A stretch of 64,000 nt of DNA, from positions 1,612,001 through 1,676,000 of the forward strand of contig NZ_CP109009.1 of the NCBI RefSeq assembly GCF_036226685.1, given 5' to 3'. Below the pieces are notes generated by a model, which did no database searches, had not been told where the DNA came from, and saw only the letters and a program-made list of their open reading frames with translations. The translations under genes were made by a program, and so were the position numbers. The DNA comes from Streptomyces sp. NBC_00690. Its GTDB lineage: Bacteria; Actinomycetota; Actinomycetes; Streptomycetales; Streptomycetaceae. Below, piece by piece: positions 1 to 64,000 of the stretch; position 1 is the stretch's first letter; each line of letters begins with the position of its first letter.

Positions 1-370
1 CAAGATCGGCGCCAGCCGGTGCGCCTACGTGGTGGCGCAACTCAACCCGGGTCCGGTCCTGCGCCAGCTCAGTGAACACCCACTCCCCGCGGATCTCAGT
101 GGCGGGCGCATCGGCCTCCTTGTAGGTGAACGTGATGCGGCGTCCCGGCCGGTCAGTGCGGCGCACAGCCCGCCATGTGCGAACGGCAGAATCACCGACC
201 AGCGACCAGTATTGGACCACCTCGCCCTCTTCGTCGCTGTCGACCAATTCCGCGTGCACGGCCGATAGATGAAACTGCGGCCACCGCGCCACGTCGGCAA
301 CCAGCTCGAATACCGTTTCGTAGTCGGCGTTGATGGTCACGACCTGCTCAACCTGCTGCGTACTCGACAC
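1..370 (-). CDS. Polyketide aromatase/cyclase (SRPBCC fold), truncated by the window edge
   Basis: Only the first 123 or so codons are visible; the gene runs off the left end. The reading begins at a GTG at 370-368, with GAGG about nine bases upstream. The protein opens MSSTQQVEQVVTINADYETV, the usual start of START/SRPBCC aromatases, in which a helix-grip pocket folds and aromatises a poly-beta-keto chain during type II polyketide synthesis. Further on, the WPQFHLSAVHAEL and VGDSAVRTW segments fit the same family. From this half it is not possible to say whether it is a mono-domain (TcmN-like) or a di-domain enzyme. It diverges from the TcmI-like cyclase at 583 and shares a promoter region containing SARP-type repeats. 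Cytoplasmic enzyme. Confidence 0.8.
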   Translation of the reverse strand, partial: MSSTQQVEQVVTINADYETVFELVADVARWPQFHLSAVHAELVDSDEEGEVVQYWSLVGDSAVRTWRAVRRTDRPGRRITFTYKEADAPATEIRGEWVFTELAQDRTRVELRHHVGAPAGADL

Positions 371-582
371 AACAAGACACCTCACAAGCGTCGTAGTGTC
401 TGGAACCGTCGCACTCGACGATGTCGTTCGCCGCTAGACCTCTCATCGAGAACCCTTCGAGTTGATCCGGCGTCGATTCGGCGTCGAAGGCACCGGCGCA
501 AGCTTGGCGAGACCTCGAAACGAGCCCTGCGAGGGTCCGTAGCGCGGCAACGGTTCCACCCGCCAACTGTGAGGAGAGGCAT
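371..582. promoter_or_regulatory. Divergent promoter with SARP-type direct repeats
   Basis: The 212 bases between two divergent polyketide genes contain TCGAGAA at 446-452, TCGAGTT at 457-463, TCGATTC at 473-479 and TCGAAGG at 484-490. The two pairs each have an exact 11-base period, the one-turn spacing known for binding sites of AfsR/SARP activators such as ActII-ORF4 and DnrI. Read on the minus strand, the second pair is the heptamer TCGACGC twice with a 4-base gap. A SARP gene lies at 12222-13067, so it is the likely ligand (inference). The downstream gene has a clear ribosome site, GAGGAG, at 572-577. Confidence 0.6.
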
Positions 583-1260
583 ATGCCGAGCATCATCACT
601 GTCGGCAAATTCGACAGTGATAACGTCGCCGACGTTTCCAAGATCCTTCGGGAGTTCGATGGCGGGGTTGCATCCGAGCTGCCCCAGCTGCGCCGCAGAC
701 AGGTCTTCAACTACTGCGATCTCTATGTGCACATGCAGGACTGGGACGTCGAGGACGCAGCTGAGGCATACCGGAAATCAACCACTGATCCCCGATGCGC
801 GCGGCTGAACGACAGCCTGTCGACCTACTTCGGCGTACACGCCGCGACGGAGGGCTGGGACGGACCGATCGACCAACCGACGGCCGAGCGTTTCTACGTG
901 TGGCCTGCTCAGCATCTGGAGAACCTGGAGCAGACGTACAGCGCGGTGATCGTGAACACCCAGCGGCAGGAGCACATCCCTGAGGTGTCGCGGCTGTTCG
1001 CGGAATCGGATTCAACCGATTTTCCGCACAAAATGGGGACGCTGCGCCGCCAGATCTATCTGTGGCGTGGCATATACCTGCACATCCAGGACTTCGCAGA
1101 ACCCGACGCTACCAACGTGATCAGCGCAGTGTGGACGGAAGGCGATCCCCGCTTCCTCCAGCTCGTCGACGACCTTACGCAGGTCATTCCACCGTATGAC
1201 CCGCAAGGTAACTCGTTGGCCACTCGTTTCTACCACTGGGCAGCAGAGGTGTCAGAATGA
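583..1260 (+). CDS. Tandem two-domain TcmI-family type II polyketide cyclase
   Basis: The 225-residue protein is about twice the length of TcmI (roughly 110 residues) and consists of two related halves. Residues 1-108 or so carry RRRQVFNYCDLYVHMQDW and the second half carries RRQIYLWRGIYLHIQDF, both matching the TcmI core pattern (basic residues, aromatic residue, then LY-hydrophobic-H). Each half also has a PRxxxL motif and an aromatic C-terminus (FYVW, FYHW). TcmI-like ferredoxin-fold enzymes catalyse late ring closures of aromatic polyketides. The start ATG follows GAGGAGAGGCAT. Its stop overlaps the P450 start (ATGA), which implies translational coupling. The second half could serve as a dimer partner within one chain, since TcmI proteins usually dimerise (inference). 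Confidence 0.75.
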   Translation: MPSIITVGKFDSDNVADVSKILREFDGGVASELPQLRRRQVFNYCDLYVHMQDWDVEDAAEAYRKSTTDPRCARLNDSLSTYFGVHAATEGWDGPIDQPTAERFYVWPAQHLENLEQTYSAVIVNTQRQEHIPEVSRLFAESDSTDFPHKMGTLRRQIYLWRGIYLHIQDFAEPDATNVISAVWTEGDPRFLQLVDDLTQVIPPYDPQGNSLATRFYHWAAEVSE

Positions 1261-2462
1261 CCAAATTACCAACCCACCCCATTCGGCGGAAGCTGCCCGG
1301 CGTACTTCCGGCCGAGTACGAAACACTGCGGGAAAAGGGCATTGGCCGGGTTACCCTGCCCACCGGCAAGTTGGCATGGATGGTGGTCAGGCCAGAGTAC
1401 GCCCGATTCGTACTCTCCGACCCACGGTTCAGCTCGGACAAGATGAACGACGACTTTCCGAAAATGACGCCGAACTCGCTAAACAAGTTGAAGTACTGCG
1501 CGCCGTTCATGATCAACCTGGATGGCCCCGAACATACGGCGAAGAAGAAGCCGGTCATCCAGGAATTCTCCCCGGCCGGACTCACCCGCCTGCTGCCCCG
1601 CCTACGGGTCGCTGTGGTCGAGCAAGTCGACGCGATGCTGGAGCGGCAGGACAAACCAGTCGATTTGGTGATGGAGCTGTCCTACCCAATCGCCTGGCGC
1701 CTGCAGGAAGTGTTCCTCGGCATACCCAAGGCTGAACTGCGGAAGATGCGGGACAACGTCTGGGACCTGCTGATGCGAACCGGCACCGAGGACGAAGAGA
1801 AGGCATCAGCCGCGCGCCTGAACCAGCACGCGGAAGACGTCATGAAAGAGAAGGCAAAAAACCTCGGCGACGACCTGATGAGCCGTCTGATCCAACAGGA
1901 ACTCGAGGAGCATGGGGAGGTCGACTGGTTCCGGCTGGCCCCCCTGATGTTGTCGAACGCCCAAGGCATTCACAACTCGACGTCCACGATGATCTCGTTG
2001 GGCGTGCTCACCTTGCTGAACCATCCGGAGGAGCGGGCGACGTTGCTTGCCGAGCCGGACCGGATGACGGTGGCAATAGATGAGATGATCCGGTACTTCT
2101 CGGTCAACGACGGAACGCCCATGCGGCTGGCCGTGGCAGATGTGCGTATCGGCGATACATTGGTCAAGGCCGGTGACGGCTTGGTGGTGCCAACGCTGCC
2201 CGTCAACCGCGACCCGTCGGTGTGTCCGTATCCCAATCAGCTCGATCTCATGCGGGACAAACCCACCAGACACCTGGCGTTTGGCCACGGTCCGCACCAA
2301 TGCCCGGCGAATCGCTTGGTGCCGGAGCTGATGGAGATCGTCTACACGACACTTTTTGAGCGAGCCCCCAAGCTCGCGCTGGCTGTTCCGGAGTCGGAGC
2401 TGACGTACAAGTACCACTCGATACAGGCGTTTGGTCCAGCCGAAATGCCAATCACCTGGTAG
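1257..2462 (+). CDS. Cytochrome P450 with non-canonical I-helix
   Basis: This 401-residue bacterial class I P450 has E276-x-x-R279 in the K helix and the haem loop FGHGPHQCPA with Cys349 as ligand. In the I helix the usual A-G-H-D/E-T-T oxygen-activation motif reads G237-I-H-N240-S241-T242. The acid is replaced by Asn and the first Thr by Ser, which points to altered chemistry such as phenol coupling, or to substrate-assisted proton delivery (inference). The gene overlaps the TcmI-like cyclase by four bases. The fourth codon is TTA (1266-1268), so translation should depend on the bldA tRNA. It probably oxidises the aromatic polyketide made by this cluster. No ferredoxin gene is visible nearby. 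Confidence 0.9.
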   Translation: MTKLPTHPIRRKLPGVLPAEYETLREKGIGRVTLPTGKLAWMVVRPEYARFVLSDPRFSSDKMNDDFPKMTPNSLNKLKYCAPFMINLDGPEHTAKKKPVIQEFSPAGLTRLLPRLRVAVVEQVDAMLERQDKPVDLVMELSYPIAWRLQEVFLGIPKAELRKMRDNVWDLLMRTGTEDEEKASAARLNQHAEDVMKEKAKNLGDDLMSRLIQQELEEHGEVDWFRLAPLMLSNAQGIHNSTSTMISLGVLTLLNHPEERATLLAEPDRMTVAIDEMIRYFSVNDGTPMRLAVADVRIGDTLVKAGDGLVVPTLPVNRDPSVCPYPNQLDLMRDKPTRHLAFGHGPHQCPANRLVPELMEIVYTTLFERAPKLALAVPESELTYKYHSIQAFGPAEMPITW

Positions 2463-2570
2463 GAGTGCCGGCCGCCGCTCACGTGCCTCGGCATCGGGCG
2501 CGGCGGCCCTACCAACGGCCATTGCTCGGCGGGCACAACGGCTCGCTACCCCTGGGGAGGACGTGACACC

Positions 2571-3332
2571 GTGACCGACGACGATATCCGGAGCGCCACG
2601 CTGGGCAGCGACGGCCGCATCGCTCTAGTGACCGGCGCTTCGGGAGCCCTCGGCGCCGCCGCGGCACGCGTACTCGACCGCCGTGGCTACCAACTGGCGT
2701 TGCACTACACCACCGGTGTGGATCGGGCCCGCAAGGTCGCCGCCGAGCTAAGCAGACCCAGCATCGTGGTGCAGGCGGACGTCGCAGACTGGGATGCCAC
2801 GCGGGACATGGTCGGCCGGGTGCGCACCGAGTTGGGCAGCATCAGCGTGCTCGTCAACGCAGGTGCTATCCGCCGCGACGGATTCATGGCCACCCAGTCC
2901 ATCGACGACTGGACTCAGATCATCGCGGTCAATCTGATCGGCACCTTCCATACCAGCCGGGCGGCGCTTCCGGACATGATGCGGGCCCGCTGGGGGCGCA
3001 TCATCAACGTCGTCTCCCCCGCCGGGCTCATCGGCAGTCCAGGCCAGACGGCGTACTCGGCGGCCAAGGCCGGCGTACTGGGGATGACCCGGAGCCTGGC
3101 TCTGGAGTGTGGGCGGTTCGAGGTAACGGTCAACGCGCTATCGCCTGGGCTCATGTGCACCGCGCTCACCGAAGACGTGCCGGCCAAGGTCCGTACGGCC
3201 CTCATGGCCCGGACGGCGTTCGGCCGCATGGGCACGCCCGGCGAGGTGGCCCGCGGCATCGAGCTACTGCTGGACGCCGACTATATGACAGGTCAGGTGT
3301 TGTCCATCGACGGCGGGATGTCGATCTCCTGA
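2571..3332 (+). CDS. Short-chain dehydrogenase/reductase (FabG-type ketoreductase)
   Basis: The 253-residue classical SDR has the NADP-binding TGASGALG motif at about residues 21-28, NAG at 96-98 and catalytic N121, S149, Y162 and K166. It resembles FabG and stand-alone polyketide ketoreductases that reduce a keto group of a carrier-bound or released intermediate. The start is taken as GTG or ATG codons upstream of MTDDDIRSAT; GGGAGGACGTG precedes it. It lies 108 bases after the P450 in the same direction and is likely in the same tailoring unit. The substrate cannot be read from sequence; reduction of a polyketide or of a modified phenazine ring are both possible. Confidence 0.85.
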   Translation: MTDDDIRSATLGSDGRIALVTGASGALGAAAARVLDRRGYQLALHYTTGVDRARKVAAELSRPSIVVQADVADWDATRDMVGRVRTELGSISVLVNAGAIRRDGFMATQSIDDWTQIIAVNLIGTFHTSRAALPDMMRARWGRIINVVSPAGLIGSPGQTAYSAAKAGVLGMTRSLALECGRFEVTVNALSPGLMCTALTEDVPAKVRTALMARTAFGRMGTPGEVARGIELLLDADYMTGQVLSIDGGMSIS

Positions 3333-3894
3333 CCGCCGCGACTGGACGGGCCGGGCCTCGGCCCGGCTGTTGCACATCAGCACGTGCTCCTAGGGGTGGT
3401 GCTCGCTGTGGTAGCTGTCACGCAGCCCCTCGGGGCCCAGCCTGCGATGTCGACGGCGAGCTTCCAGCCGAGATTCACCGCGCTGCGCCCCTACGCTCGT
3501 GCCTTGGGCTGACCGGAGTGTGACTCTGTGCGGCGGGCGGACGTCAGCCTGGCCTGACCGGCGCCGACGACGGTGGCGCCCTGGGCGCATTTACCGCTAC
3601 TCGTGCAGATGGATGCCGTCGTCGTGGGCGCAGCCCCAAGCCGGCCAAGCGAAGATGTCCCGCAGTCAGGAAAGCGCCCTCACGGTGACACCCGACCCAG
3701 CGATTCGCGGGGCGCCGACCCACCGTGGTTGTGCGTCATGCCGGTCATCGGTCCAAACACGCAGCGTGTTCCTGAACACCTGAGGCACATACGGTGAGGC
3801 GGCGTCGCGCAGCCACGGTAGTCAAACACCGTTGTGTTCAACCGGGACCTGCGCCTGGTCGAACACACCTTGGGTGGGGACGGCCGCGTCGCCC
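3333..3894. other. Convergent intergenic region, no gene seen
   Basis: The 562 bases between the ends of the SDR and the multicopper oxidase show no open frame with convincing codon bias. A GC-rich hairpin (CCGGGCC-tc-GGCCCGG) at about 3352-3367 directly follows the SDR and may terminate it. Two GTGTTC/GAACAC inverted repeats at 3766-3867 are listed separately. Confidence 0.5.
3766..3867. terminator. Pair of GTGTTC/GAACAC inverted repeats
   Basis: GTGTTC-ct-GAACAC at 3766-3779 is a perfect 6-base dyad. TGTGTTCAACC at 3833-3843 pairs with GGTCGAACACA at 3857-3867 (10 of 11) around a 13-base loop. The second lies 28 bases past the multicopper oxidase stop and could be its terminator. The shared hexamer in both dyads would also fit operator sites. 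Confidence 0.4.
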
Positions 3895-5346
3895 TCAGGT
3901 GATCTTCATCGTGGCCATCATGCCCATCGCGGAATGGTCGAGCATATGGCAGTGGTACACAAACTCCCCTGCATAGGTGTCGAAGGTTGCCTGGAGTTTG
4001 ACGGTCTCGCCCGGCATCACTGCCACGGTGTCCTTGAGGCCCAACTCGGCTGGGCCTGGGGCCGCCCCATTCCGTTCAATCACTCGGAACTGGACCAGAT
4101 GCATGTGGAAGTTGTGCGGTGCCCTGGTGTTGGCATTGGTGACCGTCCAGATCTCGCTCGCGCCGAATAGGACGTGTGCATCAACCCGCTGGTGGTCATA
4201 GACCTTGTCATCCATGTATGCCTGGGGGGAGGGCCTGCCGTCCTCGTCCATCCGCATCACAATGGTGCGGTGGGCTGTGGCAGTGGGCAAGGGGGGCAGG
4301 GCACGCAGCACACTGGGGATGGAGCTGGGGTCGGGGGCGGAACGTGTCACGTCGAAGCGCATGACCTGTTCAACTGAGCCATTGCTCGCGACGCTCTCCA
4401 GGAAGACTTGGGCGCCGATCGGGTAGCTTGAGAAGTCGATGACAATATCGGCACGCTCACCCGAGGTGATGAAGAGGGACTGTGTGGTGTGCGGAGCGGG
4501 CAGGAGTCCACCGTCCGACCCGATCTGAATCATGTTGGCCCCGCCTGAGAGGCGGAGGGTGAAGAAACGCATATTCGAGGAATTGGCTAGGCGGAACCGA
4601 TACTTACGGGCGGCGACCTCGAAGTACGGGTAGGGCACGCCGTTGGTGAGCAGGGTGTTCCTCGTTCGATCTCCCATGGCGTAGACGAGTTGGCCCGCAG
4701 CGTCGAAGCGCGCGTCACGCAGGTGGATCACCACGTCGTACGGGCCCTTGGGCAGCGGCAGGGCATCCTCGATGGAGTCGGAGATGAGATAGCTGCCCTG
4801 CAGGCCGCGATAGACGTTCTCCGACTCCAGGTGGTGAGCGTGGTCGTGATACCAAAGCGAGGCATGCGGCTGCCTGTTGGGATAGGTGTACACACGCTCG
4901 GCGTTGGGTGCGATGGTGTCCATGGGGCCGCCGTCGCTCTCGGGCGCTACCGAGGCACCGTGCAAATGGCGCGCTACAGGAACGTTCAGTCCATTGCGCT
5001 GAACAATGACGACGGGGCGGTTCTCTCGCGCCTTGATCGTCGCACCGGGGAATCGCCCATCGTAGGTGAGCAGTTGGGTACTCAAGCCCGGCAGAATCTG
5101 CTTCGTGGCGCTGATCACGTTGCTTTCGTATCTGTCCACCCCGCCGACGGTGGACACCGGCTGTGCCACGGGTATTAGCGGCATGGGCGTCTGGAACGGC
5201 ACGATGGGCGGGGGCGTGTTCTGCGTCGAGGCACCACCTGCGCGCTTGGCGTCCTTGGCGGTGAACACGGGGATCAGCGACACACCTGTCAAACCTGTGG
5301 CAGCGGTAGCGATCCCTGCACCGAGTAGGCGTCGTCTGGTGACCAT
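3895..5346 (-). CDS. Tat-exported multicopper oxidase
   Basis: The 483-residue protein begins MVTRRRLLGAGIATAATGLT, a twin-arginine signal. All four copper-binding motifs are present: HLHG and WYHDHAHH in the first cupredoxin domain, HNFHMHL and HCHMLDHSAMGMM in the last. The last motif gives a type 1 site with an axial Met. Length and pattern fit the CotA/bilirubin-oxidase/phenoxazinone-synthase-like three-domain group, which oxidises phenols and aminophenols with oxygen. It starts 81 bases after phzB on the same strand with AAGGAAG upstream, so it is probably in the phzB transcript. The setting suggests oxidative coupling or oxidation of a phenazine or polyketide product outside the membrane (inference). 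Confidence 0.88.
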   Translation of the reverse strand: MVTRRRLLGAGIATAATGLTGVSLIPVFTAKDAKRAGGASTQNTPPPIVPFQTPMPLIPVAQPVSTVGGVDRYESNVISATKQILPGLSTQLLTYDGRFPGATIKARENRPVVIVQRNGLNVPVARHLHGASVAPESDGGPMDTIAPNAERVYTYPNRQPHASLWYHDHAHHLESENVYRGLQGSYLISDSIEDALPLPKGPYDVVIHLRDARFDAAGQLVYAMGDRTRNTLLTNGVPYPYFEVAARKYRFRLANSSNMRFFTLRLSGGANMIQIGSDGGLLPAPHTTQSLFITSGERADIVIDFSSYPIGAQVFLESVASNGSVEQVMRFDVTRSAPDPSSIPSVLRALPPLPTATAHRTIVMRMDEDGRPSPQAYMDDKVYDHQRVDAHVLFGASEIWTVTNANTRAPHNFHMHLVQFRVIERNGAAPGPAELGLKDTVAVMPGETVKLQATFDTYAGEFVYHCHMLDHSAMGMMATMKIT

Positions 5347-5427
5347 AGTTCTTCCTTAAGAGGGCTAGTTTCCGAAAGGAACGACTGAGTAGGAGGCCGG
5401 AAATCGCACATCGCGACCTGCCTGCGT

Positions 5428-5916
5428 TCAGGTGGGGATTCCTGCGCGCTTTACCACTGGCACGGGAATTCCGAGTGCACGCATCTGTTCAAGGGGGTTC
5501 ATGAACTCTCGATTCCGCACAATCTTTCCGTCGTCGAGCTCGAAGGAGTGCAGAAAATGGTTCTCGTAGTAGCCGTCTGCGTAGCCCGGAAATTTGATCT
5601 TTCCGTGACCGTCGCACTCCACCCAAATGTAGTTCGGATCCTGAGTTTCGAAGATCTGAATGTTGTACCATTCCCAGTCCGGGAAGCACTTGAGTGACCA
5701 TACGCCGTGCTCGCGCAAACGGTCTCGCCCTTGGATGACGATGGGTGCCCCGGTGTCATTCGTCCACAGGCCGCCACTGCCGTCCTCAACGAAAAGCTCG
5801 TGACGGCGCAGCCGAGCTTCCCCCTTGGTATCCGCTAGATACTTCTCAACGGTGGCTCGGTTCTTCCGGCGCAGTGCGACGTAATCGGCGAAGGCGTGCG
5901 TAATTGCGTCAGGCAT
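5428..5916 (-). CDS. phzB: Phenazine biosynthesis protein PhzB (PhzA/B family)
   Basis: The 162-residue protein matches Pseudomonas PhzB closely from memory: LRRHELFVEDGSGGLWTND, HGVWSLKCFPDWEWYNI, FPGYADGYYENHFLHSF and IPVPVVKRAGIPT. PhzA/B belong to the delta-5-3-ketosteroid isomerase/NTF2 fold and help the condensation of two aminocyclohexenone molecules into the tricyclic phenazine. Only one copy is present, as is usual outside fluorescent pseudomonads. The ATG at 5916 is preceded by GAGGGG and gives the standard family length; a longer frame to 5967 exists but adds non-homologous residues. It is separated from phzDEFG by the methyltransferase and a convergent gap, and is followed by the multicopper oxidase. 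Confidence 0.95.
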   Translation of the reverse strand: MPDAITHAFADYVALRRKNRATVEKYLADTKGEARLRRHELFVEDGSGGLWTNDTGAPIVIQGRDRLREHGVWSLKCFPDWEWYNIQIFETQDPNYIWVECDGHGKIKFPGYADGYYENHFLHSFELDDGKIVRNREFMNPLEQMRALGIPVPVVKRAGIPT

Positions 5917-6187
5917 GTGTTCCCCTCGGCAGGGTTCGCAGGAAACGGCAATATTCAACCGTAGCAACTATGGCATGAGAATTATGACAGTCATCGCTTG
6001 ATACCCACTTGAGGGTCGGCTGAGAATGTCACTCGCAGATTCTCAGTTACGCGGGATGCGGCAGGGCTGTATTGAATCTCGACCGGAACCCGATGAGCTC
6101 CGAACACACTGCAGAGGCATGCTCGGGTCGCCAGTAGGCCCATATGGCAGGCGCAGGTCAAGGAAACCGGCAAAAGGGAGATCACTG
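5917..6187. promoter_or_regulatory. Divergent promoter between phzB and the methyltransferase, with inverted repeat
   Basis: CTGAGAAT at 6020-6027 and ATTCTCAG at 6039-6046 form a perfect 8-base inverted repeat with an 11-base spacer, centred between two divergent genes. Further right TCGA at 6079 is followed by CCGA at 6090 and 6100, a weak 11/10-base periodic array that could be a second SARP site. The methyltransferase ribosome site is AAGGGAG at about 6173-6179. Confidence 0.45.
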
Positions 6188-7279
6188 ATGACAGGCACCC
6201 ATCGTGAGGCTGAAGCGACCAGGCGCACGGCGGGCACCTCGCACGGCGTGGATGTTGGGCAGAGCTCCGGCTCCAAAGCGGCACAGGCTACGGACGAGTT
6301 GCTCGAACTCTCGCTGGGCTACCTCTACTCAGCCGCCCTGAACACCGCAGCCCGCTTCCGGATCGCAGATCATCTGGGAGCCGGGCCGTGCACGGCCGAG
6401 GAGCTCGCCGAGGCCGCAGGTGTGGATGCCTCGTACCTCTATCGAGTCCTGCGGCTGCTCAGCACTAAGGGTGTGTTCCGGGAGGACGAAGAGGCCAGGT
6501 TCCGCCTCACACCGCTTGCGCAACTGTTGCGTACGGACACGGAGCAGTCATTGCGTGACTACGTCCTGGTCCGTGGTGAGCCAGCGTTCTGGCAATCAGC
6601 AGGCCGGCTCCATGAGGCGGTTCGGACCGGCACCAACGCATTCGAGTCCATCCACGGCGTGCCCTTCTACGACCACGTCGCTGCCGATCCGGAACTCGGT
6701 AGGACATTCAATTCCAGCATGGCGGCCTTCTCGCAGGTGCTCAGCAACACTGTTGTCGATTCCTTCGATTTCTCCGTATGCAAGAGTGCCGTGGACGTCG
6801 GTGGCGGGCGGGGCGGCCTGCTACGTACAGTGCTTCTCCGCAACCCGCATATGACGGGGATCCTTCTCGATCTGGAATCCGTTGTTGCCGAACACCAACT
6901 CGACGTTCCCGAACTGGCCGGTCGGTGGGCCGCCGTGGCCGGGGACTTCTTCACATCGGTGCCGTCCGGCGCCGACATCTATCTCCTCAAACACGTATTG
7001 GCCAGTTGGCAGGACGACGAGTGCGTACGCATCTTGCGGACGTGCCGCGCGGCCATACCCGCGCACGGCCGCCTGTTGGTCGTCAACGCACTGATTCCGC
7101 CGGGCAATGAGCCCCATGCCGGCAAGACCGGGGACGTGCTGATGATGACGGTCCTCAACGGGCGGGGCCGCACGCGTGCGGAGTACGAGGCATTGTTGGT
7201 GGCATCGGGGTTCACGGTCACTCGTGTGTTGGAGGCTTCCTCGCACGCTTCGGCCATTGAGGCGGTACCTGCAGACTGA
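6188..7279 (+). CDS. SAM-dependent methyltransferase of the PhzM/DnrK-type O-methyltransferase family
   Basis: The 363-residue protein has an N-terminal dimerisation winged helix (AAEELAEAAGVDASYLYRVL) and a C-terminal Rossmann domain with SAM motif DVGGGRG near residue 200. The segment that carries HDW with the catalytic His in plant-type O-methyltransferases reads LKHVLASWQDDE, so that His is Ala, as in the DnrK/RdmB group. Methylation by proximity, at oxygen or nitrogen, is therefore possible. Pseudomonas PhzM methylates phenazine-1-carboxylate at N5; position in a phz cluster makes a phenazine substrate likely, but a polyketide hydroxyl is an alternative. Start chosen at ATG with AAGGGAG upstream; it diverges from phzB. 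Confidence 0.85.
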   Translation: MTGTHREAEATRRTAGTSHGVDVGQSSGSKAAQATDELLELSLGYLYSAALNTAARFRIADHLGAGPCTAEELAEAAGVDASYLYRVLRLLSTKGVFREDEEARFRLTPLAQLLRTDTEQSLRDYVLVRGEPAFWQSAGRLHEAVRTGTNAFESIHGVPFYDHVAADPELGRTFNSSMAAFSQVLSNTVVDSFDFSVCKSAVDVGGGRGGLLRTVLLRNPHMTGILLDLESVVAEHQLDVPELAGRWAAVAGDFFTSVPSGADIYLLKHVLASWQDDECVRILRTCRAAIPAHGRLLVVNALIPPGNEPHAGKTGDVLMMTVLNGRGRTRAEYEALLVASGFTVTRVLEASSHASAIEAVPAD

Positions 7280-7715
7280 GCTTTCGGTTCCATGCCTTGC
7301 TGGTACTCGATCGTTGGTGGCGACCAAGATCAGACCCAATAGTCGTGTCCGGTGCTTGCGCACCGGTTGCACTTCGTGGAACGAGCCTGCTGCGTTCGTA
7401 CGCAAGCAGTTGGGCCCTTGCCGTGTTGGCGCCGTGTTGGCGCTCGATTGTCTGGCATCGAGTCCGTCCTGCACAAGCAATGCGAGTTCCCAACTCCTCG
7501 GCACAGCAATGCAAACAGTGGGTTGCCTAGGAGTCCTCCTCGACAGTACGAACAAGCGGCAGAAGGCTCTGATGAGGGGGCAGCCTTCTGCTACATCCGG
7601 GTGGGAGCACCGAAGGTGACCGCACGGACCGGCCAAGGTAGTGACCCGGGGCAGCGGCGACTCGTACCGCTCCCAAGGCCATGCTGCGCATCTGGACCGA
7701 GTGGCCAAGTGAGGG
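7280..7715. other. Convergent intergenic region between methyltransferase and phzG
   Basis: No reading frame here has recognisable homology. The stretch holds one strong hairpin (listed separately) at 7559-7591. Short tandem-like echoes (CGTGTTGGCGC twice near 7420-7440) are visible but appear to be chance. Confidence 0.5.
7559..7591. terminator. Hairpin terminator between convergent transcripts
   Basis: GCAGAAGGCT at 7559-7568 pairs perfectly with AGCCTTCTGC at 7582-7591 around a 13-base loop. It lies between the end of the methyltransferase and the end of phzG and may serve both. There is no T-run, which is common for Streptomyces terminators. Confidence 0.6.
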
Positions 7716-8414
7716 TCACGGCTGGAGCCTGTCGGCGTTCCAGCCGTCGGCCGTGCGGTCATACCGCAGCCGCTCGTGCAGCCGGTCCGTGCCGTTGGCC
7801 CAGAACTCGACAACCACAGGGGCAAGTCGGTAGGCCGCGAACGTCTCGGGGCACGGCAGCGCCCGCTGTGACGCGCCCAGTGTCCGGGCCCTGTCACGAA
7901 GCTCGGCCACCTCGGCAAGGCTCTCCATCGACCGGCTCTGTTGGGAAACCGTGCTCATGGCGTGCGTGAAGACTGGCCGCGCCTGCCACAGGGCCTGGGC
8001 CTGGGAGTGGGGCAACCGGTGCACCGGACCGGCCAGAGTGATCTGCTGGCTGGTCTCCCTCCAGTACAAGACACCTGACGCCCAGGGGTTCTCGGCCAGT
8101 TCCCGTCCTTTTCGGCTGCAGGCGTGGGTGACGAAGTCAACCCCGGCCTCGGTCACCGAGCCGAGGACTACGGTGCGGGACGAGGGACGGCCTTGAGCAT
8201 CGGCGGTGGCCAGAGCCAATGCGCGCGGCTCCCGAACTCCGAGGGCGACACTGCGTCCGAGCCAGGTGGCCAGCAACCCCATCGGGTCGTTCGGCGGCAC
8301 CTGGTACTCCGGGAAGCGCACCTCATGGGTGCCGGTGAGCGATTCCGACCGTGCTGCGGCCGGGCGGTCGCCCACGCCGTCTGTAGTTGAGGGCGACGAG
8401 AGCGGGTCAGACAT
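7716..8414 (-). CDS. phzG: Phenazine biosynthesis FMN-dependent oxidase PhzG
   Basis: The 232-residue protein belongs to the pyridoxamine 5'-phosphate oxidase-like split-barrel family. Markers are ALATADAQGRPSSRTVVL, FVTHACSRKGRELAENPWAS and WRETSQQITLAGPV, together with the C-terminal VEFWANGTDRLHERLRYDR. PhzG oxidises tetrahydro-/dihydro-phenazine carboxylates to the aromatic phenazine-1-carboxylic or 1,6-dicarboxylic acid. The ATG at 8414 overlaps the phzF stop by eight bases, so it is translationally coupled as the last gene of phzDEFG. A longer upstream frame to 8753 is antisense-like read-through into phzF and is rejected. Confidence 0.93.
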   Translation of the reverse strand: MSDPLSSPSTTDGVGDRPAAARSESLTGTHEVRFPEYQVPPNDPMGLLATWLGRSVALGVREPRALALATADAQGRPSSRTVVLGSVTEAGVDFVTHACSRKGRELAENPWASGVLYWRETSQQITLAGPVHRLPHSQAQALWQARPVFTHAMSTVSQQSRSMESLAEVAELRDRARTLGASQRALPCPETFAAYRLAPVVVEFWANGTDRLHERLRYDRTADGWNADRLQP

Positions 8415-9246
8415 GGAGCAGCCCCTCAGCAGTGATGACTCCGTGGCCGCGGACCTCCACGGAGTCGACCCGGTCGCCTGCTCCCTGCACCAGCGCTTCC
8501 ATGAGCGAGGGCCGGCCGATCTCCACACCCTGGGTGATGTAGACGTCCTGCCCGTACGCACGCAGGCCGTGCCGCGCGAGATGGATGGCGATGGGCCCAG
8601 CGGCGGAGCCGGTGGCTGCGTCCTCCACCACTCCGTAGGAGGGCGAGAACATGCGGTTGCGCCAAGCACCCCCGCTTCCGGCGTAGCAGTTAACCGCCAA
8701 GTCGGCAAAGTACGACAGAGCGCGGTGATCGGGATTGACCTGCGATAGGGCATCCACGCTGTCGAGCCCCACGAGGACGTGCCGCGGTCCGTTCACATAG
8801 ATCTCGACGGGAAGGGTCGACGCACCGAGGTCCAGCGCGTGAAGCAGTTCATCGGTGCGGTCGAAAGGTTTCCACCAGGGCACCGGCTGGCGCATGCTCG
8901 CCCGGACCACTCGTTCACCGGCGCGTTCGAGTGTGAAGGGAATGACTCCCATGGCGGTCTCCAGGTGCAAATGGTGCGCCTCTGTGCCGATGCCCAAGGC
9001 CACAGCGGTGCCGAGCAGCGGGTGTCCGGCGAAGGGAAGTTCGTTCACGGGGGTGAAGATCCGCACGTGGGCGTCACTGTCTTCGGTGCGCGAGGGCAGC
9101 ACGAACGTAGTCTCCGAGAGATTCATCTCCCGGGCTATACGCTGCATCTGGTCGGTGGCCAGATCGTCGCCGTGGAAGAACACGGCCACCGGGTTGCCGC
9201 TGAGGGGTTGGTTGGAGAACGCGTCGACGACAACGTACTTGTGCAT
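8407..9246 (-). CDS. phzF: trans-2,3-dihydro-3-hydroxyanthranilate isomerase PhzF
   Basis: The 279-residue protein begins MHKYVVVDAFSNQPLSGNPV and has the expected catalytic residues: E45 in NLSET, H75 in FAGHPLLG and D209 in EDAATGSAAGP. PhzF converts dihydro-hydroxyanthranilate to the reactive aminocyclohexenone that dimerises to the phenazine skeleton. The ATG at 9246 has GAGGAG upstream; an upstream in-frame extension is not homologous. It starts 56 bases after phzE ends and its stop overlaps the phzG start. Full length for the family (about 278). Confidence 0.96.
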   Translation of the reverse strand: MHKYVVVDAFSNQPLSGNPVAVFFHGDDLATDQMQRIAREMNLSETTFVLPSRTEDSDAHVRIFTPVNELPFAGHPLLGTAVALGIGTEAHHLHLETAMGVIPFTLERAGERVVRASMRQPVPWWKPFDRTDELLHALDLGASTLPVEIYVNGPRHVLVGLDSVDALSQVNPDHRALSYFADLAVNCYAGSGGAWRNRMFSPSYGVVEDAATGSAAGPIAIHLARHGLRAYGQDVYITQGVEIGRPSLMEALVQGAGDRVDSVEVRGHGVITAEGLLHV

Positions 9247-9302
9247 ATGCTCCTCACTCGTCAAAGGATGTGCCACAGCCGGCATGGGGTCGAGAAGCTT
9301 GA

Positions 9303-11243
9303 TCAGCCCGCCATGCTTGATGCGGAGGCCAGTACGTCGGCCAGAGCGGCGCCCACGATGCGCGGGCCGCCTTGGGTGAGCACAGATTCCGGGTGAAACT
9401 GCATCGAGGCGAAGCCTGGTCCGCGCAGTGCGTGGACCTCCCCGTTGACCGCATCCCGGCTCACCCGGACTAGGCCCACGCCGGCAGCGATGAATGCATC
9501 GCCTTCGCAGGTGAGCGCGAAGGTGTTGTAGAAGCCGACGCGTTCGGTGGCGCCGAAGAGGTCGATCTCCCTGTGCACTCCCTGGCTGGGAGCAGCCTTT
9601 TGTCGCAGGGGCAGTCCAAGCCTCAAACCGAGGATCTGGTGACTGAGACACACCGAGAAGAACGGCTGGCGTCGGCGCAGTAGCGTTTCCACCGTCGCAT
9701 CCAGGTAGCGCATCTTCGGATGTGTCTGGTCTTGGGGATCACCAGGCCCCGGGCCCATCACGACGAAGTCGTAGCCTTCTAGGGAACAGTCCTCGTCGAA
9801 GCGGCGAACCGTTACCTCTAGCCCCAAGGACCTGAGCTGCTGATCAAGCATCGAGGTGAAGGCATCCTCGGCGTCAACCACGATGGCACGGCGTCCGGCC
9901 AATTGTGGATGCGCACCGGCTTGCCTGGCGTCGCCGGACAACCAGAAGGTACCGATGGGTGCGTTGCGTTGCTCCAATGCCTTGCGGACGCTCGGGTGGC
10001 CTGCGAAGCGCCGTGGAACCTCGTTGAATGCAGCCAAGAGTCCGGCGGCCTTGGCCCGCGTCTCGGCGGCTTCAGATCCAGGATCGGAGTGCCGCACGAT
10101 CGTGGCGCCCACAGAGATGCCGACACGGCCCGCGGTCGAGATATCCGCCGTTCGGATCAAGATCGCGGAGTCCATAACACTGCTGCCGTACGCGTCCCGT
10201 CCGATGAGAGCCACGGCACCGCTGTAGTAGCCGCGGCCTCCTGGTTCGTATTTGCGAATGATCCGGCAGGCGCTTTCCAGCGGGCTTCCGGTCACAGTGG
10301 GCGCGAACATCGTCTCGCGCAGGATGTCGCGGACATCATGGTCGGTTGCGCCCTCGATCAGGTACTCCGTGTGCGCTAGCTGAGCCATTTCCCGCAGTTG
10401 CGGGCCGATGACCCGACCACCCCTGTCACAGATGCGCCCCATCATCTTGAGTTCCTCGTCCAGTACCATGTACAGCTCGTCGGTCTCCTTGCGATCACGA
10501 AGGAACTCCAACACGCCTTCGAGCGTGGGACCCGACGGGGGATAGCGGTACGTGCCACTGATGGGATTCATCACGGCGATGCCGTGATGGAGGCTCACAT
10601 GCCTTTCAGGTGAAGCACCAACGAGCGTCCGAGTGCCGGTGTGGATCAGGAAGGTCCAGTGCGCACCCGACTCTCGTTCGACGAGACGGCGGAAGAGCGC
10701 GGGGGCGCTGTGCGCCCCATAGTCCGTGATGTCTGCGACGAACGTGCGTTTGATGACGAAGCTCGAACCTTCCCCCGTACCGATCATCTCTTTGATGACA
10801 CTGCGCACCGCTTCTTCGTATGTCTGGTCATCCACATCGAAATCGCCATCAGCCAGTCGGGTGGGCACAGAGGGAAGACGCGGCAGAGCCTCAGCCAGTG
10901 GCAACTGCTGCTGGCGGGTGATGGTCATGGCCACGAGCGGTGTTCCGTCGTCAGCACAGGCGAAGCCGCGCTCGATGAGTTGCCGATAGGGGACGATCAC
11001 CAACACATCGTGCTGGGCCCCCTCGCCTGCCTGGGGACCGGGGGCTGGGGGCAGGGGGATGTCTGCCAGCGTGGTGGGAAACGTCACCGAACCTTCGACG
11101 ACCTCCACGGCGTCGGGGCCGGTGACACTGGGCCGATGCAGTAGTGCGAACGCTTGCGCCTGCCCGTCCAGCACCCTCTGGAGCACGTCCGTGTCCGTGT
11201 GACCCGCATGCGGCGGACGGCTGTGCGGCTGTCCGCCCGTCAT
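9303..11243 (-). CDS. phzE: 2-amino-2-desoxyisochorismate synthase PhzE
   Basis: The 646-residue protein fuses an anthranilate-synthase-I-like chorismate-binding domain (about residues 1-420; [58 protein letters not shown]) to a class I glutamine amidotransferase domain with Cys532 in FFSVCLSHQ and a late FHPES motif. It makes ADIC from chorismate and glutamine, the first committed step to phenazines. The ATG at 11243 overlaps the phzD TGA as ATGA; the longer frame to 11423 reads through phzD and is not used. Chorismate must come from the primary shikimate pathway because no phzC (DAHP synthase) is present here. Confidence 0.95.
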
Positions 11244-11863
11244 GTCAAAACCCCCTTGACCGTGGTGACCAGGGCACAGCGCTCGGCGGCATAGGTGAGC
11301 GCCCGATGGTGGTACTCCTGCGAGAAGTCTGCCGTGGCGTCCGCAACGAGGAACGGCTGTATGTCGCGGGCGAATGCGTCGATCGCTGTGGCGAGAACGC
11401 CAACGTGGGCATAGACGCCACACAGGATCAGTTGATCGCGGCCCTCAGCCTGCATACGCTCAAGGAGGTCAGTCTTGAAGAACGCGCTGTAGCGCCATTT
11501 GGTGAACATCCAGTCGGCATCATTTGGGGCAAGGGCATCGACGACCAGGCGGTCCTCGGGAGCGGGGCGCATACCGGGCCCCCAGAAATCCTTCAGCAGA
11601 CCACGTTCGGCGTCGCTCATTCCCCCCGGCTGGGCGGTGTAGGCGATGGGAATGCCACGCCCGACACAGCGATCACGTAACTGTGCCGCATGGTGCACTA
11701 GTTGACGGCTCAGACTTCCGGGGAGCGGTCTGAGGAAGTACCTCTGCATGTCATGGACCAACAAGACCGATCGCTTGGGACTCACACTCCAGGACACAGT
11801 GGGTGATGGGAGATCACCCTCGGTGGGCAGCGGGTACGCAGTCACAGGGGGTATGCCGGCCAT
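11240..11863 (-). CDS. phzD: Isochorismatase-family ADIC hydrolase PhzD
   Basis: The 207-residue protein has exactly the length of Pseudomonas PhzD and its catalytic residues at the same numbers: D38 in [15 protein letters not shown] and K122 in [10 protein letters not shown], plus the [10 protein letters not shown] strand. It hydrolyses ADIC to trans-2,3-dihydro-3-hydroxyanthranilate and pyruvate. It is the first gene of the phzDEFG operon, with GGAAATGGAGCG before the ATG and an ATGA overlap with phzE. Leu62 is encoded by TTA (complement of 11678-11680), so bldA should gate translation at the head of the operon. Confidence 0.96.
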
Positions 11864-11965
11864 CGCTCCATTTCCTTGCTTCAGGTGTGCGGTGCACAGC
11901 AGGGCGCGAAACGTCAGTTGGCTCAGGTGGTCCGGGGAAGCGATATGCCTCGATCAACAGACCGC

Positions 11966-12190
11966 GTGGTGACGAAGGTGGACGTTGGGCTCAGTCGACG
12001 ACGCTTACGACAAAGCCCCTGCCGGAGTCGACGATCGGCCCGTTCACAACGGAACTGGTCGAGCTCGCCACCGCCGAAGGGACCGACTGGAACCGTCACC
12101 GCCGACTCCATGGAGAGTTGGGCCGCATCCCGCCCGTCGACTGCATGTTCAATCACCGGCTGGAATCCATCAATTCCAGCCAAGACCAGT
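11966..12190 (+). pseudogene. Decayed IS3-family transposase (OrfB C-terminal fragment)
   Basis: In the 358-base gap upstream of phzD the plus strand encodes pieces of the C-terminal DDE-integrase region of IS3-type OrfB. Frame one reads GSVDDAYDKAPA and, after a single-base shift near 12023, a second frame reads ESTIGPFTTELVELA and then RRLHGELGRIPPVD. Intact elements of the family have GSVGDSYDNALAES followed by RRLHSSIGDLPP. A stop lies just upstream of the first piece, and no upstream half, partner orfA or terminal repeats are visible. It is a relic and marks past insertion between the phz operon and the SARP gene. The phzD promoter must lie within about 100 bases of 11864 or inside this relic. 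Confidence 0.65.
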
Positions 12191-12221
12191 ATCTGAGGCG
12201 TTCGTCAAAACCGGGGCTAAC

Positions 12222-13067
12222 TCAACAACTGCTATGGACCAAGCTATCCGAGCGCCCAGCAACCGACTCGACCAACGAACCATCAGACCCCGAAATTAGA
12301 ATCAAACGCTGGATCCGCTGCAAATCTGCCGACGGCTCAAGCCCAAGATCTCGCACCAGCGCGGCCCGCAAATTCTGATATACCTCCAATGCCTCAACGC
12401 GCCGCCCAGACCGATGCAATGCAAGCATATATTGCGCATGAAAATTCTCATGCGCGGGATGACGATTGACCAAAACAGTCAACTCAGAAAGGAGATCACG
12501 ATGCCGACCAAGCCGAAGCTCCGCGCTAATGCGCTGATCAATAGCGCACAATCTCACCTCCTCCAACCGCCTGATCTCCAAATATAGATGCTCACCGGCT
12601 GGCACATCAGCAAAAGGTGGTCCGGTCCACAACTCCAACGCCTTCTTCAACTGCCTGACCGCCCCCTGGAAATCCCCAGCATCCACAGCACGATAGCCCG
12701 CACTCGTTAACTCCTCGAATTCCCTCACATCACTACTCCCCCCACCGCTATCCAATAAGTAGCCGCCCGGAACGGTCACCAAAATCGACTTGGCCGAACC
12801 CCGTGCACCAACCCGTGGGCGCCCACGCCCCCGCCCCAGGGCCCGCTCAATCAGCTCACGCAACTGCAACACATAGGTCTGCAAAGTAGTACGCGCACTG
12901 CGCGGCGGAGTGCTCCCCCACAACTCCTCCATCAAAGTCGCAACAGGTACCGGCCGATCAGCACGAAGCGCCAGCAAGGCAAGCAGCTGCCGCGGCTTAG
13001 GCGCAGTAGGCGTTATGGAAACACCATTCTCCTGAACATCCAAAACGCCCATAACCTCAATGTCCAT
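12222..13067 (-). CDS. AfsR/SARP-family pathway-specific activator
   Basis: The 281-residue protein has an N-terminal winged-helix DNA-binding domain (MDIEVMGVLDV, KPRQLLALLALRADRPVP, RTTLQTYVLQLRELI) followed by a bacterial transcriptional activation (BTAD) domain ending in HRSGRRVEALEVYQNL and LGLEPS. Such proteins activate Streptomyces antibiotic operons by binding TCGAG-type direct repeats, which are present at 446-490. Leu104 and Leu120 are TTA codons (12756-12758 and 12708-12710 on the plus strand), so production should be tied to bldA and late growth. The ATG at 13067 follows AGAGGGGGAT. The gene has many A/T-ending codons compared with its right-hand neighbours. Confidence 0.9.
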   Translation of the reverse strand: MDIEVMGVLDVQENGVSITPTAPKPRQLLALLALRADRPVPVATLMEELWGSTPPRSARTTLQTYVLQLRELIERALGRGRGRPRVGARGSAKSILVTVPGGYLLDSGGGSSDVREFEELTSAGYRAVDAGDFQGAVRQLKKALELWTGPPFADVPAGEHLYLEIRRLEEVRLCAIDQRISAELRLGRHRDLLSELTVLVNRHPAHENFHAQYMLALHRSGRRVEALEVYQNLRAALVRDLGLEPSADLQRIQRLILISGSDGSLVESVAGRSDSLVHSSC

Positions 13068-13126
13068 GCAATCCCCCTCTTTCCCATGCATCAAATGAGC
13101 CTCAGGTTAAGACAGCTACTTTCACT

Positions 13127-13156
13127 AGCCTAAAAACCGCAAGAGTGACTTGTCAA
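13127..13156 (-). promoter_or_regulatory. Sigma-70-like promoter of the SARP gene
   Basis: On the minus strand TTGACA (13156-13151) is followed after 18 bases by TAGGCT (13132-13127). This is a good match to the vegetative HrdB-type consensus and leaves a leader of about 55 bases before the SARP start at 13067. Confidence 0.55.
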
Positions 13157-13998
13157 CATAAATCTTCGTAATAACCCCCCATAGCCGGCACACCCCACAC
13201 CTACACCCATTTACCAACACCACCCCATCACCACGAGATACTTCATCCACCCACCCAACAACACCACTCGACCTCCGATCTCTGGCCGAGACTCGAACGA
13301 GCCGCTGCGACCGCACAACACCTCGGTCCCAGGAAGCCCGGCTCCGTCATCACCGTCTTCAACCTGCGTCTGTTGGGGTGATCGCACTCTGCCCCTTCTC
13401 CGCGCGACCACCTCTGCCTACACCCGCACAATCGGCGAGTTCGCTCTCTTGAAGCTTTCCTGAAGATCTTGCTGGCGGCAGGGGCCTCAAGAGCGCCCTT
13501 CGACCGTTGCGCGGTGGTGGGTGCGAGAGTTCAGATGTGGCCGGCCCGGAAGAGGCCGAGGTTGAGCAGTCGAGGCAGCTCGAAGGCTGCGGCGCACTTG
13601 TGGAGTCAGATGTTGTTGCCACCTCATTGGGGACGTGTCGGCTGCCCGTGGTGGGAAGCCAGGCCATGGCGCTTTCGACACGAGGGCACCAACGCCGATA
13701 CCCCGTTTGTCAGTTCGGGGCGGTGGCCCGCAGGCGGGCGGCATTCGGATGATCGTAGTGGGCGTGGACTTGGAAGGCGCGGCCGCTTTTCGGCCTGGGT
13801 GCACTGCCCGCCAGGCGGGCAGGCGCGACGGAGCCTTGCAAACAGAGCAGAGCGGGGCACCTGGCGAGCCGGGTCGGGTCGACCGAGGGCCACGATGACC
13901 GGCGGGCAGGTCACCATGCATCACCGGCGACCACAGTCCAGCGATAGGTGCGGATCCTGGCAGCCGCCATCCGTGTGGGCCGAGACCCGACTACCAAC
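13157..13998. other. Gene-poor boundary stretch
   Basis: This stretch of about 840 bases has no frame with recognisable homology. At 13160-13260 the plus strand is strongly depleted in G and rich in C and A. From about 13480 onward it is GC-rich but every long frame has poor codon bias; one minus-strand fragment (LHKCAAAFELPRLLNLGLF, about 13535-13600) is closed by stops at both ends and looks like a decayed gene. It separates the metabolite cluster from ordinary chromosomal genes. Confidence 0.4.
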
Positions 13999-14046
13999 GG
14001 AGTGAGGACTCACTCATTGACAGAGTGAGTCCTCACTCCGTACTCT
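13999..14046 (+). promoter_or_regulatory. Leaderless promoter with double TetR operator
   Basis: Two copies of a 16-base palindrome, GAGTGAGgaCTCACTC at 14000-14015 and GAGTGAGtcCTCACTC at 14023-14038, flank TTGACA at 14017-14022. Together they form a perfect 17-base inverted repeat (13999-14015 with 14023-14039). TACTCT at 14041-14046 lies 18 bases from TTGACA, and the ATG at 14054 is where transcription would begin, so the mRNA is probably leaderless. Binding of the TetR product here would block its own promoter. Confidence 0.8.
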
Positions 14047-14053
14047 CACGGTC

Positions 14054-14671
14054 ATGACAGCAGCAAGAGAGCAGACCACCCGCCGTCGTGCACCCGGTAT
14101 GTTGCCGGAGCAGCGGCGCGCGATGATCATCCAGACCGCGATCCCGCTGATCGCCGAGTACGGAGCTTCGGTGACGACCGCGAAGGTCGCCCGCGCCGCG
14201 GGCGTCGGCGAGGGCACGATCTTCCGGGTCTTTGCCGACAAGGACGAGTTACTGCAAGCGTGCCTGGCTGAGGCGTTCTCCCCTGAGCACGCGATCCGTG
14301 AGCTCGGGGCCATCGATATGTCCCAGCCATTGCCCGACCGGCTCGCGGAGGCGGCCCAGTCGCTACAGGCCCACCTTTCTCGAATGGGCGCGATCGCCGG
14401 CTCACTGCACGCTTCCGGACACCGCAGCGGCAAGCACCCCGGCACCGTCCGTGGCGCGGGCCGCGACGAGTCGACGACCCGTATCCGCGAGGCCCTCGCG
14501 CATCTGATGGAACCCGACAGGGCCAAGCTGCGCCAGCCGCCGGAACAGATCGCGGCCCTCTTCTTCGCGCTGCTCTTCACCCAGCCGCACATGGAGGACG
14601 AGCCAGCACTGACCACGCAGGAACTGGTCGAGCTCTTCCTGAACGGCGCCATCGCAGGAGGCACCAAGTGA
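14054..14671 (+). CDS. TetR-family transcriptional repressor
   Basis: The 205-residue protein has the TetR N-terminal helix-turn-helix (IIQTAIPLIAEYGASVTTAKVARAAGVGEGTIFRVFADKDEL, key positions 30-70) and a divergent ligand-binding helix bundle. It follows directly on a promoter that contains two perfect palindromes and should autoregulate. Its stop codon overlaps the GTG start of the DUF6069 membrane protein (GTGA), so repressor and membrane protein are coupled, a common arrangement for small-molecule-responsive membrane functions. The inducer is unknown. The pair lies just outside the cluster border and its link with phenazine chemistry is speculative. Confidence 0.9.
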   Translation: MTAAREQTTRRRAPGMLPEQRRAMIIQTAIPLIAEYGASVTTAKVARAAGVGEGTIFRVFADKDELLQACLAEAFSPEHAIRELGAIDMSQPLPDRLAEAAQSLQAHLSRMGAIAGSLHASGHRSGKHPGTVRGAGRDESTTRIREALAHLMEPDRAKLRQPPEQIAALFFALLFTQPHMEDEPALTTQELVELFLNGAIAGGTK

Positions 14672-15078
14672 GCGCACGCACACGAGCGTTGGCGGTAGTG
14701 GGCCTCACGGTCCTGGCACCACTCCTGGTGTGGCTGGTCGCAGACCCGGTGCTGGGGCACCAGCTGCAGATCGTCAACGGCGACCAGACGCTCGACATTG
14801 GTCCGGTGCCGGTGGCGTTTGTCGCGCTACTGGCGGCCCTCGCCGGCTGGGGACTACTGGCAGCCCTGGAGCGGTTCTGGGTACGGCGCGCCCGCGCCCT
14901 CTGGACCGGGGTGGCCATCGCCGTACTGGCCCTGTCCTTCCTGCCGTTGACCGGCGAAGGTACAGACGGCGGCACCCGGGCGGCGCTGGCCCTGATGCAC
15001 CTGACGGTGGCGGCTGCGCTGATCGTGGGCCTGCGCACGAAGGACGCCGTGACACCGCCGCCATCAAATACACCGTGA
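14668..15078 (+). CDS. DUF6069-type four-helix membrane protein
   Basis: The 136-residue protein has four predicted membrane segments: about residues 7-25, 47-65, 80-97 and 107-122 (ALAVVGLTVLAPLLVWLVA, VPVAFVALLAALAGWGLLA, WTGVAIAVLALSFL, ALALMHLTVAAALIVGL). This layout matches the DUF6069 family of small actinobacterial membrane proteins commonly found beside TetR regulators. Function is unknown. The GTG start overlaps the tetR stop. The repressor-operator-membrane pair would be expected to respond together to one signal. Confidence 0.8.
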   Translation: MSARTRALAVVGLTVLAPLLVWLVADPVLGHQLQIVNGDQTLDIGPVPVAFVALLAALAGWGLLAALERFWVRRARALWTGVAIAVLALSFLPLTGEGTDGGTRAALALMHLTVAAALIVGLRTKDAVTPPPSNTP

Positions 15079-15728
15079 ACAGCACCAGTCGCAACAGCCC
15101 CACCGGAGAGTCGCCCAGCCCGGGATGACCGTCAAAGTGCCCACCACGATCGCGATGAATCCCGGTACCCGACGGTGCGGGCCCGATGCCCAGCAGGAGC
15201 GGAACCTCGTGCCAGATCGCTGCGAGGGCCACCCTGAATTGGCTAGGCCGACGATGGCGAAGTCGGAGCCATAGGCGAGGTCTGAGTTGAGGCCAAGGAC
15301 AGTGCGACCACCGGTGATCATCGGTGAGCAATGGCTGTAGATCAGGTCGTGGCCGCAGTTCACTGCATGCCCCAGGCGTGGGAACGATGACTCATCGAAC
15401 ACGACGTCCAGTTTGAGCATTCCGACCACTCGTACATCAGGAACGGGACTGACCGTGATGCTTGACAGAAGTGTTGTGTTCCTGTGTGCCCATGCCTTCG
15501 AACCGGTGGGACGGAGGGTCGTGCCTCCGTCCCACCGACGTGTATCGGCTCAGCGGCCTCACCGGCCAGAACCCGACAGATACGTCCCGAGCCTTGTTCC
15601 TGTGAAGGCCGACATCGCCACGGACCGAGCGGTCCCCCGCGGCCGGACCGACGACCGCGGGCGCCGGGCACGGCGACTGGCGGGAAATCTGGTTGCCAAG
15701 CACAACGCCGGGATGCGAACGATTCCTC
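15079..15728. other. Intergenic region, no confident gene
   Basis: These 650 bases hold no recognisable gene. A minus-strand frame at 15064-15429 (122 codons) has some protein-like runs such as ITGGRTVLGLNSDLA but no ribosome site, and it overlaps the end of the DUF6069 gene; it may be a decayed fragment. TTGACA at about 15464 and a strong hairpin at 15504-15537 are also present. Confidence 0.4.
15504..15537. terminator. 14-base perfect hairpin
   Basis: CGGTGGGACGGAGG at 15504-15517 pairs perfectly with CCTCCGTCCCACCG at 15524-15537 around a 6-base loop. It is a strong factor-independent-type structure without a T-run, about 190 bases before the S9 peptidase. Confidence 0.5.
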
Positions 15729-17936
15729 ATGACCGAGAAGCAGAGCAGCCCCGCACCGCACGGAGCGGAACGGCCGGACTCCACGGGCACCACTCCCGTC
15801 CGGAAGTCCGCCGCAGTCAGCATCGCCGTACCCGACTTCCCCCGTCAGTTCTCCCGTACCCATCGGTTCAGCCTGGGTGTCCCCCGGCACTTCAGCGTCT
15901 CACCGGACGGTTGCCGGGTGTTGTTCGTCCGCAGCGCAGGCGGCGAAGATCCGCTGAGTCGACTGTGGCTGTACGAGAACGGCGCCGAGCGGATGCTCGT
16001 CGATCCGACCGCGTTGCAGGAGCAGGGGGGCGAACTACCCGCAGCGGAGCGCACCCGGCGCGAGCGGGCGCGCGAGACGGGATCCGGGGTGGTGTCGTAC
16101 ACGACCGACGGCGAGGTTCGGACCGCCGTCTTCGCACTGGGCGGCGAACTGTGGACGGTGGGGACCGATGGCGGTGCACCGCGCCGGATCGCCACCGCGG
16201 GGCCGGTGGTGGACCCCCACCCGTCCCCCGACGGCAGCCGGATCGCCTATGTGACCGGGGGCGCCCTCCGTGTGGTGTGCATCGACGGGAGTGACGACCG
16301 TCCGTTGGTGGTGCCGGAGACTCCCGAGGTGACCTATGGGCTGAGCGATCACGCATCCGCGGAGTCCATGGGGCGCTCACGCGGCTACTGGTGGTCGCCC
16401 GACGGAGAGAAGCTGCTGGTGGCCCGGGTGGACAACTCCCCCGTACAACGCTGGTACATCTCCGATCCCGCCGATCCCGGCAAGCCGCCGGCCGAGATCG
16501 CTTACCCGCTGGCGGGGACCGCGAACGCAAAGGTGTCGCTGCATCTGGTGCCCGCTCAAGGGGGCGAGCCGACGGTGGTGCTGCTGCCGGAGTCCGCCCC
16601 TCGGGACCCCCATCCGGCGGGCGAGTGGACCGATACGGCGTTCGAGTACATACCGGTGGCAGGCTGGGACGGGATCGGCCCCTTCGCCCAGGTGCAGACC
16701 CGGGACCAACGGACCGTACAACTGCTCGCCATCGACGCCGGTACCGGTGCGACCGAGGTGCTGGACCGCTGGCACGATCCCGCCTGGGTGGAGTTGGTGC
16801 CCGGGGCGCCGCTGCGGATGCCGTCGGGAGGTCTGGCCCGCACCTTCATCGCGGAGGACTCGCTCACCGGACTGCGCGTGGGGGATGCGGTCAGCCCTGC
16901 GGGTGTGAACGTCCGGGAGGTGTTGGGTGCGGACGGGGAGCGGCTCCACTTCCTCGCCAACGAGGATCCGACGGAGGTCCACGTCTGGCGCTATGACCCC
17001 CTCGACGGCTTCACCCGGATCAGTCGGGGTGCGGGGGTGCACCAGGTGCACATCGGCGGCGACACGCTCGTGTCGGAGAGTTGGACACCGTCGGGACGGA
17101 CGGTTTCGGTGCACAGCGGGGGCGTGGAGGTCGGTCGGATCGCCGTCCTCGCGGCGGAACCGTCGGTCACCCCCCGGCCGGTGTTCCTCTCGCTGGGGAA
17201 GCGCGAACTGCGGAGCCAACTGTTTCTCCCCTCCTGGTACGAGAAGGGCTCGGGCCGGCTTCCCGTGCTGCTCAACCCGTATGCCGGGGCGGGATTCCAA
17301 CTGGTGGTGCGGGCGAATGGGTGGTGGACGTACGTCTCCCAGTGGTTCGCCGAGCAGGGGTTCGCGGTGTTGGTGACCGACGGCAGGGGCACTCCGGGCC
17401 GGGGCCGGGAGTGGGAGAAGGCCATTCGGGGTGATCGGTTGACACCTGCCCTCCAGGACCAGTTGGACGCCCTTCATGCGGCGGCGGAACGCTTCCCCGA
17501 GTTGGATCTCGGTGCGGTGGCCATCCGGGGGTGGTCGTACGGCGGGTATCTGGCGACCGGTGCGGTGTTGCGGCACCCGGAGGTGTTCCACGCTGCGGTG
17601 GCCGGTGGCACACCGACGGACCGCCGTCTGTACGACACCCATTGGGAGGAGCGGTTCCTCGGACATCCGGAGGTGTTCGCGGATGCCTACCGGCGCAGTT
17701 CGCTCGTTCCGGACGCCCACCGGCTGTCCCGTCCGCTGCTGCTGGTCCACGGGGTGGCGGACGACAACGTCCATGTCGCCCACACCCTGCGGCTCTCCGC
17801 CGCGCTGGTGGCCGCCGGCCGACCGCACAGTGTGCTGCCGCTGTCGGGGGCAACCCATCTGGTGACCGGTACGGACCAGGCCAGCGGGCTGCTGGTGTTG
17901 GAAGCGGAATTCCTGAAGAGGTCCTTGGGGCTCTGA
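15729..17936 (+). CDS. S9-family prolyl oligopeptidase (dipeptidyl-peptidase IV type)
   Basis: The 735-residue protein has an N-terminal beta-propeller region (repeats such as VSPDGCRVLFV, PSPDGSRIAYV and WSPDGEKLLVA) and a C-terminal alpha/beta-hydrolase domain. The catalytic triad is Ser603 in GWSYGGY, Asp678 or Asp679 in HGVADDNVHV, and His710 in GATHLV. There is no clear signal peptide, so it is probably cytoplasmic and cleaves short peptides, often after proline. The ATG at 15729 is preferred; a TTG 36 bases upstream is in frame. It stands alone, followed by the Rieske gene after 92 bases. Confidence 0.92.
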   Translation: MTEKQSSPAPHGAERPDSTGTTPVRKSAAVSIAVPDFPRQFSRTHRFSLGVPRHFSVSPDGCRVLFVRSAGGEDPLSRLWLYENGAERMLVDPTALQEQGGELPAAERTRRERARETGSGVVSYTTDGEVRTAVFALGGELWTVGTDGGAPRRIATAGPVVDPHPSPDGSRIAYVTGGALRVVCIDGSDDRPLVVPETPEVTYGLSDHASAESMGRSRGYWWSPDGEKLLVARVDNSPVQRWYISDPADPGKPPAEIAYPLAGTANAKVSLHLVPAQGGEPTVVLLPESAPRDPHPAGEWTDTAFEYIPVAGWDGIGPFAQVQTRDQRTVQLLAIDAGTGATEVLDRWHDPAWVELVPGAPLRMPSGGLARTFIAEDSLTGLRVGDAVSPAGVNVREVLGADGERLHFLANEDPTEVHVWRYDPLDGFTRISRGAGVHQVHIGGDTLVSESWTPSGRTVSVHSGGVEVGRIAVLAAEPSVTPRPVFLSLGKRELRSQLFLPSWYEKGSGRLPVLLNPYAGAGFQLVVRANGWWTYVSQWFAEQGFAVLVTDGRGTPGRGREWEKAIRGDRLTPALQDQLDALHAAAERFPELDLGAVAIRGWSYGGYLATGAVLRHPEVFHAAVAGGTPTDRRLYDTHWEERFLGHPEVFADAYRRSSLVPDAHRLSRPLLLVHGVADDNVHVAHTLRLSAALVAAGRPHSVLPLSGATHLVTGTDQASGLLVLEAEFLKRSLGL

Positions 17937-18028
17937 GCACCTGAACGCTCCGGCTCATGGACCCGTACAGGATCGAGAGATCCGGCCATCATCCGGGCCG
18001 CAGCGGAACGTGAGCAGAGGAGCCAGCA

Positions 18029-18472
18029 ATGACCACATCGCAGGATTCGTCCCCGGTCGTCTCCCGCCGTGTCGTCGTCGCCGCGGTGGGAGGTGTCGGC
18101 CTCACCGCCGCACTGACCGCCTGTGGTGGGACCGACGCCGCAGACACAGCGGTGGACCGCCCGACGGACTCACCCGACGGGGGCGGCGCGGGGACGGAGC
18201 TCGCCAAGGTGACCGACATCCCCGAGGGCGGGGGAAAGGTCGTGGGCGATGTGGTGATCACGCAGCCTCGGGCGGGAGAGTTCAAGGCGTTCTCGTCCAA
18301 GTGCACCCATCAGGGCTGTCTGGTCAAGGACGTCACGGACAACCTCATCCACTGCCCGTGCCACGACAGCAGGTTCGACGCGGGTGACGGCAGTGTGCGG
18401 TCGGGTCCGGCGACCGCTCCGCTACCGCCCGCGTCGATCACGGTCGAGGGCGGGCTGATCAAACTGGCGTGA
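18029..18472 (+). CDS. Tat-exported Rieske [2Fe-2S] lipoprotein
   Basis: The 147-residue protein has a twin-arginine signal (SRRVVVAAVGG) ending in a lipobox-like LTAC, so the mature protein is probably lipid-anchored outside the membrane. The C-terminal Rieske domain has both cluster-binding boxes: CTHQGC and CPCHDSRF. This small group of soluble Rieske proteins is common in actinomycetes, and their redox partners are not established. The ribosome site is AGAGGAG. The gene is convergent with the LysR regulator. Confidence 0.9.
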   Translation: MTTSQDSSPVVSRRVVVAAVGGVGLTAALTACGGTDAADTAVDRPTDSPDGGGAGTELAKVTDIPEGGGKVVGDVVITQPRAGEFKAFSSKCTHQGCLVKDVTDNLIHCPCHDSRFDAGDGSVRSGPATAPLPPASITVEGGLIKLA

Positions 18473-18483
18473 CGGGCGGCGCG

Positions 18484-19404
18484 TCAGATCTTCGGTGTCG
18501 TGGGTACGGAACGGGCGGCCACGCCGCGCAGGGCTTCGACGGCCGCCCGGATGGAGGGTCGGCGGTCGGCGTCCGTCCGCCACACCGCGTACACATGCCG
18601 TCGCATCTGGCTGCGGACCGGGACCAGGGCGACGCCGTCGGGCACAGGGCCCCGACCGAGCCTCGGGGTCACGCAGACGCCGAGTCCTGCGGCGATCAGT
18701 GCCAGTTGGGTGTGGTGTTCCCCGGCCAGATGGGCGATCCGGGGCTCGATCCCCCGCGATCGGAGCGTGAACACCAGCCACTCGTAGCAGAACTCACCCT
18801 CCGGCCAGGAGACCCACTCGTCATCGGCGAAGTCCTCAAGATCGACTTCGGTACGCGTCACCAGGGGGTGGCCGACGGGCATCGCCACATCGGCGGCGTC
18901 ATCGAGCAGATGGACCTGTGCGAGGCCACCGGGCACGGGCAGGCGCTTGTTGCTCCAGTCGAGCACGATCGCGAGGTCGAGATCGCCCCGGAGGACCCGG
19001 GCGACACTGCGCTCCGGCTCCAGTTCGCAGGAGCGCACGCGCAGTTCGGGATGGTCGGCGCGCAGTGCGGTGATCGCCGCGGGGAACAGTCCCCGGGCGG
19101 CCGAGGGGAAGGCACCGATCCTGACCTCTCCGACCACCCGCCCGCGCTGCGCCTCGATGTCCGACTGGGCCAGCTCGACCTGGGAGAGGATGCGGGCGGC
19201 ATGGTCGGCGAGCAGCCGGCCGGCGTCGGTGAGCCGCACGCCTCGACCGTTCTTGGTCAGCAGCGGCTGACCGACCTCCCGCTCCAGCTTCGCCATCTGC
19301 TGGGACACCGCGGAGGTGGTGACGTGCAGCCCCCCGGCCGCACCACTGACCGACCCGTAGCGGGCGAGGGCATCGAGAGTGCGCAGGCGCTCCAGATTCA
19401 ACAT
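18484..19404 (-). CDS. LysR-family transcriptional regulator
   Basis: The 306-residue protein has an N-terminal winged helix (LRTLDALARYGSVSGAAGGL, then TTSAVSQQMAKLERE) and a type 2 periplasmic-binding-like effector domain. It diverges from an EamA exporter with only 73 bases between, so it probably regulates that gene. The start has no ribosome site: TAGCAT lies seven bases before the ATG, which fits leaderless transcription. The effector is unknown. Confidence 0.9.
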   Translation of the reverse strand: MLNLERLRTLDALARYGSVSGAAGGLHVTTSAVSQQMAKLEREVGQPLLTKNGRGVRLTDAGRLLADHAARILSQVELAQSDIEAQRGRVVGEVRIGAFPSAARGLFPAAITALRADHPELRVRSCELEPERSVARVLRGDLDLAIVLDWSNKRLPVPGGLAQVHLLDDAADVAMPVGHPLVTRTEVDLEDFADDEWVSWPEGEFCYEWLVFTLRSRGIEPRIAHLAGEHHTQLALIAAGLGVCVTPRLGRGPVPDGVALVPVRSQMRRHVYAVWRTDADRRPSIRAAVEALRGVAARSVPTTPKI

Positions 19405-19436
19405 ATAAGCAATGCTAAATCAACGCCTCCAGCAAT

Positions 19437-19455
19437 TCTCGCTTGTACTACGAGA
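19437..19455. promoter_or_regulatory. Candidate LysR operator
   Basis: TCTCG at 19437-19441 and CGAGA at 19451-19455 are inverted around nine bases in the short divergent region. The position and the T...A ends suit a LysR-type site, but the arms are only five bases. Confidence 0.3.
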
Positions 19456-19477
19456 TGGTTGCGGTGACCCTAGGGGC

Positions 19478-20533
19478 ATGACCGCCTCTGCTGCCGCATC
19501 GCCCCTCCACCCGACCGCCGGAAGACCCCGCGTGGACTGGCGCATCCGCTTTGGAGTGCTGTCCCTGGTGTGGGGCTTCAGCTTTCTGCTGATCAAGGTG
19601 GGCAACGAGGGCTTCGCGCCGTTCCAGGTCACGCTCGGCAGGCTCTTCTTCGGTACGGCGGTGCTGGCGGTGGCGATGGCGATACGACGGGAGCGGCTGC
19701 CGCGAGGAGCGCGGACCTGGATGCATCTGACCGTGGCGGCCTTCCTGCTCAACTCGCTCCCGTTCTCGCTCTTCGCCTTCGCCGGCCAGAGCATCCCGTC
19801 GACCCTGTCGGGCATCTGCAACGCCACCTCGCCCCTGTGGGGGATGGCATTGTCCCTGGTCGCCCTCTCGGAGGACCGCCCCACCCGCCGTAGGGTCGCC
19901 GGACTCGGCATCGGGTTCCTGGGAGTACTGACGGTCCTGGGCGCCTGGCAGGGCTTCTCCGGGCTCGACGCCCGCGGCACGGGGATGGCACTGCTGGCCG
20001 CACTGAGCTATCCCATCGGCTGGATCTACGTCCGCCGCACCTTGGCCGGCCGCGGCCACTCACACCTCTCACTGACGGGTAGTCAGTTGCTGCTGGCAAC
20101 GGTGCAGTTGGCGGTGGTCACGCCGTTGTTCACCAGCATGCCGGATTCCGTGGCGCTGATGCCCTTGCTGGCGGTGGTCGCACTGGGCGCGCTCGGGACC
20201 GGGTTCGCGCTGTTGCTCCAGTACGAACTGGTCGACGAGATCGGTCCGACGACGGCCCAGATGGTCACCTACTTCATCCCGGTCATCGCCACGGCAGCGG
20301 GCGTGACGATCCTCGGGGAGCAGTTGGACTGGAACACACCGGTGGGTGCGGTGATCGTGTTGGCCGGTGCGGCACTGACCCAGAGCCGCGCGAAGGCGCG
20401 GGCCGTGGCGCCTGCTAGTGCGGTGGCGGCGCAGGGCGGTCCCCTGCCGGGAGCCACGGCAGGAGACGACTCGGACGACCACCCGAGGGATGGCGGCACA
20501 CTCGCCGCGGCGGCCGGGCCGCCTGTCCCGTGA
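19478..20533 (+). CDS. EamA (DMT) family transporter, LysR-linked
   Basis: The 351-residue protein has ten hydrophobic segments in two EamA repeats (FGVLSLVWGFSFLLIKVG; later LLAALSYPIGWIYVRRTL) and a disordered Ala/Pro/Asp-rich tail of about 50 residues. DMT exporters move metabolites or amino-acid-like compounds out of the cell; the substrate is not predictable. The ATG at 19478 is preceded by TAGGGGC. It is divergent from and probably controlled by the LysR gene at 18484-19404. Confidence 0.88.
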   Translation: MTASAAASPLHPTAGRPRVDWRIRFGVLSLVWGFSFLLIKVGNEGFAPFQVTLGRLFFGTAVLAVAMAIRRERLPRGARTWMHLTVAAFLLNSLPFSLFAFAGQSIPSTLSGICNATSPLWGMALSLVALSEDRPTRRRVAGLGIGFLGVLTVLGAWQGFSGLDARGTGMALLAALSYPIGWIYVRRTLAGRGHSHLSLTGSQLLLATVQLAVVTPLFTSMPDSVALMPLLAVVALGALGTGFALLLQYELVDEIGPTTAQMVTYFIPVIATAAGVTILGEQLDWNTPVGAVIVLAGAALTQSRAKARAVAPASAVAAQGGPLPGATAGDDSDDHPRDGGTLAAAAGPPVP

Positions 20534-20585
20534 GTGCGCAGGCGTTGGGGAGTTCACCGCACCGGAGCAGCACGGCCGGATCAGG

Positions 20586-21926
20586 TCAGCCGTAGCTGCG
20601 GGCCGGGGCCGGTCCGATGGCTGCCGCCAGGGCATCGGCGATCTGTGCCACGTCCTCCATCGACAGGCCGGAGACGGTGACGCGGACCCCGGGCGGGGCG
20701 GACAGTCTGAAGCGGGCACCCGGGGCAACGGCCCAGCCGGAGTGCAGCAGTTGGGTCACGGCCCTGGTCTCGTCGGGCACCGGCACCCAGACGTTCATAC
20801 CGCTGCGTCCGAAGGCATCGACACCGTGTCCGGCAAGGGCCCGGATCAACGCCGCGCGCCGGCGACCGTAGGAGTCGGCGACCGCGAGCGGATCGACGGC
20901 GCCCGACGCCCATAGCTGTACGACCGCGCGTTGCAGTAGCCTGCTGACCCAGCCGGGGCCCAACTGTTGCCGCCCGGCCACCCGGTCGACCGTGAGCGTG
21001 TCCCCGGTGAAGAAGGCGACCCTCAGATCGGGTCCGTACGCCTTGGCAGCGGAGCGGACGAAGGCCCAGTGCCGGGTGACGCCCGCCAGGCAGTGGAGCG
21101 GCTGGTCGACAATGGCGTGGCCGTGGTCGTCCTCGATGAGGAGCGTGCGGGGGAAGCGGGTGAGGACGGCCCGCAACTCCCGGGCGCGCAGAGCGCTGAT
21201 GGCCGCTCCGGTGGGGTTCTGGGCGCGATCGGTGACGATCAACGCCCGGGCGCCCAGGTCGAGGGCCCGTTCGACCTCGGCGACGAGCGGGCCGTCATCG
21301 TCCAGGGCCACCGGTACGGGTGTGAGGCCGAGCGCGGGCACCAGGTCGAGCAAGCCGCCCCAGCCGGGATCCTCCACGGCCACCGCGTCCCCCGGGCGCA
21401 GATGAGCGGCCAGGATGCGTTCGATGCTGTCGAGGGAGCCGGAGGTGACGGCGATGGGTCCGGCGGGCACACCGTCGACATCCAGTGAGGCCCTGGCGAG
21501 TCGGGCGAACTCGGCGTCGACGGGTGCTTGTCCGTAGAGCCCGGGCTCCCGCTGGTGGTGTCGAGCCGCGGCGGCGAACGCGTCGCCCAGCGACGGCAGT
21601 AGGGCGGCGTCGGGGTTGCCCGCGCTCACGTCCCGAACGCCGGGCGGGACCTCGACGCGCAGAGAGCCACGTGAGGTGCTCGCGGGCCGCGGACGGATAC
21701 GGCTGCCGCGACGCCCCGCGGTCTCGATCACACCGCGCTCACGCAGGGTGCGATACGCGGCGGCGACGGTGTTGGGATTCACCCCGAGCCGGGTCGCCAG
21801 CTCACGCATGGGGGGCAGCAACTCCCCCGGTTCCAGGGCACCGCTACCGACGCCGCTCTCGATGCTGGCGGCGATGTCCGATGCGCCCCGGCCTGTGATC
21901 CGATACTCTCCTAGCACAAAAGACAT
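20586..21926 (-). CDS. MocR-type GntR/aminotransferase regulator
   Basis: The 446-residue protein joins a GntR winged helix (about residues 10-80; LPPMRELATRLGVNPNTVAAAYRTL) to a fold-type I aminotransferase domain with the PLP lysine in RSAAKAYGPDLR. MocR proteins such as PdxR sense PLP or a PLP adduct. It diverges from a pyridoxamine-phosphate-oxidase-like gene 27 bases away, which supports a role in vitamin B6-related control. TTGCCG, 17 bases, CATAAT upstream would start transcription at a GTG four codons inside the stated frame, so a leaderless shorter form is possible. Confidence 0.88.
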   Translation of the reverse strand: MSFVLGEYRITGRGASDIAASIESGVGSGALEPGELLPPMRELATRLGVNPNTVAAAYRTLRERGVIETAGRRGSRIRPRPASTSRGSLRVEVPPGVRDVSAGNPDAALLPSLGDAFAAAARHHQREPGLYGQAPVDAEFARLARASLDVDGVPAGPIAVTSGSLDSIERILAAHLRPGDAVAVEDPGWGGLLDLVPALGLTPVPVALDDDGPLVAEVERALDLGARALIVTDRAQNPTGAAISALRARELRAVLTRFPRTLLIEDDHGHAIVDQPLHCLAGVTRHWAFVRSAAKAYGPDLRVAFFTGDTLTVDRVAGRQQLGPGWVSRLLQRAVVQLWASGAVDPLAVADSYGRRRAALIRALAGHGVDAFGRSGMNVWVPVPDETRAVTQLLHSGWAVAPGARFRLSAPPGVRVTVSGLSMEDVAQIADALAAAIGPAPARSYG

Positions 21927-21928
21927 TA

Positions 21929-21940
21929 TGCACTAGTGCA
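21929..21940. promoter_or_regulatory. Candidate MocR operator
   Basis: TGCACTAGTGCA is a perfect 12-base palindrome in the 27-base gap between the MocR gene and the split-barrel oxidase gene. It lies within the spacer of the likely leftward promoter. Confidence 0.5.
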
Positions 21941-21953
21941 ATGGAGACGGCAA

Positions 21954-22616
21954 ATGGTGGATTCCTACGAGCCGACCGCGCGGACCATACCCACCCGTTC
22001 CCGGGAACGGGCGTCGTACGACCGGGCCGCGGTCCACGCCATCCTCGACGACGGATACCTCTGCCACCTCGGATTCCTGCGCGACGGCGCACCCGTGGTG
22101 CTGCCCACGCTGTACGCCCGCGTCGGCGAGCAGGTGTACGTCCACGGATCGACGGGGTCCCGACCCCTGCGGATGGCCGGAGCGCCCGACCCCGGACTGG
22201 AGGTCTGTCTGACGGTGACCCATGTGGACGGGCTGGTGCTGGCCCGATCCGCGTTCCACCACTCCATCAACTACCGGTCGGTGATGATCCACGGAACCGC
22301 CCACCAGGTGACAGACCCGACCGAGAAGGCCCGGGTGCTGAACGCCCTCGTCGACCACGTCGTGCCGGGCCGGGCGCAGGACTCCCGTCCCGCCGACGCC
22401 AAGGAGTTGGCGGCGACCGCCGTACTGCGACTGACGCTCGCCGAGGTCTCCGCCAAGGTCCGCACGGGCCCACCGAACGACGATCCGGAGGACCTCGGAC
22501 TGCCCCACTGGACCGGAGTGCTGCCGGTTCGGCCCACCTATGGAGACCCCGAACCTGCGCCCGACCTGGACCCGTCCGTACCCCTCCCCGACTATCTGCG
22601 CACCACCGGGGCCTGA
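21954..22616 (+). CDS. Pyridoxamine 5'-phosphate oxidase-like flavin-binding protein
   Basis: The 220-residue split-barrel protein contains HLGFLRDGAPVVLPTLYAR, VYVHGSTGSRPLRM and VMIHGTAHQV, typical of the PNPOx-like FMN- or F420-binding family. Divergence from a MocR regulator suggests it works in, or is sensed with, vitamin B6 metabolism. The exact cofactor and substrate cannot be told. GGAGA lies eight bases before the ATG. It is followed on the opposite strand by an EamA exporter. Confidence 0.85.
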   Translation: MVDSYEPTARTIPTRSRERASYDRAAVHAILDDGYLCHLGFLRDGAPVVLPTLYARVGEQVYVHGSTGSRPLRMAGAPDPGLEVCLTVTHVDGLVLARSAFHHSINYRSVMIHGTAHQVTDPTEKARVLNALVDHVVPGRAQDSRPADAKELAATAVLRLTLAEVSAKVRTGPPNDDPEDLGLPHWTGVLPVRPTYGDPEPAPDLDPSVPLPDYLRTTGA

Positions 22617-22723
22617 GCGGCGCCGGCAGATCGACCCATGGGCCGATCGTCGCTCGGCGAGCAGGGCAGCGAGTTCCGTCGGTGACCGGGGCGACCACAC
22701 CTCTCGGATCGCCCCGGTCGACC

Positions 22724-23701
22724 TCAGCCCCGTTGCCCCTGACGCAACTCAGCCAGCGCCAGGGCGGCCACCGAACCCAGCAGCAAGGCGGTCCCCCACA
22801 CGGTGGCCGCGGTCAACCGCTCTTCCAGCACCAGTACGGCGATCACGGCCGCGCTCACCGGTTCCAGCAGCATCATCACGGACACCGTGGCCGCTCGTAC
22901 GGCCGCCGCCCCCGCGAAGTAGAGGACATACGCCAATGCCGTGGGCACCGCGGCCACATAGGCGAGCAGCCACACCACACGCGCCAGGGACTCGGTGTGC
23001 GGCAGCAGCCCCTCGGCGAGCGCCAACGGCAGCAGCCCGACAGCACCGATCGCGAACGCCCAAGCGGTCGTGGCGAGGGAATCGGCACCACCGCCGCGGC
23101 CCAACCAGCGCGCCAGGAGGGTGATGGCCGCATATCCCGCGGCCGACAGCAGGGCCAGGGCGATGCCCGACGGGCGTACGGTCGCACCGTCGCTGCCCAT
23201 CATCAGCACCAGCAATCCGCCCACGGCGCCCAGGACCGCCATCAGCCCGCCCCCGCCAAGCCGTTCTCCCAGGGTGATGCGCGCACCCACCGCGATCAGT
23301 ACGGGGCCGGCCCCGAGGGTGACGACCGTGGCGACGGCCAGACCGGTGTGCTGCACGGCGGCGAAGTAGGCACTCTGGAAGACCGTGAGGCCGATTCCCG
23401 TACCCAGAATCCGGATCGTGCGGCGCTTCCTCGGCTCGATCGGCCGGGCCACCGGAGAACGGCGGGCGCGGAGCGCCAGCGCACCGAGCAGCAGGAGCAG
23501 CCCCGAAGCGCACCGCCAGAAGGACAGCGAGAGCGGCCCAAAGTCGCTCACTTCGTAGATCAGTGACGCAGCTGCACCCGCGGTGCCCCAGGCGACGCCG
23601 GCGACGGTCAGATAGAGGAGGCTCCGCCCGACCCGCGCGGGCCCGGGCCCTTCAGGCGCGGTGGGCAGTACGAGGGCAGGGGTGGAAGAGGCATTCGACA
23701 C
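22724..23701 (-). CDS. EamA (DMT) family transporter
   Basis: The protein (325 residues from a GTG at 23701 with GGAG upstream; 341 from a GTG at 23749) has two EamA repeats with ten hydrophobic segments, beginning [20 protein letters not shown] and ending [17 protein letters not shown]. Export of a small metabolite is the general role; the substrate is unknown. It is one of three EamA proteins within 5.5 kb, together with those at 19478 and 23868. They are not close duplicates. Confidence 0.87.
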
Positions 23702-23867
23702 GTGGACTCCGTACGACGAACGGGAAGGCTGATCGCTCTGCTCCGTCACACGGGCAGCGACGAGCCACCCGGGGCGAGCCCGGGTCCGGTCTTCGTCAGG
23801 AAACTGCCGCCCGCGCTAGGCGGCGGGAGGCGGCAGTACGGTCAAATGCATGATCGGAACCCTACGG

Positions 23868-24956
23868 TCAGCTGCGGTCGGCCGACAACCCGGCGCTCCC
23901 AGAGGCGTCGGCCCGGTGAGAACCGTCAACCCTGGCACCGCTCTTGGTGGTGCTGTCGTTGCTGACCTCACCGACCGGGGGAAGCGGGTCGGGGAGGGCC
24001 ACCGGCGGCTTGACCCCACCGGAGGCGACCGGGCCCGAAGGCGGCTTCGGTGCCTGCGACTGGGCGATGAGCGCCCCGAGCAGCACGAGCGAGCCACCCA
24101 GGATCTGGGGCAGGGCCAGGTGTTCGCCCAGCATCACCCAGGCGAGGGCGGTTGCCACGACTGCTTCCAAACAGGCGACCACGCCGGCGACCTGCGGCGA
24201 GAGCCTGCGTACGGAGATCACTCCGGTGACATAGGCGAAGACCGTCGCGATCAACACCACCCAGGCGAGCAGCAACCCGGCCGCCACCTGGGTGCCGCCC
24301 ATCGCCACGTCCCGGCCCAGCAGGGAGAAGTCCATGCCCCAGGGACGTGCGATCACGGTCAGCACCAGGGCGCCGATCAGCAGTCCGTAGGCGATCACAC
24401 CCAGGGGGTCGGCGCGCTCCTCCCCCTCGCTCCCGTGGTCGGACAGGATGAAATAGCACGCCTGGCAGCCGGCGGCACCGAGGGCGAACAGCAACCCGAG
24501 CACATCGAAGCTCAGCCCGGACCACACCTCGACGACACAGGCCAGGCCCGTCACGGCGAGGACGACTCCGAGCGCTGCGGCGCGGGTGACCGGCCGGCGT
24601 TGGACGAAGCGGATGTAGCCGAGCACGAGGGCGGGGCCGAGGTACTCGACGAGCAGGGCGACCCCGACGGGCAGTCGGGAGATCGAAGCGAAGTAGAACG
24701 CCTGCACACCGGCCACGGCGAACAACCCGAAGCCGAGGAGCAGCGCCGGCTTGCGGCGCAGCAGGCCACGATGTCGCCAGGCGAGCGGCAGCATGATCAG
24801 CGCGGATCCGGCCACGCGCAGCCATACGACATGGAGCGGATCGAGGCCGGCTTCGATGAGCGGCTTGGCCGCGACCCCTGATCCACCGAAGGCGAACGCC
24901 GATGCCAGGGCGATTCCGAGCCCGGCGCTTTTGTGTTGGGACACCTGCATCGGCAC
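23868..24956 (-). CDS. EamA (DMT) family transporter
   Basis: The 362-residue protein has ten membrane segments (LGIALASAFAFGGSGVAAKP through LGGSLVLLGALIAQSQ) and a hydrophilic Pro/Ser-rich tail of about 60 residues. It resembles RhtA/YdcZ-like exporters of amino acids and related molecules, but the substrate is not known. It stands on the same strand as, and downstream of, the Clp-N protein gene, separated by 67 bases. Confidence 0.87.
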   Translation of the reverse strand: MPMQVSQHKSAGLGIALASAFAFGGSGVAAKPLIEAGLDPLHVVWLRVAGSALIMLPLAWRHRGLLRRKPALLLGFGLFAVAGVQAFYFASISRLPVGVALLVEYLGPALVLGYIRFVQRRPVTRAAALGVVLAVTGLACVVEVWSGLSFDVLGLLFALGAAGCQACYFILSDHGSEGEERADPLGVIAYGLLIGALVLTVIARPWGMDFSLLGRDVAMGGTQVAAGLLLAWVVLIATVFAYVTGVISVRRLSPQVAGVVACLEAVVATALAWVMLGEHLALPQILGGSLVLLGALIAQSQAPKPPSGPVASGGVKPPVALPDPLPPVGEVSNDSTTKSGARVDGSHRADASGSAGLSADRS

Positions 24957-25023
24957 ATCATGTCAGCGCGAGTCAGGACCGTCGACCCCAAGACACATGT
25001 CGAATCCGGGAGGCGGCTGGGTG

Positions 25024-25587
25024 TCAGCGGGCGCCCGTGTGCCCGCTGAGCTGCCGGGTGTCCACGCCTGCGCGATTCAGCACCTCCACCGCCCGGCAGT
25101 CGGGGTCGGCTGTGAGCGCGACGAGCAGATCCATGCCGCAGGCGAGGTCCCTCCCCCGGAGCGCTGCCCGGTGACGAGCGGCTTCCATGGCGCAGTGCGC
25201 GGAGGGGGACCAGCCGGAGGGACGGGATGCTGCTGAGGAAGGGGGTGGCGGCGCACCCGACACGGGCAGCGCGCCGGAATCCTCGATCGCCCCTTGCCAG
25301 CGCAGCCCGTAGCCGATGCTGCGTTGAACGAGATAGCCGAGCACGCGCGCGACCCGGGGTGAGGACCCCAGCGCGCCGCGCACCTCGGGATCGGCCTCGA
25401 TCAGGGAGTGCAGCAGATGGGCCGTGTCGAGTTGGCGGTCACCATCCCGTACGGCGCGACGGCGCGCGCCCGCGACGGCCGACACCAACTCGGCGGTGAG
25501 CGGCGCATCCCGTTGGACACGGAAGCGGTCGGACTGCCGGGGCAGTCGGGAAGGAAGGCTCTGCACATCCTCCACCCCATCAGCCAA
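25024..25587 (-). CDS. Stand-alone Clp N-terminal domain protein
   Basis: The 187-residue protein carries two Clp-N repeats (AELVSAVAGARRRAVRDGDRQLDTAHLLHSLIEADPE at about residues 32-68; a second near 130-175 with GRDLACGMDLLVALTADPDC) separated by a Pro/Ser-rich linker, but no AAA+ ATPase domain. In ClpC and ClpA this domain binds substrates and adaptors, so a free copy may act as a decoy, adaptor or tag receptor (inference). There is no visible partner gene. Full-length ClpC must be elsewhere. Confidence 0.8.
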   Translation of the reverse strand: MADGVEDVQSLPSRLPRQSDRFRVQRDAPLTAELVSAVAGARRRAVRDGDRQLDTAHLLHSLIEADPEVRGALGSSPRVARVLGYLVQRSIGYGLRWQGAIEDSGALPVSGAPPPPSSAASRPSGWSPSAHCAMEAARHRAALRGRDLACGMDLLVALTADPDCRAVEVLNRAGVDTRQLSGHTGAR

Positions 25588-26201
25588 GACGACCCGGAAC
25601 GTCGCCGTCGGGGCCCATTTCGGCCTCCGACGGAGGTCGGGGACGAACGACAGGGTTGTCCTCCTTGTGGATGAGATCCGGTCACTTCATCAACGCTCCG
25701 GGTGCGCCGCCTTGCCTGGTGCGCCTCGCTGAGCTGCTCGGTGCCCTTCTGTTCTTCGTGGTGTTCGTATTCTTTGGGGTCTTTGGGGTCTTCGGGGGCT
25801 TGCTGAGCGACGATCGACCCCGTGCACCGGCAACCGGATGCGGGGTCGTCTGCGTCCCTCCCGACATGTTCTGGATGGTCGCGCTGCTGGCGATCGATGG
25901 GCGGCAGTACGTGTACCGGGTGTACGCACCGGCCACGGCGCTCCTGGCCGATGTGTTCTGGGCGGCCTTCCACTGCCATGACGAAGGTCCACACCCTCGG
26001 GCGTGCGACCGGTTCGACTCGGCGGAGATGTGGCATCGCGGGACCTCTCCCGGGATCTGACGCCCGCCCGGTGGAGGGTGCCCGGGTCCTGGCGGAGCAC
26101 CGGGGCCACGAACCGCACCCCGTGGCACATCCGCCCATGGCCGACACGGTCGCGGACGATACGGTGCCGGCCAACACGGTGCCGGACGGCCGAAACAGCG
26201 A
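25588..26201. other. Region with no confident gene; one weak hydrophobic ORF
   Basis: Between the Clp-N gene and the PadR terminator there is a plus-strand frame at about 25671-26060 (ATG at 25671). It has fairly GC-rich third positions and encodes one membrane-like run (LGALLFFVVFVFFGVFGVFG) and a Trp/Tyr/His-rich end. It has no ribosome site and I recognise no relatives. The opposite frame is low-complexity and basic. Treat as unassigned. Confidence 0.3.
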
Positions 26202-26225
26202 AGAGGGCCCTCGGAAGGGCCCTCT
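26202..26225 (-). terminator. Terminator of the padR gene
   Basis: AGAGGGCCCT at 26202-26211 and AGGGCCCTCT at 26216-26225 form a perfect 10-base stem with a 4-base loop (CGGA), beginning 24 bases after the padR stop. Confidence 0.8.
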
Positions 26226-26248
26226 CGACCGGTGCGGAACTCGATCGT

Positions 26249-26857
26249 TCAGTGTTCGTCGGCGAGGATCAGATAGAGCTTCTTGCGCGACTCATTGATG
26301 ACCTCGACGGCCTTCTGCCGCTGTTCGGGACTCCCCGTCTTCCACACCTGACCGAAGGCTTCCATCAGCCCCCAACCAGCCTGGCGGATCTCGTTGACGG
26401 TGTCCCAGTCGACGCCGCGCCCGGCCTCTTCCCAGGGCGCGTCCGGACCGCTCTCGGCCTCGGTGCGACCGGAGTCGGTCAGCGTGAACCGCTTCTTCCC
26501 GCCTTCGCTCGCGCTGCTGATGAGCCCCTCGTCCTCCAGTAGCTGAAGGGTCGGGTAGACGGAGCCGGGGCTGGGCTTCCAGGCGCCACCGCTGCGCTCG
26601 CCGATCTCCTGGATCATCTCGTACCCGTGCATCGGGCGATCCTTCAGCAGCGCCAGGATGGAGGCGCGCACATCGCCCCGCCTGGCCCTACCCCTGCCGC
26701 CGCCTCCGCGGCCACGCCCGCCCCCACCGAAGGGCGCACCGAACGGCGGCCCGAACGAACCGAACGCCCCCCGGCGCCCATCGGATCCGCCTCGCCCTTG
26801 ATGTCCGGGCCCGCAGTGACCATGACCATGCTCATGTTCCTGTCCATGTGAACGCAT
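26249..26857 (-). CDS. PadR-family regulator with His/Gly-rich N-terminus
   Basis: The 202-residue protein starts MRSHGQEHEHGHGHCGPGHQ, followed by a Gly/Phe/Arg-rich stretch to about residue 70, then a PadR winged helix (DVRASILALLKDRPMHGYEMI, GSVYPTLQLLEDEGLI) and a C-terminal dimer helix. PadR proteins usually repress detoxification or transport genes and their own gene. The His-rich head could bind Ni, Zn or Cu (inference). The ATG at 26857 has AAGGAG seven bases upstream. Two adjacent perfect palindromes lie at 26888-26908. Confidence 0.88.
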   Translation of the reverse strand: MRSHGQEHEHGHGHCGPGHQGRGGSDGRRGAFGSFGPPFGAPFGGGGRGRGGGGRGRARRGDVRASILALLKDRPMHGYEMIQEIGERSGGAWKPSPGSVYPTLQLLEDEGLISSASEGGKKRFTLTDSGRTEAESGPDAPWEEAGRGVDWDTVNEIRQAGWGLMEAFGQVWKTGSPEQRQKAVEVINESRKKLYLILADEH

Positions 26858-26887
26858 CGCTACGCTCCTTCCATCGTCAACCTGTCG

Positions 26888-26908
26888 TGATGCATCAACG
26901 ATATATCG
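26888..26908. promoter_or_regulatory. Double-palindrome operator upstream of padR
   Basis: TGATGCATCA (26888-26897) and CGATATATCG (26899-26908) are each perfect 10-base palindromes, separated by one base and located 31-51 bases before the padR start. This suits autoregulation by the PadR dimer. Confidence 0.5.
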
Positions 26909-27117
26909 GAATAACGCGAACGACAAGGCACTACTCGACGATCGGCGTGCGTCCTGCCGCATGCGAAGGGCCCCAACCTCAGGTGATCCGGTCCGACTCG
27001 CACGTCGCCGCAGGCCAGCCGACCCGTTGACGCTGCTCATGTCGCGCAGGACCTCGACCCCGCCCGCCGTGGACACGTGGGATTTCGGTGTGCGGCACAC
27101 GCCCCTAGGGTGGGCCG

Positions 27118-27546
27118 ATGACATCGATCAAGAAGTTCCAAGTCACCTTCGACTGCGCAGAACCCGAACGCCTCGCTCGTTTCTGGTGCGAGGTGTTGGG
27201 ATACGTCGTACCGCCACCGCCGGAGGGGTTCGCCACCTGGGATGGCTTCTGGGGCTCGCAGCCACCTGAGGAGCGGGATTCTTGGTTCGCGTGCATCGAT
27301 CCCTCGGGGGAGGGCCCGCGGCTCTACTTCCAGCGCGTCCCCGAGGGGAAGGCAGCCAAGAACCGGGTGCATCTCGATGTGCGGGTCGGCACCGGACTCG
27401 TGGGTGAGGAGCGCCTCGCCGTACTTGAGGCCGAACGCGCACGATTGGTCCCGCTCGGCGCGGTACATGTGCAAACGCTCTACGACGGCAACGATTCGTG
27501 CATCCCGATGCTCGACATCGAGGACAACGAGTTCTGCATCGACTGA
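27118..27546 (+). CDS. VOC (glyoxalase-like) family protein
   Basis: The 142-residue protein opens with FQVTFDCAEPERLARFWCEVLGY and contains FQRVPEGKAAKNRVHLDVRV, which match the actinobacterial glyoxalase-like VOC family (one betaalphabetabetabeta-type repeat pair). Members act as metal-dependent lyases, dioxygenases or binding and resistance proteins. The catalytic function cannot be assigned. It is followed after 93 bases by a PhzF-family protein in the same direction. Confidence 0.83.
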   Translation: MTSIKKFQVTFDCAEPERLARFWCEVLGYVVPPPPEGFATWDGFWGSQPPEERDSWFACIDPSGEGPRLYFQRVPEGKAAKNRVHLDVRVGTGLVGEERLAVLEAERARLVPLGAVHVQTLYDGNDSCIPMLDIEDNEFCID

Positions 27547-27639
27547 TCCCGTCCCCTCTTTCGAGACAGCCGCCCAGCAGGTCCAGCACCATCGAATTGG
27601 CCTTGTCCTGCGGCTTCCCCCAACGGCTACCGTCGGCCC

Positions 27640-28503
27640 ATGCGCATCAGAATCGTCGACGCCTTCGCCCACCGCCCCTTCACCGGAAACCCCGCCGGGG
27701 TCCTCGTCCTCGATGCCGAGGACGGCCCCGGAGCCCCCGGATTCCCCGAGGCGTCCTGGCTCCAGCAGGTCGCCGCCGAGGTCAATCTGTCGGAGACGGC
27801 CTTCGTGCATCCCCTCCCGCCCGGTGGGGAGGCGGACTGGGCGCTGCGCTGGTTCACGCCGACGACCGAGGTGGACATGTGTGGCCACGCCACCCTCGCC
27901 GCTGCGCATGTGCTGCACTCCACGGGAGCCGTCTCGGGCACCGTGCGCTTCGCCGCCCGGTGCGGCATCCTCTCCGCCACCGTCCACGAGGACGGCACCA
28001 TCACCCTCGACTTCCCCACGTCCTCGTTGACCCCGGTGGCCGTACCCGATGGCGTGGCGAAGGCCCTGGGCGCCCCGGTGCTCGCCGCGTACGACACCGC
28101 CGCGCACATCGGCGATCTGGTGGTCGAGTTGACCGATGAGGACACCGTGCGCGGCCTCACCCCGGACATCCCCGCGCTCGCCGCCTTCGCAGAACGCGGC
28201 ATCATCGCCACGGCTGCGGCCGGGCGTTCGAGCGCGCAACGGGGCCAGGAGGCCGAAGGTGACTACGACTTCGTGTCCCGCTGCTTCTTCCCCCGGATGG
28301 GCATCGACGAGGACCCAGTGACCGGCAGTGCCCACACGGCCCTGGCCCCGTTGTGGTCCGCGCGCCTGGGACGGACCGATCTGACCGGCCTCCAGGCGTC
28401 CGCCCGCTCGGGACTGGTACGCACCTCGCTGCGCGGCGAGCGGACCCTGCTGACCGGTCGTTCGTACACCGTCATCGACGGCGAACTGCTCATCGCCCCC
28501 TGA
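27640..28503 (+). CDS. PhzF-family isomerase/epimerase-like protein
   Basis: The 287-residue protein begins MRIRIVDAFAHRPFTGNPAG and has NLSETAF with the conserved Glu, MCGHATLAAAHVL, and DEDPVTGSAHT with the conserved Asp. These match the two-domain diaminopimelate-epimerase-like fold of the PhzF superfamily. It is only distantly like the cluster enzyme at 8407-9246 and sits in an ordinary gene neighbourhood, so it is probably a household paralogue (YddE type) of unknown substrate, not a second phenazine enzyme. Confidence 0.88.
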   Translation: MRIRIVDAFAHRPFTGNPAGVLVLDAEDGPGAPGFPEASWLQQVAAEVNLSETAFVHPLPPGGEADWALRWFTPTTEVDMCGHATLAAAHVLHSTGAVSGTVRFAARCGILSATVHEDGTITLDFPTSSLTPVAVPDGVAKALGAPVLAAYDTAAHIGDLVVELTDEDTVRGLTPDIPALAAFAERGIIATAAAGRSSAQRGQEAEGDYDFVSRCFFPRMGIDEDPVTGSAHTALAPLWSARLGRTDLTGLQASARSGLVRTSLRGERTLLTGRSYTVIDGELLIAP

Positions 28504-28530
28504 CCATGACGAACGCACTTGGCCGGGCGG

Positions 28531-29331
28531 TCACGGCGTGGGCAGCCAGTCCACCCGTCCCGCCAGGAGTGCGTATCCGACGAAGGCGACGATGTCGAGC
28601 AGGGCATGGGCCACGACCAGGGGCCCGACCCTGCCCCAGCGCCGGTAGAGCAGCACGAAGACCACTCCCATGACCATGTTGCCGATGAAGCCGCCGATGC
28701 CCTGGTAGAGGTGGTACGAACCGCGGAGCACCGAACTGGTGATGAGCGAGGCCATCGGGGGCCAGCCCAGCTGATCGAGCCTGCGCAGCAGGTACCCGAC
28801 GACGATCACCTCTTCCACGATCGAGTTCTGGAGCGCGGAGAGGATCAGTACGGGGAACTTCCACCACACCTCGGGCAGTGACTCGGGCACCACGGTGAGG
28901 TTGAATCCCGCCGCGCGTGCCACCAGGTAGAACGCCAGCCCGGCAGTTCCGATCCCGGCTGCAAGGAGGGTTCCCCTTCCGAGGTCGAACCATGGTTTGC
29001 GCCGATCGAAGCCGATGACCGCCAGTCCCGCGCGCTCGCGCACCAGGAAGTGCGCGACGAGCAGGACCGGCACCAGGGCCGTGGCGATGCCGAAGAGTTG
29101 CCAGGAGAGGTCGAGCCAGGGGCGCCCGGGCGCGTAGGACCCGTTCAACGTCGCGGCCTGGTCCTTGAGGTCGCCCGGTTTGGTGAGCGAGCCGACAAAA
29201 CTGATCAGGGACGACACGGCACTGGCCCCGAGCGACAGCGCGAGCACCAGGAGCATCTCGGACTTCAGGATCTTGGGTGACACGACCTCTTGGGGCAATG
29301 TCTCAGCCACTCGTCCCGCCTCCATGTGCAC
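28531..29331 (-). CDS. CPBP-family intramembrane glutamic protease
   Basis: The 266-residue protein has six to eight membrane segments and the CPBP (ABI/Rce1-like) motifs: VEEVIVVGYLLRRL (EE...R), SYHLYQG, and the late AHALLDIVAF. The family cleaves substrates within the membrane or acts as bacteriocin self-protection. The substrate is unknown. It is convergent with the PhzF-like gene and divergent from the SBP/VWA gene. Confidence 0.87.
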   Translation of the reverse strand: MHMEAGRVAETLPQEVVSPKILKSEMLLVLALSLGASAVSSLISFVGSLTKPGDLKDQAATLNGSYAPGRPWLDLSWQLFGIATALVPVLLVAHFLVRERAGLAVIGFDRRKPWFDLGRGTLLAAGIGTAGLAFYLVARAAGFNLTVVPESLPEVWWKFPVLILSALQNSIVEEVIVVGYLLRRLDQLGWPPMASLITSSVLRGSYHLYQGIGGFIGNMVMGVVFVLLYRRWGRVGPLVVAHALLDIVAFVGYALLAGRVDWLPTP

Positions 29332-29485
29332 ACGTGCCTCCAGTTATTCATTCCAGCCTCATCCGCATCCTCACCCCGCTAGGGTCTCGAATGCGAGTAC
29401 GAAGATCGCGACAGGCCGGGGGGTCTGCGTCACCATGTGACGCCGCGCCATTTCCTTGTTCATCATTCAAGGAGGGCACCATCGC

Positions 29486-31510
29486 ATGGAACGTCACACC
29501 CTGCCCGATTCCGGGGCCGGCGGCACGGGCGGCGCGGGACCTCGCTCCCGACACCGTCGGGTGCTGATGGCCACCGCGCTCGTTCTGACACTCGCGGCGG
29601 GTACGGGCGTCGCCGCCTACAGCGGACTGCCTCCGTTCGGCCGCTCCTGCGAAGAGTCCGCCGTACGACTGGACGTCGCCGTCTCCCCCGACATCGCGCC
29701 CGTCGTCCGAGCCGCGGCCGACCGGGTCCACAAGGAGAAGATCACCTCCGACGGCCAGTGCATGGACGTCCGGGTGAAGGCCCGCGAGAACTACCAGGTC
29801 GCAACGGAACTGTCCGACCATCGCAGTGAGTCCGAGTACGAGGTCTGGCTCCCCGACTCGAAGATCTGGGCCCACCAGGCCGACGCGTCCAGCCGCGGTG
29901 TACCGCTACAGATGGCGGGCGAGGTCGCCGTGTCACCGATTGGCGTGGCCACGGACCGCTCGGCAGGCAGTTGGCTGGGATGGCCCGGCAAGACCTACAC
30001 CTGGGCACAGTTGGCGACGGCCACGACCGCCTCGGAATCCGTACATCTGGGCACCGCCGATCCCACCCACAGCGCCACCGGTCTGCTGGCCCTCGCCGGC
30101 GTCGCGGCCTCCTACGCCCGCGAGAGCGGCGATCGCACCTGGGAGGAGCGCAACGGCACCGACCGGCCCCTGCCCGACGAACCCGGCACGGCGCCCGAAT
30201 CGACGGAGCCCGAGCCGAAGGAGCCCGCTTCCTCGCCCTCGGCCAAGCGCTCCGCAGAGCCGAAGCCGAAACCCAGCGCCACGAAGGGGCCGAAGCAACC
30301 CCTGCCCAGCCCATCTCCACCGCGCGAAGGGGCCCAGAGCCTCCCAGCCGAAGCGGACCGGACGCCACGACCTGGCCTTCCGGACGCCGATGCCAGGATC
30401 GCCGCCACCGCCCGGTTGCTCGCCCAACGGCTGGCCCCCGCGGATTCCCAGATCCTGCGTACGCTCTCCGCGCCCGGCAGCTCGCGCAACGAAGCGGTGT
30501 TCCTGTCCGAGCAGGCCGCCTTCACCCACAACTTCTCCGCCGGCGACAAGGACGACCTCGACCTCTTCTATCCGACGGACCGCGCGCTCCGGCTCGACTA
30601 CCCCTACCACCTGGTCGACGTGAACGACTTGACCGTGGACGAGGGACGGGCGGCGACACGGTTCGGGGCGCTCCTGGGCGATGCCGCCTCGTTGCGCGAC
30701 CTCGCCGCCCACGGATTCCGCCCGCCGAGGGGCGAGGCCCCGGGAGTTCTGGTGCACACGGCGGGCGGAAGACCACCGCAGCCCTACGCCCGCCAGGTCA
30801 CGGGCGCCGACCAGATCTCACGGGACCTGCTCCAGGAGATGTTGGGCATGTGGACCATCACGGTGCGCAGCGCCCGACTGACGACGGTCGTCGATGTCTC
30901 GGGATCGATGCAGTCACCGGTACCCGGCCGCAGCGAGACACGGCTCGAAGCCACCAAAGCCTCCCTGTTGCGCGTGGTCGACCAGTTCAGCCAGGAGGAC
31001 GAGATCGGGCTCTGGGAGTTCGCCACCGGTCTCAACGGCCCCCACGACTATCGCGAACTGGTTCCGACCGCCAGGCTCGGCGCACTCGTGCGCGGTGAAC
31101 GCACCCAGCGGACCCAGCTCTCGGCGGCGTTCCAGGCGCTGAAGCCGGTACCGGACGGCGCGACCGGGCTGTACGACTCCACGCTCGCCGCCTACAAGTC
31201 GGCCCAGGCGGGCCATGTGCCCGGCAAGTTCAATGCGCTGATCGTGGTGACCGATGGGGCCAACCAGGACCGGTTCAGCATCTCCCGGAGCACGCTGCTC
31301 GCCAAGCTCAAGGAGGTCAGGGACGACAGACGCCCGGTGCCGCTGATCGCCATCGCCGTCGGGACATCGGCCGACCAAGGAGAGCTGGATAAGATCGCCC
31401 AGGTGACGGGTGGCGCCGGCTACCAGGTCAGCGACCCGGCCGACATCCAAGGGGCGATCCTGAAGGCGATCACGGCCGTCGGCCGCTCCCTCGACGTCGA
31501 TCGGGACTGA
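29486..31510 (+). CDS. Substrate-binding and von Willebrand A domain membrane-anchored protein
   Basis: The 674-residue protein has a basic head, one N-terminal membrane segment (VLMATALVLTLAAGTGVAAY), a type 2 periplasmic-binding region split by a Pro/Lys/Glu-rich low-complexity linker (about residues 225-300), and a C-terminal VWA domain with a complete metal-ion adhesion motif (DVSGSMQS, later VTDGANQD). The architecture is known in Streptomyces but its function is not established; binding of an extracellular ligand or protein is likely. The ATG at 29486 follows AAGGAGG; a TTG 30 bases upstream is the alternative. Confidence 0.85.
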   Translation: MERHTLPDSGAGGTGGAGPRSRHRRVLMATALVLTLAAGTGVAAYSGLPPFGRSCEESAVRLDVAVSPDIAPVVRAAADRVHKEKITSDGQCMDVRVKARENYQVATELSDHRSESEYEVWLPDSKIWAHQADASSRGVPLQMAGEVAVSPIGVATDRSAGSWLGWPGKTYTWAQLATATTASESVHLGTADPTHSATGLLALAGVAASYARESGDRTWEERNGTDRPLPDEPGTAPESTEPEPKEPASSPSAKRSAEPKPKPSATKGPKQPLPSPSPPREGAQSLPAEADRTPRPGLPDADARIAATARLLAQRLAPADSQILRTLSAPGSSRNEAVFLSEQAAFTHNFSAGDKDDLDLFYPTDRALRLDYPYHLVDVNDLTVDEGRAATRFGALLGDAASLRDLAAHGFRPPRGEAPGVLVHTAGGRPPQPYARQVTGADQISRDLLQEMLGMWTITVRSARLTTVVDVSGSMQSPVPGRSETRLEATKASLLRVVDQFSQEDEIGLWEFATGLNGPHDYRELVPTARLGALVRGERTQRTQLSAAFQALKPVPDGATGLYDSTLAAYKSAQAGHVPGKFNALIVVTDGANQDRFSISRSTLLAKLKEVRDDRRPVPLIAIAVGTSADQGELDKIAQVTGGAGYQVSDPADIQGAILKAITAVGRSLDVDRD

Positions 31511-31535
31511 TCCGGGCAGCCCCGGGAGAACCTGG

Positions 31536-33050
31536 TCAGCGGCCCTGCCCCGGAAAGCCGACGGGCCAGGTGTGGACGGGCTCGCCCAGGTGCATCAACT
31601 CGCTGTAGCGGCGGGTGGTCGCCGCGAACGCCGAGTCCCGGCCGAGCCCCGCGTCCAGCGCTCGGTGGAAGGTGTCGGCCTGCCAGGACGCACCGTTCAC
31701 CCTTCGCCTGCACCGCTCCTCGATCACTCCGAGGTAGAGGTCCCGATCGGCGGGCTCGATGCCCCAGGCGTCCAGCCCGGCGGCGGCCAGCGGTAGCAAC
31801 TCATCGCGGACGAGCGTGACGACGGGAACCTCCGCGATTCCGCCGCCACGCCCCGGCCTCGGCCACTGCACCGTGGCTTCGATGCCCTGGCGGCACGCGG
31901 TGTCGAAGTTCTCCGCCGCGGTGGCGAACGGCAGGCGGGTCCACACCGGACGGGACTCCTCGGACAGCGCGCGAACCAGTCCGTAGTAGAAGGCGGCATT
32001 GGCGATCACATCGGTGACCGTGGGTCCCGCGGGCAGTACGCGGTTCTCCACCCGCAGGTGGGGAACCCCGTCCGCGACCGAGTAGACCGGACGGTTCCAG
32101 CGATAGACCGTGCCGTTGTGGAGGACGAGTTCCTGGAGTTTTGGTACGCCACCTTCGTCGATGACCCGCAACGGGTCCTCTTCGTCGTCACAGATCGGCA
32201 GGAGCGCCGGAAAGTAGCGCAGGTTCTCCTCGAAGAGCTCATAGGCCGAACTCACCCAGCGCTCACCGAACCAGGTCCGGGGTCGTACTCCCTGGGCCTG
32301 CAGTTCGGGCGGCCGGGTGTCGGTGGCCTGTTGGAAGAGCGGCGGCCTCGATTCTCGCCAGAGTTCCTTGCCGAAGAGAAAGGGCGAATTGGCGCCGACC
32401 GCGATCTGTATTGCTGCCACTGCCTGAGCCGCGTTCCACACATCCGCGAAACGGCCCGGGGTCACTTGAAGGTGCAATTGCACCGATGTACAGGCAGCTT
32501 CGGGCGCAATGGAGGCAGAGGTGCAGGTCAGATGCTCGACTCCATCGATGTCGAGCTCGAACGCCTCGCCCCGCGCGGTGACGATCTGCTCGTTGAGCAT
32601 CGTGTAGCGCCGGACGTCCGAGAGGTTCGCGGACACCAGGTCGTCCTGTGCGAGCGTGGGAAGGATGCCGATCATCACGATCCCGGCGCCGACCTCGTCA
32701 GCCTTTCGATGTGCGTACGCGAGTCCCGTCCGCAGTTCTTCGGCGAGCTGGTCGAGGACCCGGCCACCGAGACGGTGGGGCACGATGTTGACTTCCAGGT
32801 TGAACATTCCCAGCTCGGTCTGGAAATCCTGACTGGCGATGCGTTCGAGCACCTCCGCATTCATCATCCGCGGCAGACCGTCCGAACCGACGAGATTCAG
32901 CTCTATCTCCAGACCCATCAGATTCTTGGGCCGGTCGAACCGTTGCTCGTCGAGCAGTCGCCCCAGCCCCGCCAGGCACTGTTGGAGCTTTCGCCGGTAC
33001 TCATGACGATCGGAGAGCTCAAAACCGCCGGCCACGACCTTCTCCCCCAT
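31536..33050 (-). CDS. Glutamate-cysteine ligase family 2 (GCS2) protein
   Basis: The 504-residue protein has LMGLEIELNLVG, FNLEVNIVPH, TSASIAPEAACTSVQLHLQV and LRVENRVLPAGPTVTDV, which fit the GCS2-type ATP-dependent glutamate-amine ligases (GshA/EgtA-like). It would join glutamate to cysteine or another amine. Streptomyces make mycothiol, not glutathione, and no ergothioneine egt genes are nearby, so the amine substrate is open. The ATG at 33050 is chosen because GGAAGG precedes it; a start at 33086 is possible. Confidence 0.85.
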   Translation of the reverse strand: MGEKVVAGGFELSDRHEYRRKLQQCLAGLGRLLDEQRFDRPKNLMGLEIELNLVGSDGLPRMMNAEVLERIASQDFQTELGMFNLEVNIVPHRLGGRVLDQLAEELRTGLAYAHRKADEVGAGIVMIGILPTLAQDDLVSANLSDVRRYTMLNEQIVTARGEAFELDIDGVEHLTCTSASIAPEAACTSVQLHLQVTPGRFADVWNAAQAVAAIQIAVGANSPFLFGKELWRESRPPLFQQATDTRPPELQAQGVRPRTWFGERWVSSAYELFEENLRYFPALLPICDDEEDPLRVIDEGGVPKLQELVLHNGTVYRWNRPVYSVADGVPHLRVENRVLPAGPTVTDVIANAAFYYGLVRALSEESRPVWTRLPFATAAENFDTACRQGIEATVQWPRPGRGGGIAEVPVVTLVRDELLPLAAAGLDAWGIEPADRDLYLGVIEERCRRRVNGASWQADTFHRALDAGLGRDSAFAATTRRYSELMHLGEPVHTWPVGFPGQGR

Positions 33051-33086
33051 CGAAGCGTCCTTCCTCGACTGGGCACCGCGCGGCAT

Positions 33087-33554
33087 CCGTCGCTCGCGTC
33101 TCGGACGATAATGCCCAGACTGACTGATCTATAACGCGGCCATGTCGCTCGGGGACCGGTAGTGTGACGTGGGTCGCCTCTCGGTTCAGCATCTCGGGAT
33201 GGTGTTGTACGCACCTATCGTTACCCGGTGCCGGACACAATGACTGCCGTTTTTCGGCCTACCGCCATCCCGGAGAATGCCCAGGCCCGGCGGATTTCCC
33301 AGCGAAAAACCTGCGGATTCCTCCAAGGAAACAGTCCTGGAAGCGCCTTGCTGACGATACGCACAGGCGCTAGCGGAATCACTGTATGAACACGTGTCGT
33401 ATAAACTCCGTAATCGAGGCAGAGAGTTGGCACCGGGTGCCCTACGGCCCCTGTTCCCCCTCTGACCCCTAGCCCCTCTGGCTCCGCACGCCGACAGCGC
33501 TGTCCGCACCTCCCATGCTCCGCCGTGTCTCCCCAAAGTGAGAGGCGACCCACC
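33087..33554. other. Divergent promoter region
   Basis: The 468 bases between two divergent genes have no gene. A relatively AT-rich segment near 33380-33415 contains the palindrome ACACGTGT and a CGTATAAAC box that could be a -10 element for the rightward gene. Nothing else stands out. Confidence 0.4.
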
Positions 33555-34142
33555 ATGCCGCTGCATGCCCTCCCGGCTCCCGCGCCTGTCCTACGCAGCG
33601 TCCTCGCGGCACTCGGCTCCCCCGCCGCCGTCAACGAGGATCGCACCCCTGCTCTCCGGTCCGTCCAGGGACCGGTGAGCCCCGAGTCACCACTTCCCGT
33701 CCACGTACTCGACCAGATCGACCCGAACTCACCCACCCCGGGTACCCGTCTCACCGGATGGCGGGTACTGATCCGCGCCCACGAGGGGTACGTCGCCGCT
33801 GCGGAGACGCGACTCACCCCGGACGGCTGGGCGTTCTCGCACTTCTTCGAAGGCCCCTACATCACCTCGACCGAACGGGCGCTCCAACAGGCGGATTCAC
33901 TCCACCATCCGTTCCAGCCGAGGCTGCTCTCCATTCCCGCGCTGTACATGCTCACGCTCTGGCTGCACGGAGACATCAACGCGGATGCCTCGTCAGGTGC
34001 GCTCCGCCCCACGGACATCCTGGTCCCGCTGGCCCCTGCGCCACCGGGGATCGCGGCCCACCGAGCGCACCAGGTCTGCGACCTCCTTCCGGTGATGACC
34101 CTGAGGCTCACAGCTCCACCTCTGCTGGGATCGCCGGCCTGA
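33555..34142 (+). CDS. Conserved Streptomyces hypothetical protein
   Basis: The 195-residue protein has no motif I can assign. It has an Ala/Pro-rich head, a middle with GTRLTGWRVLIRAHEGYVAAAE and GWAFSHFFEGPYITSTERALQQAD, and a long leader without a signal peptide. Codon use is typical and the ATG follows GAGAGG, so it is a real gene. It stands alone with its own terminator. Function unknown. Confidence 0.7.
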   Translation: MPLHALPAPAPVLRSVLAALGSPAAVNEDRTPALRSVQGPVSPESPLPVHVLDQIDPNSPTPGTRLTGWRVLIRAHEGYVAAAETRLTPDGWAFSHFFEGPYITSTERALQQADSLHHPFQPRLLSIPALYMLTLWLHGDINADASSGALRPTDILVPLAPAPPGIAAHRAHQVCDLLPVMTLRLTAPPLLGSPA

Positions 34143-34498
34143 CCCGGAACACCGCTCTGACCCGAAGCATCGCTCTGTCCTGAAGCCTCGGAATCTCCGT
34201 TTCAGGACGGCCGAAACCATCGTGAGCGCCCCGTGACCGTTCGGTCGCGGGGCGCTTTCTGCTCCCGTCCGGACTAGCCCGTACCGGCCCCCCTGAACCA
34301 CCCGAAAGGACAATGGAGTTGGGCTGAACCGTCCGGCTGGGTGATACGTCCTTAACCAGTAAGACGAGGTGCCGCGAAATCCCTGCGGATTCTCGTCCGT
34401 GGGGCAACACTGGGAACGGACCGACAGATACGGGGGCGGCCATGAACTCCTCATCGAGCCGCAGGACACTCATCACATCAGAGCGAAAGATCCCGCCC
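34143..34498. other. Intergenic region with terminator and a probable DUF5999 promoter
   Basis: Apart from the hairpin at 34225-34257 this 356-base stretch has no visible gene. The DUF5999 promoter should lie near 34320-34470, where the sequence is less GC-rich. Confidence 0.4.
34225..34257 (+). terminator. Rho-independent terminator of the hypothetical gene
   Basis: AGCGCCCCG at 34225-34233 pairs with the CGGGGCGCT ending at 34256, with an extra inner stem GACCG/CGGTC, and is followed by TTTCT. It lies 83 bases after the stop at 34142. Confidence 0.8.
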
Positions 34499-34690
34499 AT
34501 GTGCCAGCATCAGCCACCCTGCCCGACATCCGACTCAGCCGATCGGGACGCGGCGCGTCTCGTGGCGCACCATCCCGAACAGGGCTGGAGCCTGCTGTGC
34601 AATGGCGTGCTCCTCTTCGAGGACACCGGTGAGCTGCTGCCGAACGGCCAGATCATCGCACCCCAGCGCCAGTCGAGGACGGCCGCCTGA
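34499..34690 (+). CDS. DUF5999 small protein
   Basis: The 63-residue protein, MCQHQPPCPTSDSADRDAAR, then LVAHHPEQGWSLLCNGVLLF and EDTGELLPNGQIIAP, matches the DUF5999 family, which is nearly universal in Streptomyces. The family begins at MCQHQPPCP, so the ATG at 34499 is chosen over an in-frame ATG at 34442. Its paired Cys/His residues near the start might bind a metal (inference). Function unknown. Confidence 0.85.
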   Translation: MCQHQPPCPTSDSADRDAARLVAHHPEQGWSLLCNGVLLFEDTGELLPNGQIIAPQRQSRTAA

Positions 34691-34804
34691 CCCGCCGTAC
34701 ATCCGACGGCATTCGCCGTCGGGTCCACCCCCCCACGGCGGTAGCGACGCCGCGAACGTCATCGTCGAGTACGTGTGCTGGCCGTGCCCGTACCCGCCGA
34801 ACCA

Positions 34805-34843
34805 TCGGGGCCGGCCGGAGGAATCCCTCCGTACCGGCCCCGA
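34805..34843. terminator. Bidirectional terminator between DUF5999 and gcvP
   Basis: TCGGGGCCGG at 34805-34814 pairs with CCGGCCCCGA at 34834-34843, and inside it CGGAGG pairs with CCTCCG. It lies between convergent genes. Confidence 0.7.
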
Positions 34844-34861
34844 ACCCTGTCCGGGCCGGGC

Positions 34862-37747
<2,886 letters not shown>

Positions 37748-37804
37748 GTAGGAGGCCTCCTGGTCTGACGCGACCTGCGAGGGGCATCACACGGATGCCC
37801 TGGA

Positions 37805-38022
37805 CGGCCTCCCCCTCTGTCATCTCAACCTGAGAGTTTCACCGGATCGCCGAACAGCAGCGTTCCGGCTTTCACCGTCGGTGAGAGCGGATGCCGTCCG
37901 ACGCCCGCCCTGCTTTCCAGAGTGACCTCGTCCACGCGGTACAGGTGCCTGAGAGATTCCGGGGAGGATTTGCTCCTTCGGCGCCACCGTCGTCCTTCCG
38001 GTGGACTCTCCCGCGCGGGGTC
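37805..38022 (-). ncRNA. Tandem glycine riboswitch (gcvT motif)
   Basis: On the minus strand two aptamers follow each other. The first has GGGAGAGTCC, then GCGCCGAAGGAGCAAAT, then AATCTCTCAGGCACC. The second has GGTCACTCTGGAAAGC, then TCACCGACGGTGAAAGC, then GTGAAACTCTCAGG. The conserved cores CCGAAGGAGCAA and CTCTCAGG are those of the glycine riboswitch. It ends about 55 bases before gcvP. Glycine binding normally turns expression on. Confidence 0.92.
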
Positions 38023-38146
38023 AACAGCCGCTAGTCAGCCTACCAGCGCGTCTTCTCGGCAATCGCTCAAGTGGCCGACACCGACTTTGTGCCCTTTCGT
38101 GTTTTTTAGTGGTCCATGGAGCAGTTTGCCAACATATGGAGGACTC

Positions 38147-38563
38147 GTGCAGACCGATATCGATCCGCGCAGCCTGATCGGCCGCAAGGCGTTCGACCGC
38201 AACGGTGCCAAGATCGGAACGGTGGACGAGGTGTACCTCGACGACGCCACCGGTGCACCCGAATGGGCGGCCGTACGCACCGGACTCTTCAGCAGGGACG
38301 CCTTCGTCCCGCTGGAGCCGAGCACCTTCGCCGACGACGTCCTGCGGGTGCCCTACGAGCGCTCGCTGATCAAGGACGCACCGGATTTCGGTGTGGGCAG
38401 GCACCTCTCCCCCGAACAGGAACTCCAGCTCTACCACCACTACGGGCTCGAACTGTCCTCGGCACCGGAGACGCCAGCCCCCCCGCCCTCCCCAGCCGGG
38501 GAGGAGCCCTCGACCGACCGCTCCTTCGGTCGTATCGCCGGCCGCGAGGACGAGGGCACCTGA
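38147..38563 (+). CDS. PRC-barrel domain protein
   Basis: The 138-residue protein begins VQTDIDPRSLIGRKAFDRNG at a GTG preceded by TGGAGG, followed by IGTVDEVYLDD and an acidic, Pro-rich end. The PRC-barrel is a small beta-barrel found in RimM and photosynthetic reaction centres; stand-alone copies are common in Streptomyces and thought to be stress related. Its last 124 bases overlap the end of dinB on the opposite strand. Confidence 0.85.
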   Translation: MQTDIDPRSLIGRKAFDRNGAKIGTVDEVYLDDATGAPEWAAVRTGLFSRDAFVPLEPSTFADDVLRVPYERSLIKDAPDFGVGRHLSPEQELQLYHHYGLELSSAPETPAPPPSPAGEEPSTDRSFGRIAGREDEGT

Positions 38564-40305
38564 CCGGCCCGACCTGCGCTGCTCCCCTCATCCGCCTGCC
38601 CGCCGCCGACCAGGGGCAACGGATCGGCCGGCATGAGCTCGGGATCGTCCACCCGGAACGTGCGCACGCGCCCCGGAGGCGAACCCGGCTGCTCGAACCG
38701 CACGGTGACTCGACCCAGACCACTGCCCTGGACCCATCCCGGCCCGTACTCGGTGTGGTGCACATCGTGACCGGCCGACCAGCGACGCTCGGCGAGCACT
38801 GATCCCACCGGCTCCCCTGCGGTCTCCATGGACGCACCGACCCCGCTCTCCCGCTCACCCGAATCGGCCGTGCCGTCGTGGACGCCTCCCTTGGCCGCCC
38901 CCTCCCCGACATCCGGAGGTCGGGAAGCTCCGCCGACCGCACCCGCCGACCGGACAGCATCGGCTTCCGAAGGCCCGGGCCCTCGGGACGTCTCCCGCTC
39001 ATCCCTGGAGCTCGATCTGTGGGCCGCACCGCTGCCGGACTGCTCGCCGGAGGACCGCACGGGCGACCCGTCCGGCGGTACGGGAGCCGGCGAACGCCCG
39101 CCTTCCTGCTCGGACCGCTCGAAAGGCGCCCGATCCGGCGGGCGAACGCTCCCACCCGCCCCCTCAACGCGTCCACCGCCACGAGGGTCCGCGTCCGTTT
39201 CACCTCCCGCGGACTCTCTCTCCTCCCGGGCCGTGGTCGCCTGCGCGAACAGATCCTCCTGGGTGTAGTCGGCGAGCCCGGTCACCCCCACCCCCAGCAG
39301 CCGCACCCCGCCCGTCGTGTCCACGCCTTCCAGGAGACGACCGGCGGCCTCCCGCACCACGACCGGGTCGTCGGTCGGTCCGCGTAGGGTCTCCGACCTG
39401 GTGAGTGTCGAGAAGTCATAGCGCCGGACCTTCAGCACGATGGTGCGCCCCGAATGTCCGGACGACCTCAACCGCCGTACGCAGCGCTCGGCGAGCCGCT
39501 CCACCTCGGCCCTGATCCTGGTCCGGTCGTGGAGATCGACATCGAAGGTGTCCTCCACCGAGACCGATTTCGTGTCCCGCTCGGCGACCACGGGTCGATC
39601 GTCGTGTCCCAGCGCCATCCGGTGGATCGCCGAACCGTGCGCCTTGCCCAGCAGCCGTACCAGTTCGTCTTCCCCGGCCGCGGCGAGGTCGGAGCAGATC
39701 GTGATCCCCGCCCGCCGCAGATGCTCGCCGGTGGCCGGTCCCACCCCGGGCAAGGTCCGCACCGGCAAAGGAGCGAGCAGTTCGCGCTCGGTGCCCGGCT
39801 CGATCAGGACCAGTCCGTCGGGCTTGGCCTGCTCCGACCCGATCTTCGCCAGCATCTTGGAGCCCGCGAGCCCGACCGAACCCGCGAGCCCGGTCGCCGC
39901 GAGGATGTCGGCGCGCAGCGCCTCACCGGCGGCTCGCGCGGATCGCGCGTCATCGGCGGATCCACCCGCCTCCAGATCGACGAACGCCTCGTCCAGGCTC
40001 AGGGGCTCCACCAGGGGGGACAGTCGACCCAAGAGCTCCATGACCTGCTCGCTGACCGCCCGGTAGAGGGAGAACCTGGGCACCAGATAGGCGGCATTCG
40101 GAGCGAGCCGACGGGCGTACGCCATGGGCATCGCCGAGTGCACCCCGAAGCGACGGGCTTCGTACGAGGCGGTCGCCACCACCCCGCGCGGTCCGAGCCC
40201 GCCGACGATCACGGGTTTTCCGCGCAGGCTGGGCTTGGCCGCCTGCTCCACTGCCGCGTAGAAGGCGTCCATGTCGAGATGGAGGATCGTCGGAACGGAT
40301 CTCAC
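38440..40305 (-). CDS. dinB: DNA polymerase IV (Y-family) with long C-terminal extension
   Basis: The 621-residue protein has the Y-family catalytic parts: ILHLDMDAFYAAVEQ, YEARRFGVHSAMPM and PLSLDEAFVDLE, a helix-hairpin-helix (LPGVGPATGEHLRRAG) and a little-finger domain. Residues about 355-520 are a disordered Gly/Ser/Arg/Glu-rich insert. The end, LAERRWSAGHDVHHTEYGPG and VDDPELMPADPLPL, is the small domain found in Streptomyces DinB proteins. The frame then runs a further 50 or so low-complexity residues through the end of the PRC-barrel gene, so the length is well beyond the usual 350-470. Translesion synthesis in the cytoplasm. Confidence 0.93.
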   Translation of the reverse strand: MRSVPTILHLDMDAFYAAVEQAAKPSLRGKPVIVGGLGPRGVVATASYEARRFGVHSAMPMAYARRLAPNAAYLVPRFSLYRAVSEQVMELLGRLSPLVEPLSLDEAFVDLEAGGSADDARSARAAGEALRADILAATGLAGSVGLAGSKMLAKIGSEQAKPDGLVLIEPGTERELLAPLPVRTLPGVGPATGEHLRRAGITICSDLAAAGEDELVRLLGKAHGSAIHRMALGHDDRPVVAERDTKSVSVEDTFDVDLHDRTRIRAEVERLAERCVRRLRSSGHSGRTIVLKVRRYDFSTLTRSETLRGPTDDPVVVREAAGRLLEGVDTTGGVRLLGVGVTGLADYTQEDLFAQATTAREERESAGGETDADPRGGGRVEGAGGSVRPPDRAPFERSEQEGGRSPAPVPPDGSPVRSSGEQSGSGAAHRSSSRDERETSRGPGPSEADAVRSAGAVGGASRPPDVGEGAAKGGVHDGTADSGERESGVGASMETAGEPVGSVLAERRWSAGHDVHHTEYGPGWVQGSGLGRVTVRFEQPGSPPGRVRTFRVDDPELMPADPLPLVGGGQADEGSSAGRAGQVPSSSRPAIRPKERSVEGSSPAGEGGGAGVSGAEDSSSP

Positions 40306-40411
40306 ATCTCCGATGCTGCCTCACGCCTGTGACAACGAGGTCGGACAGCACCGCCGCCCGAGCGGAAAGACATCGGAAAGCTACGCGGCCCGCCGCCCGG
40401 ATCGGACGGAA

Positions 40412-41008
40412 TCAGACCGCACGGTCCCGTCTGCGCCGGGCCAACTCATCCATCGGATGGTTGCCGACGAGGGTCTCCCCCGTGTCGATCCGCTCCCCGT
40501 GCAGCTGTGACAGGGCCGCCTCGACATCGCGCCACACAACGCCCACGGCGATGCCGAAGATGCCCTGGCCACCTTGGAGCAGGTCGACGACCTCGTCGGG
40601 CGAGGAGCACTCGTAGACCGTTGCTCCGTCGCTCATCAAGGTCATGCGCTCCAGATCGCCCACGCCACGGGTACGCAGGTGCCGCACGGCGGCGCGAATG
40701 TTCTGAAGGGCCACACCCGTGTCCAGGAAACGCTTGACGATCTTCAGGGTGACCACGTCACGGAAGCTGTAGAGCCGCTGAGCCCCCGATCCATGGGACG
40801 CACGGACACTGGGCTCGACCAGACCGGTGCGCGCCCAGTAGTCGAGTTGTCGATAGGTGATTCCGGCCGCCGCACATGCGGTCGGCCCGCGATAGCCGAT
40901 TTCCTCCGCCGATGACTCCGACGCACTCTCCTGGAGCGGAAACAGCCCGCTCTCCCCCAGACGTCGGCCGAGGGCGCCCCCAACCGCACCGTCGCCGCTA
41001 CTTCTCAC
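40412..41008 (-). CDS. MerR-family regulator (FtsR paralogue)
   Basis: The 198-residue protein has a MerR winged helix in the middle (ITYRQLDYWARTGLVEPSVR, LYSFRDVVTLKIVKRFLDTGVALQNIRAAV) and a C-terminal half without ligand-binding cysteines. A GTG at 41008 is used because AAGGAGGAGG stands before it. It lies one gene from ftsR (41781-42521) and BFN, an arrangement I recall as conserved in actinobacteria. Its target is unknown. Confidence 0.87.
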   Translation of the reverse strand: MRSSGDGAVGGALGRRLGESGLFPLQESASESSAEEIGYRGPTACAAAGITYRQLDYWARTGLVEPSVRASHGSGAQRLYSFRDVVTLKIVKRFLDTGVALQNIRAAVRHLRTRGVGDLERMTLMSDGATVYECSSPDEVVDLLQGGQGIFGIAVGVVWRDVEAALSQLHGERIDTGETLVGNHPMDELARRRRDRAV

Positions 41009-41253
41009 GCCGACCTCCTCCTTGACCTGCCCACTCGAAAGGTAGGCAGTCACCAGGGGTGCGTCAACGATCGCCACACTCGGCACGCCGAGTGATAATC
41101 ACCCTGAGAGTGGTTTCCCATGCCCCAATTCGGGGAAAGGCTACTCGAATGGCCCCAAAACGCCATGCTGACGTGCCCTCTGGACCGAGAACACGCAAGA
41201 GGCGCAGAGGCTTCCGCAGCGCCACTCACGGGCACACCATCAGCAACGAACCG

Positions 41254-41727
41254 TCACTGACTGTTGGTGCCGAAGTCCTCCGGAGAGATCTGGTCGAGGA
41301 ACTCGCGGAACTTCTCCACCTCGTCCTCCTGCTCATCAGGAATGGCGATCCCCGCGTCGTCCAGCACCCCGTCACTGCCGAAGATCGGCGTACCGGTGCG
41401 CAGCGCGAGCGCTATGGCGTCCGACGGACGCGCGCTCACCTCGACTCCGCTGGCGAACACCAGCTCCGCATAGAAGACCCCTTCGCGCAGGTCGGTGATG
41501 CGGACCTCGGTGAGTTCCTGCCCCACCGCCTCCAGCACGTCCTTGAACAGGTCGTGCGTCAGCGGCCTGGCAGGGGCCATGCCCTGCTGGGCGAAAGCAA
41601 TGGCGGTCGCCTCCCCGGGACCGATCCAGATGGGGAGGTACCGATCGCCTCCCACTTCACGCAGGAGCACGATCGGTTGGTTGGAGGGCATTTCCACCCG
41701 GACACCCACAACGTCGAGCTCGTTCAC
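41254..41727 (-). CDS. Bifunctional nuclease domain (BFN, DUF151) protein
   Basis: The 157-residue protein begins MNELDVVGVRVEMPSNQPIV and contains YLPIWIGPGEATAIAFAQQG and SARPSDAIALALRTGTPIF, typical of the DUF151/BFN family. Plant members have nuclease activity; bacterial function is unclear. TAGGGT lies six bases before the GTG start, so the message may be leaderless. It sits between two MerR-type genes. Confidence 0.9.
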   Translation of the reverse strand: MNELDVVGVRVEMPSNQPIVLLREVGGDRYLPIWIGPGEATAIAFAQQGMAPARPLTHDLFKDVLEAVGQELTEVRITDLREGVFYAELVFASGVEVSARPSDAIALALRTGTPIFGSDGVLDDAGIAIPDEQEDEVEKFREFLDQISPEDFGTNSQ

Positions 41728-41780
41728 ACAGCAACCCTAGGACGTGCCCGACCCCTTTGGGTAGTCGGGCACGTCCAAGA

Positions 41781-42521
41781 TCAGTCAAGACGTACCCCGA
41801 GGGCCGCCCGCATCAGGGCCGCATGCAGCCGTACCGACAGGGTTGCCAGCTCGTTCGCGGTGGCCTCCGCATGGGCTCTGGTCTGCGGGTTGCGATGCCG
41901 CCGCAAGGGTGCAACCACCTGTTCGACCAAGGACGCCTCCCGGTCCGCCGCGGCTTTCATGGCCCGAAGGTGTCGAGGCTCCAGACCGAATCTGCCCAGC
42001 TCGACGACCAGCCGCGCCACCGTGACGGCCTCGGCGTCGTACCCTCCGTCGCCATCCCGCGCAAGCAGCCCGTAGGACTCCCACTCCGCGAGCTCCTGCT
42101 CACTGACCCCAGCAGCGGCCAGCAACTCCGCCCGACCCACCCTGGCGGCCGTACGGGGCTCACTGGGGGCCTCCCAGGCCGCGTCGGGGTGCTCCCGCTG
42201 CGCACTGGGCGCGGGGAGCGGCTGCTGCTCACCACGGGCGACCGCGTCCAGATGCTCCCGGATGACCTTCAGCGGAAGATAGTGGTCCCGCTGCATCCGC
42301 AGAATCTGCGCGAGCCGCTCCAGGTCCTCGGGGCTGAACTTGCGATACCCGGATGGGGTACGACGCGGCTCTACCAGCCCTTCGGCTTCCAGGAAACGAA
42401 TCTTGGAGATGGTGACCTCGGGGAACTCATCACGCAGCTGACCGAGCACCGTACCGATGCTCATCAGCCGATCCCCCGCGGTGGCGGTGCCGCGACCGGC
42501 ACCGCCCGTCGGTGTTCGCAT
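41781..42521 (-). CDS. ftsR: MerR-family cell-division regulator FtsR
   Basis: The 246-residue protein has the MerR-like head MSIGTVLGQLRDEFPEVTIS, KIRFLEAEGLVEPRRTPSGY and HYLPLKVIREHLD, matching FtsR, shown in Corynebacterium to activate ftsZ. The C-terminal half holds a second helical region (EAVTVARLVVELGRFGLEPR). The ATG at 42521 follows GGGAAGG. Its order next to FHA, BFN and MerR genes is the expected one. Confidence 0.88.
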   Translation of the reverse strand: MRTPTGGAGRGTATAGDRLMSIGTVLGQLRDEFPEVTISKIRFLEAEGLVEPRRTPSGYRKFSPEDLERLAQILRMQRDHYLPLKVIREHLDAVARGEQQPLPAPSAQREHPDAAWEAPSEPRTAARVGRAELLAAAGVSEQELAEWESYGLLARDGDGGYDAEAVTVARLVVELGRFGLEPRHLRAMKAAADREASLVEQVVAPLRRHRNPQTRAHAEATANELATLSVRLHAALMRAALGVRLD

Positions 42522-42538
42522 GGACCTTCCCTGACGGG

Positions 42539-43378
42539 TTACACGCCCCGCTGGTTCGCATAGAAGACCAGTCGGTACTTACCGATCTGGACCTCGTCGC
42601 CGTTGGCCAGATAGACCGAGTCGATCCGCTCGCGGTTGACGTAGGTTCCGTTGAGGCTGCCGACGTCCGCAACACTGAAACTTCCGTCAGGACCCCGACG
42701 GAACTCCACATGACGACGGGAGACGGTCACGTCGTCCAGGAAGATGTCGCTCTGCGGATGACGACCCGCGGTGGTCAGCTCGCCGTCGAGAAGAAAACGG
42801 CTTCCCGAGTTCGGACCCCGACGCACCACCAGCAGCGCCGAACCGAAGGGGAGGGCGTCGACGGCGGCCTGCGCCTCGGGGGAGAGCGACGGGACCTGGG
42901 TCTGTCCGGTGACCTCGGAGTCGTACGCCTCCAAGCCTGAGATGGAGATCGTCGACGTCGTCTCCGACGGACGCTCGGCCGGAGCCCCACCGCGCAAGGG
43001 CGCACCACAGTTGGAGCAGAATCTGCTCGACGCCGCATTGCGGTGCCCGCACCTCGTACAAACCGTCACGGCCGACATGGACGTGTCCTCCTGCCGCGGC
43101 TGTCCCCCACGGGGATTGGTCGCATACGGGTCGGAGGGGAACCCTCCACCCGAACTTGAGGTCGATGAGTCTCCGAAACCTATGCGGCCGGCACCGGCAG
43201 GGTCAACCGACTCGCCCTGACCACCGGGAACGCCACCGCCCGAGCCCGCGACCTCGTCCCGGAAGAGCGGGCGCTCCGCGCTCTGCTCCTCCTCCTGGCC
43301 ACGACGCCGAGCGCGATGCCTGGCGTTTCCGCCATCCTCGCGTCCGCTCTTGCCGAACAACTTCGCAAACAACTTCAC
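42539..43378 (-). CDS. FHA-domain protein with zinc ribbon (GarA/OdhI-like)
   Basis: The 279-residue protein has a basic head, a zinc ribbon (CTRCGHRNAASSRFCSNCG), a Thr-rich phosphorylation motif SETTSTISI, and a C-terminal FHA domain (LDGELTTAGRHPQSDIFLDD, VSRRHVEFRR, GSLNGTYVN). GarA of mycobacteria and OdhI of corynebacteria have ETTSVFR in the same place and, unphosphorylated, inhibit 2-oxoglutarate dehydrogenase. This protein probably has that Ser/Thr-kinase-controlled role (inference). The GTG start follows AGGGGAA. Confidence 0.87.
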   Translation of the reverse strand: MKLFAKLFGKSGREDGGNARHRARRRGQEEEQSAERPLFRDEVAGSGGGVPGGQGESVDPAGAGRIGFGDSSTSSSGGGFPSDPYATNPRGGQPRQEDTSMSAVTVCTRCGHRNAASSRFCSNCGAPLRGGAPAERPSETTSTISISGLEAYDSEVTGQTQVPSLSPEAQAAVDALPFGSALLVVRRGPNSGSRFLLDGELTTAGRHPQSDIFLDDVTVSRRHVEFRRGPDGSFSVADVGSLNGTYVNRERIDSVYLANGDEVQIGKYRLVFYANQRGV

Positions 43379-43568
43379 GGGCGATTCCCCTTGACCGAAA
43401 TAGACCCGCCCGTGGGGCAGGACGAACCCTCAATGAACACACCTGCCGACCCGGACATCATCACAACGTCCGTACCCGTCCGACAGTTTCCACCACGCGG
43501 CACATATTCCGTGCGCCGACCCCTGCCGAGCTCTTGCCCTGGCCGGTAGCCCCTTATGCAACCTCGCC

Positions 43569-44393
43569 TCACTGGGCTGACGACCGAGCGTAGTCAGGCC
43601 GCTCCGCGGGCCGCAAGCTATCCACGATGATCTTCTCCGAGCGGACCACCGTGGCAATGGCCTGCTCCTTCTCCAATGTCTGGACCACGCCGCCCGGGAT
43701 GTTTAGAGCCGGCTCCAGGTCCTGCGGCTTGCCGATGACCTTGAAGATGTAAGGCGCGCCGATCCGGTTCCCGTCCACCTCGATGTCACCACCCGCCCCG
43801 GTGAAATAGGAACCCGCCACCACCCTGTGCTCATTCACCTGGATCGCCTCCGCCCCCGCAGCCCGGAGCTCCTGAATCGCGTCGAGCAACATATCGGGCT
43901 CCACGGCACCCGAAGAATCCTCGATCGTGAGTGTGATCCCCGGCCCTTGCGCCGCAACAGTGCCGGCCAGGATGCCGAGTTGCTGCTCCTTCTGCTGGGT
44001 CTGCTTACGGGCCTCTTCGGCGCGGTCGGAGCTGTTCTCCAACTCCGTGCGCTGTGCTTCGAGGCGCCGCTTCTCGTCCTCAAGGCGCTGGTTGCGGTCA
44101 TCCAGCTCATCGAGGATCCGCACCAGGTCCTCTTGCCGCGCGCCGCGCAGCGCGCTGTCGTCGTTGGTCGAACGCACCTGGATCGCCAGCCCGAGGCCGA
44201 GCACGAACAGCAGGACGGCCACGGTCAGTTGGGCGCGGGTGATCCTCGGCGGCCACAGACCGGCGACCAGGCGCTGACGGCCGGTCAACCCCACGGGTTC
44301 CCGCGGCGCGCGGGGCGCCCCGGCCTCACCGCCCGACGGCTCGCCCGATTCGTCCGGCAGCGGCATGCGGTTGCTGTTCATTTCGCCCTTCAT
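43569..44393 (-). CDS. DUF881 membrane-anchored coiled-coil protein
   Basis: The 274-residue protein has one membrane segment (LTVAVLLFVLGLGLAIQV, near residues 54-72), a coiled coil (about 85-140; LVRILDELDDRNQRLEDEKR) and the DUF881 domain (GPGITLTIEDSS, AGAEAIQVNEHRVV, PYIFKVIG). With the Sbp-like gene and a second DUF881 gene it forms a three-gene operon found in many actinobacteria near cell-division genes. Function unknown; envelope role likely. Confidence 0.87.
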   Translation of the reverse strand: MKGEMNSNRMPLPDESGEPSGGEAGAPRAPREPVGLTGRQRLVAGLWPPRITRAQLTVAVLLFVLGLGLAIQVRSTNDDSALRGARQEDLVRILDELDDRNQRLEDEKRRLEAQRTELENSSDRAEEARKQTQQKEQQLGILAGTVAAQGPGITLTIEDSSGAVEPDMLLDAIQELRAAGAEAIQVNEHRVVAGSYFTGAGGDIEVDGNRIGAPYIFKVIGKPQDLEPALNIPGGVVQTLEKEQAIATVVRSEKIIVDSLRPAERPDYARSSAQ

Positions 44394-44396
44394 TCC

Positions 44397-44729
44397 TCAG
44401 GCCCGGAACACGTGCCGTCGGATCGCCGCGGCGTTGGAGAAGATCCGGATGCCGAGGACGACCACCACACCAGTCGACAGCTGCGCGCCCACGCCGAGCT
44501 TGTCACCCAGGAACACGATCAGGGCGGCGACCACCACGTTCGACAAGAAGGACACGACGAAGACCTTGTCCACGAAGATTCCGTCGAGCATGGCCCGCAG
44601 TCCACCGAATACGGCATCCAGTGCCGCCACGACGGCGATCGGTAGATAGGGCTCGACCACCGCCGGCACTTCGGGCCGGACCAGCAGTCCGGCCACGACT
44701 CCCACGACGAGGCCCAGTACGGCGATCAC
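44397..44729 (-). CDS. Small basic membrane protein (DUF1290/Sbp family)
   Basis: The 110-residue protein has three membrane segments (VIAVLGLVVGVVAGLL, LPIAVVAALDAVFGGL, VFVVSFLSNVVVAALIVF plus a C-terminal one) and the Sbp signature AALDAVFGGLRAMLDGIF. Bacillus Sbp lies beside ftsAZ; its function is not known. The GTG start overlaps the TGA of the upstream DUF881 gene, and the following DUF881 start lies three bases after its own stop, so all three genes are coupled. Confidence 0.88.
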   Translation of the reverse strand: MIAVLGLVVGVVAGLLVRPEVPAVVEPYLPIAVVAALDAVFGGLRAMLDGIFVDKVFVVSFLSNVVVAALIVFLGDKLGVGAQLSTGVVVVLGIRIFSNAAAIRRHVFRA

Positions 44730-45658
44730 GATGTGCCCTTCTCTGTGTCTACCGTCCCCTGCCCACGGCCCTCGGCGTCGGCGGTCTTCGGCTCTGCTGT
44801 GCGGACGATCAGGCTCGGTGCCGCCGGGAGGCGCACCTTGTCCTTGGTGGAGATGGTGAAGCGGATGTTGAAGTTCTCCTTCAGCGCGTGGAGGTAGAGG
44901 CCGTCCGCACTGTCTTGGAACGTCGTGTTCAGCCGGTTTCCCTCCCCCACGGCAAGCACCGTGTAGGGCGGCACCAATGGCTTGTTGTCCACCAGTATGG
45001 CGTCGCCGGCGGCCCTGATGGCGGACAGTGCGGTCAGCCGCTGCCCGTTGATCGCCACGGCCTCCGCGCCGGACTGCCACAGTCCGTTGACGATGCGCTG
45101 CATGTCCCGGTCGCGGACCCGACCCGTATCGCTGAAGCCGCTGCTCTCACGGGGGCCGCCACCGCCCTGGGCGGTGTCCTTGGCGTCATCGATGACCAGA
45201 CTGATGCCGGGGCCCTCCACATCGGTCGACCCCGCGAGCAGTCCGACCAACTGCTCCTGTTCGCCCCCCTTGGTGTTCAGCGCCTTCCGTTGGCGCTCTC
45301 CCACCTCGTCACGGAGTTCGTCGACACCCCGCTCCAGTGCGTTCGCGGCAGCCGTCTCCTCGTCGATGCGGTCGATCAGCTCCTCGCGCTCCTTGGCCAC
45401 CACCGGAGCCGCTATCCGAGCTTCTGCGGCACCCACGGTCACGACCATGGCGGCGAGGACTAGACCTGCTGCCAGTCCGAGCTTGGCCCGCAGAGTCCGA
45501 GGCAGTCGCCCGTCCGCCTCCCGACGGGCCGCGGCCTCCGCGTATCCCTCGTCGAGGCTGTGCTCCATGACGTTCGTCAGCAGCGACATCGAGGCATCGG
45601 GACGTGCCGGTCGTACGGGTGGAGAGCCGGTGCTCCGAACCGGGGGCTGCTGCGACAT
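44726..45658 (-). CDS. DUF881 membrane-anchored coiled-coil protein
   Basis: The protein (310 residues from an ATG at 45658; 313 from one at 45667) has a membrane segment (LGLAAGLVLAAMVVTVGAAE), a coiled coil with EREELIDRIDEETAAANALE, and the DUF881 domain (EGPGISLVIDDAK, SGAEAVAINGQRL, PPYTVLAVGEG). It is the first gene of the DUF881-Sbp-DUF881 operon. The two DUF881 proteins are paralogues and may form a hetero-oligomer (inference). Confidence 0.87.
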   Translation of the reverse strand: MSQQPPVRSTGSPPVRPARPDASMSLLTNVMEHSLDEGYAEAAARREADGRLPRTLRAKLGLAAGLVLAAMVVTVGAAEARIAAPVVAKEREELIDRIDEETAAANALERGVDELRDEVGERQRKALNTKGGEQEQLVGLLAGSTDVEGPGISLVIDDAKDTAQGGGGPRESSGFSDTGRVRDRDMQRIVNGLWQSGAEAVAINGQRLTALSAIRAAGDAILVDNKPLVPPYTVLAVGEGNRLNTTFQDSADGLYLHALKENFNIRFTISTKDKVRLPAAPSLIVRTAEPKTADAEGRGQGTVDTEKGTS

Positions 45659-45756
45659 GCCGCACATCGTCGCACGTCATGTGCGCTACCGCCGAATGGC
45701 CCTACGCAAGCGTCGGGGGCCGCTCGGACGCGGCCCCCGACATACCGGTCACACCA

Positions 45757-48252
45757 TTACTGACCTGCGCTGTCCACCACCGCGGCCCACTCGTTGAGCA
45801 GCGCCTGGGCAGAGGCGTCGTCCGGACCCTCGGCCCACAGATGGGTGACGGCCTCCGACGGATCGGGCAACACCATCACCCAACGGCCGTCGGTCTCGAC
45901 CACCCGGACCCCGTCCGTGGTGTCCACGTGCCGCTCACCCGCAGCCTCGACGACCCGTCGCATGACGAGCCCCTTCACCGCCCAGGGAGTGGCGACGTCG
46001 CGCTTGAGGACATGGGCACGGGGGATGCGGGCATCGATCTGGCTCAGCGTGAGCTGTGTGCGCGCCACCAGCCCCACCAGCCGCACCAGGGCCGCCGTCC
46101 CGTCGAACACGCTGCTGAACTCCGGCACGATGAAGCCGCCCCGACCGTCCCCGCCGAAGATGGTGGCGTCCTCTCGACCGACCCTGGTGAGGTCGTCGGG
46201 TGAGGTCGTCGTCCACTCGACCTGCGTCCCGTGGTACGCCGCCACCTGCTCGGCGATCCGCGTGGTGGTCACGGGCAGGGCCACCCGGCCGCTGCGCCGC
46301 TCGGCCGCGACGAGGTCGAGAAGGACCAGCAACGCACGGTCGTCCTCGATGATCCGACCGCGCTCGTCGACGAGGGACAGCCGCTCTCCCACGGGGTCGA
46401 ACCGCACGCCGAAGGCCGCCCTGGCGGAGGCCACGATCTCTCCCAGACGAACCAGACCGGCACGGCGTGTCTCCGCCGTCTCGGTCGGCCTGGCCTCGTT
46501 GAGCCCGGGGTTGATGGTCAGAGCATCGACTCCCAGCCTGCCCAGCAGACTGGGCAGGACCAATCCCGAACTGCCGTTGGAGGCGTCGACGACGACCTTC
46601 AACTCTGACTCGGCGACACCCGTGGTGTCCACGTTGCGCAACAGGGAGCCGGTGTACGAGTCGAAGACGCTCGCAGGGAAGTGCAGGTCCCCGATCTCGC
46701 CGGGGAAGGCCCGCCGGTACTCCTGCCGTGCGTACACCCGGTCCAGTTTGCGTTGACCGGCTTGGGAGAGATCGGCACCGCGTTCATCGAAAAACATGAT
46801 GTCGACCGACTCGGGCACACCCGGTGACGTACGGATCATGATTCCGCCCGCGCTCCCGCGTGCGGTCTGTTGCCGAGCCACGGGAAGGGGCACGTTCTCC
46901 AGGTCACGCACATCGATGGCGCTGGCCTGGAGGGCCGAGATCATGGCCCGCTTGAGCGCTCGCGCGCCCCGGGAGTGGTCACGGGCGGTCGTGACCGTGG
47001 ACCCCTTCTTGAGCGTGGTGGCGTACGCACCCGCCAACCTGACGGCCAGCTCAGGCGTGATCTCCACATTGAGGATTCCGGAGACTCCCCTAGCTCCGAA
47101 GAGGTGGGCCTGGCCGCGCGACTCCCAGATCACCGAGGTGTTGACGAAGGCCCCGGCCTCGATCGTCTTGAACGGGTACACCCGCACATTGCCCTGGACA
47201 ATCGATTCTTCACCGACGAGACACTCATCGCCGATGACCGCACCGTCCTCGATGCGAGCGGCTCGCATGATGTCGGTGTTCTTGCCGATCACACAGCCTC
47301 GGAGATTGCAGTGTTCACCGATGTAGACGTTGTCGTGGATGACGGCTCGGTGAAGAAACGCACCGGTCTTCACGACCACGTTGGAGCCGACGACGGTGTG
47401 CTCCCTGATCTCCACGCCGGCTTCCACCTTGGCGTAGTCACCGATGTAGAGAGGTCCCCGGAGCACCGCGTCCGGATGGACTTCGGCGCCTTCGGCCACC
47501 CAGACCCCCGGCGAGATCTCAAAGCCGTCGATGTCGACGTCGACCTTGCCCTCCAGCACATCGGCCTGGGCCTTCACATAGCTCTCGTGCGTACCGACGT
47601 CCTCCCAGTAGCCCTCGGCGATATAGCCGTAGATCGGCTTGCCTTCCTTCATGAGCTGCGGGAAGACATCTCCGGACCAGTCGACGGAAACATCCGCCTC
47701 GACATAGTCGAAGACCTCGGGCTCCATGACGTAGATCCCGGTGTTCACCGTGTCAGAGAACACCTGCCCCCAGGTCGGCTTCTCCAGGAACCTCTCGACC
47801 TTGCCACCCTCATCGACGATGGTGATGCCGAATTCGAGAGGGTTGGGAACCCTGGTCAAGCAAACGGTGACCAATGCACCTTTCTCTTTATGGAAAGCGA
47901 TGAGGTCGGTGAGGTCGAAGTCGGTGAGAGCATCACCGGAAATGACGACGAATGCGTCGTCCTTCAGCGCTTCCTCGGCGTTCTTCACACTGCCCGCGGT
48001 GCCGAGTGGCTTCTCTTCATTGGCGTAGGTGAGCTCCATTCCGAGCTCTTCTCCGTCACCGAAGTAGTTCTTCACCAGCGATGCGAGGAACTGCACGGTG
48101 ACTACGGTCTCGGTAAGCCCGTGCCGCTTCAGCAACCTCAGCACATGCTCCATGATCGGCCTGTTGGCGACCGGTAGGAGTGGCTTGGGCATGCTCGAAG
48201 TCATGGGACGAAGCCGGGTGCCTTCGCCACCGGCCATCACGACGGCCTTCAT
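45757..48252 (-). CDS. Mannose-1-phosphate guanylyltransferase-like protein with phosphomannomutase-like domain
   Basis: The 831-residue protein fuses an NDP-sugar pyrophosphorylase ([20 protein letters not shown], near residues 7-26), a left-handed beta-helix (about 250-370, hexapeptide repeats such as [13 protein letters not shown] and [13 protein letters not shown]) and a phosphohexomutase-like region (380-831) in which the usual TASHNP catalytic serine loop is not evident (the corresponding part reads [14 protein letters not shown]). It should make GDP-mannose for glycans; the C-terminal domain may be regulatory. I recall orthologues beside the cardiolipin synthase gene in S. coelicolor (SCO1388-1389). 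Confidence 0.88.
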
Positions 48253-48363
48253 GTCGGAAGCGTCCTCCTTGAGAGACGACGGTCAGCCGACTTCACTCGT
48301 CCAAAGAGGCCCTCTTGGCGTCATGCGCTGCCGGCCACACTGCACGGCTCCGCATCGACGAGG

Positions 48364-48972
48364 TCAATCGGCCATTGTGTCCGCCTTGACGAGGCGGCGG
48401 ACCTGGACCACATACAGCATCCCTGCCCACCAATACAGAGTTGTACCCCATCCGGCGAAGGCCCATCCGAAAATAGCAGCGAGTGACGCCAGCCATCCAG
48501 TTCCGTCACTGAGCAGGAGCAAGGGAAACGCGTACATCAGGTTGAAGGTCGCGGCCTTGCCGAGGAAGTTCACCTGCGGTGGTGGATAGCCGTGCCGTCG
48601 AAGGATTGCGACCATCACCAGGAGCATCAGTTCACGGGCCAAAAGGGCGGCTGTGAGCCACAGCGGGAGGATCTCACGCCAGGTAAGACCGACCAGAGTG
48701 GACAGGATGTACAACCTGTCCGCCGCGGGGTCGAGGAGCCGGCCGAGCTTGCTGACCTGGTTCCACCGGCGGGCCAGTTTCCCGTCGAGATAGTCACTGA
48801 TCCCACTCAGCATGAGCACCAGCAGTGCCCAGCCGTCGCTCTTGGGCCCGCCGAACTCGGGGCGGAGAATCAACCACAGGAAGAGCGGTACGCCGGCGAG
48901 ACGGGCCATGCTGAGGATGTTGGGGATGGTGAGTACCCGGTCCGTCTGAACGCGGGTCTCTTGGACCTCCAC
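48364..48972 (-). CDS. CDP-alcohol phosphatidyltransferase, probable cardiolipin synthase
   Basis: The 202-residue membrane protein has the CDP-alcohol transferase signature D-G-x2-A-R-x8-G-x3-D-x3-D: SDYLDGKLARRWNQVSKLG followed by RLLDPAADRL. Position after the guanylyltransferase-like gene fits the S. coelicolor cardiolipin synthase (SCO1389-type, which uses CDP-diacylglycerol and phosphatidylglycerol). PgsA cannot be excluded from sequence alone. A GTG start at 48972 follows CAGGAGG. Confidence 0.88.
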   Translation of the reverse strand: MEVQETRVQTDRVLTIPNILSMARLAGVPLFLWLILRPEFGGPKSDGWALLVLMLSGISDYLDGKLARRWNQVSKLGRLLDPAADRLYILSTLVGLTWREILPLWLTAALLARELMLLVMVAILRRHGYPPPQVNFLGKAATFNLMYAFPLLLLSDGTGWLASLAAIFGWAFAGWGTTLYWWAGMLYVVQVRRLVKADTMAD

Positions 48973-49128
48973 CCGGGGGCCTCCTGTGGGAACGTGCTGA
49001 CGTTACTCACTGAGCTTAGCCTCAGCCACAAGGGTGAAGGCCACAGGGGTGTGGCGCGTCTCTGCCTCACCTGACGAACAGGGATGGTGTTTGAGCATAG
49101 TGCCCGGGAAATGTGTTGGGAAATGCGA

Positions 49129-49161
49129 AAGGGCCCTATACCTACCCGGTACAGGGCCCTT
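49129..49161 (-). terminator. rRNA operon terminator
   Basis: AAGGGCCCT at 49129-49137 pairs with AGGGCCCTT at 49153-49161. It lies 12 bases past the 5S 3' end and separates rRNA transcription from the transferase gene promoter. Confidence 0.8.
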
Positions 49162-49173
49162 ATCACAATGATT

Positions 49174-49292
49174 GTTCGGCGGTGTCCTACTCTCCCACAG
49201 GGTCCCCCCTGCAGTACCATCGGCGCTGAAAGGCTTAGCTTCCGGGTTCGGAATGTAACCGGGCGTTTCCCTAACGCAATAACCACCGAAAC
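49174..49292 (-). rRNA. rrf: 5S ribosomal RNA
   Basis: On the minus strand the gene begins GTTTCGGTGGTTATTGCG, contains CCCGAACCCGGAAGCTAAG-like core (CGAACCCGGAAGCTAAGCC) and ends GGACACCGCCGAAC. It is about 119 bases, third in the 16S-23S-5S operon. Ends are read from known actinobacterial 5S and are good to a few bases. Confidence 0.95.
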
Positions 49293-49362
49293 ACTATAAA
49301 ACCAACCGGAAATGTCACGGTCGTGGTTTCAGAACCAACACAGTGGACGCGAGCCTCTATGG

Positions 49363-52486
<3,124 letters not shown>

Positions 52487-52812
52487 CACAGATGCTCGCG
52501 TCCACTGTGCAGTTCTCAAACAACGACCAGCCACCCATCACCCCACCCAAACCTGAGCGAGTACACCGGGACCGGCAGAAGGAACACAAGCAAAAATCGC
52601 CCATGCCCTCAGACACCCAACAGCGCGCCCAACAAACCCACCCACCAGCCACCACTTTCCACACCACTCAATAAATCAAGCAGTAGTACTCGTGATGAAC
52701 CAGCAAGCAAGCTCACTGAATAGTCAACGTTCCACCCATGAGCAACCAGCATCGAACATTCGCCGATGTACTGGCCTCTGAACCAACCCCGAAAGACTGG
52801 TTAAGAAGTGCT

Positions 52813-54344
<1,532 letters not shown>

Positions 54345-55026
54345 TGTCTACCCGAAACCGGGTCAAACACCACACAAGAGCGGAACCATCCGAAGGAATA
54401 TTCGGATGGTTCACAGCGTCCTCGCTGTAGTGCGCCCCACACCAAACCAATGGCATGAGGACTTTTTCAAAGGAACCACATCTCCTAAGAGACGGGGTAT
54501 CAACATATCTGGCGTTGACTTTTGGCACGCTGTTGAGTTCTCAAGGAACGGACGCTTCCTTCAAGTCCCTCTCAGGACTCTCCGGGCTTTTCCCTCCGGT
54601 CTTGCGTTTCCAACCCTACCAGACCTTTTTCTCACTCCGTTTCCGGACTTCGAATTCGATCCAGCACCCGATTGGAAGGGCTTTTCGCCTTTCGGCTGAG
54701 CCGACTTTATCATTCCCTTTACGACTTGCTGACCAATGCTTTACAGGCATGCAAAGCAGCCAGTACAAGTAGATCTGGGATTGATTGAGCCGCTGCCAGC
54801 CCTCGACGCAAGGTCGACTCGGGCCCAGGCAGGAGTCCGACAGTACCGGGCACAGAGAGGCCGAGGCAAATCGCCACCACAGCGCGTTCGCCCCGAAGGC
54901 ATCGGCTCCTCGCCTGGAAGGTTCCGGGCGGAAATAGGACTTCGCATGACATACGCTGCTGAACAGTGCGCCGCGGCATACACATAGTGACGGCGCGAGA
55001 TCGATTCCTCGCCTCTGGGAGGCTCC
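54345..55026 (-). promoter_or_regulatory. rRNA operon leader and promoter region, also holding the crr promoter
   Basis: A perfect 12-base hairpin (GAACCATCCGAA at 54383-54394 with TTCGGATGGTTC at 54401-54412) lies close before 16S and probably helps processing. Further up, the minus strand carries CCTTGAGAACTCAACAGCG and TGCCAAAAGTCAACGCC (54515-54555), the conserved actinobacterial rRNA leader/antitermination element. The rRNA promoters should be at 54580-54760, which is unusually A/T-rich for this genome. The rightward crr promoter lies in 54900-55026; I see no convincing DasR-type site. Confidence 0.75.
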
Positions 55027-55491
55027 ATGACCACAGTGACGTCCCCGATCGCCGGACGCGCCATCGGCCTCTCGGCAGTGCCGGACCCCGTGTTCTCCGG
55101 GGCCATGGTCGGACCGGGTACCGCGGTCGACCCGCTCCGGGAACCCTCCGTGGCCGTCGCTCCGGTCGACGGCGTCGTCGTCTCCCTCCATCCACACGCC
55201 TATGTCGTCGTGGACAGTGAGGGGCACGGCGTGCTGACCCACCTCGGGATCGACACGGTCCAGCTGAACGGAGAGGGGTTCGAGCTGCTCGTCAACAAGG
55301 GTGACAGCGTCGTCCGGGGGCAGGAGATGGTCCGCTGGAACCCGGTCGCCGTCGAAGAGGCGGGCAAGTCCCCCATCTGTCCGATCGTGGCATTGGAAGC
55401 CACGGCCGACTCCCTCTCCAACATCGTGGAGGACGGCGACGGCGACACCGGCACCGTGAACGTAGGGGACACGCTTTTCGACTGGCAGTGA
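55027..55491 (+). CDS. crr: PTS system glucose-type EIIA component (Crr)
   Basis: The 154-residue protein is a soluble EIIA-Glc/GlcNAc domain. Phosphoacceptor His72 lies in VLTHLGIDTVQLNGEGF, with the assisting His57 in LHPHAYVV. It takes phosphate from HPr and passes it to an EIIB/C sugar permease; in Streptomyces it serves N-acetylglucosamine uptake. The ATG follows CTGGGAGG. It precedes ptsI by 57 bases in the same direction. Confidence 0.93.
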   Translation: MTTVTSPIAGRAIGLSAVPDPVFSGAMVGPGTAVDPLREPSVAVAPVDGVVVSLHPHAYVVVDSEGHGVLTHLGIDTVQLNGEGFELLVNKGDSVVRGQEMVRWNPVAVEEAGKSPICPIVALEATADSLSNIVEDGDGDTGTVNVGDTLFDWQ

Positions 55492-55548
55492 CGGCGGGCA
55501 GCATCCAGGCGCGGCGGCACGGCCGTCGCTCGATCGAAGACGGGTGAC

Positions 55549-57219
55549 ATGGAGACAACTCTGCGAGGCGTCGGGGTGAGCCACGGCGTGGCGATCGGCG
55601 AGGTCCGGCACATGGGTACGGCGGTCCTGGAACCGCCCGCGAAGCAGAACCCGGCACAGGACACCGAGCGCGAGCAGGGGCGTGCCCACCAGGCGGTCAA
55701 AGCCGTGTCCGCCGATCTGATCGCGCGGGGGAACCTCGCCGGTGGCGAGGCACAGGCCGTGCTCGAAGCGCAGGCGATGATGGCGCAGGACCCCGAGTTG
55801 ATGGCGGACGTGGAACGTCGCATCGCGGTGGGCAGCACCGCCGAGCGTGCGGTGTACGACGCCTTCGCCTCGTACCGGGCGCTGCTGGCCGGTGCCGGGG
55901 AGTACCTGGCCGGGCGGGTCGCCGACCTGGATGACGTAAGGAACCGCATCGTGGCCCGACTGCTGGGGGTGCCGATGCCCGGTGTGCCCGACAGTGACGA
56001 GCCCTATGTACTCATCGCCAGGGACCTCGCGCCCGCGGACACGGCACTGCTCGACCCCACGCTCGTGCTCGGCTTCGTGACCGAGGAGGGTGGGCCGACG
56101 AGCCACAGCGCGATCCTGGCCAGGGCACTCGGAGTTCCCGCGGTGGTGGCGCTGCCGGGCGCGGGCGAGTTGGCCGAGGGAACACTCATCGCCGTCGACG
56201 GCAGTTCCGGTGAGGTCTTCGTGGAGCCGAGCGATGAGAAGCGTGCCGTTCTTGAGCGGGCGGCGGCCGAGCGGAAGGCCGCGTTGACCGCGTCCAGCGG
56301 GCCCGGGACCACCTCGGACGGACACAAGGTGCCGCTCCTGGCCAACATCGGCGGCCCCGGAGACGTATCGGCAGCGCTTGCTGCCGGCGCGGAGGGCGTG
56401 GGCCTCTTCCGCACCGAGTTCCTCTTCCTCGACGACAGCGAGCAGGCTCCGTCGGAGGAGAAGCAGATCGAGGCGTACCGACAGGTGCTGAACGCCTTCC
56501 CCGAGGGGCGGGTGGTCGTACGGGTACTGGACGCCGGGGCCGACAAGCCGTTGCAGTTCCTCACCCCGGCGGACGAACCCAACCCCGCGCTGGGTGTGCG
56601 GGGGCTGCGCAGCCTCCTCGACCATCCGGAGGTGTTGCAGACCCAGCTGACGGCGCTGGCCCGGGCGGCCGAAGGGCTGCCCGTACATCTGGAGGTCATG
56701 GCGCCGATGGTGGCGGACCGCATCGACGCGCGGGCGTTCGCCGAGGCGTGCCGGGCGGCCGGGCTACGGGCGAAGTACGGGGCGATGGTCGAGATTCCGT
56801 CGGCCGCGTTGAGGGCTCGGTCGATCCTGCGCGAGGTCGAGTTCCTCTCGCTCGGCACCAACGATCTGGCGCAGTACACGTTCGCGGCCGACCGCCAGGT
56901 CGGAGCGGTCTCCCGGCTCCAGGATCCGTGGCAGCCAGCGCTGCTCGATCTGGTGGCACTCGCGGCCGAGGCTGCGAAGGCCGAGGGGAAGGGCTGTGGC
57001 GTCTGTGGTGAGGCGGCGTCCGATCCTCTGCTCGCCTGTGTTCTGACGGGCCTGGGGGTGACGTCGCTGTCGATGGGGGCGGCGGCGATTCCTTATGTCA
57101 GGGCCGCGCTGGCGACCTACACGCTGGCCCAGTGCGAACGGGCGGCGGCAGCCGCGCGTGCCACGGACACGGCCGACGAGGCCCGCACCGCTGCGCAGGG
57201 TGTTCTTTCCGGCGAGTAG
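55549..57219 (+). CDS. ptsI: Phosphoenolpyruvate-protein phosphotransferase, Enzyme I of PTS
   Basis: The 556-residue protein has the phosphohistidine His186 in GGPTSHSAILARALGVP, the PEP-binding Arg-rich barrel (GVGLFRTEFLF) and the C-terminal GVCGEAASDP with the catalytic Cys. It transfers phosphate from PEP to HPr. It forms an operon with crr; ptsH is not in this window. A strong terminator follows at 57231-57268. Confidence 0.95.
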   Translation: METTLRGVGVSHGVAIGEVRHMGTAVLEPPAKQNPAQDTEREQGRAHQAVKAVSADLIARGNLAGGEAQAVLEAQAMMAQDPELMADVERRIAVGSTAERAVYDAFASYRALLAGAGEYLAGRVADLDDVRNRIVARLLGVPMPGVPDSDEPYVLIARDLAPADTALLDPTLVLGFVTEEGGPTSHSAILARALGVPAVVALPGAGELAEGTLIAVDGSSGEVFVEPSDEKRAVLERAAAERKAALTASSGPGTTSDGHKVPLLANIGGPGDVSAALAAGAEGVGLFRTEFLFLDDSEQAPSEEKQIEAYRQVLNAFPEGRVVVRVLDAGADKPLQFLTPADEPNPALGVRGLRSLLDHPEVLQTQLTALARAAEGLPVHLEVMAPMVADRIDARAFAEACRAAGLRAKYGAMVEIPSAALRARSILREVEFLSLGTNDLAQYTFAADRQVGAVSRLQDPWQPALLDLVALAAEAAKAEGKGCGVCGEAASDPLLACVLTGLGVTSLSMGAAAIPYVRAALATYTLAQCERAAAAARATDTADEARTAAQGVLSGE

Positions 57220-57230
57220 GTGCATGGAGC

Positions 57231-57268
57231 GGAGGGGGTCCTGCCTGCTTTTGGGCGGGACCCCCTCC
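57231..57268 (+). terminator. Terminator of crr-ptsI
   Basis: GGAGGGGGTCC at 57231-57241 pairs with GGACCCCCTCC at 57258-57268, extended by GCC/GGC pairs, around a TTTT-containing loop. It also lies at the end of the convergent gene at 57279. Confidence 0.85.
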
Positions 57269-57278
57269 GACGTGTTTC

Positions 57279-58259
57279 TCAGTGGTGGGTCTCCGGATCG
57301 TCGCCCGGGATGTGGAATCCCGCGCGGTAGTCGACGCCCGGCTCGGGCGGCATCGGTTCACCGGTCTCGATGTCCGTGCAGTAGGCGCTGAAGACCTGGG
57401 CCTCGGTGAGGGGGATCAGTCGGCCGCGATGGAGCCGCCAGCCGTGGAGGCGGTCCGGTGCGGCCGGGGTCTTGGTGCGCAGGACGAGCCCCCCGGTGGT
57501 GTCGAGGGCGATTCCCGTCGCGAGGACGGTCGCGAACTCGGTGACCTCGGCCGTATCGGGCTCCATGGGTGGCGGAGCTGTGGCGGCCGGGCCCTCGGCG
57601 TGGAGCGTGGCGAAGATCTGCCCGCTGGGTGTGGGGACGCTGCAGACCAGGTGGTGGCTGCCTGGGCCGGCGGCGTCGAGGAGGCGTCGCAGTGCCCGGG
57701 ATGCCTTGTCGAAGGCCGCCCTGCCGATGTGGCGTCCGCAGTCGGCGCACTCCCCCGCATCGGCGAGCAGGCCGGACGCGCAGTGCCGGGTGGCACGGCG
57801 CACGGACCGGTCGATCAGTTCGGGCAGCAGGCTGTCGAGTGGTTCGCCACCGTAGGCCAGGGTGCCGAACAGGTCGGCGGCGTGTGCTGTGTATCGACTG
57901 CGGCTGAGCGGGGTGTCGGGGTCCAGGTCCTGCTCGGCGCAGAAGGCGGCGAAGTCCTCCGGGTCGAAGACGACGACGCTCGTGTGCCGCTCCCCGGCCG
58001 TTTGGGAACGCAGCAGGGCCTGGAGGTGTCGGAGGTACTCACGGTGGTCGTCGAAGGCGAAGGTGGGATAGCGGCGCATGGCCCGGAAGTCGACGTCGTC
58101 GGCGATGACCCCGACGGTGGTGACGGCCTCCTGCCGCAGGGCCCGTCGTGGCGAGGTCCGGTTCCTGGGTCGGTCCGTGGCCCTGGGGCCGCCACGGGGG
58201 CCGCGCGTCTTGCGGCCCGCTCGTGGCGTGTCCCTGTTGGTGGTGTCGTCGTGTGCCAT
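57279..58259 (-). CDS. Conserved hypothetical protein (Streptomyces)
   Basis: The 326-residue protein starts at MAHDDTTNRDTPRAGRKTRG, a basic disordered head of about 45 residues, followed by a globular region with YPTFAFDDHREYLRHLQALL and VFDPEDFAAFCAEQDLDPD. A CADCGRHIG motif with AGECADC may bind zinc. I do not recognise a family function. Codon use and length argue for a real gene. A longer start 30 bases upstream is possible. Confidence 0.7.
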   Translation of the reverse strand: MAHDDTTNRDTPRAGRKTRGPRGGPRATDRPRNRTSPRRALRQEAVTTVGVIADDVDFRAMRRYPTFAFDDHREYLRHLQALLRSQTAGERHTSVVVFDPEDFAAFCAEQDLDPDTPLSRSRYTAHAADLFGTLAYGGEPLDSLLPELIDRSVRRATRHCASGLLADAGECADCGRHIGRAAFDKASRALRRLLDAAGPGSHHLVCSVPTPSGQIFATLHAEGPAATAPPPMEPDTAEVTEFATVLATGIALDTTGGLVLRTKTPAAPDRLHGWRLHRGRLIPLTEAQVFSAYCTDIETGEPMPPEPGVDYRAGFHIPGDDPETHH

Positions 58260-58343
58260 GATTCCCCGTTTCCCCCTGCGTTGCGTCACTTCTCATGACT
58301 CACCGTAGAGGGCGGCACTGACATCGCCGGCTGGGGCGGGCGC

Positions 58344-60317
58344 TCAGCCGTTTCTGGCGCGGCCCAGTTCGGCGTAGAAGGCAAGCAGTTCGGGATCGTC
58401 GACGGAGCCAGGGTTCACCGCCTTGGCGAGCGGAGTGCCTTGGAGGAGGCGCTTGACCGGGACTTCGAGACGCTTGCCGGTGAGGGTGTGCGGTACCGCG
58501 GGGATCTGGATGATCTCGTCGGGCACATGGCGCGGTGAGAGCTGTTCTCGGATGGTCCGCTTGATGCGGTCACGAAGGGAGTCATCGAGTTCGGCTCCGT
58601 CGCAGAGTTGGACGAATAGCGGCATCCAGTAGCCGCCGTTGGCCTCTTCCAAGCCGATGACCAGCGATTCCCTGATTTCAGGAAGGCGCTCGACGGCTTC
58701 GTAGATATCGGCCGAGCCCATGCGTACACCCTGACGGTTCAGGGTCGAATCGGAGCGGCCGTGGATGATGACCGAACCGCGGTCGGTGAGGGTGATCCAG
58801 TCTCCGTGTCGCCAGACGCCGGGGAACATGTCGAAGTAGCTGTCGTGGTAGCGGCTGCCGTCGGGATCGTTCCAGAACCGCAGGGGCATCGACGGCATGG
58901 GTTGGGTGACGACGAGCTCGCCGACCTCGTCGATCTGGGGCTTGCCGTGCGGGTCCCAGGACTGGAGGTCCGTGCCAAGGCAAGGGGCCTGGATCTCGCC
59001 CACGTACACGGGAAGGGTCGGCACCGCGCCGGCGAAGCAGCTGCACACGTCGGTTCCACCGCTGACGGAGGCGATCCAGATGTCGTGGCTGAACTCGTCC
59101 CGGATCCAGCGGAAGCCGTCGGGGGGCAGGGGTGAGCCGGTGGTGGCGATGCAGGAGACGCGGGAGAGGTCGTGGTCGCGCGCCGGGTGGACGTCGGCCT
59201 TGCTACAGGCCATGACATAGGCGGCCGAGGTCCCGAAGAAGGTGGCTCCGGTGCGTTCCGCGATGCCCCACTGGGCGCCGATCTCCGGGTAGCCGGGGCT
59301 GCCGTCGTAGAGAACGATCGTGGTGCCCGTCAGCAGGCCGGAGACGAGGAAGTTCCACATCATCCAGCCGGTGGAGGTGTACCAGAAGAACCGGTCATCG
59401 GGTCCGAGGTCGCAGTGCAGCGCGAGTTGCTTGAGGTGTTCGAGCAGGATGCCGCCCTGGGACTGGACGATGGCCTTGGGCAGCCCGGTGGTGCCGGAGG
59501 AGTAGAGGACCCACAGCGGATGATCGAAGGGCAACTGCTCGAAGTGGGGTTCCACCGCGGCAGCAGTGACATCGCTCCAGGTGAGGGCGCCGTCGGGGGC
59601 TGGTGTGCCCAGCAGTGGGATATGGATGACCGCGCGCAGGGTGGGGAGTTCCCTGCGGAGTTCGGCGACGGTGTCCGTGCGTCGGTGTTCCTTCCCCCCG
59701 TACCGGTAGCCGTCGACGGTGAACAGGACGACGGGTTCCACTTGCTGGAAGCGGTCGAGGACGCTGCGGGCGCCGAAATCGGGGGCGCAGGACGTCCAGA
59801 CACCGCCGACGGCCGCGGAGGCGAGGAGTGCGACGACGGCCTCGGGGATGTTGGGCAGATAGCCGCTGATCCGGTCCCCCGGTCGCACGCCGAGGGCACG
59901 GAGTTCGGCGGCGAGCGCGCCCACCTGGCGGCGGAGTTCGGCCCAGCTGACGGCCTTCTGTTCGGTCGTCTCGTCCACACACAGGAGCGCGGGTGCGTCG
60001 GGGCGTTCGTCGGCGGCGCGCAGTGCGTGTTCGGCGTAGTTGAGGCTGCCGCCGGGGAACCAGGTAGCGCCGGGCATCGCGGAATCGGCGAGCACCGTCT
60101 CGTACGGAGTCGAGAAGCGGACTCCCGACCACTCGGCGAGGGCGCGCCAGAAGGTCTCCAGCTCGCGGACTGACCACTGGTGGAGTGCGGCGTAGCCGCC
60201 GTCGGCCGGGGCTCCGTGGTGTTCAGCGGCCCATGCCTGGAAGCGGGTGATCCGCGCGGTGGCGATCCGTTGCGGGTCGGGTTGCCACAGGGGCTCGGGG
60301 TGCGCTGTCGAGGTCAT
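58344..60317 (-). CDS. Acetoacetyl-CoA synthetase (acetoacetate-CoA ligase)
   Basis: The 657-residue adenylate-forming enzyme has the P-loop-like YSSGTTGLPKA, a TSTGWMMWNFL segment and the C-terminal core DSTLNRQGVRMGSADIY, and ends with LTGKRLEVPVKRLLQG carrying the catalytic Lys. These patterns are those of acetoacetate-CoA ligase (AcsA), which activates acetoacetate with ATP and CoA for ketone or PHB metabolism. The ATG at 60317 follows GGGAGAG. It diverges from the GH31 gene. Confidence 0.92.
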   Translation of the reverse strand: MTSTAHPEPLWQPDPQRIATARITRFQAWAAEHHGAPADGGYAALHQWSVRELETFWRALAEWSGVRFSTPYETVLADSAMPGATWFPGGSLNYAEHALRAADERPDAPALLCVDETTEQKAVSWAELRRQVGALAAELRALGVRPGDRISGYLPNIPEAVVALLASAAVGGVWTSCAPDFGARSVLDRFQQVEPVVLFTVDGYRYGGKEHRRTDTVAELRRELPTLRAVIHIPLLGTPAPDGALTWSDVTAAAVEPHFEQLPFDHPLWVLYSSGTTGLPKAIVQSQGGILLEHLKQLALHCDLGPDDRFFWYTSTGWMMWNFLVSGLLTGTTIVLYDGSPGYPEIGAQWGIAERTGATFFGTSAAYVMACSKADVHPARDHDLSRVSCIATTGSPLPPDGFRWIRDEFSHDIWIASVSGGTDVCSCFAGAVPTLPVYVGEIQAPCLGTDLQSWDPHGKPQIDEVGELVVTQPMPSMPLRFWNDPDGSRYHDSYFDMFPGVWRHGDWITLTDRGSVIIHGRSDSTLNRQGVRMGSADIYEAVERLPEIRESLVIGLEEANGGYWMPLFVQLCDGAELDDSLRDRIKRTIREQLSPRHVPDEIIQIPAVPHTLTGKRLEVPVKRLLQGTPLAKAVNPGSVDDPELLAFYAELGRARNG

Positions 60318-60590
60318 GGGGCTGCTCTCCCGGGTGGCTGTGCGCGGTGTGTGTTGTTCGGCGTCGGTCGTGCGGGTGCACGCCGGCTGGGCGTGACTCG
60401 GTTGACAGGACGATGCCATGTGATCGTCTTTCACACCAGGGCACCATCTATCGGACACGGAATGACATCGGGGCGGTTCTCGTCCGCGTGCTGGGGGCGG
60501 AAGGGGGCGTCGTCCATCACCCTCCCGGAGTGGGTGAACGGGTGCTCAACATCCCGGCGCATATGCCGCGCCGGTGGCAGGGTGAGGTGC

Positions 60591-62951
60591 ATGAAGGGTC
60601 GTGGACTGGTGCGCGCAGGGGTGGGTTTCGCGAGGCCCGGGGGATGGCGTGCGCTGCTGTCGGGGTGGCGGCACCGTCGGTTGGACGCCAGGGATCTGCC
60701 GGCCCACGGGGCGGTGCGGGCCAGGGTGCCGGGGATGGTGGTGGACGCGGAGCCGCGACCGGGCGGCGGGGTCATCAGGTTTGCGCGCTCCGAGTTGCGT
60801 ATCCGGGTGGTGACGGGCGGGGCGGTGTTCTGGGGGTGGGACGGGGCGGGTCCCGAGCCGTCGTACGCACTGTCAGGGGTGGTACCCGAACCGGATCCGC
60901 GGGCAACGCTCGAACCCGACAAGGACGGTGGTTGGCGTGTGGTGTCCGAGCGGCTGACGGTGCAGGTCTCGCGGGACGGGGCCGTCGAGGTGCGTACTCC
61001 CGGCGGGGTGGTGTTGCGCAGGGACCTGCCGCCGCGTTGGTGGGAAGGGGCGGATGGGGGGCCGGCCCGGTGGACGGTGCGGTCCGAGGTGTCCGCGGAC
61101 GCACGGTTCTTCGGCTTGGGCGGTCGTTCCTCGGGGCCGCGGCTGCGGGCGGGAACGTACCGGCTGTGGAACACGGATCCGGGGAGAACGTTCGGCCCGC
61201 GCGACGACCCGCTGTACATCACCATGCCGGTGCAGTTGGTGGTGGCGGACGCGGGGACGCATCTGGCGTTCTACGACGATCCTTGGGACGGGCGGGTGGT
61301 GCTGCGCGAGGGCGTCGAGGGGGCTGGTTCGGGCCATGACAGACCGGCCACGAGCGCGGTGCACATGGACGGCGGTCCGCTGCGTTGTTGGGTGGTGGTG
61401 GGGACACCGGCGCGGGTGTTGTCACGGTGGACCCGTCTGACGGGAGCGCCCGCGGCGCCACCCTCCTGGGCTCTGGGACCACAGCACGCCCGGTGGGGTT
61501 TCGGCAGTGAGCGGGAGGTCCGACGGGTGGTGGCCGGCTATCGGGAGCGTGGACTTCCGTTGTCTGCGCTGCACCTGGACATCGATCACTACGACGGGCA
61601 CCGTGTCTTCACCGTCGACCGGCGTCGTTTTCCCGGCCTTCCGGGGTTGGCGGAGGAGTTGGCCACCGACGGAGTGCGCTTGGTCTCGATCGTCGATCCC
61701 GCGGTGAAGGCTGAGGCGGGCGGCACCGTGTATGACAGTGGGGTCGCGGCCGGGGCGTTCGTCCGCGATGTGAACGGGCGCGAGGTGCGCGGAGTTGCCT
61801 GGCCCGGTGTCTGCGTCTATCCGGACTTCACCGATCCGCAGGTGCGGAGCTGGTGGGGGCAGTGGTACGAGGAACGGTTGGCGCAGGGTTTCGCCGGGAT
61901 GTGGCACGACCTCAACGAGCCCGTGTCGTTCTCCGTGTTCGGTGCGAACACCCTTCCGCGCTCTGCCCGACACTCGTTCGAAGGGCGCGGCGGGGATCAT
62001 CGCGAGGCCCACAACGTGTACGCGCTCGCCATGGCGCGGGCCGGGTACGAGAGCCTGCGCCGGCTGCGTCCCCATGAGCGTCCGTTCCTCTTCTCCCGCT
62101 CGGGGTGGGCGGGGATGCAGAGGTACGGCGGCACCTGGTCGGGCGATGTGTCCAGCGGTTGGCCGGGGTTGCGTGCCTCGCTGTCCCTGGTGCTGGGCCT
62201 GGGACTGTGCGGTGTGCCGTACTCGGGATGCGACGTGGGGGGCTTTGACGGCTCGCCGGCTCCCGAGCTCTACCTGCGGTGGTTCCAGTTGGGGGCGTAC
62301 CTGCCGCTGTTCCGGACGCATTCGGCGATCGGGGCGGGGCGGCGGGAGCCGTGGGAGTTCGGTCCGGATGTCCTGGAACACGCCCGGGCCGCGCTCCTGG
62401 AACGGGAGCGGCTGCGCCCGTACTTCGTCACCTTGGCGCAGCTGGCCCGGTTGACGGGGGCGCCCTACATCCGTCCGCTGTGGTGGGGCTTCCCGAAGGA
62501 CCGGGCGCTACGGGACTGTGAGGACGCGTTCCTCCTGGGGGACGCGCTGTTGGTGGCCCCGATCCTGGAGCCTGGTGTGCGGAGCCGGACGGTGCGGCTG
62601 CCCCGGGGCCGTTGGTACGACACGGCGACGGGCCGTGTGTACGAGGGGCCCGGGCAGGTGGTGGTCGATGCGCCGCTGTCCCGGATTCCGGTGTTGGCCC
62701 GCGGTGGGTCGGTGTTGGCGGTGCGGGGCTCGGACGGGGCGACGGAGTTGGAGGTGTGGGCTCCTGCCGCCGGGCGCAAGGGAGGTGGTGTGGTGGTGTC
62801 GGGCAGTGGTGACGGTTGGGGACGGGCCGAGGTGGAGCGGTACACAACCCGACTGGTCGACGGTGAGGTGCGGGTGAAACTGATCCGTGGTGATGGCGCT
62901 GGGCCACCGAAACGGCCGGTACGGGTGCGCGGCCTGGATTCCGTTCGGTAG
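60591..62951 (+). CDS. Glycoside hydrolase family 31 alpha-glucosidase
   Basis: The 786-residue protein has the GH31 N-terminal beta-sandwich, the (beta/alpha)8 barrel with nucleophile Asp440 in GMWHDLNEP and acid/base Asp519 in TWSGDVSSGW, and the GVPYSGCDVGGFDG segment. It hydrolyses alpha-glucosidic or alpha-xylosidic links; exact specificity is unknown. No signal peptide is seen, so it is probably cytoplasmic. The ATG at 60591 is preceded by GGGTGAGG; the longer frame starting at 60180 runs back into the synthetase gene. Confidence 0.92.
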   Translation: MKGRGLVRAGVGFARPGGWRALLSGWRHRRLDARDLPAHGAVRARVPGMVVDAEPRPGGGVIRFARSELRIRVVTGGAVFWGWDGAGPEPSYALSGVVPEPDPRATLEPDKDGGWRVVSERLTVQVSRDGAVEVRTPGGVVLRRDLPPRWWEGADGGPARWTVRSEVSADARFFGLGGRSSGPRLRAGTYRLWNTDPGRTFGPRDDPLYITMPVQLVVADAGTHLAFYDDPWDGRVVLREGVEGAGSGHDRPATSAVHMDGGPLRCWVVVGTPARVLSRWTRLTGAPAAPPSWALGPQHARWGFGSEREVRRVVAGYRERGLPLSALHLDIDHYDGHRVFTVDRRRFPGLPGLAEELATDGVRLVSIVDPAVKAEAGGTVYDSGVAAGAFVRDVNGREVRGVAWPGVCVYPDFTDPQVRSWWGQWYEERLAQGFAGMWHDLNEPVSFSVFGANTLPRSARHSFEGRGGDHREAHNVYALAMARAGYESLRRLRPHERPFLFSRSGWAGMQRYGGTWSGDVSSGWPGLRASLSLVLGLGLCGVPYSGCDVGGFDGSPAPELYLRWFQLGAYLPLFRTHSAIGAGRREPWEFGPDVLEHARAALLERERLRPYFVTLAQLARLTGAPYIRPLWWGFPKDRALRDCEDAFLLGDALLVAPILEPGVRSRTVRLPRGRWYDTATGRVYEGPGQVVVDAPLSRIPVLARGGSVLAVRGSDGATELEVWAPAAGRKGGGVVVSGSGDGWGRAEVERYTTRLVDGEVRVKLIRGDGAGPPKRPVRVRGLDSVR

Positions 62952-62975
62952 GCGGCGCCCCGGACCGTGGGCTGC

Positions 62976-63479
62976 TCACTCGTAGCGGCCCATGAACCAT
63001 CTGCGCACGGCGGCCGTGTGGAGTGGGAAGGCCAATTCGGTGGGCGTGCGCAGCAGATGACGGTCCGATGTCTCCTGAGTGGGGACCATCGGTGGGAGTT
63101 GTTCCATCCGCAGGCCCGGGAGCACTCCGAACAGCAGCAGATGCCCGGCGGGTGCGCTCATCGCGTCCGCGAGTCGGACGTCCTTGGCCGCCGTCTCGAT
63201 GCCGGTCTCCTCGTGGAGTTCGCGGACGACCGCCTCCTGCCATGTTTCGCCGTGGTCGATGAAACCGCCGGGGAGGGCGATCAGTCCCTTGCGCGGCTCG
63301 ATGGCACGGGTGATGACGACCAGTCCCGTACCGTTCTCGTCTCGTACGGGTTGCAGGGCGACGGCCACCGGGAGGGGATTGCGGTACGCGGTGGTCCCAC
63401 AGGAGGTGCAGGTGCGGGGCCAGTCGGTGCGGGAGCCGTAGGGGGCTCCGCAATGGCCGCAGAAGAGGTCGTTGGGCAC
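62976..63479 (-). CDS. NUDIX hydrolase with N-terminal zinc ribbon
   Basis: The 167-residue protein has a zinc ribbon (FCGHCGAPYG, then CTSCGTTAYRNP) and the Nudix box GGFIDHGETWQEAVVRELHE followed by ETG. Such proteins hydrolyse nucleoside diphosphates linked to another group, for example NADH-type dinucleotides. The GTG start at 63479 is used. It is convergent with the GH31 gene. Confidence 0.9.
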   Translation of the reverse strand: MPNDLFCGHCGAPYGSRTDWPRTCTSCGTTAYRNPLPVAVALQPVRDENGTGLVVITRAIEPRKGLIALPGGFIDHGETWQEAVVRELHEETGIETAAKDVRLADAMSAPAGHLLLFGVLPGLRMEQLPPMVPTQETSDRHLLRTPTELAFPLHTAAVRRWFMGRYE

Positions 63480-63843
63480 GGGCGGACTGTAACCGATGAC
63501 CTGGTGTGCCGGGGTGGGAACGGGATGGGTGGTCTGTCCTGTTGCGGGGTCGTGTGGCCGTTCTTGGCCCGTTCATCGGCCAATCGGGTTGGCTGGGAAT
63601 CACCGCGGGAACGGGGGCCGTCGAGTTGTGGGCCCCTGTGCTATCGGATCTGACACTCCGGTCGACCCGATGGGCCTGTGGGTCGCGTGTGGGCGTGTGA
63701 CGCCGACGGGCCGCGATCCGCGGCGCATTGCCGTGCCGGGGCGGTCTCCGCAGGTGCCTTGCTCGCCCGACCTCGGCATCGGGGGGCGACCGGCCCCGGA
63801 TCGGACCGCAGTTCTGCGGTACCGCCGGGGTCGACCGCCCACG
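63480..63843. other. Intergenic region, nothing recognised
   Basis: The 364 bases between the NUDIX gene and the partial GTPase carry no frame with homology or ribosome site. The promoter of the NUDIX gene should lie at 63480-63560. Confidence 0.4.
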
Positions 63844-64000
63844 TCATGTGGTCGTCGCGTGCGGTCGCTGCCCTTCCACGCGTGCCATGGCGTGTTCGAC
63901 CACCGAGACCAGCACCATCTTGGCCGACTCCCGCTCACGGGCGTCGCACTGGAGCAGCGGGACCTCCGAGTCCAGGTCGAGTGCCGCGCGGACGCTGTCC
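63844..64000 (-). CDS. Conservon-type ATP/GTP-binding protein (CvnD-like), C-terminal end
   Basis: The last 51 or so residues are visible (…DSVRAALDLDSEVPLLQCDA, then ESAKMVLVSVVEHAMARVEG, ending HATTT), closed by TGA at 63846-63844. The VPLLQCDARERESAK pattern is the conserved end of the small Ras-like GTPases encoded as the fourth gene of Streptomyces conservons, which act with a sensor kinase and roadblock proteins at the membrane. The rest lies beyond the right edge. Confidence 0.8.
   Translation of the reverse strand, partial: DSVRAALDLDSEVPLLQCDARERESAKMVLVSVVEHAMARVEGQRPHATTT

Follow-up and report, generated by a model that had tools for sequence, protein, structure and literature searches.

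The window is a stretch of 64,000 nucleotides from Streptomyces sp. NBC_00690, and its first 13 kb carry the right end of a polyketide synthase (PKS) unit followed by a phenazine block and a SARP-family regulator. Gene identities were taken from Pfam and NCBIfam profiles together with PDB sequence matches and, as predictions from homology, are of a strength at which chance is no concern; the genes were called with a simple home-made caller, which leaves starts approximate and may miss genes. Features are listed by window position, or by contig position (C1) where they lie outside the window.

C1:1600374-1600631, ACP, outside the window, to the left
C1:1602043-1603275, CLF, outside the window, to the left
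C1:1603268-1604533, KSα, outside the window, to the left
1..370, minus strand, start of the aromatase/cyclase gene (Polyketide_cyc2, Pfam E = 1e-16), PKS unit
371..582, divergent promoter region; contains two repeats of SARP type (triple TCGA, 11-bp period)
583..1260, plus strand, two-domain TcmI-type cyclase (Cyclase_polyket, E = 6.8e-48), PKS unit
1257..2462, plus strand, cytochrome P450 (PF00067, E = 2.3e-11), PKS unit
2571..3332, plus strand, ketoreductase (SDR/FabG-like; adh_short, E = 4.8e-50), final gene of the PKS unit
3333..3894, junction of the PKS and phenazine blocks, between convergent genes
3895..5346, minus strand, multicopper oxidase (MCO; Cu-oxidase domains), phenazine block
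5428..5967, minus strand, phzB (PhzA/B; PF03284, E = 5.1e-84; PDB 3ff0, E = 5e-86)
6026..7279, plus strand, O-methyltransferase family gene (OMT; Methyltransf_2, E = 7.5e-46), phenazine block; start uncertain (6188 preferred by our gene caller)
7716..8414, minus strand, phzG (NCBIfam phena_PhzG, 304.6 bits, cut-off 270)
8407..9246, minus strand, phzF (PDB 1t6k, E = 1.8e-114)
9303..11243, minus strand, phzE (PDB 3r74, E = 5.4e-210, residues 19-638 of 646)
11240..11863, minus strand, phzD (PDB 1nf9, E = 1.2e-91)
12222..13094, minus strand, SARP-family regulator (SARP_R; BTAD, E = 3.9e-45; GC3 0.59)

The aromatase/cyclase gene runs off the left edge of the window (whole gene C1:1611432-1612370, window -568..370), and the TcmI-type cyclase is a fused version with two Cyclase_polyket stretches in one gene by Pfam. 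The original prediction had described phenazine genes interleaved with an aromatase, a cyclase, a P450, a ketoreductase and an oxidase in one SARP-bounded cluster. All of these genes are confirmed by the profile and PDB matches, and the minimal type II PKS expected to the left is there in full (KSα, CLF, and ACP, 7.5-12 kb left of the window). The two sets are not interleaved, however: the phz genes, the oxidase and one methyltransferase are contiguous, and the polyketide genes form the other contiguous block. The description as SARP-bounded is half true, as the left SARP lies 16 kb left of the window with the 13-kb type I PKS of the polyketide unit beyond it. The methyltransferase, taken to be PhzM-like, does belong to the O-methyltransferase family but its sequence matches CalO1 (3lst, E = 1.3e-70) more closely than it does PhzM (2ip2, E = 2e-40).

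In gene content and order the left block is a type I/type II hybrid PKS of the hedamycin kind, with predicted products. It combines KSα/CLF/ACP with a KSQ-loaded type I PKS in a conserved unit and a DpsC-like KS with a Ser-His-Asp triad. In a domain search the type I PKS is a single 4442-aa protein with a KSQ-AT-ACP loading part followed by two KS-AT-DH-KR-ACP modules, both with methylmalonyl-type AT motifs; the KSQ, HAFH, and YASH motifs were interpreted with excerpts of PMC10646177. DpsC is the best PDB match of the KSIII (E = 1.4e-88), whose Ser-112, His-287, and Asp-292 agree with the triad given in an excerpt of PMC12664062. The unit also holds a FabV-like reductase, an FAD monooxygenase, methyltransferases, P450s, and DrrAB-type genes, the last of which suggest export. 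From this inventory, the type I PKS and the FabV-like reductase would make a short branched acyl starter that the DpsC-like KSIII would transfer onto the ACP, KSα/CLF would elongate the chain, the ketoreductases, aromatase, and cyclase would fold it, and the P450s, FAD monooxygenase, and methyltransferases would decorate it. As far as the excerpts of PMC10646177 and PMC12664062 go, the hedamycin/kidamycin systems likewise have a KSQ-loaded type I PKS feeding a type II PKS, and HedS is listed there as DpsC-like. The present unit differs from them in having loading and two modules in one 4442-aa protein, a separate FabV-type reductase, a fused two-domain TcmI-type cyclase, and no glycosyltransferase among the genes scanned by Pfam. 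A literature search turned up no described product for it.

The PKS unit ending at position 3332, a type II system primed from a type I PKS, is conserved and collinear in seven other Streptomyces assemblies, mostly at 74-91% amino acid identity. All seven have the aromatase/cyclase (75-82%, same position), the TcmI-type cyclase (77-82%), the P450 at 1257-2462 (79-87%), KSIII orthologs (79-84%), and the ketoreductase (81-85%), the last PKS-unit gene common to all; the type I PKS is present in the five whose DNA extends that far (partial in two). The seven yielded no PHZA_PHZB gene, a result that for five of them is a search with zero matches of any kind and so without a positive control of its own, and that for G334 and G616 comes from a search in which G000 and G220 gave matches. 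These seven assemblies are five loci from one cyclase search plus G334 and G616, with G248 and G393 counted once as they are one contig (120211 bases, S. flavochromogenes); several are drafts, three of them with only about 5-7 kb of sequence right of the ketoreductase. The right flanks of six were compared pairwise as DNA; G616, possibly conspecific with one of the six, stood outside that comparison, and one locus of strain SA15 (L083, contig C11) was left outside the mapping. In SA15 (L050) a SARP lies immediately left of CLF, and the KSIII is on a different contig. SirexAA-E (L073-L076) and S. flavochromogenes NRRL B-2684 (L068-L069; contig beginning within the type I PKS) illustrate the pattern: both have the collinear unit at 75-91% identity except for DrrB (in SirexAA-E a match over 66 residues only), but they differ from the present locus in having no phz genes and an additional gene between the P450 and the ketoreductase, in which Pfam recognizes a Clp_N domain in the S. 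flavochromogenes copy.

The right block is a compact phenazine cluster with a predicted product, in the order MCO-phzB-OMT-phzG-F-E-D (window 3895-11863). PhzE, -D, -F, -B, and -G would convert chorismate to a phenazine carboxylic acid, which the methyltransferase and multicopper oxidase would then modify. The block is collinear at two other loci, on a linear plasmid of Streptomyces sp. NBC_01450 (L086) and on contig C188 of G220, the latter cut by the contig end. The plasmid carries the same seven genes in the same order and relative orientation at 66-80% amino acid identity, with DNA matches that span, in pieces, window 3901-11878; it differs by a phzC and by NHL-repeat, sigma-factor-like, and 94-aa genes beside phzD. 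At the thresholds used, no match to the PKS unit lies beside the phz block in the NBC_01450 or G220 stretches, the 29.8-kb plasmid has no match to the window's SARPs or PKS-unit genes at E ≤ 1e-15, and the TcmI-type cyclase is absent from G220 at E ≤ 1e-40. The OMT keeps its position in both (75-76%), and the MCO adjoins phzB in both (71% in NBC_01450; 69% over 290 of 483 residues, to the contig end, in G220). Because it is kept beside phz at two loci without this PKS, the oxidase travels with the phenazine genes, and the whole is a compact module with a laccase-like oxidase that a linear plasmid can carry too. Among the matches listed, other strains also have MCO relatives of 44-55% identity next to type II KS genes or in their vicinity.

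Since the PKS unit ends at 3332 and the phenazine block starts at 3895 in separate relatives, the two blocks meet at 3333-3894, so that comparison with relatives places the border between the clusters within 562 bases. They abut there within a single island of some 42-44 kb, which extends from C1:1580995 to about 1625094. The junction holds no recognizable gene and, in a DNA search for scars of mobile elements, has one weak 47-base second match in its own genome. By the same kind of search the spacer 13095-14122, right of SARP_R, showed a short inverted self match and a 192-base copy, elsewhere in the genome, of its part 13937-14122, which adjoins the TetR gene; short open reading frames in the scanned spacer intervals had no Pfam match above cut-off. 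For a right-flank protein searched against 61 genomes for an empty-site comparison, the best non-self matches were 64-65% identical, and hence there is no near relative for such a comparison.

A scan with simulations found four triple 11-bp SARP-type repeats in 136 kb (0.45 expected), all in promoter regions of the PKS unit (0.12 expected there) and none in the phenazine block. Two of these, triple TCGA repeats with first bases at 435 and 462, lie in 371..582 and recur as a pair in the matching intergenic region of four relatives; all four triple repeats are at identical places in each of the four. There are none in the NBC_01450 or G220 phz loci, which also lack a match to SARP_R. A simpler TCGA-N7-TCGA pair had discriminated poorly, the PKS unit having 4 against 1.0 expected but 4 being also reached in 100 simulations; the triple repeat, simulated separately, was used in its place. 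Between phzD and SARP_R we found no 7-base repeats at 11- or 22-bp spacing with at least 6/7 match, and a few weak repeats lie upstream of SARP_R. A SARP would activate three divergent promoter regions of the PKS unit.

The two blocks share a low GC3, with medians of 0.776 and 0.750 (p = 0.37). These values fall below those of the host flanks, which range over 0.845-0.868 (p = 1.2e-7 and 2.3e-4), and below sampled orthologs (0.88-0.97). This common composition argues for an association of some standing, so that the pairing is not just a recent one and may reflect co-selection. It is also rare: taking only the strongest PHZA_PHZB matches (E ≤ 4.5e-72) as phz places, which drops 11 second copies (two on other contigs) and weak SnoaL-like matches, leaves 46 places in 45 genomes, and among the matches listed it is only at the present locus that a KSα with 48% identity or more shares the contig and lies no more than 100 kb away (KSα places below 48% were dropped and at least 69 kept). 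A KSα lies on the same contig at 25 of the 46 places, and contig breaks may limit the remainder. Common GC3 and the rarity of such proximity together disfavor a purely accidental pairing.

We consider it highly probable that the locus consists of two self-contained clusters abutting in one acquired island and most likely making two separate products, with products, starter, and regulation all predicted, because each block occurs in relatives without the other, the PKS unit encodes starter machinery of its own, and the SARP boxes are missing from the phz block. The two gene sets are not conserved jointly across species: the searches gave no PHZA_PHZB gene in the seven PKS assemblies, and G220 has the phz block but no cyclase match. 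The original prediction of a single molecule with both parts, or of two products linked through the oxidase, finds no support here. A phenazine carboxylic acid that primes the type II PKS or couples during assembly would have a precedent of a kind in the phenazine dicarboxylic acid proposed as PKS starter for streptophenazines (in an excerpt of PMC10817512), and both gene sets appear intact, but the KSIII in every phz-negative assembly, the type I PKS in the five that reach that far, and the failure of Pfam to show an acyl-CoA or AMP ligase in the examined genes that lie between the SARPs make it hardly credible. The multicopper oxidase could act as the coupling enzyme for the phenazine acid, but it travels with the phz block. 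Phenazine as the type II PKS starter was accordingly rejected as a leading idea, the PKS unit having its own starter line.

A co-regulated pair of products that act jointly, or that the multicopper oxidase links once they are assembled, also seems unlikely: the shared GC3 signature, the SARP genes near both ends, the oxidase at the junction, and the MCO relatives in type II PKS regions elsewhere would fit it, but that oxidase accompanies phz at two loci without this PKS, the phz block has neither the PKS-promoter triple repeats nor the 7-base repeats toward SARP_R, and either block is found without the other. That the phz block is instead decaying cargo yielding little or nothing is similarly improbable. 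No tblastn match to the NBC_01450 DAHP synthase occurs in 136 kb around the locus, so phzC is absent here, whereas NBC_01450 has one and G220 short remnants, and the OMT-phzG spacer is 436 bp against about 10-20 bp in those two relatives. A local phzC is, however, a common companion of phenazine clusters and not a defining feature, and all five core frames are full length, with PhzB, PhzE, PhzD, and PhzF aligning to enzymes of known structure over almost their whole length and PhzG, judged by NCBIfam alone, covering model positions 1-206 of 206. The two adjoining clusters are a clean case of neighbors mimicking new hybrid chemistry. Interaction between the pathways specific to this strain may nevertheless occur, and the common base composition opens the question of whether neighboring clusters are retained together for a reason; that the PKS island captured the phz block in this lineage and kept it, for a time sufficient to equalize base composition, because the products cooperate, possibly as a phenazine-aromatic polyketide conjugate coupled by the laccase-like junction oxidase, strikes us as quite a long shot.

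In the titles and abstract openings of the literature searched, no joint type II PKS-phenazine molecule is described. According to excerpts of PMC10817512, cluster 20 of S. globisporus SCSIO LCY30 resembles the present locus in that a single predicted T1PKS/T2PKS/phenazine region holds phenazine genes along with a type II PKS, and mayamycins and streptophenazines were isolated separately from that strain; it differs in its streptophenazine-type set with a PKS-extended phenazine and its mayamycin-type angucycline PKS. Strain NPDC056500 encodes, on a 55-kb contig, a cyclase 98% identical to that of the window. An argument that it has no phz block, based on its absence from the methyltransferase list (best 120 of 736), was dropped because the window's own methyltransferase is missing there too and PhzE cluster P0154 has two members, of which the second could be the NPDC056500 protein.

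By Pfam and NCBIfam, every gene on which the original prediction rested is present, in the following order (window positions, negative ones lying to the left of the window).

-568..370, aromatase
583-1260, two-domain TcmI-type cyclase
1257-2462, P450
2571-3332, ketoreductase
3895-5346, multicopper oxidase
5428-5967, phzB
6026-7279, methyltransferase
7716-11863, phzG, phzF, phzE and phzD, in that order
12222-13094, SARP

Alignments to solved enzymes cover almost all of PhzB, PhzE, PhzD and PhzF, and PhzG passes its NCBIfam cut-off. The interleaving of phenazine and polyketide genes that had been proposed is not seen; rather, one block (the phz block) holds the phz genes together with the oxidase and a single methyltransferase, and a second block holds the polyketide genes. 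The 436-bp spacer between this methyltransferase and phzG (7280-7715), which holds an 11-bp tandem repeat at about 7420-7443, compares with about 10-20 bp in the phz loci of genome G220 and of the NBC_01450 linear plasmid. When the 72 kb to the left of the window were added to the analysis, the minimal PKS expected there was found, with all three components on contig NZ_CP109009.1 (C1) of this 9.17-Mb, two-contig genome.

C1:1603268-1604533, KSalpha
C1:1602043-1603275, CLF
C1:1600374-1600631, ACP

It is accompanied by a KSIII, a P450, an FAD monooxygenase, a DrrAB-type transporter, methyltransferases, a ketoreductase, a response regulator and a SARP, to the left of which a type I PKS of 4442 aa and an enoyl reductase of the FabV type are encoded. 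An integrase-core (rve_3) transposase fragment (C1:1598624-1599148) lies inside this PKS unit between the response regulator and a methyltransferase, and has no match at the corresponding place in the mapped relatives.

The PKS unit (C1:1580995-1615332, its right end being window 1-3332) is conserved in seven other assemblies, five from a cyclase search of the GTDB species genomes, all Streptomyces loci, and two (G334 and G616) added by cyclase search of genus and family samples of 392 and 394 genomes, G248 duplicating the S. flavochromogenes entry of the first search. Gene order is shared by all seven: KSalpha, P450, FAD monooxygenase, methyltransferase, aromatase, cyclase, P450, ketoreductase, a series within which the DrrAB/TetR genes are located in all except SA15, the DrrB match in SirexAA-E being partial only. 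Identities are mostly 74-91%, the lowest full-length value being 69% for DrrA in KL109B, and G334, SirexAA-E and G616 are collinear over the full length of the unit, FabV-type gene through ketoreductase; the S. flavochromogenes contig begins within the type I PKS. On the right-hand side of the ketoreductase, our oxidase and phz genes are unmatched in the 16-25 kb examined in four relatives and the about 5-7 kb examined in three. Genome-wide, PHZA_PHZB was not found in any of the seven; the run covering G334 and G616 gave positive hits in NBC_00690 and G220, and the run covering the first five lacked an internal positive control. Relatives other than SA15 carry about 1.2 kb extra between P450 and ketoreductase, which in S. 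flavochromogenes (L069:1890-2591) encodes a Clp_N-domain protein; in that species the gene next after the ketoreductase codes for a phosphopantetheinyl transferase. Literature searches found no described product of the unit.

The converse arrangement is also found. A 10-kb contig of G220 carries oxidase (truncated by the contig end), phzB, methyltransferase and phzG, F, E and D in the NBC_00690 order at 68-80% amino acid identity, in a genome with no such cyclase at E <= 1e-40 and a best KSalpha of 67%. The NBC_01450 linear plasmid (NZ_CP109481.1) has the same seven genes and order at 66-80%, and its DNA matches the window piecewise from 3901 to 11878, which are the outer ends of the oxidase and phzD genes. 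Beyond phzD this plasmid encodes a DAHP synthase (phzC), an NHL-repeat protein, a sigma-factor-like protein and a 94-aa protein, none of which is matched in our 136 kb; G220 retains the last three, and phzC as short matching remnants only. This trio near phzC/phzD (94, 229 and 383 aa for the 94-aa, sigma-factor-like and NHL-repeat proteins; L086:9943-12135 on the plasmid, L067:7544-9746 in G220) is 80-93% identical between the two and possibly regulates the phz block. Given that relatives have the PKS unit without phz and the phz block without this PKS unit, the border between the blocks is at window 3333-3894. Each block occurring without the other argues against one hybrid cluster making a single molecule; the genes and the minimal PKS are real, and the arrangement is most likely two clusters side by side.

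The polyketide half does not need a phenazine starter, since each of the seven assemblies lacking phz has a KSIII ortholog (79-84%). In the type I protein, KSQ-AT-ACP is followed by two KS-AT-DH-KR-ACP modules; the first AT carries the motif HAFH and the two later ones YASH, which PMC10646177 assigns to malonyl and methylmalonyl, respectively. The best solved relative of the KSIII is DpsC, and its Ser112, His287 and Asp292 occupy the positions of the DpsC triad given in PMC12664062, where HedS of hedamycin is listed as DpsC-like. The simplest reading of these sequences is that a branched short acyl starter would be handed to the type II PKS, a likeness to hedamycin and kidamycin.

Putative regulatory repeats fall on one side of the border. 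We scanned for triple TCGA repeats with a period of 11 bp and no fewer than 11 of the 12 bases matching; going by what is generally true of SARP regulators, these are candidate SARP boxes. The 136 kb contain four (0.45 expected), all within the PKS unit (0.12 expected; maximum of 60 simulations, 1) and all intergenic: ACP/KSIII, P450/FAD monooxygenase and two in aromatase/cyclase. Exactly these four recur in each of S. flavochromogenes, G334, SirexAA-E and G616 (40-79 kb each), and the same scan found none in our phz block or in the G220 and NBC_01450 phz loci.

The rarity of the pairing and the shared composition still give a small chance that the two clusters function as a pair. Among 46 strong PHZA_PHZB places in 45 genus genomes, the one in NBC_00690 is alone in lying no more than 100 kb from a type II KSalpha (identity 48% or higher) of its own contig; 25 of the places have a KSalpha anywhere on their contig. 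The GC of the PKS unit (SARP to ketoreductase) is 0.634 here versus 0.693-0.698 in four relatives, and that of the phz block 0.632 versus 0.721 and 0.733 in its two. Median GC3 does not differ between them (0.776 for 20 PKS-unit and 0.750 for 7 phz-block genes, p 0.37), and both lie below 62 flanking genes (p 1.2e-7 and 2.3e-4). Low GC3 is not general for clusters of this genome, because a second type II PKS region (1541.5-1560 kb) has a median of 0.879. The natural reading of this composition is that the halves have been together for some time, as one acquired island or through a joint stay in a lower-GC genome. A published parallel comes from S. globisporus SCSIO LCY30: PMC10817512 describes its "T1PKS, T2PKS, and phenazines hybrid" region as an angucycline plus a phenazine cluster, with products isolated separately.

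The second KSalpha/CLF pair (C1:1541539-1559876, 52-70 kb left of the window) has a KSIII homologue (C1:1556080-1557087) that is 50% identical, and its region matches ketoreductase and aromatase genes of a type II cluster on an S. camelliae plasmid; it is probably another type II PKS cluster. That linear plasmid (NZ_CP115301.1) carries its type II PKS region, which includes a multicopper oxidase gene, about 100 kb from a phz cluster. Within the window, 48001-54000 has a GC of 0.55-0.60 versus 0.64-0.72 on either side and one gene call only from a simple gene caller. Finally, the same ketosynthase match at identical coordinates of both contigs (C1:30157-30867 and C2:30157-30867) suggests that the chromosome and the second contig share end sequence.
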